Below are positions 1 through 64,000 of a DNA stretch of 64,000 nucleotides, piece by piece (the first letter of the stretch is position 1; each line of letters starts with the position of its first letter). Where the stretch lies: contig JALGQZ010000008.1 of assembly GCA_023105745.1 (NCBI GenBank), forward strand, positions 49,776,618 to 49,840,617. Reading direction: 5' to 3'. A program made the translations under genes and the position numbers. The stretch is from Austropuccinia psidii (lineage: Eukaryota; Basidiomycota; Pucciniomycetes; Pucciniales; Sphaerophragmiaceae). The notes under the pieces are model-generated. The model saw only the letters and a program-made list of their open reading frames with translations, was not told the DNA's origin and searched no databases.

Positions 1-182
1 TTTGGTGTAGAGTCCAAAAATGACATAATATTTATAACTTTGTTTATCCAAAAGAAGTTATACTTATTTATTATTATTTTTTATTTTGAATTCAATTGAA
101 AAGTCTATTGTAGACTAAATCAACTGTATATAAAGGCGTTTGTGGCCTTATGGGTATGTTATACATACCTCACAGGCTTACA
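1..182 (-). mobile_element. LTR end fragment of a further Gypsy element
   Basis: The stretch ending GGCTTACA at 182 resembles the U3 edge of the element A LTR, which ends GGCTCACA at 4969. Both carry GTGGCC, then GGGTATGT and ATACCTCA shortly before the edge. Its left part lies outside the window. The orientation implied is minus. Confidence 0.5.
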
Positions 183-1130
183 ACCTGAATAAACAAAAAA
201 AGAGAGATTGGATTTTATGATAGAATTGAGAATGAGAATGAGATGGTCAGCAATGATTAAGAAATGAAAACATCAATTTTCATATGAATATAATGAATGA
301 GATGAAGATTGAAGATAGAAAAATCACAATCATGAGAAGTCATAAGATCATAAAAGAGTAATAATTTGATGAATGAGAGAAATGAAGTTAAATTAATGAA
401 AAGAAAGAATCAAATATGAGTTAATTAATTTAATGTCACAGGGTCTCTTCTAAGTAAAGAGGTCCTGGCACTCAGTAAACTGGGACTTACTTATGGAGGG
501 CTCAGGATATGGTAAGAAAAGAGTACACTGAAGAGTGTGAAGAGATGAATTACTATATAAAAGAATATAAGAAAATCAGCAACAAATAATAAGAGTAAGA
601 ATAAAAGATCCAACCACAGACAAGTCCAAGTCCACTGTTTCAACCTGTCAGAATGGAAAGAGAAGGGTTAATAAGGATATGGCCACCCAACTTGTACTGT
701 ACAGTTGAAGAAAGAAAAAAGGAAAAGACTAACTTAAAATTAAATAATCATAATACCCAAAAAATGAGGATAAGAATAATTATAAAATAATAAATATAAT
801 AAATTAATTAACTTGGGAAAAGTCCCCAGGGGGGAGGAAGAGGGCCTGGTATATGTGGGAATCACCAGCTCTGATCCAGACAGAAACAGGTCCTGTACAG
901 TTGTAGAGGATCTGTACAAAAGGAGTGGTGGTATTGAGCTATCATAAAGTTTGGAAATGGTGTAGCCAAGCTTTATTGGGTAATTCCAACCTGTACAAGT
1001 ATTGACAGGCTGTATGCATGTTTCAGCAAGGAAGATTGCTGAAACTGAATGCTGATACACACAGTGGATTTGCTGGTTTGAGTTGTTTGAGTGGGTGTAT
1101 GTATGAATACCCTTACCCCTGATTAGTGGT
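183..1130. other. Unassigned AT-rich interval
   Basis: There is no domain I recognise. A 106-codon minus-strand frame (740-1060) is open but has no identifiable motif and I do not call it a gene. The interval may be 3' internal sequence of the element whose LTR edge lies at 182, because it directly follows that edge. At about 1131 it meets element D LTR sequence abruptly. Confidence 0.4.
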
Positions 1131-1580
1131 TGTTACAATCATTTTTATGGCCTATCTGTAAAGTCAATAACTAATGAGTAGTAAGCAAAAACTCCATAAA
1201 AAGACATAAAATTTCATTTATCTCAGAAACCAATGGAGAAACATGTGAAATAAAGTGCATAATTGCATTCCCCATGAAAAACTACACATAAAATAATTTT
1301 ATGTCATTTGTCTAAAGTTAATAATCAAGGAATAAAGCTGAATATATGCACTTTTGGGATCAGTGCATACATTCATGGTTTCTAGCTGATATCTCCTGAA
1401 AAATACATGATAGAGAGTTAACCCAACAATAACCTTAACATTTAATTACTGGAGGAAGACAGATATGAACTTTATTTGACAAGCTATAAACAAGGGTATA
1501 GCTTGTAAGGTTTTATTGAATAAAATTGATAGAGGTGTTGATCACTTTGTTGTGAAAGTGGTCCAAACTTAAAGTAAAGC
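1131..1580 (+). repeat. Element D 5' LTR, left part
   Basis: This aligns by eye with 55130-55570 of the 3' LTR: TTTTTATGGC near the start, the GCTGAATATATGCA block, and the stretch ending AAACTTAAA(G/A)TAAAG. It stops at 1580, where element C begins. The LTR resumes at 44051. The last bases AAAGC (1576-1580) form the left copy of the target duplication of element C, against AAAGT at 44051. Confidence 0.8.
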
Positions 1581-3048
1581 TGTAAGGTTTGACTATGAAA
1601 CAATAAGTAAAAATTATCAATATTTTACTTATTGTACTATGAATTTCCTTAAAAATAAAATAAATAAGATAAAAATAACTATAATAATAAAGAATTATTA
1701 TAATTGTGGCATAAAAATAATTATATTATTGAATAAATATAATAATATCATTTATATTATTAAAAATAATATAATAAATAAATATATTAATATAAGATAA
1801 TTAATATATATTTAAAAGAACTTTATTATTGTTCCCAACAAATAATAAAGGCGTAAAAAATTGTTTTTTATTAATAAAAAACAATTAATAAAAATAATAT
1901 TACTAATATTAAAACTATAAATTAATATAAATACTATTTATATTAATTATAGAATTATTGAAAGTATTGATAGAGAGAAAATTATTATAATAAGAAGAAA
2001 TAACCTACTTTTAATACTTAATATAATAATTTTGAATAATCTTATGCCAAAAAATGTAAATACAACTTATTTAAATTGTATTTACAATAAATTTTAAGAG
2101 AAATAACAAATATTCTTAATTTTACATGGAATTGAGTTTTTTTGAGAGAATTATAAACAAAACAGTTAAATAAATGTAATAATCACATCAAAAATGATGA
2201 TTCTAATAGGATTATCTTTGGTCTTTAATAATATAACAGTTTTATATATAAAGAAGAAAAAAATCACCTTTTTGGTTTAATTATTTAGTGTTTTGTAAGC
2301 GTCTGAGGGGAAAATAGAGTCAAATGTGCTCTACTTATAGTAAATACCTCCCTCCTAGAGTCCAGAAGGTTTCGAGTAGAGGCTTACCTATGCTCTCTAC
2401 TATAATTGATCAATATTTCAAGGTTTGGTGATGATTACATCATGATCAAACCATCTTAACTCATAATTACACCATTATTTAGAGTTGTCACTATAACTCT
2501 AGGTTTGATGACATCATAGGTTTGGCAGAAGCCTAAAGTTTGTAGATTTTATTATTATTAATCATATCCTAATAGTATTCACCACTTTTATCACTTATAT
2601 GACTGTTAAACTTAAAATAAGATTACAGTGAATGATCTTAAATGATCAAATTGAAGCTTAAACTTTGATCATTAATACCTTTTAAGTTCTCCACGCTACA
2701 GCTATTCTGATAGTGAATTCTGATAGCTTGGCATGTCCTCATTACACTTCCAAAAGCATTCCATTACATCATCAAAACTCTATTTTTGATGATTTTTCTT
2801 GTAACTCATCTTTTCTGTCGAGATCTAATATTTTAAACTTCAAACCATGATTTCAAGGGGTTATACCTTGAATATTGTAATAAAAAATACTTCATTCTTC
2901 ACAAATGAACTAGTATAATCTGACTGTCTACTTTATTTAAAGTTTGGGCGACTTTCACAACAAAGTGGTCAACAGCTTTATTGGCTTTAATCAATAATCC
3001 ATTGCAGGTTTTAACCTTGTTTATAAATTGTGAAATAAAGTTCATTTC
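1581..3048 (-). repeat. Element C 3' LTR, first part
   Basis: It begins TGTAAGGTTTGACTATG, as does the 5' LTR at 42062, and is collinear with that LTR to about 43525. Element A interrupts it at 3049. ATTTC at 3044-3048 is the left copy of element A's 5-bp duplication. The TATA-like TATTTATA of the 5' copy (42813-42820) is altered here to TACTTATA. Confidence 0.85.
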
Positions 3049-4969
3049 TGTAAGATGTGACTATGAAACTGATGATAATATTACTATTAAGCAACAGTAC
3101 TATGTCTGTTCTTATGAAATATAATAATAAAATATTATTATAACCACAATTAAATAATTAAAGAATTATTTCTTTCACGTGTTAAGCACTACTAGTGATT
3201 TTAACAGTGGGAAAGTAATTGTCTACAAGAATCAATTACAAGAAGAATTTAATAAGAAAAACTTCTTTTATTAAAATAATAAAATTATTTTAATATATAA
3301 TTATCTTTTACAAGAATAATTATAAAGCTAATTCTTGAAGAAAACTATTACTAGAAAAAAACTTTAAGAATTAAAGATAAATGACTCACTAATACTCCAA
3401 AGAACTTATTGATAGATAAAAGTGGAGAACTTTGACGTAGAATTGTGGATTTGAGAGATCAAAATGATTTATAGCAGGATTACAACAATATATAGTTGGA
3501 TTCTATGATTTCACGTCTTTCTGATTGATTCTGAAAGATTTAAAACACTTGAGAATAGTTTTAACTAATACTTACTTGTTGATAACAATGATATAAAATG
3601 ATAATAAGATGATGATATGGAAAAAACAGCAAGAGAAGGTCTCTTTTAAGTCAACAACAACTCACAGAGGCGTTCCATGGAGCAAACTGAAAAGCCAATG
3701 AGTGAGAAAGCATTAAGACCTTTTGGATTAGTACTTACATCATCTGTTGTCACGTAAAATTGTCATAATTGCTTAATTGATGCTTTTACGTGACTACCTA
3801 CCCCAATATTGTTAAGGATAAAAAGAGTAACATTTGTCAATCTTCTTTTATTCCAAAGTAATCATTGATTTCCCAAAGTTATCAATGTTATTTACAGTTT
3901 CATCACAGGTTGTATTTACTGTGAATTTTTGGAGATTCAGTGTTTCACGTAGAATAACCAAAAATGGACTGTATGTAAAAATTTTAATTTTACTAGTAAA
4001 ACTGTAATTCTTTTTGGCTGTACCATAGATAATACAGTTCTCAATTGGTCCTGAAAGTTTCAGAAAGATTCACTAAGAATTGTATTTTTAATGAATTGTT
4101 GAAGTTTTTACCTCATTTCTACGTAGAATTGCAAATATCAGTGTTTCACTGGTTGCTATGAGGTAATTCAATGGATACAGGTCCAAAAAGGGTTTTAATT
4201 ACTCTTTTGGGGTTTATACATGGAAAATAATTAAGAATTGACATGGTTACAGGAGTCTAAGTAGCTCTTTACCTCCTTGGCACGTCAAAATAGCAGGTTA
4301 TTTGCTATTTTCTTAAGATTTACAGTAGTTGTAACATGGTAACCAAGTTCCCAAAGAGGTTTAGTTTACCAATTGGGTCAAGATCAGCGATGGAACCAAG
4401 CTTTGGAGCTATCCACGCCTCTGGGGCCTAAGAAGTTGGGTACCCTGGCTCTCTTTGATGTCTTTTGTCCCCCTTGCTTATTTTTCACGTCAAAATAGAA
4501 ATTCAAGCTCAGTGAGATATCCACTATGGGTGTACCAAAGGTGCATGTAAGAATACCATAATATTAAGTGCTCAAAACATGTATAACACTATTTTTAGTG
4601 TATATGTAACATGGAATTTCTCACTTTCCCATTATTTTGGCATAAATCAAGAAAAACAAAAATTTTCATGGATCTTTTATGTGGTATTAATGATGTGGTG
4701 TTGAAGTATTTTCCATATTACCACCTCAAAGAGTTAATTTGAGCTTATGTACTCTATGGAGCTACCCTAGGTGGATTTCTGTGCAGAATCCAAATCTGGC
4801 CTTAAATCCATGGATTTACTTACTCAATAAAAAGTTATTCATCTTTTCTGAAGTCAAAAATGATGAATTTTGAATATATGCATGATTTATGAGTTATGTA
4901 TCATTCAAAATTTCTTTTTAAGATAATTGTGGCCTATTTGGGTATGTAAAATATACCTCAAGGCTCACA
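3049..4969 (-). repeat. Element A 3' LTR
   Basis: A 1921-bp LTR bounded by TG and CA. It starts TGTAAGATGTGAC and ends GGCTCACA. It is collinear with the split 5' copy (11404-12086 plus 34057-35301) with scattered substitutions. Because the element is on the minus strand, the U3 edge is at 4969, next to the polypurine tract. Confidence 0.92.
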
Positions 4970-4981
4970 TTCCCTCCCACC
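4970..4981 (-). other. Polypurine tract of element A
   Basis: On the minus strand GGTGGGAGGGAA lies directly before the TGTGAGCC start of U3. This is the expected position for the plus-strand DNA primer of an LTR element. Confidence 0.8.
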
Positions 4982-5109
4982 AAAAAATAAAATTGTACTA
5001 CAACTTTATTAGTGATAAAAGAATAAGGCCCCAAAGGGGGTTAATGTCCACTGTCCAACCTCTTTACATCACTCAGATCAAGTAATTTAAAGCACATTTA
5101 TAGACATAT

Positions 5110-7395
5110 TCAGGCTTGTGACCTTCTTTCATGTCTAAATCTTCTTAAGAGTTTATCTGAGTCAGGTATTTCTGATTCTGCCATGCATTCATCTTCATGT
5201 ACTGGATTTCTATATCTGACAAGATATTCTCTTTGATTTTTACCCCTAAGTCTCCTTTCTTTAATGACTCTCTTTATCCTTTTGTCTTCATTCTGTTCCA
5301 CAGGTGGTGCAGTTAAAGGAGTTGGGGTTCTTAAAGGAAACAATTCTTTATCAGCTGGTTGATAAGGCTTTATCAAGCTGACTGGAAAGGTGGGGTGTTT
5401 ATTTTCCAGTTCACCACTCAATTCCACTTGAAATGCATTGGTTCCATGTAAAGCAGCAATAACAAAAGGTCCTACATAAGAATCTTTAAGTTTCTTTGGG
5501 CCTTTGATATTATTAAAATTCAAGGTTGAAGCTAAAACTAAGTCCCCTACTTTGAAGTCTGGTACTTTATGACTGTTGTCCCACTTCTGTTTTGCATAAT
5601 TAAAATCATCATCCATACTTTGTTTTGCATGAAGTCTTACTTTATCAAGCATTATTTTGAAGCTGGAAGCTGTAGGATGAATTTCAATCAAGTCTTTCCT
5701 CAGTGTGTCTGCTGAGAGTCTTGGATTCCATCCTTTCTCTAACATAGCAGGAGTTTGTCCTGTGGAAGAATGGACTGATGTCTTATATGCTAATTCTAAT
5801 GCAGGTATCAGAGTGCACCAGTCATGGGTAAAGCCATCTGAGTCTTTGAATTCTAATCCATAAGCACAGAATCTCCTGATCATGTCTTCTAAAGTCTGAA
5901 TCATTCTCTCTGCTAGCCCATCTGTTTGAGGGTGATATGCTGTAGAGAATGATAACTTAGTCCCAAACAATCTATGAAGATTGGTCCAAAGTGCAGATGT
6001 GAATTTGGTATCTCTGTCACTTATGATATTCTTAAATAATCCTGTATGAGAAATAACTCTACTCCATAAAAGAAGAGCTGTATCCATAGCAGTGTCATCT
6101 TTATGACATGGTAGGAATATGGGAGTCTTGCTATATCTGTCTACAATGACTAAACAAGCATTATAACTTCTGTCACCACTTGGAGGAAGTGCTGTGACCC
6201 AATCCATGTAAACAACTTCCCAAGGGGATTTTGGTTCCTGAATATGGATTGTTAATCCAAATTTCTTGCCTGTGCTCCTGTTTGCTTTTTGGCATCTATC
6301 ACAGGTATGGCAATATTCAATGGTTTCTTTCCCCCAAGATGGCCACCATGCACAGTTCTTCACTTTTTCAAGCATTCTGTCTTCTGACAGGTGTCCAGAG
6401 TAGATACTATCATGACATTCATGAAGAATGGTATTGATAAGTAATCTACTGCACAATGTCATAACACAAGAATGTTTTGTTCTGTGGTAAATGATCCCAT
6501 CAAACAAGTGAAATCTTCCTTCAGAATAGGAATTTTTCCAGACTTCATCAAGTGCATTAACTAAAGATGTATCCTTGCAGTCTTTATCTAATAAAGAAGT
6601 CAAGATATGGCAATTCTTGTCTTGTTTATAAGATTCTCTGACCTCTTCAAAGAATTCAGTCCCAATATCAGTTATATTAATTCCTTCAATTGGAATCTGT
6701 GGTTCAGCTTCCAAAGGTACATAAGCTGGGTTATCAGGAGTGTTGGCTAAAGCCCATCTACTAAGTCCATCAGCATTCTTGTGAATGTTTCCTGCTTTAT
6801 GAACTATAGTCATGTTTCCTCTATATTCTTGAATAGCTATTTGCCATCTCAACATATGTCTGTTGGGAGTTTTCATGTTAAGAAGTGATTTTACTGCATT
6901 ACAGTCAGTTATCACTTCAAAAACACTGCCATCAAGGTAATAGTGTAATTTCTCAAGTGCCCATACCAAACATAAGCACTCCATTTGGATTGCACCATAT
7001 CTGGCTTCTGTTGGTTTGATTTTCCTTGAGATATAACAAACTGGCCCTTCTGTAGGTTTGTCATCAATAATTTGGACTTGCTGTAGGGCTGCCCTTAATC
7101 CATCTCCACATGCATCAATGTACAACCTAAAAGGAATATTCCATTCAGGCATGAGGAGTAAAGGTGCTTCTGTAAGGGCTTTCTTTATCTTCTCATAAGC
7201 TTTGATTCTCTCCTGTGTCATCTCAAATACAGTCTGTTGATCACAGATTCTATAGAGTGATTTGGCTAGAATTGCAAAGTCTTTTAAGTGTTGCCTATAG
7301 TAACTAGAAAATGTAAGAAAAGACACCATTTCTTTTTTATTCTGGGGTATTGGCTTAAGTAGCACTGCTGCCACTTTATTTTTGTCAATACCCAA
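5110..7395 (-). CDS. Element A pol, C-terminal part: RT end, RNase H, integrase, chromodomain-like tail
   Basis: A 761-codon frame. It opens in the RT thumb/connection ([11 protein letters not shown] near residue 30). RNase H follows, with LYIDACG (Asp94), [11 protein letters not shown] (Glu139) and ITDCNA (Asp164). The integrase zinc domain has H328, H335, C365 and C368. The catalytic triad is Asp398 (YMDWV), Asp460 (IISDRD) and Glu496 (GLAERM), with the D-x35-E spacing of the family. The tail (about 700-750) has [19 protein letters not shown] followed by HEDECMAE, resembling a chromodomain whose usual Trp is Cys here. The RT N-terminal half sits upstream in another frame (7476-8267), so this copy needs a frameshift to make a complete polymerase. 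It acts in reverse transcription and integration. Confidence 0.9.
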
Positions 7396-7475
7396 GCTTA
7401 AACCAGAAACAACATGTCCTAATGCTTTAAGTTCTTCAAAACCAAAGTTACATTTCTTAAGTTAAATTTTCATAT

Positions 7476-8267
7476 TCACTTCTGCAACTTTGTGAAGTAC
7501 TTTTGCAAGTCTTTCAAGGTGCAAAGACCATGAGTCAGAAAATATGATAATATCATCAATATAAATGATAAGCCATCCTTCAGACAATTATGTGGGAAGA
7601 TGGTATTCATCATTCTTTGATAATGAGATGCAGCATTTTTAATGCCAAATGGCATTCTAAGATACTCAAAAATAACACAGTGAGTGATAATTCTAAGTAA
7701 TTTCTTAGCTTTAGGCGTCAAAACATTTTGATGGAAGCCTTTCAATGCATCCATTGATGTTTTATACTTGGCTTTAGATAATTGAGTCAAGGTTTCTTGG
7801 ATTCTAGGGATTGGATACCTATCTGGAACTGTGTAGGTATTCAAAGCTCTAAAATCTCCAACCATTCTTGACTTATCATTATGCCAAGCAATGATAACAG
7901 GTGTTGTCACTTCAACCTCATCATTATGGCCTACTTTACTTAGTACACCAAGTTGAATTAACTCTTGGATATGTTTCTCCAAGGCTTCTCTAGCTCTGGG
8001 ACTGGCTGGATAAGCTGGTCTTCTAAGTACTGGGGGATATGGTCTATCAATATTAAGAGTAATATCAATTTCATGTCCTCTTATAGCACCTAATGGTTCA
8101 TTATCAGAGGCAAATGTGGTATTGTATGTGTATAACACGTCAATAAGTTCATACCTCATTTTTGGTGACAATGATGGATTAATTTGTGCTTCAACAAGTT
8201 GTGTGGACACAAATTCTTCCTTATAAATATCTTTCTCAGAAGATACTATTGATATTTGCTTTGGCAT
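7476..8267 (-). pseudogene. Element A pol, N-terminal RT part (frame-broken)
   Basis: A 263-codon frame with Gypsy-type RT motifs: PLGAIRGHEIDI near residue 80, RRPAYPASPRAREALEKHI, TTPVIIAWHNDKSRMVGDFRALN, YPIPRIQETL, MDALKGFHQN, and FEYLRMPFGIKNAASHYQRMM. The frame then turns into unrelated residues where the YxDD active-site strand is expected, showing a frameshift near 7560-7580. The plus-strand sequence there (ATCATCAATATAAATGATAAG) still carries the complement of a Tyr-Ile-Asp-Asp-like stretch in another frame. This part encodes fingers and palm; the remainder is at 5110-7395. Confidence 0.88.
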
Positions 8268-8381
8268 ATTGGAGAAAGCAAATTTTTTTCTCCTGTTCTC
8301 TCCAATTGTGAAATATCTGTCTTTATGGTTATTGATATCAGTACCATAAATACTTAAGTAATCATTTCCAAGAATGATATG

Positions 8382-10367
8382 TTAAGATGTGCAGTTGTCC
8401 ATTACTACCACCTCAGCTTTCATTCTTATACTTCCTTTTGGATGGGGAAATACAAGAATAGTATCTAATATACCCAAAGGGTACATATTGGTACTGGCAC
8501 TACTAAATTGTACACCTTCTATAGGTAACAGATGGTTTTTCCATTCAGGAAGTATGGCTTGGAGATAATCTTTGCCTACACAAGTGCAAAATGCTCCTGT
8601 ATCCAAATTGACTTTGGCTTCAACATTATTCATCAGAATTGATGTGATACAAGATGCTCCAGCAGTATAACCTTTTCCTCCAGCAGGTTTGGGTTTACAC
8701 ATTCTGGCATCCTGAACATTAATAAGGTTGTAGCAATCTTCACTATACTGTGGCAAGTGGTTATGGACTTCAGTGACTTCAAAGAAAGCTGTGATGTTTT
8801 CAATGGGATAGTCCTCCACTGGTGTATCTTCAGAGATTGCAGAATCTTGATCAGATTCTTCTTTCTCTTCAGTACACTGAACTTCTTCAATGACTTGAAC
8901 TTCATTGATTTTTGTCCTTTTTGTGCAAGTCTTGTTTAAATGCAAAGTGCTTCCACATTTATGACACTTTAAGACAGGTTTTTCTGGTCTCTTATCCTCC
9001 CTGGGAATCTTAGAGGTCATCTTGGATTCTGTTGGGATTTTAGACCAAGTTTTACCAATTCTTGTTCTGGCAATGATATCTTCCATAGCATTAATGCAGT
9101 CTTCTGTTGAACAGGGTTCCACACATCTGCTTTTGATAGCATGTTCCAATTCTCCTCCACACTTTCTTAATATTTTCATATTAATCATAGTGTCAGACAT
9201 ATCTGGTTGTAAAGCAGATAATTTATCTTTTTGTTTGAAGAACCAAGTAAGTGGTTTATCTTTCTCTGAGTTAAAAATGGCACTTTCAAAGGCATTTTCT
9301 ATTTTAAACCTCAAAGAATTGTTGGCCCATTTGGTAATTACTTCAGATTTCCACCAAAACCAATCATGTTTACCATGATCAATCCTCATTTTGTAATACC
9401 ATTTCTTTGCAGTTCTGGTAAACAGACAGTGTAATTTTCCCACTATGATTTCATCAGGTATATTAAAGTCTTCTTGCAACATATCAATAGTCCTGATGAA
9501 TTCAATATGGTTGTATTCTCCTTCACCAGAGAATGTTGGCCATTTTTCTTTTTTGGGAATATCTCTTTCAGAGTAGGCATTTTCTCCCAAGAATGGAACA
9601 AGACTTTCTTTAACAGAAAGTTTTTCTTCAGTCAAAGGTGTAGAATGTCTTGGCATATGTGGTTCATGATTCTTATGAATTTGTTCCACACTTGCAATTA
9701 TTTCATTCTCCAGCTTCTGCCTTTCACTGTCACTTTTTGCTAAGTGTATAGCAAATTGATTGGTATTCTCAACTATTTTTAAGACTTGGTCTTGTAAAAT
9801 TATAAGTTGATTATTCACCTTAAAAATGGAAAGATCTTCCATCTCATCATGCTGAACTTGGCACATGTTTTCAATTCTTTTGCAAGAATTGGTAATTGAG
9901 TCAAGTATGGCATTTGTCACTTGGTGCAATTCAATGTATTTCTTGTCATTTTTCTTTAAATCAACTATATCTGATGCAATTTCAGTTAACTTTCCATCAA
10001 GTTTACCAATTTCTACATTAATACTAGTCTGTACACCGATTATTTGCATGGAAAGTTTCTGTTCATCCTTTCCTGCTCCTTGGCTGTGAATTCCATCAGA
10101 GTCCTGGCCATATTGAAGACACTGTCCATGGCTGAAGGCTCCAACTTGGGGATCCTGTACCCTTGTGGGTAAGGTCTGTGCCAATTGGCTTTGCCTTTTA
10201 CTTTTCCTTGATTGTTCTTGGGACCTTTCTGCTTCTTCTGAGGTCCCTTGGGCTTGTCCTTGGACACTTCTGGAGCTGGTAGAAGCCACTGGTGCCTCTG
10301 TCTCAAAAGCTGGAGTCATTTCCAACTCTTTCTTCTGGTCTATGGATAAAAGACTTTGGTTCTTCAA
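8382..10367 (-). CDS. Element A gag C-terminal part plus aspartic protease
   Basis: A 661-codon frame. The N-terminal third is charged and Gln-rich. A capsid-like region follows (KWPTFSGEGEYNHIEFIRTI, then KKWYYKMRIDHGKHDWFWW). A CCHC zinc knuckle CHKCGSTLHLNKTC lies near residue 475. The protease has catalytic VNLDTGAFCTCVG near residue 595 and runs to VVVMDNCTS at the end. It stops at TAA just before HIILGND, which continues in frame. The related fragment at about 57628 has CAA there, so the stop is a nonsense change (C to T on the coding strand). It overlaps the upstream gag N-terminal frame (10303-10806) in another frame. It packages element RNA and cuts the polyprotein. Confidence 0.88.
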   Translation of the reverse strand: MKNQSLLSIDQKKELEMTPAFETEAPVASTSSRSVQGQAQGTSEEAERSQEQSRKSKRQSQLAQTLPTRVQDPQVGAFSHGQCLQYGQDSDGIHSQGAGKDEQKLSMQIIGVQTSINVEIGKLDGKLTEIASDIVDLKKNDKKYIELHQVTNAILDSITNSCKRIENMCQVQHDEMEDLSIFKVNNQLIILQDQVLKIVENTNQFAIHLAKSDSERQKLENEIIASVEQIHKNHEPHMPRHSTPLTEEKLSVKESLVPFLGENAYSERDIPKKEKWPTFSGEGEYNHIEFIRTIDMLQEDFNIPDEIIVGKLHCLFTRTAKKWYYKMRIDHGKHDWFWWKSEVITKWANNSLRFKIENAFESAIFNSEKDKPLTWFFKQKDKLSALQPDMSDTMINMKILRKCGGELEHAIKSRCVEPCSTEDCINAMEDIIARTRIGKTWSKIPTESKMTSKIPREDKRPEKPVLKCHKCGSTLHLNKTCTKRTKINEVQVIEEVQCTEEKEESDQDSAISEDTPVEDYPIENITAFFEVTEVHNHLPQYSEDCYNLINVQDARMCKPKPAGGKGYTAGASCITSILMNNVEAKVNLDTGAFCTCVGKDYLQAILPEWKNHLLPIEGVQFSSASTNMYPLGILDTILVFPHPKGSIRMKAEVVVMDNCTS

Positions 10368-10806
10368 CCAATTCTTTATCTTTTCGACCTTGTCTTTTCA
10401 AGACAGGGGGCTCCAACCTCCTAAGAGTTCTATGGTCTTCTCCTGACCCAGAAAGCTCTTGATGTGTAAGTAGGAGTTCATGGCCCCCTGCCAAAGGCTT
10501 GGGCAGATTTCCAATTCTTCCTCCTTGGCTGCTCTGAACCAATTTTTGTACTGGGATTGATATATTTCTATTGCTGCCACTTGAAAATGGTTCAGCCCTG
10601 GAAATAATATCATGAATTAGTTCAGGTTCAGAATTCATGTCAAAATCTGTTGGTACAGACCTTGGGGAATGGGGGGCAACTCTGGCATCCTCCAGATGTG
10701 TCTTTCTTGTGGAAGATTTGGCACTTCTGGATTTGCTCTTGCTTCTTCCTTTTCCACATCCATCTGGTTGGACTGAATAGTTTCTTTCATTTCTGGTATG
10801 CACCAT
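10303..10806 (-). CDS. Element A gag N-terminal frame
   Basis: A 167-codon frame starting MVHTRNERNYSVQPDG. The start is homologous to MTTRRGSQYSIQSDGAE of element C (41310) and MTTRRGFQYCIQSDGGG of element D (46055), so it is a real conserved gag N-terminus. It is rich in Ser, Arg and Lys. It overlaps the next gag frame by 65 nt in a different frame; whether this is a translational frameshift or decay cannot be told from one copy. Confidence 0.75.
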   Translation of the reverse strand: MVHTRNERNYSVQPDGCGKGRSKSKSRSAKSSTRKTHLEDARVAPHSPRSVPTDFDMNSEPELIHDIISRAEPFSSGSNRNISIPVQKLVQSSQGGRIGNLPKPLAGGHELLLTHQELSGSGEDHRTLRRLEPPVLKRQGRKDKELVEEPKSFIHRPEERVGNDSSF

Positions 10807-10808
10807 TT

Positions 10809-11015
10809 TTACGTCAATTTAAGGATAAAGAGTAAATTTAAAGATAAAAACACACCTTTTGGTGGTAATTTATTCTTTTCTGAGTTAAATAAGGTGCCTC
10901 TTTTAGCAATTTGTACCTCAATACTTTCTTCAGATTCTGCTTCTGAAGATTCAGGACTAGTGATGTATCTTTTACTGAGTCTGTTGCCAGCTGCACAGTA
11001 TTTGATTAAAGACAC
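10809..11015 (-). other. Conserved 5' leader frame of element A
   Basis: A 68-codon frame between the PBS and gag. It contains an acidic run (SPESSEAESEESIEVQ). A leader frame at the same position exists in element C (41358-41609). The minus strand reads AAAGGTGTGT near the gag start and TACCAG just inside gag, so a short intron fusing leader and gag is possible but unproven. Confidence 0.35.
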
Positions 11016-11386
11016 TTAAAGAGAAAATATGATAAAAGGAATTATTTTTTATGATTTAAGATATTTTAAAAGATTTTTTATAAGTTTTATTATTTTTTGA
11101 TATTTTAAAAAAATATTCTTTTCAAAGAAAAAGGTATTGAAATTTAAGAATTTGAATAAAAAATTAAGTCAGAGTAACTCAAAGAATAATTTTATAAGTT
11201 TTTTGGATGTGAAAAAGCCACGTGTAAAAACAGTACAAAATTAAACCAAATTCCTCAATGAAATAAGATTTTAAGACAATTTCAAAAATAAAAATAAATT
11301 TTTCTTTAAATTGAAAAAAAAAATATTAAATTAATATATTTTAGAACTTAAAAATATATTAATTAAGGGTACAAGGTTCAAAAGAC

Positions 11387-11403
11387 ACGGCCAGGCCCCC
11401 AAA
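11387..11403 (-). other. Primer-binding site of element A
   Basis: On the minus strand the LTR ends CTTACA and is followed by TTTGGGGGCCTGGCC. Element C has TTTGGGGGCGTGGCC in the same place (42044-42061). A TGG start complementary to a tRNA CCA end is present. I could not name the tRNA. Confidence 0.65.
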
Positions 11404-12086
11404 TGTAAGATGTGACTATGAAACTGATGATAATATTACTATTAATCAACAGTACTATGTCTCTTCTTATGAAATATAATAATAAAATATTATTATAACC
11501 ACAATTAAATAATTAAAGAATTATTTCTTTCCCGTGTTAAGCACTACTAGTGATCTTAACAGTGAGCAAGTAATTGTCTACAAGAATCAATTACAAGAAG
11601 AATTTAATAATAAAAACTTCTTTTATTAAAATAATAAAATTATTTTAATATATAATTATCTTTTACAAGAATAATTATAAAGCTAATTCTTGAAGAAAAC
11701 TATTACTAGAGAAAAACTTTAAGAATTAAAGATAAATGACTCACTAATACTCCAAAGAACTTATTGATAGATAAAAGTGGAGAAATTTGACGTAGAATTG
11801 TGGATTTGAGAGATCAAAATGATTTATAGCAGTATTACAACAATATATAGTTGGATTCTATGATTTCACGTCTTTCTGATTGATTCTGAAAGATCTAAAA
11901 CACTTAAGAATAGCTTTAACTAATACTTACTTGTTGGTAACAATGATATAAAATGATAATAAGATGATGATATGGAAAAAACAGCAAGAGAAGGTCCCTT
12001 TTAAGTCAGCAACAACTCACAGAGGCGTGCCATGGAGAAAACTGAAAAACCAATGAGTGAGAAGGCATTAAACCCTTTTGGATTAG
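11404..12086 (-). repeat. Element A 5' LTR, inner part
   Basis: This matches 3049-3731 of the 3' LTR with few substitutions. It ends GGATTAG at 12086, where element B begins. The remaining part resumes at 34057. Confidence 0.92.
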
Positions 12087-14098
12087 TGTGGTATTCCATA
12101 CCATTTTTTTTCACCAGGCTCAAGCTCATAGTACCCTATAACAGCAGGGAATCCAGCCTACAGGCAGACTTACACTCAAATTTTACACCAAAAGGTCAAT
12201 TTTACAGCAAGAAGCTGGATTTAACTCATAAAACCATGGCACAGGCACCAAAGGGAAGTGTATGTGTTTAAATAACTTATTCAATTTCACTATGCATATG
12301 TAAAAAATCAATTTACATATAGAAAACTAGTTACAACAAATAAGGTACCACCCTTTAAATTACACACCCCACCCAGCTTTACACCCCCTTATAGCCACAC
12401 GACTCATGCAGCAAGAAAAGGACACCTGCATGAATTACACAGCAACCTAGAACTTAACATAGAAAAGTCACATGATGCAAAGCTCAACTCCATGGAATTC
12501 CTGTAATTCATTTACAACACAGCCCAGGAGTACCTTATCTTATATCCACAGTAACCCCACTTAAAACCTTAAAACAGAATCAGATTTATTTACACCACTC
12601 ATCACCTCATTCAAACAAAAGCTAGTTACAACAGCCTGCATGCAGTACACAATTTTAATTAAATCTCAACCACATGACTATGCACAGCATGTGTCAAACT
12701 AAAAAATCACATCATCTCATACATAACAGTAAGTTCACCAGTGCAAGAAATTATCACCTGACCTCATTTTTAAAGTTCAAAAAGAAGAGTAACAACCATG
12801 ACACCTGCATAAATTACAAAGCCACTTCTACCAAGCCTAAAATATGACATATGCAAAGAAAATACAAATTCATCATGTGATACTGAACCCACCAACAGCA
12901 TATCATGTGACAGAAAAAAAGCTGTGCACAAGAAAAATCCTCAGCCGAAATGAAATCACCTCATGCATGCAAGGAAAATCCAAGAAAATCACATCATAAT
13001 TAGCTCACCAAAAGACCATCATGTGATGAAAGAAGGCTGTGCAGAGAAAAAAATATCACCAAACCTTAAATCACCTGACCCATGCAAGAAAGGGCCTCAC
13101 CAAAAATGGAGTCACATGATGAAATCAAGAGGAATTAAAGTGGAAGAAGACAGCTCCCATGGAGGGCCCCCTGGGCTCCCAAAAGGTATAAATAGAGGGG
13201 CTCTCTCCACCCAAATTTCAAAATCCCCCCCCATGAAGATTATATCCCATGCAAATTATATCCCCTGCACATTGCAAGCACAGGAATAATTCATCCCTCA
13301 CCTGGGAGGTAGTCCAGTATATTATAGTAAATTTACTTGCCCAGTAGCTAAGCTCAGTGGAAGTATAGTGTTGAAGATTACCCAGTAGCTAAGCTCAGTG
13401 GAATCTTATTATTATCAAAATAAAAATAAAAATTACCCAGTACCCAAGATTAGGGTTACTACTCTATTAAAATATTTTAACTAGTAAAATTAACTTCATT
13501 TAACAAGATTCAAAAAAAATAACTTACCCCTTTAAAAAAATTCAATATCAAAGAACCTTACCTCTTAAATTTAACAAATCCAATTTTATCTTATTATTAA
13601 ACACTCTCAAAAAAAAAAATAACAAACCTTTCAAAAATTATCTTACTCTATTATAACTTTAACTTAAGAAAATTACTGTTATCAAAACTCATCAAATTTT
13701 CCAGAAAACCTTAAATAACCCATCTTACCAAGGATTTAACACCAAGAAACAACTCACCTCAATTTAACCAAAAAAAATATTAAAATTAAACAGAAAAGTA
13801 TTTCATTAAAATCTAAAAATTAACCAAATTACTGACATTTATTTTTTATATTATTTATTGAATAGGTCTGATCTGAGACTGCTGAATTTTTTTTCTTCTG
13901 AAGTTGTAAAGCCACTTACTAATTTTATTTTGGTTTGTGAGCTCCAAGGAAGATTTTGTTCAGTATTTTAGGAGGGGCAGGCAATACACCCTTGCCACCC
14001 TTGGTTACAGGAGTTATTAGCAATTCAAAACTAGTTACCTGTGATTTCCCCCTCCAGGTACTGCCTCATTTTGATCCCACACAAGAGGAGTTCCCACA
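12087..14098 (+). repeat. Element B 5' LTR
   Basis: A 2012-bp LTR from TGTGGTATTCC to TTCCCACA. TATAAATA at 13187-13194 implies a U3 of about 1.1 kb. Downstream, two near-identical copies of a short block (CCCAGTAGCTAAGCTCAGTGG-like) occur around 13338 and 13380 in the presumed R/U5 leader. Small open frames inside (for example 12963-13289) lie across U3 and TATA and are not called genes. Confidence 0.95.
13187..13194 (+). promoter_or_regulatory. TATA box of the element B LTR promoter
   Basis: TATAAATA, followed by AGAGGGGCTCTCTCC. It is repeated at 33144-33151 in the 3' LTR. Transcription probably starts 25-35 nt downstream. Confidence 0.65.
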
Positions 14099-14100
14099 TC

Positions 14101-14118
14101 TGGTGTCCCAACAGTGGC
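14101..14118 (+). other. Primer-binding site of element B
   Basis: TGGTGTCCCAACAGTGGC begins two bases after the LTR end. It starts with TGG as expected for pairing to a tRNA CCA end. It is unlike the PBS of elements A and C. I did not identify the tRNA. Confidence 0.7.
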
Positions 14119-14382
14119 TTTGACAACCTCAAACTTCAATAACATATAAATAAAATTCCAATAAATCAAAAAAAAAACTACATCAAAAAAAAAATATTAC
14201 TACTATAACAAAAACTGGAGTCAAATAATCAAAATCAGCCAAAACCATCATCTCAAGAATCTGAATCATCAACTCACTCTGACCATTACTATTATCCACC
14301 AAAGCAAGAAACAGAACTAGGGGAGGAATCAAATAAATATTCCAATTTCCCAATTGCAACACCAAGAACCAATAAAAGGGAC
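14119..14382 (+). other. Element B leader between PBS and gag
   Basis: AT-rich leader with A-runs. I see no conserved fold or gene. An overlapping minus-strand frame (14183-14365) is not supported. Confidence 0.5.
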
Positions 14383-14877
14383 TTGAAGGTTGTGGAGAAA
14401 TTCTTCCTTGATCTCCTTGAAAGAAATAAAGTCAATACCTCAACATCAAACTCAAAGGAGGAAATTAATAAATCAAAAATGGATAAACCTTCATCATCAA
14501 AATTACCCTCTAGTATTAAAGAAATTCAGGAAGAAAACCTCAATGAAGAGTCTGTTGAAGGACAGGAAGAAATGTCTTCAACAGAGCAACTTCAGCAGAA
14601 GATGTTAGAAATGCAAGCAGAATTACTGGCACTACTCAAAAAAGAAGGAAAAAATAAATCATCAAGTTATACTCCACAAAATAGTCCACTTGAGGAACAG
14701 ACCACCCTTCCAAGATTATTCAGGCAGCATGGATCACCTTCACCTTATCCCAGACCCATGGCCACATCAACACCTTATACAGAACAAAGACCAAGTACCT
14801 TACCAAGAAGAGTAAAATTTCTGCTCAAATCCCAACTCCATTACATCAAGAAATTCCAAGAAACACTACTCCAATAG
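14383..14877 (+). CDS. Element B gag, N-terminal frame
   Basis: A 164-codon frame with an acidic/Gln-rich region (EIQEENLNEESVEGQEEMSSTEQLQQKMLEMQ looks coiled-coil prone) and a Pro/Ser/Arg-rich tail. It ends at TAG (14875-14877). The following gag frame lies in the -1 register and is open upstream to around 14815, where it reads KISAQIPTPLHQE. The register changes near the AAAATTT run at 14814-14820. This may be a base-count error, a one-base mutation or a programmed -1 shift; AAAATTT is not a perfect X-XXY-YYZ site in this register. Confidence 0.75.
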   Translation: MKVVEKFFLDLLERNKVNTSTSNSKEEINKSKMDKPSSSKLPSSIKEIQEENLNEESVEGQEEMSSTEQLQQKMLEMQAELLALLKKEGKNKSSSYTPQNSPLEEQTTLPRLFRQHGSPSPYPRPMATSTPYTEQRPSTLPRRVKFLLKSQLHYIKKFQETLLQ

Positions 14878-17800
14878 TGAAAATCAGAGCCAAGGATTAT
14901 AATCTGTGGTTTGATGGAAAGGATGTTGAAAGATTCATCAAGAAAATTGAAAATATTGCAGAAATTGAAGGAGCAAGTGGAAGAGACATTGCAAGACAAA
15001 TAGCATTTTGGACAAAAGATGAAGAAATCAGTTATCATATTGAAGGAATGCCAGGATATGAAACAGCTGATTGGGATCAATTAAAAGTGGATATGAAAAG
15101 AAGATGGGGAACAGTCTCACCTGAAAGAAGATACAGATTATCCTCAATCACTGATTTATTCACAAGAACTCAACAAGAAGGTGGAATAAGAAACATGACT
15201 CAATACAGAAAATTCATTGGGGAATATGAAGCAATTATCACTTACCTCAAAAGATACCAATATATCCAAGGTGATATCAATCATAACCAGGAAATATTGG
15301 CCAGCCTTTCCACTAGTGTGCAAGAATCAATTTATAAAGAAATTATTAAAGACAGAGCTATGGTTCAAGCCTTGGATGGAGGTTACATCATTCCAAGATT
15401 GGATATTCTGAAATTATACATTGAACAAGACTTGGAGGCCAAGGTACTTATTCAACAAAAAGAATTTTCTAAACCAAAACCTGCAGAAAAGAAAACAAGA
15501 TTTGAGGATGAAAGCTGGGATGAAGTTTTAAAACAAGTAAAAGAACTCACCCAAAAGATCAAAAATCCTCCACAACCAGAACCTCAGCCAAGAAATGAGG
15601 GAAAAGAATCAGTAAAAGAAGTTTTAAATCATCTTAAAAGCCTTTCAGGAGCAGTGAATCCAGCAAGAAGGAACTGGAACAACAATCAAGAGCAAAGATT
15701 ACCTCAAAATAACCAGCCATATAGGCCAAGGAATCCTTTACCACCATTTTCATCCAGTTACCAACCATACATACCAGCTCAAATGGCTCCAAGACCACCA
15801 TTGAAGTGTGCTTACTGCAAGGAAGAAGGTCATACAGCAGCTAGATGCACTCACCTTGCTGAAGATCTGGACAGAAGAATTGTCAGAACCCAAGGAGCAT
15901 CTTACCTCTTCCCCAGTTATCAGAGAGTACCTATGGAAGGAAATGAAAGTGCCAAAAACATAGTCAGGGCCTTTGCAAAAGAACAAGCAGAACTCAACAA
16001 GAAATTAATGGAAAAACCTACAGTAAAACCAAAACCAGAAGAAGAGATTAAGCCCACTGAAAATAAATCAGATGATAAAACAACCTCAATTGCTCATGTT
16101 GAAGATTGGTCAAATTGGAAACCACCTACCATTTCCTCAGCCAATGACCCTTTTGAATCACATATTGGATTAAGACAGACAAAACAAAGGTTGGAAAGAC
16201 AATCCCAAAATCAAGAGCCAAAGAAGAAAGCAGAAATTCCAGGAACTTACATTGAAGAAGAAAAAGAGGAAGAAAGAGTAATAATTCCAACCAAATTCCA
16301 AAATTCAAATATTCCAAAACCAGACCAACCTGAGGAGGAAATTGAAAACATTGCCAATAAAAATGAAGATGAAGGAATTCCAAAACAAGAAAAGAAAGTC
16401 AGAAAGCCTCAAAAGAAACAAGTTGAATCTAAATTGGAAATTGAAAAAATTATCAAGAAAATTATGCAACAAAATATCAACCTCACCATTGAAGAAATTT
16501 TGAGGATGTCACCAAATTTTGTCCATAAATTACAGGAATTATCAGAAAAAGACAAGGAAAAGATTAAATCACTCAACTCAATGGATCTTCAAGAAAGACT
16601 ATTAACCTTTGGATTCAAAGAAATACCAAAACCCAAGATTCATTATGCTTGTCCTTTGGGGTTTATGGAAATCTTCATTGGAAAGGAAGAATATCCTATC
16701 AGAGCATTAGTGGACACTGGTGCAGAACTCAACATTATACCAGAAGAAGTAGCAATCAAAGCCTCACTCACAACAAGAAATCTTAATATGAACCTTAGGG
16801 GAATTGGAGGCCATACCACTTCATTGGTTGCACTTTCAGAATTTACTCCAATCATCTTGGCTTCAGGTGAAGAAACTCTAATTCACTTCTTCATTGCAAA
16901 AGGATCTGTCCATACAGTACTGGGAAGACCTTTCTTGGCAGACAACAATATCAGACTAGAATTTTCTCACAAACAAGGAGAGATACTGAGCTATCAAGAA
17001 CCTGATGGAAGAAGATTATGCATGCCAATATGCAAACCTCAAGCTCTTGGATGGCAAACTGGCCCACCTAGAGGAATGGATCTATGCAATATGGCAAAAT
17101 TGGTCAGAAATGCACCAGGAAAGAAGCTTCAAAATGAAAAAGGTGACAATACCATGATAAATTTGACCCAGAAGACCCAAGATTTATCCATATCTCCAAA
17201 AAGTGATAAATTTGGTCAAAAGTTTCAAAATAACCAATGGCCAAACAACCTCAAAAGACAACTTGAAGAATCAACCTCTGAAGATGAATTACCCAATATA
17301 AGTTACAATACAATTTACAATAATGAAGAAATCTTCCAGATTTTGGTGGATGGAAATGAAAAAATAAATGGAAATCCTTTCAAACCTAAACCCAAAAGGA
17401 AGAAAGTCAGATTTAGTGAACATCATGAGCTTTCAGATGAAGAAATTATAAATGACATTGAAAAATACCTCAAAATTATGGAAGAAAGAGACAAAAATTT
17501 AAAAGACACATACCATATCAACTTCTTGGACAGACCATTGAAAAACGAAGAAGAACCTTATGAATGGCAACTGGAAAACCCTGAATTTATCCAGCAACCT
17601 CCCAATGAAGATGAAGAAACAGAATCCATCTTAGAAAATGAATACAATTATATTTACCTGCCATACATCACCTTTGAAGACATTTATGGGGATGAAGCTC
17701 AAGAAATTTTATGTAAAGATAAATACTTATGTCACCTTCCAGGAGCAAACTTGAACAATATCCAATTCTTATATTTATTAACTGAAGAGGGAATCAAAGG

Positions 17801-17882
17801 TAACCTTGAAAATCAACTTTGGGATGAAATATTTGAAATGGCCACACTACCAAGAAGAGGACTTTACTTCAATCAAATTTAG
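14877..17882 (+). CDS. Element B gag-protease polyprotein
   Basis: A 1001-codon frame (the true N-terminus is supplied from 14383 by a frame change). A capsid-like region starts KIRAKDYNLWFDGKDVERF and covers about residues 1-200. A CCHC zinc knuckle (C311, C314, H319, C324; CAYCKEEGHTAARC) binds RNA. A long Lys/Glu/Pro-rich linker follows. The aspartic protease has ALVDTGAELNIIP (Asp613-Thr-Gly615) and a VHTVLGRPFLADNN C-terminal motif near 670. After the protease comes an acidic ~300-residue extension ending YIYLPYITFEDIYG. That extension is paralogous to the accessory ORF at 19028-19588. Unlike elements A, C and D, no RT follows; pol lies 10.7 kb away. Confidence 0.9.
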   Translation: MKIRAKDYNLWFDGKDVERFIKKIENIAEIEGASGRDIARQIAFWTKDEEISYHIEGMPGYETADWDQLKVDMKRRWGTVSPERRYRLSSITDLFTRTQQEGGIRNMTQYRKFIGEYEAIITYLKRYQYIQGDINHNQEILASLSTSVQESIYKEIIKDRAMVQALDGGYIIPRLDILKLYIEQDLEAKVLIQQKEFSKPKPAEKKTRFEDESWDEVLKQVKELTQKIKNPPQPEPQPRNEGKESVKEVLNHLKSLSGAVNPARRNWNNNQEQRLPQNNQPYRPRNPLPPFSSSYQPYIPAQMAPRPPLKCAYCKEEGHTAARCTHLAEDLDRRIVRTQGASYLFPSYQRVPMEGNESAKNIVRAFAKEQAELNKKLMEKPTVKPKPEEEIKPTENKSDDKTTSIAHVEDWSNWKPPTISSANDPFESHIGLRQTKQRLERQSQNQEPKKKAEIPGTYIEEEKEEERVIIPTKFQNSNIPKPDQPEEEIENIANKNEDEGIPKQEKKVRKPQKKQVESKLEIEKIIKKIMQQNINLTIEEILRMSPNFVHKLQELSEKDKEKIKSLNSMDLQERLLTFGFKEIPKPKIHYACPLGFMEIFIGKEEYPIRALVDTGAELNIIPEEVAIKASLTTRNLNMNLRGIGGHTTSLVALSEFTPIILASGEETLIHFFIAKGSVHTVLGRPFLADNNIRLEFSHKQGEILSYQEPDGRRLCMPICKPQALGWQTGPPRGMDLCNMAKLVRNAPGKKLQNEKGDNTMINLTQKTQDLSISPKSDKFGQKFQNNQWPNNLKRQLEESTSEDELPNISYNTIYNNEEIFQILVDGNEKINGNPFKPKPKRKKVRFSEHHELSDEEIINDIEKYLKIMEERDKNLKDTYHINFLDRPLKNEEEPYEWQLENPEFIQQPPNEDEETESILENEYNYIYLPYITFEDIYGDEAQEILCKDKYLCHLPGANLNNIQFLYLLTEEGIKGNLENQLWDEIFEMATLPRRGLYFNQI

Positions 17883-18107
17883 GCCCAGTGGTACCTTGGA
17901 TTAAATGGATCAACATATCAAACTGGAAGACTGAAATGGGTTGGAGATGGATATATATTCATTGATGAAGACCTATGGTGGTCAGAATTTCCAGCAGAAC
18001 CAGAAATTGAGGAAATAAATAACTTTGTGGAAGCCCTCAAAGACCTTATTTTGGCCAGATTGCTCAACAGACACTCACCTTTCCCACTTGGGGGAGCTCA
18101 ACTTTGA
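17880..18107 (+). CDS. In-frame continuation of gag beyond TAG
   Basis: After TAG at 17880-17882 the same frame stays open for 74 codons to TGA at 18105-18107 (QWYLGLNGSTYQTG, then GDGYIFIDEDLWWSE). It aligns with the end of the paralogous accessory frame (FEIKNGKISKISTGYIINN), so the ancestral protein continued here. TAG is either a nonsense mutation or a readthrough stop. Confidence 0.65.
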
Positions 18108-18205
18108 GCAAAACCAACAAAATCAAGATTTTTCTCTAAAATGTATCAGTATCACCCATAAAATGTATCATTAGTTTCTTTTTTATTTTATTTTCTTCTC
18201 TATTG

Positions 18206-18234
18206 GGCAGTGACCTCCTGCCTTAACAAAGAAG
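18206..18234 (+). ncRNA. Family 2 pseudoknot, copy 1 (divergent)
   Basis: Stem GGCAG/CTGCC, loop TGA then CCTC, and tail GAAG, which pairs at 3 of 4 positions. It lies between the gag frame and the first 99-codon ORF. Confidence 0.6.
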
Positions 18235-18323
18235 ACATTAATCAACAAATTATTTCTTAAAAAAATAAAATAGTAAAATATAAAAAAAAAAAAACTTACA
18301 AAAATATATCAATCACCTCCACC

Positions 18324-18623
18324 ATGGCCAATTCACCAATTTATGGATCTTATGGGGAAGAATTAATAAAAGAAGAAAAAATTATCAATGAAGAACATCA
18401 TTGGTCACCTGAAGATGAAGATTTCAATAAAGAGAACCTTTGGCACTTTAAGGATACTTCATCAATATCAAGAAACCAAGAAATTGAAGAAATCAAGGAA
18501 TTGCTGAAGATTTTGGAGATTTCTGACAAAACCAATGATCAAATTACTCAAAAGTTAATGGACCAATTAAATTTCAAACCATCAAGGACCATCTTGAAGA
18601 CACATAACAGCTCTAAAAATTAA
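18324..18623 (+). CDS. Accessory acidic ORF, copy 1
   Basis: 99 codons beginning MANSPIYGSYGEELIKEE. It is acidic, with a helical EIEEIKELLKILEISDKTND segment near residues 55-75. I recognise no family. Its paralog at 19876-20175 keeps the frame and most residues, and the start context CCACCATGG is strong. Conservation of an intact frame in both duplicates suggests a real product. Its function is unknown; its place between gag and pol suggests an accessory protein of the element. Confidence 0.65.
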   Translation: MANSPIYGSYGEELIKEEKIINEEHHWSPEDEDFNKENLWHFKDTSSISRNQEIEEIKELLKILEISDKTNDQITQKLMDQLNFKPSRTILKTHNSSKN

Positions 18624-18664
18624 AAATCAAACAAAATAGTCAGATTTAAACTTCAATAATCACT

Positions 18665-18891
18665 AGGCAGTGACCTCCTGCCTTATCAAAGAGGAATATC
18701 AACTCTCATCAAATCAAATCAATAATCCCACTCACCAATAAAAAAACACAATAAATAACCATAAGATCATTAGGCAGTGACCTCCTGCCTTATCAAAGAG
18801 GAAAATCAATTCTTATCAATAAAAATCATCAATTTCACTCACCCAAATCATAAAAATCACTAGGCAGTGACCTCCTGCCTTATCAAAGAGG
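18665..18891 (+). ncRNA. Family 2 pseudoknots, copies 2-4
   Basis: Copies are at 18665-18694, 18772-18801 and 18862-18891. Each has stem AGGCAG/CTGCCT, a loop of TGA plus CCTC, a 7-nt connector TATCAAA, and tail GAGG complementary to CCTC. This is a textbook H-type pseudoknot geometry (S1 6 bp, L1 3 nt, S2 4 bp, L3 7 nt, no spacer). The flanks between copies are unrelated, but the 30-nt core is identical, so the core is what is repeated. It precedes the 19028 ORF. Confidence 0.75.
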
Positions 18892-19027
18892 AATATCCAA
18901 ATTCTTACCCAAAATTATCATCCAAAATCCATTAAACCTACCCTCAAACTATTTTTTATAAATAAATATGATACTATTATCAATTCATCTTACCTTAACA
19001 TCTCAAAATCCACCAAAATCCTACAAA

Positions 19028-19588
19028 ATGGAGTCATGGCCATTACTGGAAAAAAATCCCTGGTCATTGGACACAGATATCAGCTGGGTAGAAGAAAAGG
19101 AAGTCTGGACCAATTACATTAATCAACAATAAATAAATGAAAATCCTGACTGGTTCTTTAAAATAAAACCAGAACCCTGTCCTGATATTTTCACAGTAGT
19201 CCTTCCATACATTGAGTTTGAGGACATCTTTGAAAAAGAAAAATTACCATCAGAAACTATCATTCCTCATCCATGGAAAGAATTACCTGGATTCAAACTC
19301 ACAAAGTATGAATTTTTGGAGTTACTGACCTGGGATGGAGTTGAACGCAACCTTGGAAACAATTACTGGAATGAAACATTTTATATGGATGAAAACCTTA
19401 GAAAATCACTATTTTGGAGGACCTGGGAATGCCAAGACTGGTTCAACCTTCAGGATTTTGAAATTAAAAATGGTAAAATAAGCAAGATCTCAACAGGGTA
19501 TATTATTAATAATTCCAAATGGGACTGCCACTGGGAAGAAACACTTATACCAGCAATATTCAACCTTAGAGGGGTGCAACTAAATTGA
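19028..19588 (+). pseudogene. Accessory ORF paralogous to the gag C-terminus (one in-frame stop)
   Basis: The frame runs from ATG at 19028 to TGA at 19586-19588 (187 codons) with a single in-frame TAA at 19130-19132 (codon 35, following two CAA codons). The body (VVLPYIEFEDIFEKE, ELPGFKLTKYEFLELLTWDGVE, NYWNETFYM) aligns with the gag extension (IYLPYITFEDIYGDE, LPGANLNNIQFLYLLTEEGIK, QLWDEIFEM). So it is a duplicated gag C-terminal domain, Trp- and acid-rich, of unknown role. The stop could be a C-to-T nonsense change or a readthrough stop. Confidence 0.6.
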
Positions 19589-19875
19589 ATACAGAAGAAT
19601 GGAACTCTTTCTGTAAAGACTACTTGTTTCAAAATTTGAAAAGAGAAAAATGCAGGGGAGGAAATTTCATCAAGAATGAATTAGTAAATAAAATACTTGG
19701 CCAAGGGAATTAATCAAAATAAATCTCACCTGCTAAGTCCTCAATTCTTTGTTTAATCATCAATCCTATTTCCATTGATATTATTTTTTATTTAGTTCAT
19801 CAACTTTTTATTTTACCACTTTAAAAAAAAAAAAAAAAAAAAAAAACTTACAAAAATATATCAATCACTTCCACC

Positions 19876-20175
19876 ATGCCCAATTCACCAAATTTTGGAT
19901 CCTATGGGGAAGAATTAATAAAAGAAGATCAAATTAATAATGAAGATTCAATTTTGGAAGCAGAAGATGAAGATTTCAATAAAAAGAACCTTTGGCACTT
20001 TAAGGATACTTCATCAATATCAAGAAACCAAGAAATTGAAGAAATCAAGGAATTGCTGAACATTTTGGAGGTTTCTGACAAAACCAATGATCAAATTACT
20101 CAAGAATTAATGGACCAATTAAATTTCAAACCATCAAGGCCCATCTTAAAGACACATAAAAGTTTTAAAAATTAA
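19876..20175 (+). CDS. Accessory acidic ORF, copy 2
   Basis: 99 codons beginning MPNSPNFGSYGEELIKED. It is a close paralog of 18324-18623 with the same length and end. The central DTSSISRNQEIEEIKELL is identical; the region around residues 20-32 differs most. It is followed by four Family 2 pseudoknots, as copy 1 is followed by three. Confidence 0.65.
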   Translation: MPNSPNFGSYGEELIKEDQINNEDSILEAEDEDFNKKNLWHFKDTSSISRNQEIEEIKELLNILEVSDKTNDQITQELMDQLNFKPSRPILKTHKSFKN

Positions 20176-20216
20176 AAATCAAACAAAATAGTCAGATTTA
20201 AACTTCAATAATCACT

Positions 20217-20442
20217 AGGCAGTGACCTCCTGCCTTATCAAAGAGGAATATCAATTCTCATCAAATCAAATCAATAATCCCACTCACCAATAAAAAAACA
20301 CAATGAATAACCATAAGATCATTAGGCAGTGACCTCCTGCCTTATCAAAGAGGAAAATCAATTCTTATCAATCAAAATAACCAATTTCACTCACCCAAAA
20401 TCAAGCATCACCAGGCAGTGACCTCCTGCCTTATCAAAGAGG
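20217..20442 (+). ncRNA. Family 2 pseudoknots, copies 5-7
   Basis: Copies are at 20217-20246, 20324-20353 and 20413-20442. The same 30-nt core as copies 2-4 is retained exactly, while the surrounding sequence has drifted between the two duplicated units. Confidence 0.75.
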
Positions 20443-20501
20443 AATATCCAAATTCTTACCCAAAAAGTATCATCCAAAACCCTTTGAACTATTAAGCTCT
20501 T

Positions 20502-20530
20502 GACAGTAACTTCCTGCTTCAATAAAGAAT
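20502..20530 (+). ncRNA. Family 2 pseudoknot, copy 8 (divergent)
   Basis: A weaker S1 (CAG/CTG), loop TAACTTC and tail GAAT. TTC pairs with GAA, so a C-G pair of the consensus loop-tail helix is replaced by T-A on both sides. This supports a paired structure. Confidence 0.55.
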
Positions 20531-20666
20531 ATTACCATTTCTTCAAGTTTAAATAATAACACAACAAAAAAGAGGCATCAAAATAAATTTGATACTATTT
20601 TCAATTTAACTTACTTTTAACACTTCAAAAAAATCAAACAACAACCATATAAAAAACCCTAAAACA

Positions 20667-20760
20667 TGGAATCATGGACCTTACCTGAATAAAACACCAG
20701 GTCAATGTCTACAGAAATTATCTGGAATGAGGAATAATGTTGGATCAATACCAATTATCA
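20667..20760 (+). pseudogene. Remnant of the second accessory ORF in unit 2
   Basis: It starts ATGGAATCATGGACCTTACC, parallel to ATGGAGTCATGGCC at 19028. A TAA follows after seven codons, and most of the body is deleted. Confidence 0.5.
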
Positions 20761-20829
20761 AACAAGAATTGGTGAAGAAAATAATTGGTCAAAGGAATTA
20801 ATCAAAATAAATCTCACCTGCTAAGTCCC

Positions 20830-21420
20830 TAATGCTTGGTTTTTCAATCCATCTTTTTTCATTGATATTATTATTTATTTCTTTTATTACTTTACTCTTT
20901 TTTTTCATTTATTTTATTATTATTATTGCATTTTTTTTCAACCTAAAAAAAAAAAAAAAAAGCTTCAATTCATATAAGCTTAGAAAGAAGAATTAAAATA
21001 AAACCTACTTGATATTGAATATGCTTTATAATTATATTTATTATTTTTAAAAGATGAAAAAAAAGTATATAAAAAAAATAAATAAAATAAATAACAAATT
21101 ACTCATTAGTTTCAAGCCAAATCACTTTAGATGATAAATAGAAAAGTGACAGCTTACATGCTATTTTATATTCTATCTCTTATATATATATATTGAACAA
21201 TATATCTCCAAATAACTCAACAAAATAGCATTTACTTAAAGAAATATGAGAAAGAATTAAACACAGACTATGACTTCAGTTTTATTATTGTCAAGAATTA
21301 TTTTAGCCGTCAACCACAGTTTATTTGTTTATTTTATTCAATCTAATATTATTTCTATTTCTTAAATTGTTCCATTTCATTTTGTATTTATTTTTATTTC
21401 TCATTTCAAATAAATTGATA
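20830..21420 (+). other. AT-rich spacer in element B
   Basis: Poly-T and poly-A runs (for example around 20945-20962) and a short TATATATATA run near 21182. I see no gene. Confidence 0.5.
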
Positions 21421-23275
21421 CAGCTAACTGAACAATTTTCTTGGGGCTCTATACACTGATCGTTCAGAGCTCATACAAAATAAAAAAATCCTTTTATCTT
21501 TTATTTTATATCACTATTTCACATGACCAACTTATCTGCCTGATTATACGCTCAATGAAGTTTTTTTTCTTAGGCTTCAAGTTTGGATTGATGACCATGT
21601 TGTAAAAACAAACAAAAAAAACACCAATAGGCGACTTAAAATGAAATTTGAAGCAAAGACACGCGAAAAAGGATTATTTAATCAAAAAGCTAAAGCTTAA
21701 TATTCACTAGCAAAAATAAATATAGTACTATAATATCACATGGAAACAGGGAGGCTGTTCAGAATCACAACAATCAGCAAAGCGTTTTCACGGTAAAGGA
21801 TAAAAAACAACCTAGAAACTGGTGTTGGAGACAAGACAAAACAAAAATAAACGTTTAGTTTACTGCAGTTCAAACACTGGGTTCCTTGAAAGGTATAGCA
21901 TCAGAAATAGTAATGATCATAAAAAATAAATAAATAAAAAGCATGACACACGGGGAATTAGAGTAAAGTTCTAGGCTACTTATACCTGTATCACGACCTC
22001 AGTAACACCTTCTGCCTCACATGATCAATAAACAAACCCTGGAAATACAATCCCTATGTCTCCCGCTCATGACGTGACAAAAGCATGGAAGAAATAGGCC
22101 GCATCACTCAGAAGGAGGTAATGCATAATATGAAGTTTTCCAAATACAGTAACAACTCAATAATAGAAGTAATATGGCAAGCCAAGCGAACCACTGTGGA
22201 TTTAGTTTGGGGAAAGAATTCTACAGCTACCATTACCAAGCTTGGTAGAAGAACAAAGAAAAATAAACATTGAAATGTGACTAGCCGAACAATCGCTGTA
22301 CAATCACATCAGCCTGGTGGGAGCTTGAGATGCAGGATCTTGCGCACTAACAACAGCACTATTGATGCAGATTTGGATTGTGTGGACTTATTTAGCCAAG
22401 CTTGGTGTTACGTCGGAATGTTAAGATCGCAGAAGGCAGAGAAAATAAGATTTATAAGCAGCATGGCCTGGCATGTTCAAACAAAACAAATAACGTGAAA
22501 CAACAAACTGGCTTCCAGCAGTAAAGCTGCAACATAAAAGCCCTCAAGTTCCTCATTATCAGCTCTGATAGCTCCTCAAACATCACATTTTGACAGATGA
22601 AAGCCGAGAAATCTCAACCAGACCTTCCGCTACCTCAAATGAAAGCCTTTGGAGGAGCCAAATAGATACACTGCACTGCATGCAGCTTCATAAACACTTA
22701 AAATATGATGACAGCCCAGAAAGCTACAAGCTGTACTGCATCTTCTGTCTAAACAAAGCTAACAAAATAAAAATTCCATGCATTCAGTCTGAGATCTATC
22801 AGACATCCTCTAATGGTATTCATGCCAAAGTAGCTTGCATCAGAAACCTGCAGGCGGCACAGCCTTTTCTTGGTAAAGCAACAAAGAAAGAAATGATCAC
22901 ATGAGCTGACAACTGGCTTACAGAAGTACAATCACGACATAACGGTCACTCTATAACTCCCTAACATCAGGAAATCACAAAACAGGGATATTCTCACTCA
23001 CGCACTCACAAGAACAATTGATGACAGGTTCAATTTAAATGGAGGAGTTTGCCCGGGGAGGGATGCTACACCATGAAACACTAGTCAATATTGGCATTGC
23101 ACTTGTCACGTTGTAAATGGTCAGGAAAGGCCTAGAAAAGATTATTGCATCGCCGGAGTTACGATGACAAGCCGACATATTGTACTAGACCTCTTGAAGG
23201 TCCGCGAGTGATGGAAACCTCACCTAAGGAAACTACCAACCAAAACCAACTCACCCGATCCATTTCTACATAGTA
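21421..23275 (+). other. Compositionally distinct island inside element B
   Basis: CpG-containing, less AT-rich sequence (for example TTACGATGACAAGCCGACAT near 23160). It contrasts with the A-rich, CpG-poor element around it. Three short open frames (22085-22273, 22277-22498, 22590-22904) have no motif I recognise. It may be captured host or foreign sequence; I could not find clear edges or terminal repeats. Confidence 0.45.
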
Positions 23276-23277
23276 AA

Positions 23278-23480
23278 AGGGTGAAGAAACCCTCTAGTAG
23301 TCAAAACGACCACAACCGACGTAATTCAAATCAGGAATAAGGGTAAAATAACCCTTGATAAGCCTAAAAGAGCTCACCTGAAGCTGTTTGAGCATGAGAG
23401 AGGGCTTATGGAGCCCATTATAGCACCCTACACTCCAATCGATTCAACTATTCAACAAAGTAAAGGGCTGAGAGCACCCT
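23278..23480 (+). repeat. Cluster of short GGG/CCC hairpins
   Basis: AGGGT/ACCCT (23278-23293), AAGGGT/ACCCTT (23339-23356), GGGCT/AGCCC (23402-23416) and AGGG/CCCT (23464-23480), each with a loop of 5-9 nt. The fourth base pair switches between T-A and C-G, so pairing is preserved while sequence changes. They lie just upstream of the Family 1 array and lack its TTAAAC linker. Confidence 0.45.
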
Positions 23481-23662
23481 CATAATAAAAAAAATAAACC
23501 ACCGAAGTAGTTTAAAGCACAATAAAGTGCTTTTCAACAAAATTGGAGATGGAAGCACCCCACCCAAAACCCCTGGAGGGTTGTAACAGTTTCTAGATCA
23601 GCCTGTAAAGCTGACCATCTTCCCCTCTAATAATAATAAAAATAAATAAATAATGAATGAAA

Positions 23663-24260
23663 AGTCCTGAACAAGACTTAAAACTGTTTAATTTCTTTTT
23701 TTATTATTAAAGCTCTATATTACTGTTTTTTTTTCTTTTGATTAATGTATTATAAAAAAAAACAAAAAAAACAAAGAAGCCCTCAGCATGGCTTAAAACT
23801 GCTTAGTTATTTTATAAATTATAATTTTGAGTCTTTAATTTGCTAATGAATTTTTTATTTTTGGATATACTACAGGGTTAAAAAAAAAAAATAAAAAATA
23901 AAAAAAAAATAAAAAAAAAATAAAAAAAAAATAAAAAAAAAATAAAAAAAAAATAAAAAAAAAATAAAAAAAAAATAAAAAAAAAATAAAAAAAAAATAA
24001 AAAAAAAATAAAAAAAAAATAAAAAAAAAATAAAAAAAAAATAAAAAAAAAATAAAAAAAAAATAAAAAAAAAATAAAAAAAAAATAAAAAAAAAATAAA
24101 AAAAAAATAAAAAAAAAATAAAAAAAAAATAAAAAAAAAATAAAAAAAAAATAAAAAAAAAATAAAAAAAAAATAAAAAAAAAATAAAAAAAAAATAAAA
24201 AAAAAATAATAAAAATATAAAAAACAGAAAAAGAGTCCTGAACAAGACTTAAAACTGTTT
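23663..24260 (+). ncRNA. Family 1 (coremin-like) pseudoknots, copies 1-3
   Basis: Copies are at 23663-23690, 23778-23805 and 24234-24260. Copies 1 and 3 have stem AGTC/GACT, loop CTGAACAA and tail TGTT pairing with AACA. Copy 2 has stem AGCC/GGCT, loop CTCAGCAT and tail TGCT pairing with AGCA. The linker is TAAAAC in all three. Confidence 0.75.
23880..24208. repeat. (A9T)n minisatellite, 10-bp unit
   Basis: About 32 near-perfect copies of a 10-bp unit of nine A and one T. It separates Family 1 copies 2 and 3. The long minus-strand frame seen here (F/L/Y only) is a by-product of the repeat. Confidence 0.9.
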
Positions 24261-24327
24261 ATTTCTATTTTCTATTTTTATTATTAAAGCTGGATATTAC
24301 TGAGTTTTTTCTTTGATCAATTTTTTT

Positions 24328-24413
24328 TTAAAAAAAAATAAAAAAAATAAAAAAAATAAAAAAAATAAAAAAAATAAAAAAAATAAAAAAAATAAAAAAA
24401 ATAAAAAATAAAA
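24328..24413. repeat. (A6T)n microsatellite, 7-bp unit
   Basis: About 11 copies of a 7-bp unit, slightly degenerate at the end. It lies between Family 1 copies 3 and 4. Confidence 0.85.
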
Positions 24414-24433
24414 AAATGAAACAAACAATAGAA

Positions 24434-25824
24434 AGCCCTAAGTATGGCTATAAACTGCTGGTTTGAATTTTTCTATCTTGCTTTTTTTTATGCTGATTTT
24501 ATATTTTATATTTTCTAATTAAGACTTATAAAGGAAAGGCCCTCATCAAGGCTTTAAACTGATGATTTCTTTTTAGTATTCTATTTTCTTGATCTGACAT
24601 TTCATATTTTCAATTGCTACAGGGCTACAAAAACAAAAAGCCCTCAGCATGGCTTTAAACTGCTGGTTTTCTTATTTATCTTACTTAATTTAGCTTATTA
24701 ATGATTATTTTTTTCATTCTGCAGGGCTACAAAAAATAAAAAGCCCTCAGCATGGCTTAAAACTGCTTAATTTCATCTATTATCATGATTTAATTAATTT
24801 GACTAACCATGTTTTTTTTATGAAGAAACAGGGCTACAAACAAAAAAAATAATAATAATATAAAAAAAAGAGCCCTCAGTATGGCTTTAAACTGCTGGGT
24901 TTGGTTATTTTAATTAAATCATTTTTTTTATTAATTTTTTATGCTACAGGGCTACAAATAACAGAAAAGCCCTGGGCAAGGCTTTAAACTCCTATTTTAT
25001 CTTTTATGCTTTTATGTTGAATAATAACTATACCAACATATTTGACTTGGATTTTACAGGTATACCACATTAAAAACACTTTCAGGATTTTTTTTAAGCT
25101 TAAGAAAATGCTTTTACAATGAAAATAAGTCCTCAATAAGACTATAAACTTTTGAATATACTTTACAACTTGGCTTTGAAGATAAATCAAAACCAAAAGT
25201 ATCAACAAGAAATCAAGAAATTATCAACAAAAACAATAAACCAAAAATTTCCTCAGCAAGACATTAAACTGCTGGTTTCTGCTTTCATTTTTTATCTTCT
25301 GGCTGTTTATTTTACTTAAAATGATTTTCTATTTTTTTTACAGGGCTTTACAATAATTTAATTAAACAAAAATGCCCTCAGCATGGCTTAAAACTGCTTA
25401 ATTCATTTATGAATTGTGATTTTGATGATTCAAGTGGCTAATTTATTTTTTATTGTTTTTTTTAATATGCTACAGGGCTATAAACAAAAAAAAAGCCCTG
25501 GGCAAGGCTTTAAACTGCTCAATTTTATATTGTTTTATCATTTTAATGACTTAATTATTTTACTGACAATTTTATTCTATTTTTCACAGTTTCTTATCAA
25601 CCAATATATATATAATAACAAGAGAAATATCAATGTATATAACAGAATGGGGGATTAAAAAGGAAAAAGCCCTCAGGATACAAGAAATAACAAATAAGTC
25701 CTCAGCAAGACATTAAACTGCTGGTTTCTTATTTTATTTCAAATTAACAAAAAAAATATTATTGTTTACTTTTTTACAGGGCTCTAAAAAAATAAATGCC
25801 CTCAGCATGGCTTTAAAATTCTGG
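24434..25824 (+). ncRNA. Family 1 (coremin-like) pseudoknots, copies 4-15
   Basis: Copies start at 24434, 24536, 24639, 24742, 24871, 24968, 25128, 25248 (degenerate stem), 25374, 25494, 25698 and 25798. Most have stem AGCC/GGCT or GCC/GGC; 25128 has AGTC/GACT and 25698 GTC/GAC. Loop-tail pairs include CATCA/TGATG (24536), CAGCA/TGCTG (24639, 25698), CAGTA/TGCTG with a G-U (24871) and GGGCA/TGCTC with a G-U (25494). The linker is TTAAAC or a close variant. Many copies follow a T-rich tract ending (T/G)ACAGGGCT, giving an alternative GGGCT/AGCCC pairing. A half copy without its 3' arm is at 25668. Confidence 0.8.
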
Positions 25825-25890
25825 GTATTCAACATTAATAAAATATTTCTCTTATTTTATAGGCTTAAATATGCTTTTAAAGTGAAAATG

Positions 25891-26580
25891 AGTCCTCAAT
25901 AAGACTATAAACTGTTTAAAATAATTATACAACTTGGCTTTGAAGACAAATCAAAACCAAAAGTATTATCAAGAAAAGAAATCAACCAATGGTCCTTGGC
26001 AAGACCATAAACTGCCCACTCAAATTATTAACAATAATCAAAAATAAACCTATGGTCCCTGGAAAGACCATAAACTGCCCCTTCAAGGATCAAGAAATTT
26101 CTCAGGATATCATGAAGAATATCAACAAAAAGAAATAAACCAATGGTCCTTGGCAAGACCATAAACTACCCCTTCAAATATCAAGAAATACCTCCAAATA
26201 TCAACATGAAATCAAGCCAATATCAACAAAAAAAAACAAAAAAACAAAAAGAGAAGCTGTGGTCCTTGGAAAGACCATAAACTGCCCACCACTAAGAATT
26301 CTCAACTAGGACTCAATAAAAAACAACAAACCAAATGTCCTTGGCAAGACCATAAACTGCCCACTCAAATTATCAACAATGATCAAGAAAAAGTAACCAA
26401 AGGTCCTTGACAGGACCATAAACTGCCCACCATTAGAATTATCAACAAGGAATCAAAGCTAAAACACAATCAACCAATGGTCCTTAGCAAGACCATAAAC
26501 TGCCTATTTAAAGTATTCAAAAAGATTGGAAAAGGACTACAAAAGGAGGATAAGTCCTAGGCAAGACTATAAACTACCTA
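25891..26580 (+). ncRNA. Family 1 (coremin-like) pseudoknots, copies 16-24
   Basis: Copies start at 25891, 25991, 26054, 26145, 26261, 26337, 26402, 26479 and 26553. The dominant form has stem GGTC/GACC, loop CTTGGCAA, linker ATAAAC and tail TGCC pairing with GGCA. 25891 has AGTC/GACT with AATA/TGTT (one G-U). 26337 keeps only GTC/GAC. 26553 has AGTC/GACT with TAGG pairing to CCTA in the tail. Several (26054, 26145, 26261, 26402, 26479) have one weakened loop-tail pair. Spacing is 60-110 nt with AT-rich, mostly unrelated filler. Confidence 0.8.
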
Positions 26581-27468
26581 AGGTTTTATTTCCTTTTTTT
26601 TCTGATTTTATTTCATTATAAACAAGTATTAGAAAGATGTACTGACTTGAACCTTTTGAACATATTCTTTTATTTTCTTTTGAATTTATTTATTCATTTT
26701 CACTAAGAATAAGGGTCATATCCCATTCATGAGCTCAAGAATATTTTATTTATTATCTTTATTACACTTTTCCTACTATCACAACAAGAGCCATTAAATT
26801 GGCTCAATTTTTCAATATAAAAAAAAAAAAACTCTACATCAAGTATTTTTTTAAAAAAAAAATGATCAATTTATTTGAAATATTTCTTCAATTACAAGAA
26901 AGTGATTGGAACTTGTTTGAAAAGAAGAAGTATTTGTGCCATGAAGGCATTAATTGAACTCTAATGGAGCTATTTATATTAAAAAACTCATAAATTGATG
27001 ACATAATTTGGGGAATTTACATATTAATAACACCTCAATGTGCTATTTATTCAAAAAAGAATTTAAAAGCCCCCCAAAAAGCAAACAAGAGTTTTTTTTA
27101 AACTGTACAAATTTTTAATTTCACTGTTTATATTTTTTTTCAACAACTCAAATGCATTTATGGGTAACAGAAAATCTGAACCATAAAGGGGATGGACTTG
27201 AAATAAAGTCTGAGTCACAATGATGATTCCAAAAGGAAGAGTTGTGGCATCATAAGGGTCATTATATGAATAAAGGACTCAAATTATGATCACTCAACTA
27301 TGTAATATTAATCATAAATACTCTCAAGAGCACCAATTTTTACTGATTGGCACAACTTACCACCTTTAACCAAACAGTTCCATGATCTTAATTGTGATTC
27401 AGGTTTATTTCATTTAAATTGTGCTTTTTACTCAGATATCTCAGTTAATGGGTATTTTATATTTACAG

Positions 27469-27499
<31 letters not shown>

Positions 27500-27741
27500 A
27501 AAAAAGAAAATAAAAAAAAAATATTTATTGAATCATCATTAAAATAAAATTATGAATATTCACTGTATCATTATTTATCCTCATCAAAATCACTATAAAA
27601 AATAAGGGGTGGGTAAACTTATTTCTTACACTATCCCTTATAGTGGAAGTTTTTGGGGAATGAGAATATATCCTCTTCAAAATTTGAAAACCAACTCAAG
27701 ATTTTTAAATGGAGAGGGGGGCCCTCATCCAAAAAGAATAT

Positions 27742-27774
<33 letters not shown>

Positions 27775-28248
27775 CAAATATTATTAAAAAAAAATATATA
27801 TCAATAAATTAATATTAAAATCAGTTTTTAAATCACCTTATTATTACAATTTTTTATTTTTCATTTCTTTATAACAGGTATAATTCAGGAAAACAAAAGA
27901 ACAAAAGGACATAAATTAATTTGAAGAAATAGAAAGAGAATTGGGAAACAATTCATTATAGGAAAATTATTCACAATACTAAAAACAAAGAAGATTGTTT
28001 ATGAAGAAAAGCAGGAGTTCCTTATGGATTGACCTTTGGACAGCACAAGAACTTGGACACTTCTTTGATTCTGGATTGAAACTCATTTGGAATTCAAGAA
28101 TCATTGGTCAGGATTTATGGACTGAAGGATGACCCACTGGATTAATTATGGACTCAGGACTTACTCAACATGAAGGACTAACAAGATTATGTACAACACT
28201 CAAATCAAATTGCCCTTGGGATTTTAAAGAAGATTGAAGACTCAAGAG
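26581..28248 (+). other. AT-rich spacer in element B between Family 1 sub-arrays
   Basis: No pseudoknot copy or gene is evident. It includes A-rich tracts near 27470-27520 and a run of about 28 A at 27747-27775. The short frame at 27609-27812 runs into that poly-A and is not supported. Confidence 0.55.
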
Positions 28249-28736
28249 GTCCTCAGCATGACACTAAACTGCTTCCCCTGTGGACTTGGGCAGGGAAACA
28301 TATAAAAAATAACAGCCAAGAAGCTGGAGGGGATTGTCCTAGTCAGGAGAAGTGCTGAAGGACCATCTTTGTCCTCAGCATGACAATAAACTGCTCCCTT
28401 TGTGTAACAGGAACAAGGGGTTTCACAGGTGTTTAGCATTATCAAAGTAGCCAAAATGAACAAAGTGAAGTCTCAAGCCATCAATTAAGACAAGAAAACT
28501 CCTTATCAAGAAATAAAACAACCAGAAGAATCTTGCACCAAGTGGGAATCATGAAGATTGAAGAATAAAACAAGAGTCAAGTGGAATCCAAAATAAAGCC
28601 CAAAGGAGCTCAAGAATCAAGATAAGCCCTTGGATTAGGCCAGGAGGTCCTTGCATGACTTAAACTGCAGGACTTGTATACCTAATATACAGGGGTTACA
28701 CACCTAGTTGTAGGTCCTGTATGACCTTAAACTACA
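28249..28736 (+). ncRNA. Family 1 (coremin-like) pseudoknots, copies 25-28, immediately upstream of pol
   Basis: 28249: stem GTC/GAC, loop-tail AGCA/TGCT. 28370: stem TGTC/GACA, AGCA/TGCT. 28646: stem GTC/GAC, a shorter loop CTTGCAT with TGCA pairing to TGCA. 28712: a 5-bp stem AGGTC/GACCT, loop CTGTAT with TGTA pairing to TACA, linker TAAAC. The last copy is closest to the viral coremin form (GTC...GAC, then TTAAACTAC). It ends 98 nt before the pol ATG at 28835. Confidence 0.85.
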
Positions 28737-28834
28737 TTTTTTATGGAAGAAAGAAGAAAAGAAGAATTGTGAAGACCTCAATATTTCAGGACACTAGCAA
28801 ATTCTTGGAAATAATTAAAAATCACTAATTAAAG

Positions 28835-31516
28835 ATGGATCACCAAATTTTAGCAGCCAAATATAAATCAGTCCTGAAGAAGGTGAGACCAGTCAATGAG
28901 CCAATGCCTCAAGACCTTAACCCACCTTTGGAAAGACCACCTTTGTCAAGAGATCCTTATGAAACACCCTTATCACCAAACCCACCCATATTTCAAGAAA
29001 CCTTCAAGGTCACCCATGAAAGACTGCAAGCATTCAATTTTGGCCCACCAGGATGGTTATCAAATGAAGAAATCAATTTGCTCAAAAATGTGATTACCTT
29101 AAGGGAAAAAGCAATAGCTTTCTGTGAAGAAGAAAGAGGATTACTCAAACACTCATATGGAAAACCTTACAAAATACCAGTAATACCTCATGAACCTTGG
29201 CAGAAGAAACCAATTCCCATTCCCAAATCAATTTTACCTCAGTTTACTGAATTAATCAGAGAAAGAATCAGGACTGGACTCTATGAGCAATCCACCTCAA
29301 GCTACACAAGCCCAATCTTTTGTGTGGCCAAATCAAATGGGAAACTCAGAATTGTCCATGACCTTCAAGAACTCAACAAAGTCACCATCAAGGATGCTGG
29401 CTTACCACCTCATATTGAAGAATTTGTAGATGCATTTGCAGGAAGAGCATGCTATGGACTAGGAGATATCATGGGAGGATATGATGAAAGAGAATTAGAT
29501 GTCACTACAAGACCCCTCACAACTTTTGAAACACCCCTTGGAAGGATGCAACTCACAAGACTACCCCAAGGAGCCACAAACTCAGTAGCAGTATACCAAG
29601 CCCAAATGACCTGGATACTTCAAGGAGAAATACCAGAAAGTGTAGGAATTTTTATTGATGATGGAGGAATAAAAGGACCAAGATCACTTTACAACCAAGA
29701 AACACTACCAGAAAACCCCTCAATCAGAAGGTTTATATGGGAATATGCCATAACATTAGAAAGAGTTTTATTCAGGATTGAAGAAGCAGGACTTACTATC
29801 CCAGGATCCAAGTTTGCATGCTGTGTTCCAGCTTTGGACATAGTAGGGCATGTTGTATCATTCAAAGGAAGAACAATCTCAAAACAAAAGATCAACAAGA
29901 TTCAAAATTGGCCAACACCCCTTAACAAGAAGGAAATAAGGGGATTTCTTGGTCTTTGTGCTTATGTAAGGATGTTTATTGAAAACTTCTCACAAGTTGC
30001 ATCACCACTCAGGAGGCTCACCAGAGAAGATGTTGACTGGGACTGGGATCAAAAATGTGAAGAAGCTTTCCATAAGCTCAGAAGAATAGTTGGAGAAGAA
30101 ATAACTCTCAAGAAATTGGATTATGACAAAGGAGCAGGAAAAATTAAGCTAGCAGTAGATTCAAGTTACATTGCTGCAGGAGCAGTACTCACTCAAGAAG
30201 ACAAAGAAGGAAAGGACAGACCAGTATTATATGAATCAATAACTTTTTCAAAATTGGAATCAAAATACTCACACCCCAAATTGGAACTCTGTGGAGTTGC
30301 AAGAATTCTCAAGAAGCTACAAACCATACTTTGGGGACAACATTTTGAATTACAGGTTGATGCCAAGGCCTTAATTGAAATGATAAACACCCCTTGCTTA
30401 CCCAATGCCCCCATGACAAGATGGGTGGCTTTCATTCAGCTATTTTCCTTTGATTTGGTACACAAACCAGGGAAGACCTTCACTATGCCAGATGGGCTAT
30501 CAAGAAGACCAAAAAACTCAGAAGAAGAAAATGAAGATGCACCAGAATTTGATGAAGAAGAAGATTGGATCAAGCCACACCCTGGATTTGGGGCTAAGAA
30601 TGTAAATTCACTCCATTTTTCAGGAGTACAAGTACCAACCAAACAAGAAGGATTTTGGAAGAGAATGCAAGAATACTTAAGTACAATGAAAAAACCACAA
30701 TCAAGTAAAGATGAAGAATTTAGAAGGATAAAAAGAAGGTCATCCAACTTTTTCTTGGAAGATGGCCAACTCAAGAGAAGAAATAACCCTAACCCTCAAT
30801 TGGTGATATCAAGTCAAGAAGTTCAAAACTACATTTTAAAGTTACTCCATGAAGACATGGGCCACAGAGGGGAAAATGAAACTTACAGAAGAATTAAAGC
30901 AAGATTTTGGTGGGAAGGAATGGAGAAATCAGTCAAGAAATGGGTTCAATCTTGCCTAGCCTGCCAAAAGAGAAGTCAAAACTTACAAAGGGAACAAGGA
31001 AGGCCTACAGCAACATCAACAATCTTTGAAAGGGTAAGCATGGATGCAGTCCATATCAAATATGGAAGATGTAAATATATGGTTGTGGCCAGAGATGATT
31101 TTTCAGGATGGCCAGAAACAGTTGGACTAGTCAAATTAACAGCAAAAGCAGTTTCAGAATGGTTCACCTCAGAATGGATATGCAGGTATGGCTCACCAAA
31201 AGAAGTAACTGTTGATGGGGGGCCAGAGTTTGGAAAAGAACTTCAAGATGCAGTAAAGAAAGCAGGATCAAGGATCAGAGTCACCACACCTTATTACCCA
31301 GAGTCTCAAGGAATGGTTGAAAGGGGCCATAAACAACTTAAAGATGCATTAGTCAAGATGTGTGAGAAAATGGAGGAAAATGGAAAAAATATCTACCTTT
31401 GGTTACCTTGGCTGACAGAATCTCCACTAAAAGGACAACTGGTTTCTCACCATATGAACTCCAATTTGGACAACTACCAGTATTACCAATTGACATTGAA
31501 ACAAAAACCTTTTTAG
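28835..31516 (+). CDS. Element B pol: reverse transcriptase, RNase H, integrase
   Basis: An 893-codon frame with its own ATG and no protease. RT: PIFCVAKSNGKLRIVHDLQELN near 160, LPQGATNSVAVYQ near 245, and the active site FIDD (273-276; Phe replaces the usual Tyr of YxDD). RNase H: LAVDSSYIAAGAVL and the closing PDGLSRRP. Integrase: an HHCC zinc domain (LLHEDMGHRGEN ... CLACQKR), then catalytic Asp737 (SMDAVH), Asp794 (TVDGGPEF) and Glu829 (MVERGH), 34 residues apart. The frame shifts near the A6 run at 31384-31389; the integrase C-terminus continues at 31399-31995. Separate, distal placement of RT-IN without protease is unusual. It carries out reverse transcription and integration. Confidence 0.92.
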   Translation: MDHQILAAKYKSVLKKVRPVNEPMPQDLNPPLERPPLSRDPYETPLSPNPPIFQETFKVTHERLQAFNFGPPGWLSNEEINLLKNVITLREKAIAFCEEERGLLKHSYGKPYKIPVIPHEPWQKKPIPIPKSILPQFTELIRERIRTGLYEQSTSSYTSPIFCVAKSNGKLRIVHDLQELNKVTIKDAGLPPHIEEFVDAFAGRACYGLGDIMGGYDERELDVTTRPLTTFETPLGRMQLTRLPQGATNSVAVYQAQMTWILQGEIPESVGIFIDDGGIKGPRSLYNQETLPENPSIRRFIWEYAITLERVLFRIEEAGLTIPGSKFACCVPALDIVGHVVSFKGRTISKQKINKIQNWPTPLNKKEIRGFLGLCAYVRMFIENFSQVASPLRRLTREDVDWDWDQKCEEAFHKLRRIVGEEITLKKLDYDKGAGKIKLAVDSSYIAAGAVLTQEDKEGKDRPVLYESITFSKLESKYSHPKLELCGVARILKKLQTILWGQHFELQVDAKALIEMINTPCLPNAPMTRWVAFIQLFSFDLVHKPGKTFTMPDGLSRRPKNSEEENEDAPEFDEEEDWIKPHPGFGAKNVNSLHFSGVQVPTKQEGFWKRMQEYLSTMKKPQSSKDEEFRRIKRRSSNFFLEDGQLKRRNNPNPQLVISSQEVQNYILKLLHEDMGHRGENETYRRIKARFWWEGMEKSVKKWVQSCLACQKRSQNLQREQGRPTATSTIFERVSMDAVHIKYGRCKYMVVARDDFSGWPETVGLVKLTAKAVSEWFTSEWICRYGSPKEVTVDGGPEFGKELQDAVKKAGSRIRVTTPYYPESQGMVERGHKQLKDALVKMCEKMEENGKNIYLWLPWLTESPLKGQLVSHHMNSNLDNYQYYQLTLKQKPF

Positions 31517-31995
31517 CAGTAGAACGGCACAAAATATCCACAACTGAGGAATTATTGGAAGCCAGAGCCAAGCAGTTGGAAGGAAAAGAAGAGATGAGAA
31601 GAAAAGCAGCAGAAAAACACAAAAAATCAAGGAAAGACTCAATGAAATATTGGGATAGAAGAATGGCACACCAACTAAGATCACCACTCAATCCAGGAGA
31701 TTTGGTCCTGGTTTACAACAAAGCAATAGAAACTAATTGGGGACTACTTTTGAAAAACAAATGGAATGGACCCTACAGAGTAATCAAACAAATAAACAAT
31801 GGACCATATGAACTTGAGGAACTTGATGGAACAGAATTAGCAAGAAGATTTGCAGCATCTCAAGTCAAGAGGTTCTACCCAAGAGGAAAGTTGATAAACA
31901 CAAAAGAAGACACAGAAGAAGAACAAAGTGTAGAAGATGAATCAATAAATGAGGAAGAGGTATTGGAGGAAACCACAGAATCAGATGAAGAATAG
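31399..31995 (+). CDS. Element B integrase C-terminal domain (other frame)
   Basis: A 198-codon open stretch, really a continuation of pol. It opens LPLVTLADRISTKRTTGFSPYELQ-like, the usual integrase segment after the catalytic Glu. An SH3-like C-terminal domain follows (PLNPGDLVLVYNKAIE, NKWNGPYRVIKQI, SQVKRFYPRG). It ends in an acidic tail (EDTEEEQSVEDESINEEE). The join to 28835-31516 needs a one-base register change next to AAAAAA, so a mutation or homopolymer sequencing error is likely. Confidence 0.85.
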   Translation: MVTLADRISTKRTTGFSPYELQFGQLPVLPIDIETKTFLAVERHKISTTEELLEARAKQLEGKEEMRRKAAEKHKKSRKDSMKYWDRRMAHQLRSPLNPGDLVLVYNKAIETNWGLLLKNKWNGPYRVIKQINNGPYELEELDGTELARRFAASQVKRFYPRGKLINTKEDTEEEQSVEDESINEEEVLEETTESDEE

Positions 31996-32032
31996 AGAGC
32001 TCTCACCTGGAATGCTGGGGACAGCATTAAAT

Positions 32033-32043
32033 GGAGAGGGGGA
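32033..32043 (+). other. Polypurine tract of element B
   Basis: GGAGAGGGGGA lies directly before TGTGG of the 3' LTR. Confidence 0.85.
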
Positions 32044-34056
32044 TGTGGTATTCCATACCATTTTTTTTTCACCAGGCTCAAGCTCATAGTACCTTATAAC
32101 AGCAGGAAATCCAGCCTACAGGCAGACTTACACTCAAATTTTACACCAAAAGGTCAATTTTACAGCAAGAAGCTGGATTTAACTCATAAAACCATGGCAC
32201 AGGCACCAAAGGGAAGTGTATGTGTTTAAATAACTTATTCAATTTCACTATGCATATGTAAAAAATCAATTTACATATAGCAAACTAGTTACAACAAATA
32301 AGGTACCACCCTTTAAATTACACACCCCACCCAGCTTTACACCCCCTTATAGCCACAGGGCTCATTCAGCAAGAAAAGGACACCTGCATGAATTACACAG
32401 CAACCTAGAACTTAACATAGAAAAGTCACATGATGCAAAGCTCAACTCCATGGAATTCCTGTAATTCATTTACAACACAGCCCAGGAGTACCTTATCTTA
32501 TATCCACAGTAACCCCACTTAAAACCTTAAAACAGAATCAGATTTATTTACACCACTCATCACCTCATTCAAACAAAAGCTAGTTACAACAGCCTGCATG
32601 CAGTACACAATTTTAATTGAATCTCAACCACATGACTATGCACAGCATGTGTCAAACTAAAAAATCACATCATCTCATACATAACAGTAAATTCACCAGT
32701 GCAAGAAATTATCACCTGACCTCATTTTTAAAGTTCAAAAAGAAGAGTAACAACCATGACACCTGCATAAATTACACAGCCACTTCTACCAAGCCTAAAA
32801 TATGACATATGCAAAGAAAATACAAATTCATCATGTGATACTGAACCCACCAACAGCATATCATTTGACAGAAAAAAAGCTGTGCACAAGAAAAATCCTC
32901 AGCCAAAATGAAATCACCTCATGCATGCAAGGAAAATCCAAGAAAATCACATCATAATTAGCTCACCAAAAGACCATCATGTGATGAAAGAAGGCTGTGC
33001 AGAGAAAAATTATCACCAAACCTTAAATCACCTGACCCATGCAAGAAAGGGCCTCACCAAAAATGGAGTCACATGATGAAATCAAGAGGAATTAAAGTGG
33101 AAGAAGACAGCTCCCATGGAGGGACCCCTGGGCTCCCAAAAGGTATAAATAGAGGGGCTCTCTCCACCCAAATTTCAAAATCCCCCCCCCATGAAAATTA
33201 TATCCCATGCAAATTATATCCCCTGCACATTGCAAGCACAGGAATAATTCATCCCTCACCTGGGAGGTAGTCCAGTATATTATAGTAAATTTACTTGCCC
33301 AGTAGCTAAGCTCAGTGGAAGTATAGTGTTGAAGATTACCCAGTAGCTGAGCTCAGTGGAATCTTATTATTATCAAAATAAAAATAAAAATTACCCAGTA
33401 CCCAAGATTAGGGTTACTACTCTATTAAAATATTTTAACTAGTAAAATTAACTTCATTTAACAAGATTTAAAAAAAATAACTTACCCCTTTAAAAAAATT
33501 CAATATCAAAGAACCTTACCTCTTAAATTTGACAAATCCAATTTTATCTTATTATTAAACACTCTCAAAAAATAAAATAACAAACCTTTCAAAAATTATT
33601 TTACTCTATTATAACTTTAACTTAAGAAAATTACTGTTATCAAAACTCATCAAATTTTCCAGAAAACCTTAAATAACCCATCTTACCAAGGATTTAACAC
33701 CAAGAAACAACTCACCTCAATTTAACCAAAAAAAATATTAAAATTAAACAGAAAAGTATTTCATTAAAATCTAAAAATTAACCAAATTACTGAAATTTAT
33801 TTTTTATATTACTTATTGAATAGGTCTGATCTGAGACTGCTGAATTTTTTTTCTTCTGCAGTTGTAAAGCCACTTACTAATTTTATTTTGGTTTGTGAGC
33901 TCCAAGGAAGATTTTGTTCAGTATTTTAGGAGGGGCAGGCAATACACCCTTGCCACCCTTGGTTACAGGAGTTATTAGCAATTCAAAACTAGTTACCTGT
34001 GATTTCCCCCTCCAGGTACTGCCTCATTTTAATCCCACACAAGAGGAGTTCCCACA
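32044..34056 (+). repeat. Element B 3' LTR
   Basis: 2013 bp, collinear with 12087-14098. Among visible differences: one extra T in the T-run after CATACCA, CCC to CCT near 32091, and CACGACTCATGCAG against CAGGGCTCATTCAG. The TATA box is at 33144-33151. Confidence 0.95.
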
Positions 34057-35301
34057 TTAGTAATTACATCATCTGTTGTCACGTAAAATTGTCATAATTG
34101 CTTAATTGATGCTTTAACATGACTACCTACCCCAATATGGTTAAGAATAAAAAGAGTAACATTTGTAAATCTTCTTTTATTCCAAAGTAATCATTGATTT
34201 CCCAAAGTTATCAATGTAATTGACAATTTCATCACAGGTTGTATTTACTGTGAATTTTTGAAGATTCAGTGTTTCACGTAGAATAACCAAAAATGGACTG
34301 TAGGTAAAACTTTTAATTTTACTAGTAAAACTGTAATTCTTTTTGGTTGTACCATAGTTGATACAGTTCTTAATTGGTCCTGAAAGTTTCAGAAAGATTC
34401 ATTAAGAATTGTATTTTTAATGAATTTTTGAAGTTTTTACCTCATTTCTACATAGAATTGAAAATATCAGTGTTTCACTGGTTGCTATGAGGTAATTCAA
34501 TGGATACAGGTCCAAAAAGGGTTTTAATTACTCTTTTGGGGTTTATACATGGAAAATAATTAAGAATTGACATGGTTACAGGAGTCTAAGTAGCTCTTTA
34601 CCTCCTTGGCACGTCAAAATAGCAGGTTATTTGCTATTTTCTTAAGATTTACAGTAGTTGTAACATGGTAACCAAGTTCCCAAAGAGGTTTAGTTTACCA
34701 ATTGGGTCAAGATCAGCCATGGAACCAAGCTTTGGAGCTATCCACGCCTCTGGGGCCTCAGAAGTTGGGTACCCTGGCTCTCTTTGATGTCTTTTGTCCC
34801 CCTTGCTTATTTTTCACGTCAAAATAGAAATTTAAGCTTAAAGTGAGATATCCACTATGGGTGTACCAAAAGTGCATGTAAGAATACCATAATATTAAGT
34901 GCTCAAAACATGTATAACACTATTCCTAGTGTATATGTAACATGGGATTTCTCACTTTCCCATTATTTTGGCGTAAAATCAAGAAAAACCAAAATTTTCA
35001 CGGATCTTTTATGTGGTATTAATGGTGTGGTGTTGAAGTATTTTCCATATTACCACCTCAAAGAGTTAATTTGAGCTTATTCACTCCATGGAGCTACCCT
35101 AGGTGAAAGTTTGTGCAGAATCCAAATCTGGCCTTAAATCCATGGATTTACTTACTCAATAAAAAGTTATTCATCTTTTCTGAAATCAAAAATGATGAAT
35201 TTTGAATATATGCACGATTTATGAGTTATGTATAATTCAAAATTTCTTTTTAAGATAATTGTGGCCTATTTGGGTATGTAAAATATACCTCAACGCTCAC
35301 A
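34057..35301 (-). repeat. Element A 5' LTR, outer part
   Basis: It resumes the A LTR after element B: TTAGTAATTACATCATCTG here against TTAGTACTTACATCATCTG at 3728. It ends GCTCACA at 35301. ATTTC (35302-35306) is the right target duplication of element A. Confidence 0.92.
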
Positions 35302-35306
35302 ATTTC

Positions 35307-35645
35307 TGTGTTTCTACGGTAATTACGTGGTGACTTTATTTTTTCTTTATCACTCTATCATGTATATTTCAAAAGATATCAGCTAAAATCCTTGAATATA
35401 TGTGTTGACCAAAAAATTGCATATATTCAGCTTAACTCCTTAAGTATGGACTTTGGAGATTAGCTTCTTAATTGGTTTATGTGTATGAATTTATATGAAA
35501 TCCAATGGTATAATTTATTTTACATGTTGTTTCATTGGTATTTGAAATAATTAAGGATTCATGTTTTTTATAAGGTGTTATTACTTATAACTCATTAAAT
35601 ATTGACTTTACAGATAAGCCATAAAAATGGTATATGTGTGTTTTG
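35307..35645 (-). repeat. Element C 3' LTR, second part (truncated)
   Basis: It continues the C LTR (TGTGTTTCTACGGTAATTACGTGG against TGTGTTCCTAAAGTAGCTACGTGG at 43530). After GGTATATGTGTGTTTT it passes directly into pol sequence (GCCATTCATCTTCTTGAG). About 190 bp of LTR end plus PPT and the pol 3' flank present in other copies are deleted. Confidence 0.8.
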
Positions 35646-36239
35646 TAGCCATTCATCTTCTTGAGCTGAATTTTTATACCTTACAAGGTATTCTCTTTCT
35701 TTTCTGTTTCTTATCCTTCTTTCTTTAAGGACTTTCACAATTTTCTTTTCCTCTCCTTCTTCCAAGGGGGGAATTTCAAGTGGGGGTTTATTTCTTACTG
35801 GAAATAGTTCCTTATCACTTTAGCTGTAAGGTTTTATCAGACTCACACGGAAAGCTGGGTGTTTGTTCATTAATTCACCTGTGAGTTCCAATTGCACAGC
35901 ATTGGGTCCATGAAGTTCTTTTATCATAAATGGTCCTTCAAAGGAATCTTTCAATTTATTTGGGCCTTTTATGTTATTAAAATTAAGGGTTGATACTAGG
36001 ACCAAGTCTCCTATTTTGATTTCAGGTGGTTTATGACTTTTATCCCATCTTTCTTTTGCATATTTGAAAGAATCTTGCATACATCTGTTTGCATGGTGTC
36101 TTTCTTGGTCAAGCATTATCTTAAAACTGCTTGCTGTTGGATGTATATCCACTAATTCCTTTTTGAGGGTATCATAAGGAAGTCTTGGATTCCAACCTTT
36201 TTCTAGAATTGCTGGTGTTTTGCTAGTAGAAGAATGGAT
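35646..36239 (-). pseudogene. Element C integrase C-terminus
   Basis: The best frame (35820-36152) reads [29 protein letters not shown] and ELMNKHPAFRVSLIKPYS, then a stop. The following bases still encode a KERR-type tail close to the chromodomain-like end of element A. A stop also separates it from the 36240-37781 frame. Confidence 0.8.
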
Positions 36240-37781
36240 TTATGTTTTATATGCCAGTTCAAGGGCTGGTATTGGTGTACACCAATCATGGGTAAAACCA
36301 TCAGAATATTTGAATTCTAGTCCATAAGCACAGAATCTTCTTATCATGTCTTCCAAGGTTTGCATCATCCTTTCTGCTAGACCATCAGTTTGAGGATGAT
36401 AAGCTGTTGAGAATGATAGCTTTGTCCCAAACAAGTTATGGAGATTTGTCCATAATGCTGAAGTAAATTTTGGGTCTCTGTCACTTATGATATTTTGGAA
36501 TAAGCCTGTGTGGCTAATTACTTTGTTCCATATCATTATGGCTGTGTCCATAGCTGTGTCATCTTTGTGAAATGGTAGGAACATGGGAGTTTTGCTATAC
36601 CTGTCAACTAACACTAGGCATGCATTATGAGTTCTGTCTCCTCCTGGAGGTAATGCTGTTACCCAATCCATATGAACTATTTCCCAAGGGGATTTTGGTT
36701 CTTCAATTTGGATCATCATTCCAAATTTCCTTCCTGTGGCTCTGTTGTCTTTTTGACATCTGTCACAGGTTTGGCAGTATTCTGCAACATATTTTTTCCA
36801 ATTTGGCCACCAAGAGCAGGTTTTCACCCTCTCTATTTTTCTTTCTTCTGAGAGATTTCCAGCTGCAACACTATCATGACACTCATGTAAAATAGTGTTT
36901 ATCAGGGCTCTATCTGTCAAGTCCATAACACATGTGTGTTTTGTTCTATGGTAAAGGATTCCATTGGGGTGGAATCTTCCTTCATCATATTCCTTTTTCC
37001 ATGTTTCATCTAATTTTGATGAAAGTGATGGATCTTTGCAGTCTTTCATTAGAAGTTGGCTTAAGATATAGAAATTCTTGTCTATCTTATAGCTTTCTTT
37101 AAATTGGTTAAAGAATTCTGTGCCAATGTCTGTAACACATATTCCTTCTATATGATGCTCCTCCTGTGGTACCCATGCTGGATTTTTAGGGGTATTTGCT
37201 AGAGCCCATCTGCTAAGACCATCTGCATTTTTATGAATATTGCCAGATTTATGAAAAATAGTCATATTTCCTCTATATTCTTGGATAGCAATTTGCCATC
37301 TCAGCATATGTCTATTTGGAGTTTTAATATTTACTAGATATTTTACAGCATTACAGTCTGTAATCACATCAAATACTGTTCCATCCAAGTAATAATTTAA
37401 TTTTTCTAAAGCCCACACTGAGCATAGGCATTCCATTTGGCTTGCTCCATATCTTGCCTCTGTTGGCTTTATCTGCCTTGAAAGAAAACAAATTTGTCCT
37501 TCCACTGGTTTGTCATTGATAATTTGTGTCTGGTGCAGTGCAGCACCTAGTCCTTCTCCACAAGCATCAATGTAAAGCTTAAAGGGTAGTTTACAATCTA
37601 GCATTAGAAGAAATGGGGCATTTGTTAAGGAATTTTTCAATTGTTCATATGCCTTGACTCTTTCTTCTGTCATTTCATAGACTGTTTGTTGGTCACATAG
37701 TTTATACAAGGATTCGGAAATTTTTGCAAAGTCCTTCATATGCTGTCTATAGTAAGCAGAAAATCCTAGAAATGATTGCAT
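36240..37781 (-). pseudogene. Element C RNase H and integrase core
   Basis: A 513-codon frame: RNase H ([53 protein letters not shown]), zinc domain ([16 protein letters not shown] with the second zinc His replaced by Asn, then CQTCDRCQ), and catalytic core ([32 protein letters not shown]). The His-to-Asn change and flanking breaks make it non-functional. Confidence 0.85.
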
Positions 37782-38611
37782 TTCTTTTTTTGGTTTGAGG
37801 AATTGGCTTAAGTAGTACTTCTGCTACTTTATTCTTGTCTATGCTTACACTAAGTCCAGTTAGAACATGTCCTAGTGTGTTTAGTTCACTATATGCAAAA
37901 TGACACTTTTTCAAGGAAATTTTCATATTCACTTGCACTATTTTTTGTAGTACCCTTTCTAGTCTTGTAAAGTGATTTTGCCAAGTTTCTGAGAAAACTG
38001 ATATCATAAATATAGATAATTAACCATCCTTCTGATAATTCCTCAGGAAATATGGTATTCATCATTCTTTGATAATGGGAAGGTGCATTCTTTATACCAA
38101 ATTGCATCCTTAATTATTCAAAAATCCCACAGTGGACTATTATCCTTAGTAGTTTCTTGGCATTGTCTGTTAAGACATTTTGATGAAAACCCTACAAAGC
38201 ATCCATAGCTGTAATGAACTTAGCTTGTGACAATTGTTTCAATGTCTCATGGATTCTGGGTATGGGATATCTGTCTGGAATGGTATAGGTGTTCAGGGCT
38301 CTGAAGTCTCCTACCATTCTTAATTTTCCATTATGCCAAGCTATAATGACAGGTGTAGTGACTTCTACCTGTTCACTATGTCCTACTTTTCTTAATACTC
38401 CAAGGTCCATTAATTCTTTAATGTGTACCTCCAAGGCTTCTCTAGCCCTTGGACTAGCTGGGTAAGTAGGTCTCCTCAGTAAAGGTGGGTATGGTTTTTC
38501 CACATTAAGAATTATATCCACCTCATGCCCAATTATTGCACCTAGTGGCTCTTTTTTGGTTGCAAAGGCATTTTTGTACTTAAATAAGAGGTCAATCAAT
38601 TTTTCTTTCAT
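37747..38611 (-). pseudogene. Element C reverse transcriptase, in pieces
   Basis: Frames 38192-38611 (PLGAIIGHEVDII to YPIPRIHETLKQL and TAMDAL), 37889-38107 (MQFGIKNAPSHYQRMMNTIFPEELSEG) and 37747-38007 (RLERVLQKIVQVNMKISLKK) together span RT. Stops at the N..QNV segment and a change of frame at the active site (YIYDIS where YIDD is expected) inactivate it. Confidence 0.85.
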
Positions 38612-38696
38612 TTTTTCTGTTAATTCTTGATTGAATTATGCCCCTTTTAGCTGTTCAGATATGAAAAGTTTCTTTTCTGGACTTTTCTCTTCATTC

Positions 38697-39920
38697 TTAA
38701 TAACTGTGATTTGTTTTTTTGTTATTGAAGAATCCAAACTTTTGTCTTTTGTCGTCTCCTATGGTAAAATATCTATCCTTTTGGTTAGAGATGTCTATAC
38801 CATAGATTGACAAGTAGTCATTTCCAAGTATGAAGTGATTACTAGTACAGTTGTCCATTACTACAAGCTCTACTTTAATTCTGACACATTTTGAGGGGTG
38901 AGGAAAAATGAGTGTTAAATCAATTATTCCAAGGGGCTTCATGCTCTCACTTGCACTACTAAGTTGGACACCTTGTATTGGCATAGGTTTTTCTTGCCAA
39001 TATGGAACAATTGTTTTCATATAACTTTTACCAACACAGGTACAATATGCTCCTGTATCCAAGTTCACTTTTTCCTCTTGGTTATCAACCATAACAATAC
39101 TTATACTTGATTTTCCAGCTGTATATCCCATTCCTTTTGCAGGTTTGGTTCTATACATTTTGGCATCTTGTACATTTATCAGGTTTGTATCAGATTTTCC
39201 AACTTGTGGTAAGTTTGAGCTAACATCTATTACTTCATAAATTATATCAATATTATTAATTTGTTCATTAATTATATTAATTTCATCACTTTCAGTAGTT
39301 TCTGACTCTTCTGTCTCTTTTTCAGAGTCAGATTCCTCCTCTTTATCATTTTGGTTTTCTGTTTCCACAATTTCATTAATTTTTGCCTTTTTGAGGCAGT
39401 TATTGGCTAAGTGTCCAATACCCCCACATTTATGGCATTTTCTTTGCTCATCATTGTTGGATATATTGCACTTGAAAGCTTCTTTTGATTTGTCTCTTTT
39501 GATAAATGGCTTATTTGGACTTTTAATGTCCAATTTCTTCCAAGTTCTGCCAATTTTTGCTCTTGTCACTGTGTCTTCTAGTGCATTGATATACTCTTCT
39601 GTGGAGCATGGTTCTATACACCTGCTTCTTACAGAATGTTCTAGTTCTCCTCCACATTTCTTAAGTATTTTCATGTGTACCATCTTTTGTGACATTTCTG
39701 GGTACAGTGCATTTAGTCTTTCAACTTGTTTCAAGAACCAATTTGAAGGTTTGTCTTTGTATGGGTCAAAGAAAGAATTTTCAAATGCATTTTCTATCTT
39801 GTACCTCCAGGCATCATTAGCCCACTTGGTGATTATTTCTTGTTTCCACCAAGACCAGGTGTTTTTGCCACTTGTTTGTCTTATGCCATAATACCATCTT
39901 TTTGCAAATTTTTCAAACAA
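38697..39920 (-). pseudogene. Element C gag C-terminal part and protease
   Basis: A 407-codon frame: capsid end (RWYYGIRQTSGKNTWSWWKQE), zinc knuckle CHKCGGIGHLANNC near residue 165, an acidic Glu/Ser/Asn-rich linker, the protease VNLDTGAYCTCVG near 285, and FILGNDYLSIYGIDI. The catalytic Asp is intact. It is separated from RT by stops near 38640-38690 and from the gag N-terminus by breaks near 39970-40190. Confidence 0.85.
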
Positions 39921-40194
39921 TGAATGTAATATTGCAGTAATTAATTCATCTTGTATGGCATAATCTTCTTATAGCATGTCAATTGTCTTGATAAATGACA
40001 TATGGTCATATTTACCTTCTCCTATGAGTTTTGGCTATTCTTTCAATTAAGGTGCTTCTTTCATTAAGACTTGATTATTGTCTTGGTGACTCAGGTCTGT
40101 TATAAATGGATTTGTTAATTCCTCTTTTGGTTTAAAAGGGCTTCTTATGTGAGAAAATGGAGTTGTAAGTTTTGGCATATTTGAGTTGGCTTCA

Positions 40195-41310
40195 TTAATT
40201 TTTATCCATTTTATCAGTGATGAGCCTTATGTCACTTTGAATATCATCTTTCATATGCATTCTTGCTTCAGCACTTTTTACCACATGGTCCAAAAGTAAT
40301 TTTTGGTGTGCTGAGGCTTTTTCTTTAAATATTTCTACAGAAATACTTAGTTTGTTTAATTTTTCTGTAAGATTGTCAATACTCACATCATAATTGATTG
40401 TCAAAGTTTTATCTTTGATATGTTTTATGTATTTATACAATTCCTTTTGTCCTTGTATTAATTTTTTAGTGTTGTCAATTAAAATCTTTGGTTTATTACT
40501 TTCAACAATAAACTTAATGTTGTCAATTTCTTTTTTATTTTGTACAACAATATTTGTTAAAGAAGATAAGTTATTGTTTATTTCTTGTAATGATAATAAA
40601 CTGTTTATAATTTCTTTTAGAGGTAATATACTATTTTCAATTTCTGTTAAAGTATTTACAACATTTTTGGAAAAGGTTATTTCTTTGGGAAACAAGGTTG
40701 TCTCATTCTTCGTTCCTCCTTGTCCTTTAATTCCATCAATTTTCTGTCCATGGAATCCTGTATCTTGGGGAATTTGGTTTTCTCCAATATTTTTTCTGGT
40801 TCTTCTTCCCTTCTTGTGGAAGTGGGTTGGCTTGGGGCTTCTTCCTTGGTTGCCCCCTTCTTTTTGGCATGGTACTCCTTGATCTTTCTGATTTGAGGTT
40901 TGGATGATAGTGGATTCCATCCATCGGAGTATCTCACTATTTCCTCCGCTTTGAGGAACTTTTTCAGGATGTTCCAGGAGTTCATCACTCTTTGGTGTAT
41001 TTGAGGCAACATTTCCCAGTCCTTTTCTTTGTACACCGTGTAGTACTGTTTGTACTGGCTCATGTAAATGTCTATCTGAGCCCTGTGAATGTGATTTGTA
41101 CCCGTTTGAGTTACTCATACTTAGTTCTAACTCTGGTTCAGATATAATGGGCATTTCTGGGACTTGCCTTTGGGATAAGGCACTTCCTTGTGTGGATTCT
41201 GTTCCACTGGGGATATTGCCCTTCCTTTTCCCTTTTGAGTAATCAATTCTACCTCTGAGTTCAGCTCCATCTGATTGGATGGAGTATTGTGATCCTCTTC
41301 TGGTAGTCAT
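40195..41310 (-). pseudogene. Element C gag N-terminal part
   Basis: A 371-codon frame beginning MTTRRGSQYSIQSDGAE. It has a low-complexity N-terminal half and an Ile/Asn/Leu-rich, probably coiled-coil region from about residue 215 (LTEIENSILPLKEIINSLL, IDNIKFIVESNKPKILI). It is homologous to the broken D copy (46055-47300). It is open here but cut off from the capsid by stops. Confidence 0.75.
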
Positions 41311-41357
41311 TATTTAAGAAATGAAAAATTAAGAGGATTTCAGAACAGGAATTCTTC

Positions 41358-41609
41358 TTATGGTAATTTATAAATGAGGTACTCACCTTCAGAGTCCTGA
41401 ATAGTGGGTCCTGGAAAGTCTAATTTTTTAGCTTTCTTTTTCTTAGTTATAATTGGTGTTGGAGAACTTGGGCAAGTTTCTTCCACCAATCTTTCAACAG
41501 TGGCTTGGTTGTTTTCTGTTGGATTATCTTCAAACACTAAAAAAGAAAAATCAATATAAATCTTTTTAATAACAAGTGTTATTTTTGGTAAGATATGGCA
41601 ATTTTCCAT
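41358..41609 (-). other. Leader frame of element C with a possible 5' splice site
   Basis: An 83-codon frame upstream of gag. It contains TKKKKAKKLDFPGPTIQDSEG, and the coding strand then reads GAAGGTGAGTACC, a good 5' splice-site match. Element D has the homologous block at about 45850-46015 with GTGAGT changed to CTGAGT. This suggests a spliced leader exon in the family. Confidence 0.4.
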
Positions 41610-41644
41610 GTAAAAAATTGCTTTTATATCTTTAAAAAAATGAA

Positions 41645-41710
41645 ATGAATAAAGAAATAAAAAGGAAATAAAAAGGAAATAAAAAGGAAATAAAAAGGAA
41701 ATAAAAATAA
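41645..41710. repeat. Short tandem repeat GGAAATAAAAA
   Basis: About five copies of an 11-bp unit in the C leader. Confidence 0.8.
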
Positions 41711-42043
41711 CTTTTTTATTGTTTTTTATTATTTTTTATGTTTTTGTTTTGAAAGAATAAAATAAAAATGAATATGATTCTTTCATGAAATTAATTTATA
41801 CTATAAAATTTTTTTAGTTTATAAAATATCTTTTTTAATTACTAGACTCACTCAAAGAAAGTTCTTGCAAGTCTAAGGATGTGAAAAACCATGTGTAAGA
41901 CAGTACAATTGCTTTCCAAATGCCTCAGTAGTATTTAAAATCAATAAATATAAGATTATTAGATGATTTTATGATTAAAATTATGATTGATTATTGGATA
42001 AACCCAATTAGAATTTTTTTTAAGGGTCTTTTGAAGTAAATAT

Positions 42044-42061
42044 CACGGCCACGCCCCCAAA
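42044..42061 (-). other. Primer-binding site of element C
   Basis: On the minus strand TTTGGGGGCGTGGCCGTG follows the LTR end CTTACA. It is very GC-rich for this AT-rich element. The corresponding site in element D (45374 onward) has decayed to TATTAGGACCTGGCC. Confidence 0.7.
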
Positions 42062-44050
42062 TGTAAGGTTTGACTATGAAAAAATAAGTAAAAATTATCA
42101 ATATTTTACTTATTGTACTATGAATTTCCTTATAAATAAAATAAATAAGATAAAAATAATTATAATAATAAAGAATTATTATAATTATGGCATAAAAATA
42201 ATTATATTATTGAATAAATATAATAATATCATTTATATTATGAAAAGTAATATAATAAATAAATATATTAATATAAGATAATAAATATATATTTAAAAGC
42301 ACTTTATTATTGTTACCAACAAATAATAAAGGCGTAAAAAATTGTTTTTTATTAATAAAAACCAATTAATAACAATAATATTACTAATATTAAAATTATA
42401 AATTAATATAAATACTATCTATATTAATTATAGAATTATTTAAAGTAATAATAGAGAGAAAATTGTTATAATAAGAAGAAATAACCTACTTTTAATACTT
42501 GATATAATGATTTTGAATGATTTTACACCAAAAAATTTAAATACAACTTATTTAAATTGTATTTACAATATATTTTAAGAGAAATTACAAATATTCTTAA
42601 TTTTATGTGGAATTGAGGTTTTTTGAGAGAATTTTAAAAAAAACGGTTAAATAAATGTAATAATCACGTCAAATATGATGATTATAATAAGATTCTCTTT
42701 GCTCTCTAATAATATAAGAGTTTTATATTTAAAGAAGAAAAAAATCACCTTTTTGATTTAATTATTTAGTGTTTTGTAAGCGTCTGAGGGGAAAATAGAG
42801 TGAAATGAGCTCTATTTATAGTAAATACCTCCCTCCTATAGTCCAGCAGGTTTCTAGTAGACTTGTACTGATGCTTTCTACTAGAATTGATCAATATTTT
42901 AAGGTTCGGTGATGATTACATCATGATCAAACCATCTCACCTCATAATTATGCCATTATTTAGAGTTATCACTATAACTCTAAGTTTGATGACATCATAG
43001 GCTTGGCAGAAGCCTAAAATTTGTGGATTTTATTAGTATTAATCATATTCTAATAGTATTCACCAGTTTTATTACTTATATGACAGTTAAACCTAAAATA
43101 AGATTACAGTGAGTGATCATCAATAATCAAATTGAAGCTTAAAATTTGATCATTAATACCTTTTAAGATATACACTCTACAGCTACTCTGAGAGTGGATT
43201 CTGATAGCTTGGCATGTCCTCAATACACTTCAAAAAGAATTTCATTGCATCATCAAAACTCTATTTTTGATGATTTTTCCTGTAATTCATCTTTTCTGTC
43301 AAAATCTAATATTTTAAACTTCAAACCGTGATTTCAAGTGGTTATACCCTGAATATTCTAATAAAAAAATTTTCATTCTTCACAGATGAACTAGTAGAGT
43401 CTGACTGTCTACTTTTTTTAAGTTTGGACCACTTTCACAACAAAGTGGTCAACAGCTTTATTGATTTTAATCAATAATCCATTACAAGTTTTAACCTTGT
43501 TTATAGCTTGTGAAATAAAGCTCATTTCTGTGTTCCTAAAGTAGCTACGTGGTGACTTCATTTTTGGTTTATCACTCTATCATGTATATTTCAAAAGATA
43601 TTAGCTAAAATCCTTGAATATATGCGTTGGCCAAAAAAGTGCATATATTCAGCTTAACTCCTTAAGTATTGACTTTGGAGATTAGCTTCTTAATTTTCTT
43701 ATGTGTAGAACTTTATGGGGAATCCAATGGCCTAATTTATTTCACATTCTGTTTCATTGGTATTTGAATAAATTAAGGATTCATGTTTTTTATAAGGTGT
43801 TATTACTTGTAACTCATTAAATATTGACTTTACAGATATGCCAAAAAAATGGTATATGTGTATTTTACCATGGGGAATCCAATGGGGTAATTCATTTTAC
43901 ATGTTTATTAATTTTATTTTAAGTTAAACCAAGTTTTATGCCTATTTATGGCAGTTTTGTAGCTTTAAGGTAATTATTTTTAAAGGTATAATTATTTTAA
44001 ATATTTCTTGTGACCTTTTTGGGTATGTGGTCATATCTCAAAGGTTCACA
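42062..44050 (-). repeat. Element C 5' LTR
   Basis: 1989 bp, from TGTAAGGTTTGAC to GGTTCACA. It is the reverse orientation of the D and solo LTRs, so it belongs to the same family. TATTTATA at 42813-42820 is the minus-strand TATA box. Around 43523 it preserves the empty site of element A. Confidence 0.92.
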
Positions 44051-45373
44051 AAAGTTGATATTCAGGCTCTACTTGCTCATATGTGAGGAATGACATATTT
44101 TCTATCATAATATTCAAGGTATAACCCCCTGAAATCATTGTTTGAAGTTTGACAGAAAGATGAGCTACAAGATAAATCATCAAAAATGTATTTTTGATTA
44201 TGTAATTAAATTCTCTTGAAATTTCAATGAGGACATTCCAAGCTATCAGAATTCACTCTCTTAATGGCTTTAGCATGTATAAACTAAAAGCTATTAATTA
44301 TTAAATTTTCAGCTTAAAATTGATCATTTATGATCACTCACTATAATCTTATCTTGAGTTTAACAGTTATATAAGTGATAAAACTGGTGAATACTATAGT
44401 ATTAGTATTAATACTAATAAAATTCACCAATCATATGCTTATGCCAACCCTATGATGTCATCAAGCTTAGAATTATAGTGATAACTCTAAATAATGGTGT
44501 AATGATAAGATAAGATGGTTTCATTATGATGTAATCATCATTAAACCTTAAAATACTGATTGGTTCAATTGGATACCATCGGTTCAAGTCTACTAGAAGT
44601 CTGTTGGCCTCCAGAAGGGAGGGGTTTACTATAAATAGAGCTCTTTTTACTCTATTTCCCCCTCAGATGCATCAACAACAATAAAACACTAAGCAAAAAG
44701 GAAAAATCTTTATTTTTCCTATATAAATCATTTATTTTATCAAGTACCAAAGGTAATCTTTATTATAATCATCAATCTTGATGTTATTACTCCATTTTCA
44801 TAATTGCTTTTGTTATATTTCTCTATAAATCTAATTTTTCTAGTAAAATTCAGAATATTTGTAATCTCTCTTATTTTATTTTTTAAATACAGTTGAAATA
44901 AGTTTTATTTACATTTCTTGGCATAAAATTGTTCAAAATAATTATTATAAGTGCTAAAAGTAGGTCATTTTCTCTTTTGTAATAATTTCTCTCTATTATT
45001 ACTTTTAATAATATAAATAGTATTTATATTAATATATAACATTAATATTGGTAATATTATTGTTATTAATTTCTTTTTATTATTAAAAAACCATTTTTTA
45101 CTCCTTTATTATTTTTTTGTCATAATAATAAAGAAATTTAAATATATTAATTATTATATATTAATATATTTATTTTTATTGTACTATATTTTTAGAATAT
45201 GAATTATATTATTATATTTATTTAATAATATTATAATTTTATGCCATAATTATAATGATTCTTCATTATTATGATTATTCTTCATTTCATCTAACAAATT
45301 AATAAGGACATTCATACTACAATAAGTGAAATATTTGTAATATTTACTTATTGTTTCATAGTCAAACCTTACA
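44051..45373 (+). repeat. Element D 5' LTR, right part
   Basis: It resumes D after element C (AAAGTTGATATTCAGG), carries TATAAATA at 44630-44637 and ends AAACCTTACA at 45373. The decayed PBS follows. Confidence 0.88.
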
Positions 45374-46054
45374 TATTAGGACCTGGCCTTGATTTTTAAT
45401 TAAAGACCTTTGAAAAAGATTTTAATTGGGTTTATCCAATAATAAATTATACTTATAATTATGAAATTATATAATAATTTTATATCTAATGTTCTTAAGA
45501 GCTATTGAGGCATTTGGAAAGCAATTGTACCGTCTTGCACATGGTTTTTCACATCCTTATACTTGCAAGAACTTTCTTTGAGTTACTCTAGTGACTAAGA
45601 ATCATATTTATAAATTAAACATAAATTTGTATTATAAATTAATCTCAACAGGATCATCTTAATTTTATTTTATTCTTTAAAAAAATATAAAGAAAACCAA
45701 TAAAAAATTCATTTTCATTCTTTTTGATCATTTCTGTTATTCATTTTATTCATTCAAAAGATTTTAAAGCAATTTTTACTTGGAAATTGCCATATCTTAT
45801 CAAAAATAACACTTTTTAAAAATACTTATATTCATTTTTCTTTTTAGTGTTTGCAGACAACCCAGGAGAGGATAATAAAACCACTGCTGAGAGATTGGTG
45901 TAAGAAACTTGTCCAAGTTCTCCAACACCAATTGTCAATAAGATAAAGAAAGCTAAGAAATTAGTCTTTCCAGGACCCACTATTCAGGACTCTGAAGCTG
46001 AGTACCTAATTCTTAATTGCCCTAAAAGACCTTTTGTTTTCTTAAATTTTTACT
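45374..46054 (+). pseudogene. Element D leader
   Basis: Homologous to the C leader in inverse orientation, including the block ending CCAGGACCCACTATTCAGGA near 45990. Stops interrupt the leader frame. Confidence 0.6.
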
Positions 46055-48223
46055 ATGACTACTAGAAGAGGATTCCAATACTGCATCCAATCAGATGGAG
46101 GTGGACTCAGAAGTAGAGTTGATCCCTCAAAAGGGAGAAGAAAGGGCAAAATCCCCAGTGGAACAGAATCCACACAAGGAAGTGCCATATCCAAAAGGCA
46201 ATTCCCAGATATGAGCATGATTTCTGAACCAGAATTGGAACTAAGCGTGAGTAACTCAAACAGGGATAAATCACATTCAGAGGGCTCAAATAGACATCTA
46301 TAGGAGCCAGTACAAGCAGTATTGCACAGTATACAAGGACAAAGATTGGGAAATGTTGCCACAAATCCACAAAGGAGTGATAATCTCCTGGCATATCCTG
46401 AAAAAATTCCTCAAAGAAGAGGAAATAGTGAGATACTCCAAAGGATGGAATCCACTATCATCCAAGCCGCAAATCAAGAAGATAAAGGAATTACATTCCC
46501 AGAATAAATAGGCAAGCAATGAAGAAGCCCCACTAGCTTCTACCAGAAAGCCTCAAGCCAACCAACTTCTCCAAGGAGGGGAGAAAAACAAGAAAAATAA
46601 TTGGAGGAAACCATATTCTCCAAGCTACAGGATCTCAAAAATCCAACAAGATGCCATGGACAATGTTTTCAACATGTCCTGAACCTTGTTGGAATTCAAG
46701 GAAAAATAGGAACAAAGAATGAGACAACCTCATTTCCCAAAGAAATAACTTTGTCTCCTGATTTTGTAAATAATTTAACTTAAATTAAAAATAGTATCTT
46801 ACCTCTGAAAGACATTAAAAATAGTCTATTATCCTTACAAGAAATAAATAACAGCTTATCATCTTTTAACAAAAATTGTTGCACAAAATAAAAAAGAAAT
46901 TTATAACATTAAATTTATGGTTGAAAATAATAAACCAAAAATTTTAATTGACAATACTCAAAAATTAATACAAGGACACCAAGAATTGAATCAATGCATA
47001 AAATATATTAAATAAAAAACTTTAACAATAAATTGTGATGTAAGCATTAACAATTTATCAGAAATATTCAACAAATTAAGTATTTCTGTTGAAAAATTTG
47101 AAGAAAAAACTTTATCACATCAAAAATTACTTCTAGACCATGTAGAAAAGAGTGATGAAGGACAAATGAATCTTGAGGATGACATTAAAAGTAAAATAAG
47201 ACTTATTAATGAAAAAATGAATAAAATAAATCAGGCTAATTTAAATATGCCAAAATTATCAACCCCATTTTCTCACATAAGAAGTCTTGTTAAGCCAAAA
47301 TAGGAAATAGAAAATCCATTAATTACAGACTTGAGTCATCAATACAATAACCAAGTCTTGATTAAGGAAGAACCTCAATTAAAATAATGGACAACATTCA
47401 CAGGTGAGGGTAAATATTACCATATGTCATCCATTGAAACAATTGATATGTTACAAGAATATTATTCCATGCCAGATGAATTAATCACTGCAAGATTACA
47501 TTCATTTTTTTAATAATATGCAAAATGATGTTATTATTGTATAAGACAAACCAATGGTAAAATACCTGGTCTTGGTGGAAAAATCAAATAATCACCAAAT
47601 GGGAAAATGATGCCTCAAGGTGTAAAATAGAAGATGCATATGAAAATTCCTTCTTTGACCCAGATAAGGATAAACCTTTGACTTGGTTCTTAAAACAAGT
47701 TGAAAGGTTGAATGCACTGTACCCAGAAATGTCACAAAAGATGCTGCAAATGAAGATACTTAAGAAATGTGGAGGTTAATTAGAACATGCCCTGAGAAGC
47801 AGGTGAATAGAACCATGCTCCACAGAAGAATTTATCAATGCACTGGAAGATATAGTGACAAGAACTAAGATTGGTAAAGCTTGGAAAAAAGTGGACATCA
47901 AAAGTCCAAATAAACCAAGAGAACATTTCAATCCCAAAACACCCAACAGTAATGAGCAAAGAAAATGCCATAAATGTGGAGTTATTGGACACTTAGCCAA
48001 TAATTGCCTTAAAAAAAATATCAATGAAATTGTGGAAACAGAGGGTCACACTGAAAAAAAAGAAGAATCAGATTCTGAAAAAGGCACTGAAGAATCAGAA
48101 ATTTCTGAAAGTGATGAAAATAATATAATTAATGCACAAATTAATAATATTGATTTAATAGATGAAGTATTAGATGTCAACTCAAACTTACCACAAGTTG
48201 GAACATCTGCTACAATCCTGTAA
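46055..48223 (+). pseudogene. Element D gag
   Basis: Pieces of gag in shifting frames: N-terminus 46055-46303 (MTTRRGFQYCIQSDGGG), 46322-46507, the coiled-coil-like stretch around 46740-47300, a capsid part around 47500-47850, and zinc knuckle CHKCGVIGHLANNC in 47855-48223. Many stops correspond to CAA/CAG or CAT codons in element C (for example a TAG at about 46302 where C reads His-Glu), pointing to C-to-T decay. Confidence 0.85.
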
Positions 48224-48267
48224 AACATAAAAGATTCCAAACTTTATAGAACCAAACCAGCAAAGGA

Positions 48268-48603
48268 ATGAGATATACAGCTGGAAAATCAAGTATAAGC
48301 ATTTTCATTGTTGAAAATCAAGAGGCAACAGTGAATGTGAATACAGGAGCATACTGTACATGTGTTGGTAAAGGTTATTTGAAATCAATTGTAGAAGATT
48401 GGGAAGAAAAACTAATACCAATACAAGGAGTCAAATTTAGTAGTGCAAGTGAAGGCATAAAGCCCATTGTAATAATTGAATTAACATTGATTTTTCCTCA
48501 CCCTTCACAGTGTATAAGAGTGAAAGTGGAGTTTATAGTAATGGAAAACTGGATTAGTAACCACTTTTACTTGGAAATGATTACTTGTCAGTTTCTGGCA
48601 TAG
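48268..48603 (+). pseudogene. Element D protease
   Basis: A 111-codon frame (RYTAGKSSISIFIVENQE). The catalytic triplet is VNVNTGAYC where A and C have LDTG, so the catalytic Asp is Asn. The rest (SSASEGIKPI, TLIFPHPSQCIRVKVE) is conserved. Confidence 0.85.
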
Positions 48604-48857
48604 ATATCTTATATCAAAAAGACAGATATTGTACCATAGGAGACAATAAAAGGCAAAAGTTTGGGTTTTCAAAAAACAAAAAACAAATTGCAGTCATAAA
48701 AAATGAAGAGGAAAGCCCAGAAAAGATTTTTTCATAAGGGACCAACTTAAAGAGGCAGAATTCAATCAAGAATTAACAGAAAAGATGAAAGAGAAATTGA
48801 TTGACCTCTTATTCAAATATAAAAAATCCTTTTCAACTGACAAAGAGCCACAAGGTG
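48604..48857 (+). pseudogene. Element D protease-RT junction
   Basis: Broken frames still carry KDRYCTIGDNKRQKFGF-like and KSFSTDKEPQG-like segments. They end at GAGCCACAAGGTG, where the solo LTR is inserted. The reading continues at 50787 (GGTGCCATTATTGAACATGAAG). Confidence 0.75.
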
Positions 48858-50786
48858 TGTGAACCTTGGAGATATGACCACATACCCAAAAAGGTCACAA
48901 GAAATATTTAAAATAATTATACCTTAAAATTACAAAACTGCCATAAATAGGCATAAAGCTTGGTTTAACTTAAAATAAAATTAATAAACATGTGAAATAA
49001 ATTACACCATTGGATTCCCCATGGTAAAATTCACATATACCATTTTTTTGGCATATCTGTAAAGTCAATATTTAATGAGTTACAAGTAATAACATCTTAT
49101 AAAAAACATGAATCCTTAATTTATTCAAATACCAATGAAACAGAGTGTGAAATAAATTGGGCCATTGGATTCCCCATAAAGCTTTACACATAAAACAATT
49201 AAGAAGCTAATCTCCAAGGTCAATACTTAAGGATTTAAGCTGAATATATGCACTTTTTTGGTCAATGCATATATTCAAGGATTTTAGCTAATATCTTTTG
49301 AAATATACATTATAGAGTTATAAACCAAAAATAAAGTAACCACCTAATTACTTTAGTAACACAGAAATGAACTTTATTTCATAAGCTATAAACAAGGTTA
49401 AAATCTGTAAGGAATTATTGATTAAAATCAACAGAGCTGTTGACCACTTTGTTGTGAAAGTGGTCCAAACATAAAAAAGGTAGACAGTCAGATTCCACTA
49501 CTTCCTTCGTGAATAATAACGTATTTTATATTACAATATGCAAGGTATAACCCCTTGAAATCATGGTTTGAAGTTTAAAATATTAGATTTTGACAGAAAA
49601 GATGAGTTACAAGTAAAATCATCAAAAATAGAGCTTTGATTATGTAATTAAATGCTCTTGTCGATGTAATAGAGACATTTCAAGCTATCAGAATCCACTC
49701 TCAGAAAAGCTGTACCGTGTATAACTTAAAAGTAATTAATGATCAAAGTTTAAGCTTAAATTTGATCATTTAAGTTCACTCACTGTAATCTTATTTTAAG
49801 CTTAACAGTCATATAAGTGATAAAACTGGTGAATACTAATAAAATCCACGAAGTTTAGGCTTCTTCCAAGCCTATGATGTCATCAAACTTAGAGTTATAG
49901 TGATAACTCTAAATAATGGCATAATTATGAGGTAAGCCGGTTTGATCATGATGTAATCATCACCAAACCTTGAACTATTGATCAATTCTAGTATGGAGCA
50001 TCAGTACACGTCTACTAGAAGACTTCTGGACTCTAGGAGGGAGGTATTTACTATAAATAGATCTCTTTTTACTCCATTTTCCCCTCAGACGCTTACAAAA
50101 CACTAAGATATTTAAATCAAAAGGTGATTTCTTTATTCTTTATATATATAGCTCTTATATTATTAAAGACCAAAGAAAATCTTATTATAATCATCATCTT
50201 TGACATGATTATCATATTGATTTAACTGTTTTGTTTAGAATTATCTTAAAAACCTCAATTCCACGTAAAATTAAGAATATTTGTAATTTCTCTTAAAATT
50301 TATTGTAAATATAATTTGAAAAAAGTTGTATTTACATTCTTTTGGTGTAAAATTATTCAAAATTATTATATTAAGTATTGAAATTAGGTTATTTCTTCTT
50401 ATCATAGTAATATTCTCTCTATTATTACTTTAAATAATTCTATAAATTAATATAAATAGTATTTATATTAATTCATAACTTTAATATTAGTAATATTATT
50501 GCTATTAATTGGTTTTTATTAATAAAGAACAATTTTTTACGCCTTTATTATTTGTTGGTAACAATAATAAAGTGCTTTTAAATATATTAATTATCTTATA
50601 TTAATATATTTATTTATTATATTATTATATTTGTTCAATAATATAATTATTTTTACACCATAATTATAATAATTCTTTACTATTATAATTATTTTTATCT
50701 TATTTATTTCGTTTATAAGGACATTCATAGTACAATAAGCAAGATATTAGTAATTTTTACTTATTGTTTCATAGTTAAACCTTACA
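48858..50786 (+). mobile_element. Solo LTR (element E) inside the D pol
   Basis: 1929 bp, TGTGAACC to CCTTACA, the same family as the C and D LTRs. It is flanked by a perfect 5-bp duplication AGGTG (48853-48857 and 50787-50791). No internal element sequence is present, so it arose by LTR-LTR recombination. TATAAATA is at 50052-50059. Confidence 0.95.
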
Positions 50787-52240
50787 AGGTGCCATTATTG
50801 AACATGAAGTAGACATTATCCTTAATTTATAAAAGCCTTATCCACCCCTGTTAAGAAGACCAGCTTACCCAGCTAGCCCAAGAGCTAGAGAAACCTTAGA
50901 GGTACAAATTAAACAATTAATGGACCTTGGGGTATTAAGGAAAGTAGGAAATAATGAACAGGTAGGCCACTAAACCTGTAAGTATTACGTGGCATAATGG
51001 AACATCAAGGATGGTAGGGGCTTTAGAGCTCTAAATACCTACACTATCCCTGACAGATATTCCATACCCAGAATTCATGAGATATTGACACAATTGTCAC
51101 AGGCTAAGTTCATTACAGCAATGGATTCTCTAAAAGGATTTCATAAAAATGTCTTGACAGACAATGCTAAGAAACTACTTAGGATAATAGTTCACTGTGG
51201 GATATATGAATATTTGAGAATTCCATTTGGCATAAAAAATGCACCTTCCCAATATCAAAGGATGATAAACACCATATTTCCTGAAGAGTTATCAGAAGGA
51301 TGGTTAATTATCTATATTGATGATATGATAGTTTGCTCAGAAATGTGGGAAAGTCACCTCACAAGACTAGAAAGAGTACTACAAAAGATAGTCCAAGTGG
51401 ATATGAAAATTTCCCTCAAAAAGTGTCATTTTGCATATAGTGAGCTAAAAGCACTAGGACATGTTTTATATGGACTAAGCTTGGGCATAGATAAGAACAG
51501 AGTAGTAGGATTACTTTTGAAACCAATTTCGCAAGCCAAAAAATAAATGAAATCATTTCTAGGATTTTCTGGTTAATACAGATGGCATATAAAAGACTGC
51601 AAGAATTGCCAAATCCTTTTATAAACTCTGTGACCAACATACAGTTTATGAAATTACTGAAGAAAGGGTCACAGCATATGAGGAATTGAAAAAAGCCCTC
51701 ACAAATTCCCCATTTCTTATAATTCCAGATTGTAAACTAACTTTTAAACTATAAATTGACGCTTGTGGAGAAGTAATGGGTGCTGAACTACACCAGACAC
51801 AAATAATCAATGATAAACCTGTTGAAGGACCAATTTGCTTCATTTAAAGACAGATTAATCCAACAGAAGCAAGGTATGGAGCAAGCCAAATGGAATTTCT
51901 TTTCTTAGTCTGGGCTTTAAAAAAATTACATTATTATTTGGATGGTACAGTTTTTGATGTAATTACAGACTGTAATGCTTCAAAATCTTTGTTAAACATG
52001 GAGACACCAAATAAACATATGCTAAGATGGAAAATTCCTATCCAATAATATAGAGGAAATATCCCTATAGTTCATAAATCTGGAAATATTCACAAAAATG
52101 CAGATGGTCTTAGTAGATGGGCCTTAGCAAATACACCTGAAAACCCAGCATGGGTACCACAGGAAGAGCACCATATAGAAGGCATATTTGTCACAGAAAT
52201 TGGCACATAGTTCTTCAATCAAGTTAAAGAAAGCTATAAG
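50787..52240 (+). pseudogene. Element D reverse transcriptase and RNase H
   Basis: RT fragments: RRPAYPASPRARE in the 50850 region, then a 153-codon frame (51085-51546) with TAMDSLKGFHKNV, YEYLRIPFGIKNAPSQYQRM and an intact YIDDMIV active site. Downstream, RNase H is readable with several stops ([31 protein letters not shown] up to about 52120). Confidence 0.85.
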
Positions 52241-53456
52241 ATGCATAATAACTGTCATATCCTCTGCCAACTTCTGATCAAAGAATGCAAAGACCCATCA
52301 CTCTCATCCAAACTAGATGAAATATGGAAAAAAGCATATGATGAGGGAAGATTCCACCTCCTTGATGGAATACTGTATCATAGAACAAAACACAAACGTG
52401 TAATGACCTTAACAGATAGAACATTTATAAGTAATATATTACATTAATTTCATGATAGTGTTGCATCTGGACATCTCTCAGAAGATAGAATACTGGGAAG
52501 GGTTAAAACCTTCTCTTGGTGGCTAAATTGGAGAAACTATGTTTCAGAATACTGCCAAACCTGTGACAGATGTCAAAGATGCAAACAGTGCCACAGAAAA
52601 GAAATTTGTAATGATGATTCAAATCCGAGAACCAAAATACCCATGGGAAATAGCTCACATGGATTGGGTAACAGCCTTACCTCCAGGAGAAGACAGGAGT
52701 TATCATGCATTCTTAGTACTGGTTTACAGATACAGATAAAATTGAATGTTCTCACTATGTAATAAAGATAGCACAGCTATGCAGACAGCCATAATGATAT
52801 GGAACAAATCTATTAGCTACACAGGCTTATTCCAAAATATCATAAGTGACAGAGACCCAAAATTCACTTCAGCATTATGGACAAACCTCCATAGCTTGTT
52901 TGGAACAAAGTTATCATTCTCAACAGCTTACCACCCTCAAACTGATGGTGAAGCAAAATAAATTATACAGACCTTAAAAGACATGATCAGATGATTCTGT
53001 GCTTATGGACTAGAATTCAAAGACTTTTATGGCTTTACCCATAATTGGTGTACCTTAATACCAGCTCTTTAAGTGGCATATAAAACATTAATCCATTATT
53101 AAACTGGCAAAACACCACCAATGTTAGAAAAAGTTGGGAATCCAAGACTTCCTTATGATATTCTCAAAAAAGGACTTAGTGGATATATATCCAACAGCAA
53201 GAAGTTTTAAAATGATTCTTGACAAATCAAGAAATCATGCAAACAGATGTATGCAAGACTCTTTCAAGTATGCAAAAGAGAGATGGGATAAAAATTATAA
53301 ACCACTTGACTTTAAAGTAGGAGACTTGGTCTTTGTATCAACTCTGAATTTTACTAATATCAAAGGCCCAAAGAAATTGAGAGATTACTTTGCAGGACCA
53401 TGTATGATGAAAGCACTACATGGACTTAATGCTGTGCAATTAGAGCTAACAGGTGA
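52241..53456 (+). pseudogene. Element D integrase
   Basis: Frames 52241-52447, 52539-52739, 52746-52961 and 53134-53472 cover the zinc domain and core: [20 protein letters not shown], [45 protein letters not shown] (the catalytic Glu follows a disrupted segment), and KVGDLVFVSTLNFTNIKGPKK. It is interrupted at 53457 by a DNA transposon. Confidence 0.85.
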
Positions 53457-54523
53457 CACTACAAACATTTAGCAGTCGTTACAGGCTTATGCGACACCTG
53501 ACGTTTCACAGAAGTCGCCTAGTCTGCGCGCGTGTCTGGCCGCGGCTTTGCAGCGACAGTAAGCTCAATGCAGCGACACTCAGGCCCATGGCTCACTTAC
53601 CCTCTCACCATTTCTCCCCCATTATCTGTCTGGCTCCACCCACACTAATGTTGGCAGGCATTGTCCAATTTTGTTTCCCCATTATCACGTTCAGACCATG
53701 GAATTTTGAACGGCGATCCCGATCAATCCAACAAATGGCCCATTTTCAATGAAACTAAATATCATCTGCCTCATATGACCTACCATCAAGAATGATTGGG
53801 TCATGGCATCGGTAGAGAAAAAACCACCACCTTGAGCAGCTACATATGAATCTTTTATAATATAAATAATTTGATCATTTATGTTAGCCAATAATAAGAA
53901 TTTAATTAATTAATATCTCATCAAAAAATGGATTCCCTTTATCATCTTCAAAGCTAGTGTTCTGTGTCAAAAATTGTAAAATACGCAAAAACAAAAATTC
54001 TGGATAAGCTTGCAAACAAGTCTGGTAAACCCAGAAAAACAGGAACTTTGATGATATTATCTTTTTAGCTTGAAAAATGGATTTTATAGTTTATGATCAA
54101 AGAAATAAGTTGTACTTTTTACAGAAAACAAATTAATATGCGATAATGAGTTAGTGACTAGCAATTTGATGCTACTTATACATTCGGTGAAGCCCTCCTT
54201 GGGTGAGCCAGCCGATTGATACCAAATTGAATAACTTGTTCACTCAGGATGAAGTAGACGACACATGAACCACTCTATCTTATGCTGTCAGAGAGCTAGA
54301 AAAGGACATAGCGGAACAGCTCGCAAAGCTAAGCAAAGAAAGATCTCAGATAGCCCTTACTGAATCTGCTATCTTTGTCGGTCTGTTTGTTCATTCTCAA
54401 TATCTAGCAAATGTCGTTCCAACTAAGAAACTGTCGTTGCAGATACAAAGGGGTGGGGATTAAAAACATCTGCAACGACTGGGTGTCGCTGCCGACCGCA
54501 ACGACTGCAAAATGCTTGCAGTG
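53457..54523. mobile_element. Non-autonomous CACTA-type DNA transposon
   Basis: 1067 bp. It starts CACTACAAACATTTAGCAGT and ends CGACTGCAAAATGCTTGCAGTG. The first and reverse-complemented last 24 bases agree at most positions, giving terminal inverted repeats. The 3-bp duplication TGA (53454-53456 and 54524-54526) and the CACTA start fit the CACTA/EnSpm superfamily. Subterminal repeats of CAACGACTG/CAGTCGTTG type occur at the right end. Removing the insert rejoins the integrase tail (ACAGGTGAGCTT as in element C). No transposase frame is visible. It is richer in CpG than its host. Confidence 0.85.
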
Positions 54524-54948
54524 TGAGCTTATGAACAAACACCCATATTTCCCTGTAAGTCTGATAAAGCCTTACAGCTCAAGTGACAAGGAAATATTTC
54601 CACTAAGAAAGAGATCCCCACTTGAAATCCCTCCTATAGAAGAGGGAGAAGAAAATAAAATTGTAAAAATCCTTAAAGAAAGAAGGACAAGAAACAAAAA
54701 AGAAAGGGAATACCTTGTAAGGTATAGAAACCAAGCTCAAGAAGATTAATGGCTACTTGAGAAAGAGATAACTAATGCTGATCAACTACTAAAAAGGTTT
54801 GGAAATTAAAGAAGACCTAAAGAATAAGAGCATTAAGCATTATTGAGCTTCAAGACTAACAATGCCTAATGAAGATGTAGGACAGTGGATGATACCTTAG
54901 TTAACTACATCAGATTGTGGTACAATATTTTTTTTGTAGTAGGGTATT
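54524..54948 (+). pseudogene. Element D integrase tail and 3' flank
   Basis: It continues pol: [48 protein letters not shown], then a stop where A has Glu-Cys (chromodomain-like region). The PPT position just before 54949 reads GTAGTAGGGTATT, probably decayed. Confidence 0.8.
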
Positions 54949-56875
54949 TGAGCCTTTGAGATATGACCATATATCCAAAACGGTCACAAGAAAACCTTGC
55001 AATATCTTAAAATAAGTAAAAATACCATAAAAAGGCATAAATACTGAATTAACTTATAATATGATGAATGAAAATGTGAAATGAATTACACCATTAGATC
55101 CTTCATGATAAAATACAAATATATTATTTTTATGGCATATCTGTGAAGTCAATAGTTGATGAGTAATATGTAAAAATGCCATGAAAAGATGTAAATTTTT
55201 ATTTATCTTAGAAACCAATGAAACAACATGTGAAATAGACTGCACCATTGGATTCCCCATTAAAATTAAACATAAAACAATTTTATTCCATTTCTCTAAA
55301 GTTAATAATTAAGGAATTAAGCTGAATATATGCACTTTTATGATCAGTGCATACATTCATGGCTTTTAGCTAATATCTCCTCAAATACATATGATATAGA
55401 GTTAAACCAAAAGTAAATTTAACATTTAATTACTCTAAAAATACCAATATGAACTTTATTTGACAAGCTACAAACAAGGTTATAACTTGTAAGGGTTTAT
55501 TGAACCAAATTGCTAGAGCTGTTGACCACTTTGTTGTAAAAGTGGCTCAAACTTAAAATAAAGTGGATATTCAGGTTCTAATAGCTCATAAATGAATAAT
55601 TATGTATTTTCTATCATAATGTTCAAGGTAAAACCCCCTTAAATCATGGTTTGAAGTTTAAAATAGTAAATTTCAACAGAAAAGATGAGTTACAAGAAAA
55701 ATCATCAAAAATAGAGTTTTAATAATTTAATCAAGTGCTCTTGGGAATTTAATAAGGACGTTCCAAGCTATCAGAATTCACCCTCTGGATGGCTGTATTG
55801 TGTATAAATTAAAAGGAATTAATGATCAAAGCTTAAGCTTAAAATTGATCATTTATGATCACTCACTGTAATATTATTTTAAGTTTAACAGTCATATGAG
55901 TGATAAAGCTGATGAATACTATTATATTATTATTAATACTAATAAAATCCTCAAATTTTAGGCTTCTTCCAAGCCTAGTATGTCATTAAGCTTAGAGTTA
56001 TAGTGATCACTCTAAATAATGGCCTAATGATGAGATAAGATGGTTTGATTATGATGTAATCATTACTAAGCCTTAAAATACTGATCAATTCCAGTGGATA
56101 CCATCAATACACGTCTACTAGAATCCTGTTGGACTCTAGAGGGGAGGAATTTACTATAAATAGAGCTCTTTTTACTCTATTTCCCCCTCAGACACATCAA
56201 AAACAATAAAACACTAAACAAAATGGTAAAATCTTTATCCTTTATATATAAATATTTTATATTATCAAAGACCAAAGGTAATCTCTATTATAATCATCAA
56301 TCTTTACGTGATTTCTCCAATTTTTTAACTGTTTTTTTATATTTCTCTATAAATCATATTCTCCACATAAAATTAAGAATATTTGTAATTTCTCTTATTT
56401 TATTTTTGTAAATACAATTCCAATAAGTTGTATTTACATTTTTTGGCATAAAATCCTTCAGAATTATTATATTAGGTGTTAAAATTAGGTTATTTTCTCC
56501 TTTACAATAATTTCTCTCTATCATTACTTTCAACAATTCATTTATTAATATAAATAGCATTGATATTAATATATAACATTGATATTGGTAATATTCTTGT
56601 TATTAATTGTTTTTTATTATTAAAAAACAATTTTTTCAGCCTTTATTATTTTTTGGTAACAATAATAAAGAGCTTTAAATATATTAATTTTCATATGTTA
56701 ATATATTTATTTTTATAATATATATTATATTATTATATTTATTCAATAATATACTAATTTCACACCATAATTATAATTATTCTTTATTTTATTTATTAAG
56801 TTAATAAGGACATTCATAGCACAATAAGTGAAATTTCTTTATTATTTACTTATTGTTTTATAGTCAAACCTTACA
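54949..56875 (+). repeat. Element D 3' LTR
   Basis: 1927 bp, from TGAGCCTTTGAG (consensus TGTGAACC in relatives) to AAACCTTACA. A TATAAA motif is at about 56155-56160. It provides the uninterrupted version of the site where C inserted in the 5' copy (about 55548-55575). Confidence 0.9.
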
Positions 56876-57412
56876 ACCTTTGTTCTAGATGAGATATGAA
56901 GAAATGGTTGGATACATCAGATAGCCCTTATTGTGCTCTTTTCAAAATGACCCCACTTTAGGTGTCTCATACTGAAACTTTAGAAGCTACATGAGAGGGG
57001 AGTATTTTATTCACTCTTATTTGACGTTATTTTGGCCATAGCTTCTGTAGTTTTGGTCCTAGCTCAATTTGGCTAGTACCATTGGATAGCCCTGACTTAG
57101 ATCTTCAATTTGAATACCCATTTTCTTGGGTTAAGCTTCTTTCTCTGGATTTCAGATGGGAGGTGCAAATTAAGGTTTATGATCAGCAACTTCTTTGAAC
57201 AGTAATGACTTTGTTAATCTGTTCTCCTATGATTATGGGACTTGTATATTTGGAAAGGGGTGAGTTTCCTTTTTCTTTTTATACCTTCTGAGGTGGTTTG
57301 CCTTAGCTCCATGTTCTGGTGGTATTTTGCTCTATCATTGGTGTATGGTATTTGGCTGTCATGCTTGTGCTCTGGTTTTGAGTCACAGGCTGACAAAAGA
57401 AAATCTGGACAC
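56876..57412. other. Unassigned sequence between element D and a Gypsy fragment
   Basis: T-rich DNA with no motif I recognise. An open frame entering from 57242 has nothing gag-like until the junction at about 57413 (GGGAATTTTGCACTTGTG). Confidence 0.5.
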
Positions 57413-58107
57413 AGGGAATTTTGCACTTGTGTAGGCAACAACTACCTTAAAGTCATACTCCCTGAATGGAAGAACCATCTATTACTGATAGAAGGTGTGA
57501 AATTTAGTAGTGCCAGTAATAATATGTACCCTTTAGGCATATTAGACACTAATCTTGTATTTCTACACCCTGTAGGAAGTGTGAGAATGAAGAAAGAGTT
57601 AGTATTAATGGACAATTGTACTTCTCAACATATCATTCTTGGAAATGATTAATTGAATATTGATGGTATTGACATCAATAGCCATAAAGACATACATTTT
57701 AGAATTGGAGAAAACAAAAGACAACAATTTGCTTTTTCTAATATGTCCAAACAAATACCAGTAGTATCTCCAAATAAATATACTAATAGAGAAGAATTTG
57801 TGACTAATCAGCTTGTTGAAGTACAGATTAATCCATCATTATCATTAAATATGAAGCATGAGTTTATTGATGTGTTATACACATATTAAAATTCATTTTC
57901 TTCATATAATAAACCAATAGGTGGTATTAGAGAACATGAAGTTGATATTACGCTTAATATTGACATATCATACCCTCCAGTACTTAGGAGACCAGCTTAC
58001 CCAGCAATCCCCACAGCTAGGGAAGCCTTGGAAAAAAATATCCAAGAGTTGATACAACTTGATGTACTAATAAAAGTAGGCCATAATGAAGAAATTTAAG
58101 TGACAAC
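57413..58107 (+). pseudogene. Gypsy protease-RT fragment related to element A
   Basis: It starts mid-protease (FCTCVGNNYLKVILPEWKNH), runs through MDNCTSQHIILGND, a stop, GIDINSHKD, KQIPVVSPNKYTNREEFVTNQLVE, to RRPAYPAIPTAREALEKNIQEL and KVGHNEEI-stop-VTTP. It is closest to element A (8265-8600). Both ends are abrupt; the 3' end passes into an (AAAAAT)n tract. It preserves CAA at the site where A has a TAA stop. Confidence 0.88.
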
Positions 58108-58396
58108 TCCCAAAAATAAAAATTAAAATTCAAATTAAAAGAAAAATAAAGATAAAAATAAAAATTGAAATAAAAGTTGAAATTAAAATAAAAATAAAAA
58201 TAAAAATTGAAATTAAAATAAAAATAAAAATAAAAATAAAAATACAAATAAAAATAAAAATAAAAATAAAAATAAAAATAAAAATAAAAATAAAAATAAA
58301 AATAAAAATAAAAATAAAAATAAAAATAAAAATAAAAATAAAAATAAAAATAAAAATAAAAATAAAAATAAAAATTAAAATTAAAATAAAAATAAA
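58108..58396. repeat. (AAAAAT)n microsatellite
   Basis: A hexamer array of A5T, impure in the first ~130 bp (AAAATTGAAATT variants) and then almost perfect. It starts exactly where Gypsy pol homology ends. Confidence 0.9.
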
Positions 58397-58768
58397 ACAG
58401 ATCCCTAAAGATTTTAAATCATTGAAAGCAACAACATCAAGATCACAGTCAATTTCACCCTCTCAAATTAAGGAAGTGGATTCATCTGAAGGCTCTGAAG
58501 ATTTTGAAGATTCTGAGGCCTCATTATCCAAATCCATAACTTCATCAGATTCACTACCCTCAACAACTCAATTGAATTAATATGGCAAATCAAGAGTCAC
58601 CCTTAGAAGGTCCAGAAGATTGGCAATAGGTAGCAAAACCTCACAAAGAAAGTCCCACCAGCCTGAAACAACTTTGAAGATATATGATGCAGTTTACTTT
58701 ACCTGTGAGCATTTCCAAAGCAATTATCACACAAGTGATAAATGCTCCAAGCTCTTTGTAATTTTCTG
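58397..58768 (+). pseudogene. Possible degraded ORF
   Basis: One frame reads through SEGSEDFEDSEASLSKSITSSD, a TAA at about 58578, then RVTLRRSRRLAIGSKTS and DAVYFTCEHFQSNYHTSDKC to a TGA near 58768. The sense is gene-like (acidic Ser-rich, a basic RRSRRL patch, a Cys/His cluster) but I recognise no family. It could be a broken element or host gene. Confidence 0.35.
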
Positions 58769-61134
58769 ATTCATTTTAATGTATATTTATTTTTTCCATT
58801 TTAATATTGATTAATTTTTTTGACCTTTTGTTATCAGTTACCTGGCTCAGACAACTTGCCAAAGTTTATATTGAAATAAACCTTCAAACCCATCAATGTC
58901 CAGGATGATGGAAACCGTGGTTAAAGAACAGTATCCTATTACATTTGCAAGATGCAAGATCAATGGGCTGATGTAAGAGGTGACTTGGCTGAATAAATTC
59001 AAAAAAATCAAGACATTTATGAAGCCATGAGCACTTTGATTCCCTCAGTATCCTCTTATTTGGATGGAATTTAGTGGTATGAAGAGGTTGGCCAGGATTC
59101 AAAGATCCTGTGGATATCCATGCCTGATATAGGGGATCCAATTGCAAATAAGCATTAAAGACCAGTTTTATTTAATTCCAAAGTGAAATCTTTCTCTTTT
59201 TTCCCTTATTTCTATCCTCCAAATGATATTCCACCCATTTTAATCTGTATCTTTGATAGCTGTTCTCATTTTGTTCCATTGGATAGCATCATTTCTAAAG
59301 TTTATCCAGTCCCCCCCCATTAATGTGAATTGGGAATCTCATGCCCAACCACAAGGCCTGGGGTGGGAAGATAAATTTAAGAAACACAGGATGTTATATT
59401 TGTCCAATCTGCCTCCCCCCCTCAGAAAAAACTAGCTATTTTGGAGGTTGAATCAGATTGATTGATTTTTGTATATACAATTTATGCCAATTATCCTCCT
59501 CCTCAGTCCTATTTATTGCTTAAATTCCACCTCAGTCTCATTTTTTATCAAACATGTGGCAATTTTTTACTTAAAAATAGTCATATTACAAACATGATGT
59601 TTTTTTTTGGAAAAACACACCTTTTTGAACCTTCACTTGTCCCACCAAAAAAAATCCCCAAAATCATGGGCTTCTAGTTTTTCATTGTCAAGATTGAACC
59701 CTTCAATTTTTCAAAAAAAATGAAGTAAATTCATAAGTAGAAACATTTTAAATGAATTTTTTAAAAAAATATACCATTTTGCCAAATTGGAGAAATTGGA
59801 GAAATTTGGCAAAAAAAATGAAAAAAAATTGGGGATCTTGACATCCCATGTCAGAAAAATTATGGCAAACAAAAATAGAAAATCCTCAAGACTGAGCCTG
59901 AGGAATTTTCTCAAAAAAATAGGTTGCGTATGTGTTTTGGCCATAAATTGGTAAAAACATCTAAGGGCTTACATGGGCTTACCAACACCCAATCCAAAAT
60001 TTTGTGCCATTTAATGGAGAAAACTACAAAGAATTGAAGTTAAAAATCTTGACAATCAGAAAAGAAAATACTTGTAATATTAATGATTAATTTCAAGAAT
60101 ACTTTGAAAGCAGCCATAAATTCATATTGAAACTGAAGGAAGCTAAAGTCAATCGTGGCCAAGCAACTGTTTACCAAATCTCAAAAGTGTGCAAGTGAAT
60201 CTTCCTTTATGACCTACATACTTACATGAAGAATATAGCAAAACACTCACCACAACAGAAGATTTCCCTGGAAATACTTCAATATTGGGCAGCAGTGTCA
60301 AAAAGTTTTTATTTTTGCAATACACATGACTCTTTAAAGCCCAGTTAATCAGGTTTGATTTATAATATGATGTCTCACTCATGAACTATGCCTGGATTAG
60401 GCTGATATGCAACATGAAAATTAATAGGATTTGCCAATTTCGACAAGGAGCAATGAATAGGAACCCTCAGAAGTTGGAAAGGTAACAAAGGCAGGCTTTT
60501 AGCAGATAGAGGGACGCGATAATTTTAGCTCAGAAAAATAGCTCTTATTGTACAGAACGTCCAAAAATAAAGAGCCCAACATGAGTATTGAGTTTTTAGT
60601 AGTTGGGAAGCAGAAATTGATCCAGATCAGCACGAAAGAACGATCAGATCAGTGTGTGCAGTTCCGATACAAGTTTTATAAGCTTCTTGCTTTCATCATG
60701 AATAATTCATTTGTGGCACAAACAATCGACATTTCTGGCAAGAGATACTTTAAAAAAACTTTCGTTCGATAGGATTTTCAATTATCATAGCGTCTTTGCA
60801 CGATTTAACAAATCATATATGCGCCCATCACTTACGATCGATCAAATTGACAACTAGGTATTTTTCGATGAAAGCTTGAAGGAAAAGTAACAAAAGGATT
60901 AAAAAATTGAAAAAAGAAGGATAAACTTTTTTGAAAGCCAATCGCTTCATTTGATCCAAAAAAGAAGCAAAATTACAACTCAGCACAAATAAATAAGAAA
61001 ACATTTAAATGTATGTAGCAGACGGGCAAACAAAAACGCATCAAGAGAATGAACAATGTATCAGTCAATGCCAAAAAAACGATTTTCTGCGTTAATGACG
61101 CATTACTGTGAGAAGGGTTAATAATTGTTCATAT
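58769..61134. other. AT-rich intergenic region
   Basis: I see no supported gene. Short open frames at 59253-59435, 59462-59677, 59711-59944, 60149-60382 and 60548-60772 have no motif. From about 60400 onward CpG content rises, as near the septin gene, so single-copy host DNA probably begins around there. Confidence 0.5.
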
Positions 61135-62858
61135 TCAACCATCAAGCGGGCCGCTGGTAGCATGAGCCAATCGAGCCTAAAAAATTCAGCAAGATAAAAA
61201 GTTTAAGCCAAATGAATGTGCCAAGTGATTCAATGACGCTTTGCCCATACCTCCATATTTCGAAGACTTTCTTCTTTTGCCAACAGTTCTTGCCTTTTTT
61301 CACTAATTTCACGTTGAACCCGTAGCTCAATCTCTTTGAGTTTTTCTTCTTCTTTTCGTAATTGTTCTTCCTTTAATCTGAAGGATTGGTTTGCCATGTC
61401 ATCGGGCTGAATAGACTGATCCAGTTGGTCTCTATCACCTCGACTGAGAGTTTGTGTACGATAGTTCTCGTACAAGAACTGAAACGTTCTCCAAATAAGT
61501 TAGCATAATCGATTTGCGGGATGTGAACAGTTAGATCCAGAGAGAAGAACGGACATCGTGAGTTATTTCTTTGAGGTCAGTAAGATGTGTTGATAGCAAG
61601 GCAGTTCTCAACCGGAGAAAATCGGAATGATTCGCATTGTCAACTTCAACAATTCCCCATGGATACTTTCTTGCTCGCACAAGTTCACCACCAACTTCGA
61701 TCTCATCTTCAGAACCTACGATGGCAAATGGCAACAATGCCTGTGGGAAGAAACGAGAAGACGGAATAAAACCAAAACCGACTTAGAAAATTCAGTAAAT
61801 CAAACTGGAACAAACCCTTAGTTCGGAGTTTTCAGCAATGACATCCTCATCATCTTCATCTGGATCGAAGGGGAAATTGTAGACTGGAATCTCATAATGC
61901 TCAATGTCTTGCATGATCTAGAGGTGCCAATGACAGATCCAACTACCATGTTAGTAGATCATTGAGATTCAAAACAAATAATTAGAAAGTTGAAAGACAA
62001 AAAATACTCAACACGTTGTTTGAAACCCTTGAGCTCTAATGGAGTTAAACTGTCGGCTTTACCGATCACTGGTATGACATTAACCCGTGGAGAGAGTCTT
62101 CTCATTAACTCAATATCCATTTCACGCAAGCTATTGATTTGATCAAGTTTATAAAAGTCAAAAATCTGATGATAACTGTCAAGAGAAGAGAAGGCTGACC
62201 TGTGACCAGTGGGAGGGATGAAATATAGCAAAGCGTGAACACGTTTATCTTCAAAGCGAGGGTTTCGTTTGATTCTAGATTCCTCGGCCAAAATATCATC
62301 ATATTGCTTTTCAAGATACCCGACAATGGCTGCAAAGGCGGATTCATTATCAATGTTGTCACCAAAACCAGGAGCGTCACAGACAGTCAGACGAATGTGA
62401 ACGCCGTCTTCGTCTAACTCGATGGTCTTTTTTTCGACTTTGATGTGCGCCCTGCTTTCTAAATGAGATAGAACAGAGATGAGTTCAAAAGGATGGACCA
62501 CTCCGAGAAGGCAGTGAGAACGTGGGCTTACCACCAGGAGGCAATTGCTCAGCAGACTCGGTATGATTCAGCCAACCTTTGCTATCTACAAGGGTATTCA
62601 CGAAGGTAGTACGACCGGTGCCGGAAGCGCCGACGACCTAATCCAAGCGAGGTTTTCTGGGTCAGAAACTGGTCAGGTTGTCAAGAGGATAGCCAATCTA
62701 GGAGACGACATACCATCAAGGTCTAAAGTGACCAAAAGAATTAGCCGATCGTCAGCTTGAGTTCCACACCAAGCCAGATGATTTCGAGCGATGGAGATCA
62801 GATTTGATTGACTTACAAACTGCAAACCTTTCTTGACGGACTTTTTGCGCTTCTGCAT
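61135..62858 (-). CDS. CDC11: Septin, Cdc11/AspA type (nine exons)
   Basis: A filament-forming GTP-binding protein of the septin ring at the bud neck or septum. Exons on the minus strand: 62858-62817, 62722-62714, 62637-62532, 62458-62200, 62130-62013, 61917-61816, 61740-61555, 61478-61251, 61176-61135. The total is 1092 nt, 363 residues. All eight introns are GT-AG and 69-95 bp; 61918-62012 has a TACTAAC-type branch site. Motifs: polybasic KRKKSVKKG, P-loop GASGTGRT (Arg for Lys), G3 DAPGFGD (Ala for the usual Thr), G4 GKAD, septin-unique YPWGIVEVDN and HLTDLKEITHD, and a C-terminal coiled coil (RLKEEQLRKEEEKLKEIELRVQ). GASGTGRTTFVNTL and the overall pattern favour Cdc11 over Cdc3/10/12. An upstream in-frame TGA limits the start to 62858 unless a further 5' exon joins at TTGTCCAG. 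Confidence 0.88.
62714..62722 (-). other. 9-nt micro-exon of the septin gene
   Basis: ACCTTGATG (Thr-Leu-Met) lies between CACTTTAG and GTATGTCG on the minus strand. It is needed to join QF of exon 1 to VVGASGTG of exon 3, since septins read QFTLMVVG here. Flanking introns are 62723-62816 (94 bp) and 62638-62713 (76 bp), both phase 0. Confidence 0.85.
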
Positions 62859-64000
62859 CGTTAGCTGGACAATCTGAGGATGCGTTCAAGCAGAGACCAG
62901 TGAGGATGGTTCGTATGCAAGATTTTGAAAATCTCAGCGACGAAAAATTAATTTTTCAAGATTTCCGAGCGAAGGGGCGAGGCGACCGCCCAAACTGGTC
63001 AAGAGCAATCGACGCCGACTGCCGCCCAAGGATCCGCTCAACTGATTCCCAATCACTCACTTTACCGTCACTGGCAGCTTTCAGCGCACAAGGCATCCTT
63101 CATCTGCCATCACCTCACACAATCTTCATCTTCAATTCAATTTGCAGCTACCGAGAGCAGCAATCTTCCACACACGAGCAATTCGATCCGATAGAATTCT
63201 TCAATAAACGCCACTTGTCTGGATAATCAAGTGGCCATTTTTACTTCGAAACTCACAAAAGTATGAGCCGTTTGCTCAGATTCAAGCCGAAAAGTGAGTA
63301 TTTGGCTGCAACTTCACAAATGATTCTACCGAACAAAAAGACTTGATCGTGAACAAACTATTATGAAAATCTCTTCATTTTCGAAAGTCTAAACTATGAC
63401 AGGTTCAACTTGAATAAGGTCATGAAAATTTTGATGAATCATTTCAATTCAACTTCTCAAATTCAACTTTACTTGATTCAAATCAAACAAGATTACTAGA
63501 ATACATAATTCTACAGTGATACGAGATCTTTAACTTCAGATTATTGATAACTCCAAAAGAGTCAAAAGCTAAGTTTCAGGCGAGAAATAGCCCATAATTG
63601 GTTACATCTCTAAGAAGCTTTGATAAATTTTTCTTCATTATAAAATTAACCTTTGATGAGGTGGAATGACTTCCTGAATTCCATAATAGATTGCATAAAA
63701 TGATCATTTTGTCCATTAGGATACCTAAATCAGAAACCATGGCCAATTTAGGGAGTTTTTTTTGAGCCCGTGAAATATTTTTTTCAAAATTAATTGGTTC
63801 TGGTGCAATGTGAAAAACTCTAAATTCATATTGGATGGTTTGTCTTTTGAAATTAATTAAAAAATTGATATTTTATCATCTAAAAGCCCTTTGAACATAT
63901 TTATTTTTGAATTTAGGAGCTCATGATAACCATGGAGCTCACTGAATAATTCTCCAATGAGAGTAACCTTCTTTATTTTGGATACCAAGACCAAGATAGC
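62859..64000. other. Septin upstream region and flank
   Basis: 62859-63290 is less AT-rich with CpGs and CT-rich tracts and probably holds the septin promoter and 5' UTR. The plus-strand frame 62900-63226 has no motif and is not called. 63290-64000 is AT-rich with no recognisable feature. Confidence 0.5.

What the first reader, a model, noticed from the sequence alone, without database searches (positions are those of the whole stretch)
23663..28736. Array of ~28 covarying pseudoknots resembling coremin Xrn1-resistant RNAs inside a retrotransposon
Each copy reads: stem 5' arm, C-initial loop of 6-8 nt, stem 3' arm, a (N)TTAAAC-like linker, and a tail complementary to the loop. Both helices covary. 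Stems are AGTC/GACT, AGCC/GGCT, GGTC/GACC, TGTC/GACA and AGGTC/GACCT. Loop-tail pairs are CATCA/TGATG, CAGCA/TGCTG, AACA/TGTT, GGCA/TGCC, TAGG/CCTA and TGTA/TACA. The C opening the loop and the TAAAC linker stay fixed. From memory, the coremin motif of beny- and cucumovirus RNAs has a GUC/GAC stem followed by UUAAACUAC and stalls Xrn1; the copy at 28712 matches this layout. A many-copy array in an LTR retrotransposon is new to me. The structure is seen; the function is inferred.
Basis: partly seen in the sequence, partly recalled or inferred. Interest (0 to 1): 0.96.

Follow-up and report, generated by a model that had tools for sequence, protein, structure and literature searches.

The report
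Exonuclease-blocking RNA knots, phage to rust
A retrotransposon of a likely rust fungus carries 28 copies of a short sequence, predicted to fold into a tiny RNA knot, that also sits between genes in many phages and bacteria and would likely stop enzymes that eat RNA from its front end.

Summary
Observation confirmed. 28 copies of a 26-28-nt H-type pseudoknot lie at 23663-28738, sense to gag and pol, in the 10.9-kb gap between gag-protease and pol of an LTR retrotransposon of a likely rust fungus. Both helices covary (93.2% of 221 cells paired; 0 of 500 shuffles reach it); C, A, AAA and U stay fixed.

Beyond the finding: the same pseudoknot is common in phage contigs and occurs in bacterial and a few archaeal genome records. 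With the stem left free, 72 of 73 newly fetched viral copies still form it (65 by Watson-Crick pairs), with 13 arm sequences. Viral copies sit between genes, most often 6 nt after a stop codon. Nine viral contigs hold the exact published Xrn1-blocking coremin sequence; where I scanned neighbours, it precedes head scaffold/capsid genes, the same slot as the longer pseudoknot in other phages.

Best reading: a compact 5'->3' exonuclease roadblock (RNase J in bacteria, Xrn1 in eukaryotes), here likely guarding the pol end of the element's RNA. The fold is strongly supported; the function is inferred. The rust copies fail one coremin criterion (loop G2) and mostly lack a stable second hairpin, so I do not file them as coremin.

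The parts
12087..14098 (+). 5' LTR
   Evidence: TGTGG...CCACA; 98.7% identical to 3' LTR over 2015 aligned positions
14877..17882 (+). gag-protease ORF (1001 aa; retroviral aspartyl protease domain)
17883..28834 (+). 10.9-kb stretch between gag-protease and pol that holds the array
23663..23690 (+). pseudoknot copy 1 (AGTC/GACT; loop CTGAACAA; tail TGTT)
23778..23805 (+). pseudoknot copy 2
24234..24261 (+). pseudoknot copy 3
24434..24461 (+). pseudoknot copy 4
24538..24565 (+). pseudoknot copy 5 (6-bp loop-tail helix TCATCA/TGATGA)
24639..24666 (+). pseudoknot copy 6
24742..24769 (+). pseudoknot copy 7
24871..24898 (+). pseudoknot copy 8 (next 40 nt fold to -5.6 kcal/mol)
24968..24995 (+). pseudoknot copy 9 (tail partly broken)
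25128..25155 (+). pseudoknot copy 10
25248..25275 (+). pseudoknot copy 11 (one stem pair broken)
25373..25400 (+). pseudoknot copy 12 (next 40 nt -6.4)
25494..25521 (+). pseudoknot copy 13
25697..25724 (+). pseudoknot copy 14
25797..25824 (+). pseudoknot copy 15 (degenerate linker and tail)
25891..25918 (+). pseudoknot copy 16
25991..26018 (+). pseudoknot copy 17
26054..26081 (+). pseudoknot copy 18 (next 40 nt -7.2)
26145..26172 (+). pseudoknot copy 19
26261..26288 (+). pseudoknot copy 20
26336..26363 (+). pseudoknot copy 21
26402..26429 (+). pseudoknot copy 22
26479..26506 (+). pseudoknot copy 23
26553..26580 (+). pseudoknot copy 24
28248..28275 (+). pseudoknot copy 25, next 40 nt fold to -10.4 kcal/mol
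28370..28397 (+). pseudoknot copy 26, next 40 nt -7.6
28646..28671 (+). pseudoknot copy 27 (7-nt loop), next 40 nt -7.3
28712..28738 (+). pseudoknot copy 28 (AGGTC/GACCT, 6-nt loop CTGTAT, tail TACA), last before pol
28835..31516 (+). pol ORF (reverse transcriptase, RNase H, integrase zinc domain; 893 aa)
32044..34056 (+). 3' LTR

Best explanation
Each of the 28 copies is predicted to fold into a 26-28-nt H-type pseudoknot that likely acts as a mechanical roadblock to 5'->3' exoribonucleases (Xrn1 in the fungus), the same device that phages and bacteria would use against RNase J. Shown: sequence for a 3-5-bp stem, a loop of 6-8 nt (8 in 26 of 28 copies) that opens with C and ends A-D, a linker ending AAAC and a tail that can pair with the loop; both helices covary in the array and more widely in phage and bacterial copies; viral copies stand in mRNA sense between genes. 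Inferred: the A-rich linker lies along the stem so that the 5' end enters a closed fold, and a nuclease arriving from the 5' side stalls just before the stem. In phages this would give the downstream cistron or tRNA its own protected 5' end. In the retrotransposon it would stop decay of decapped RNA before it reaches pol; 28 copies in series would act as a fail-safe or as a nuclease trap, and the last four copies, within 590 nt of the pol start, would define pol-bearing decay products.
For: Covariation of both helices in the array. The rust-only model R1 gives 195 matches at E up to 0.1 in 99 viral loci plus the window, 28 of them its own training copies, and finds the copy in 12 of 12 annotated phage regions, E 5e-8 to 0.03. 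With the stem unspecified: 72 of 73 newly fetched contexts form the stem (65 by Watson-Crick only), 13 arm sequences. Intergenic placement: of 204 viral contexts, 57 have the stop of a >=100-codon frame 5-8 nt upstream, against 1 on the other strand and 0.4 at random places; 27 of 204 lie inside such a frame against 140 random places. Slot equivalence: exact coremin (Xrn1-resistant in PMC10520033) in 9 viral contigs; of the three whose neighbours I scanned, L336 and L339 have head scaffolding and major head genes downstream, L337 was scanned for the major head only, and L339 has a minor head gene upstream; the long-helix pseudoknot fills that place in Staphylococcus DW2 and Streptococcus Javan271 and, by record labels, Lactobacillus phiEF-1.1 and phage D6E. 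Copies 1-2 nt before tRNA genes (the second labelled pseudo) favour RNA processing over translation. An xrRNA of another class blocks bacterial RNase J1 (PMC5760640, passages). Array copies have diverged far although the LTRs are 98.7% identical.
Against: No exonuclease test exists for this long-helix form in what I read. Loop G2, required in coremin, is in 0 of 28 rust copies; a fold of -5 kcal/mol or below in the next 40 nt is found for 6 of 28, none (0.0) for 6 of 28, and viral copies together are only 0.25 kcal/mol below shuffles in the 30 nt downstream. The published work found loops with G moved off position 2 (CAGAAA, CAAGAA, CAAAGA) unable to stall Xrn1 in the coremin context, though those lacked a long loop-tail helix. 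An uncapped pol RNA would still need cap-independent translation. 28 copies are many more than a simple block needs. The 6-nt spacing after stop codons also fits a ribosome-related role; in the genome matches it is much weaker (12 of 102 with such a stop 6-9 nt upstream). The motif is not absent from gamma/betaproteobacteria (3 of 102 supported genome matches), where RNase J is mostly missing as I recall.
Confidence: 0.55

Rival explanations
1. Translation element: the pseudoknot acts on ribosomes (termination, reinitiation, non-Shine-Dalgarno initiation, or block of scanning), with phage copies set just after stop codons and before start codons, and rust copies tuning or enabling pol translation.
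For: Stop-to-stem spacing peaks at 6 nt (44 of 170) and next starts cluster 22 and 28 nt after the motif (14 and 10 of 146); L105 and L097 hold eight copies each in 14-15 kb, many between a stop and an ATG, with leaders that by eye show no Shine-Dalgarno. Coremin itself stalls scanning ribosomes in vitro (PMC10520033).
Against: Two copies stand 1-2 nt before tRNA genes and a third about 184 nt before one; some follow terminator-like hairpins (by eye; a run of five or more T within 45 nt upstream in 13 of 204 viral contexts), where no translation couples across. In-frame readthrough would add a median of 17 codons, at most 47, for the 31 stops at 6 nt. No ORF of 150 aa or more ends within the rust array.
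Confidence: 0.22
2. Protein-binding array: the repeated pseudoknot binds the element's own Gag (packaging) or soaks up a host RNA-binding protein.
For: 28 copies in one RNA and constant unpaired residues are what a protein site array would show.
Against: The same constant residues are kept in phage, bacterial and exact coremin copies (17 picked copies), which are not expected to share such a protein.
Confidence: 0.12
3. Conformational switch: an upstream AGGRCU arm pairs with the AGYCCU 5' arm of the pseudoknot, so that each unit toggles between a hairpin and the pseudoknot.
For: Upstream 60-mers complement the 5' arm better than those of other copies (score sum 252 against 221, sd 13.6; p 0.011); AGGGCT precedes AGCCCT in five copies and AGGACT precedes AGTCCT in copy 24.
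Against: Strong full matches are not above permutation (8 against 5.6, p 0.13); shared descent of units explains much.
Confidence: 0.05
4. Unselected tandem repeats that happen to look structured.
For: The region is repeat-rich and some units are clear duplications.
Against: Compensatory changes, invariant unpaired residues beside diverged flanks, and the same structure in phages and bacteria.
Confidence: 0.02

Closest known systems
Coremin motif / xrRNA-C of beny-, cucumo- and other RNA viruses (PMC10520033)
   Same: GUC/GAC stem core, loop opening with Y and closing A-D, linker ending AAAC then U; repeats occur in some viruses (figure legend); compact
   Different: Published coremin has loop G2, no loop-tail helix described in the parts read, and a required second hairpin; here loop position 2 is U (27 of 28) or C, a 4-6-bp covarying loop-tail helix is present, and a stable second hairpin is usually missing; carried by phage contigs, bacterial genome records and a retrotransposon instead of RNA viruses, with 28 copies in one element
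Flaviviral xrRNAs (PMC5760640, passages)
   Same: mechanical block; shown there to halt RNase J1 and Dxo1 as well as Xrn1
   Different: larger ring fold; no relation tested here
H-type recoding pseudoknots of luteoviruses and murine leukaemia virus (recalled)
   Same: H-type topology, A-rich linker along stem 1, first loop base C; 6-nt spacing from a stop codon in phages resembles readthrough geometry
   Different: only short in-frame extension behind the stops; found before tRNAs; 28 copies in a non-coding stretch
Pseudoknots in a row: plant-virus upstream pseudoknot domains, tmRNA, type III antitoxin RNAs (recalled; listing only for the first two)
   Same: several pseudoknots in one RNA
   Different: unrelated sequences as far as I recall; not tested

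Membership tests
Coremin / xrRNA-C | hp1 stem with GUC/GAC core | tested here: met
   inner three pairs: G-C in 27, U-A in 18 or C-G in 10, C-G in 28 of 28 copies; so GCC/GGC variants are included
Coremin / xrRNA-C | loop 1 YGAD or YGNNAD | tested here: not met
   Y1 28 of 28, penultimate A 28 of 28, last base not C 28 of 28, but G2 0 of 28 (criteria)
Coremin / xrRNA-C | spacer UUAAACU | tested here: met
   AAA and U invariant, C in 27 of 28; the base before AAA is U or A
Coremin / xrRNA-C | second hairpin directly downstream | tested here: inconclusive
   next 40 nt fold to -5 kcal/mol or below in 6 of 28 (24871, 25373, 26054, 28248, 28370, 28646), 0.0 in 6 of 28, weak in 16; the published minimum is only two G-C pairs, so weak ones are not excluded
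Coremin / xrRNA-C | stalls Xrn1 | not testable with these tools
   needs a nuclease assay
Coremin / xrRNA-C (viral contigs L334-L342) | exact hp1 and spacer followed by a hairpin | tested here: met
   GTCCGAAGAC-NNTAAAC-TAC in 9 contigs by search design; by eye a short hairpin with an (G)AGACA loop follows in 9 of 9, one with a G-U pair
H-type RNA pseudoknot | two interleaved helices, each supported by compensatory change | tested here: met
Known Rfam family | match to one of 4227 covariance models | tested here: not met
   window none at gathering; at E up to 5 one sub-threshold minus-strand snoRNA match in the array region; 10 phage loci only tRNAs; L336 leader three sub-threshold matches
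Stop-codon readthrough pseudoknot | long open frame behind the stop | tested here: not met
   31 stops at 6 nt: median 17 codons, maximum 47
Flaviviral or tombus-type xrRNA | ring fold around the 5' end | not testable with these tools
   no RNA 3D tool

The most novel reading that the evidence does not exclude
One 27-nt pseudoknot fold is a cross-domain 5'->3' exonuclease roadblock: phages and bacteria place it behind stop codons to give single cistrons and tRNAs their own RNase J-proof 5' ends, plant-virus coremin is its trimmed form, and a rust-fungus retrotransposon has stacked 28 of them in front of pol as an Xrn1 barrier or trap.
Probability: 0.5. Interest if true: 0.96.

Novelty: new variant of a known kind. 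Interest (0 to 1): 0.92.

Why it matters
Exonuclease-resistant RNAs are, as far as the papers seen here go, known from RNA viruses of eukaryotes. This would extend them to DNA phages, cellular genomes and a retrotransposon, add bacterial RNase J as a natural target, and give coremin, whose structure PMC10520033 (2023) calls unsolved, a covariation-supported pseudoknot model from more than two hundred natural variants. It makes the question how polycistronic phage mRNAs set different stabilities for neighbouring genes directly testable, for instance for scaffold and capsid genes of Staphylococcus phages.

Tried and rejected
The genome search (own genome) was busy in all 11 tries, so other copies of the element could not be looked at, nor could motif counts by bacterial class. 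Pol protein scans of genome contigs (6 pattern stretches, none confirmed) and viral contigs (none) found no related locus. BLAST of single copies is too insensitive for so short a motif: two other copies from the fetched loci and one rust copy gave 5, 1 and 3 of 50,697 phage records, several of them inside genes; the plasmid search used a wrong stretch of L137 that does not hold the motif, so it says nothing. One match in 5,426 E. coli genomes (E = 4, inside a plasmid gene) is therefore weak support for absence. The coremin leader of L336 matched 2 of 50,697 phage records, one of them Streptococcus phage Javan351 outside annotated features. The 27 Vibrio phage records match inside a coding gene at E = 1 in the rows listed; I did not check them and do not count them as members. 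Productive readthrough was rejected. A general downstream second hairpin was not found. Antitermination elements were considered and set aside, because some copies lie behind a terminator-like hairpin. The whole six-pair loop-tail helix is weaker than its inner four pairs, and a single mis-registered pair served as a negative control (14.3% paired). Paper searches for prior reports (open PMC papers only, no bioRxiv; other searches) showed no phage, bacterial or retrotransposon coremin-like RNA in the rows listed; two searches were poorly aimed, and subscription journals and preprints are not covered.

Patterns fix part of the motif; only free positions were used as evidence. Chance figures for collection scans rest on my guess of the collection's size. 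The 113-context figure mixes loci fetched with a fixed stem (40 contexts), so one search gives the clean 73. The 12 annotated phage regions were picked from the 60 listed BLAST rows.


Full report
What is in the window. The array lies inside an LTR retrotransposon. Two LTRs (12087-14098 and 32044-34056) are 98.7% identical over 2015 aligned positions and are flanked by TTAG on both sides (sequence). A gag-protease frame ends at 17882 and a pol frame (reverse transcriptase, RNase H, integrase zinc domain) opens at 28835. The gap of 10.9 kb between them holds the array. The best pol relatives are unnamed environmental proteins and proteins of the rusts Puccinia striiformis and Austropuccinia psidii (676 proteins, 120 listed; A. 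psidii rows 68-78% identity over 58-70% of the query), so the host is likely a rust fungus; the species is not known to me. The pol frame changes near 31.4-31.5 kb; I describe this and go no further.

The copies. I aligned 28 copies. Layout: stem of 4 pairs (5 in some), loop C-U-N4-A-D (8 nt in 26 of 28, 7 and 6 nt in the last two; position 2 is C in one copy), stem 3' arm, linker ending AAAC, then a tail that pairs with the loop. Fixed in 28 of 28: the C that closes the stem's 5' arm, the C that opens the loop, the penultimate loop A, G and C of the 3' arm, AAA of the linker and the U after it; the linker C in 27. Over both helices 93.2% of 221 cells are paired against 83.3% in shuffles, with 32 cells changed on both sides against 11.1, and none of 500 shuffles reaches these two or the covariation score; two further measures do not exceed shuffles. 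The helix of six loop-tail pairs alone has 81.8% of 165 cells paired, and its two outer pairs are weak. Among the 26 copies with 8-nt loops, the core is 70.6% identical pairwise while four flanking windows are 30-41%. As the two LTRs of this copy are nearly identical, the array is probably much older than this insertion and has been kept through earlier rounds; that last step is inference.

The surprise: the motif is not confined to rust. The 120 loci hold 143 matches, some of them near-duplicates. At positions that the pattern left free, 143 of 143 keep the middle stem pair and 140 of 143 keep at least two further loop-tail pairs. The same pattern in GTDB genomes hit its limit at 116 stretches with 117 matches (about 60 expected by chance, worked out by hand); 109 keep the stem pair and 102 the two further pairs. 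The 102 come from records named Omnitrophota, Clostridia, Deltaproteobacteria, Saccharibacteria, Veillonella, Enterococcus, Gemella, Nostoc, a few archaeal MAGs and others (titles); I did not test whether they lie in prophages. Of 73 distinct contexts in newly fetched loci, 65 form all three stem pairs by Watson-Crick pairing and 72 if G-U is allowed, with 13 different 5' arms; by chance about 1 and 4 would (chance worked out by hand). A structural scanner gave 358 hits in 236 loci against 51 in the same loci read backwards; those loci were fetched with a pattern, so the extra copies carry the weight. A covariance model built from the 28 rust copies alone (stem only) gives 195 matches at E up to 0.1 in 99 viral loci plus the window, 28 of them the training copies, and finds the motif in 12 of 12 annotated phage regions; on the five coremin loci tested it gave only weak matches or none (E 0.2 or higher). 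The window itself has no match outside the array. No Rfam 15 family matched the window or ten phage loci at gathering score, and the L336 leader had sub-threshold matches only.

Where phages put it. Of 204 distinct viral contexts, 57 have the stop codon of a frame of at least 100 codons 5-8 nt upstream, against 1 on the antisense strand and 0.4 at random places; 31 are at exactly 6 nt. The motif lies inside such a frame in 27 of 204 (also 27 on the antisense strand) against 140 of 204 random places. With frames of 70 codons allowed, 44 of 170 upstream stops are at 6 nt, and next starts cluster 22 and 28 nt downstream. In the genome matches the placement is looser: 12 of 102 have such a stop 6-9 nt upstream and 11 of 102 overlap a sense frame of 80 codons or more. 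In L097 and L105 eight copies each lie within 14-15 kb. In annotated phages (141 of 50,697 records match one query copy at E up to 10, 85 of them Staphylococcus; 27 Vibrio records are doubtful) I looked at 12 regions. The copy precedes scaffold and capsid genes in Staphylococcus DW2 and Streptococcus Javan271 (by PHROGs) and, by label, Lactobacillus phiEF-1.1 and D6E; in phig1e it precedes genes labelled minor capsid. It ends 1-2 nt before a tRNA in Arthrobacter Molivia and before a tRNA labelled pseudo in Nostoc NMeng1, and lies about 184 nt before one in Mycobacterium Labelle. In crAss cr7_1 it is before a primase gene; in Synechococcus S-EIVl, S-H35 and Moorella MTATph1 before genes of unknown function. 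PHROG scans of 110 downstream and 110 upstream neighbours (of 146 and 170; at most one per locus) show many families: downstream one unknown family (9), PhoH (5) and head scaffolding (5 and 3 in two families) lead; upstream Hsp20 (5) and ribonucleotide reductase (4). So the motif is not tied to one gene.

The link to coremin. The published Xrn1-resistant coremin sequence (hp1 plus spacer, two positions free) occurs exactly in nine viral contigs (about 2 expected by chance), by eye in one setting: a T-run behind a terminator-like hairpin, the coremin, a small hairpin, further hairpin-plus-AAAC-UG modules and, in the eight contigs with enough sequence beyond, an open frame. I scanned neighbours in three: L336 and L339 have head scaffolding and major head proteins, L337 was scanned for the major head only, and L339 has a minor head protein upstream. 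Their scaffold and capsid PHROGs differ from those of DW2 and Javan271, so lineages with different head genes fill the same operon slot either with coremin or with the long-helix pseudoknot. That exchange is my main argument that they do the same job. In a joint alignment of 17 hand-picked copies (4 rust, 9 phage, 2 bacterial, 2 phage coremin) twelve columns are invariant.

Mechanism. Coremin stalls Xrn1 and scanning ribosomes in vitro; changing the spacer C and U, both kept here, abolishes stalling (PMC10520033, parts 1-4 of 6 read). A flaviviral xrRNA also stops bacterial RNase J1 and yeast Dxo1, which its authors call a general mechanical block (PMC5760640, passages). A fold that stops any 5'->3' nuclease would be useful in phages of RNase J hosts and in a fungal retrotransposon alike. 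In the 102 supported genome matches, 3 come from records named as gamma- or betaproteobacteria (two on one contig) and one from an unspecified proteobacterium, against 3 of the 15 unsupported matches, which I take to mirror the collection (Fisher p 0.027; classes assigned by me from record titles). This fits a need for a 5'->3' exonuclease, but numbers are small. For the retrotransposon I infer that nucleases entering decapped RNA stop at the array, so that pol-bearing 3' parts persist; how such RNA would be translated is open. Of the four copies followed by a fold of -7 kcal/mol or below (26054, 28248, 28370, 28646), three are next to pol; coremin needs a hairpin there.

Doubts. Nothing here measures nuclease resistance. 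Loop G2 is absent and a stable second hairpin is missing from most copies; I suppose that the longer loop-tail helix replaces them. A ribosomal role is the main rival, given the 6-nt spacing. Whether rust, phage and virus copies share descent or are convergent cannot be told from 27 nt.

The confidence moved from 0.56 to 0.55, since the slot argument rests on fewer scanned contigs than first written.

Noticed in passing
window 18207-20530: A second repeated motif in the same element, AGGCAGTGACCTCCTGCCTTATCAAAGAGG, six near-identical copies plus two degenerate ones (by eye); it could also form an H-type pseudoknot (GGCAG/CTGCC stem, CCTC/GAGG loop-tail) and lies around small open frames.
   Followed up: no
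window 18275-18574 and 19827-20126: 300-nt direct duplication, 91% identical, carrying a small open frame that starts MANSP and has a good start context.
   Followed up: no
window 24610-28720: An AGGRCU-like arm within 60 nt upstream complements the AGYCCU 5' arm of many pseudoknot copies, so that an alternative hairpin would exclude the pseudoknot stem; permutation p 0.011, strong full matches not significant.
   Followed up: partly
window 23880-24224 and 24331-24416: Long A-rich tandem arrays inside the pseudoknot array (31.4 units of 11 nt; 9.8 units of 9 nt).
   Followed up: no
window 27707-27721: A polypurine tract (AAATGGAGAGGGGGG) like the one in front of the 3' LTR at about 32030, 1.1 kb before pol; maybe a second priming site or a remnant.
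   Followed up: no
L334-L342: Behind exact coremin, phage leaders hold further tandem mini-modules, short hairpins with an (G)AGACA loop followed by AAAAC-UG or AUAAAC-UG; possibly a still smaller roadblock class.
   Followed up: partly
L097, L105: Viral contigs with eight pseudoknots each in 14-15 kb, many followed by leaders without an obvious Shine-Dalgarno (ACTCAACTCAAC).
   Followed up: partly
L240:2501-2611, L243:2501-2606: The BLAST match to the pseudoknot ends 1-2 nt before phage tRNA genes (the second labelled pseudo).
   Followed up: partly
window 5110-10367 and 36240-41310, minus strand: Two further stretches with Ty3-like pol domains in the window; neither carries the pseudoknot by model search at E up to 0.1.
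   Followed up: partly
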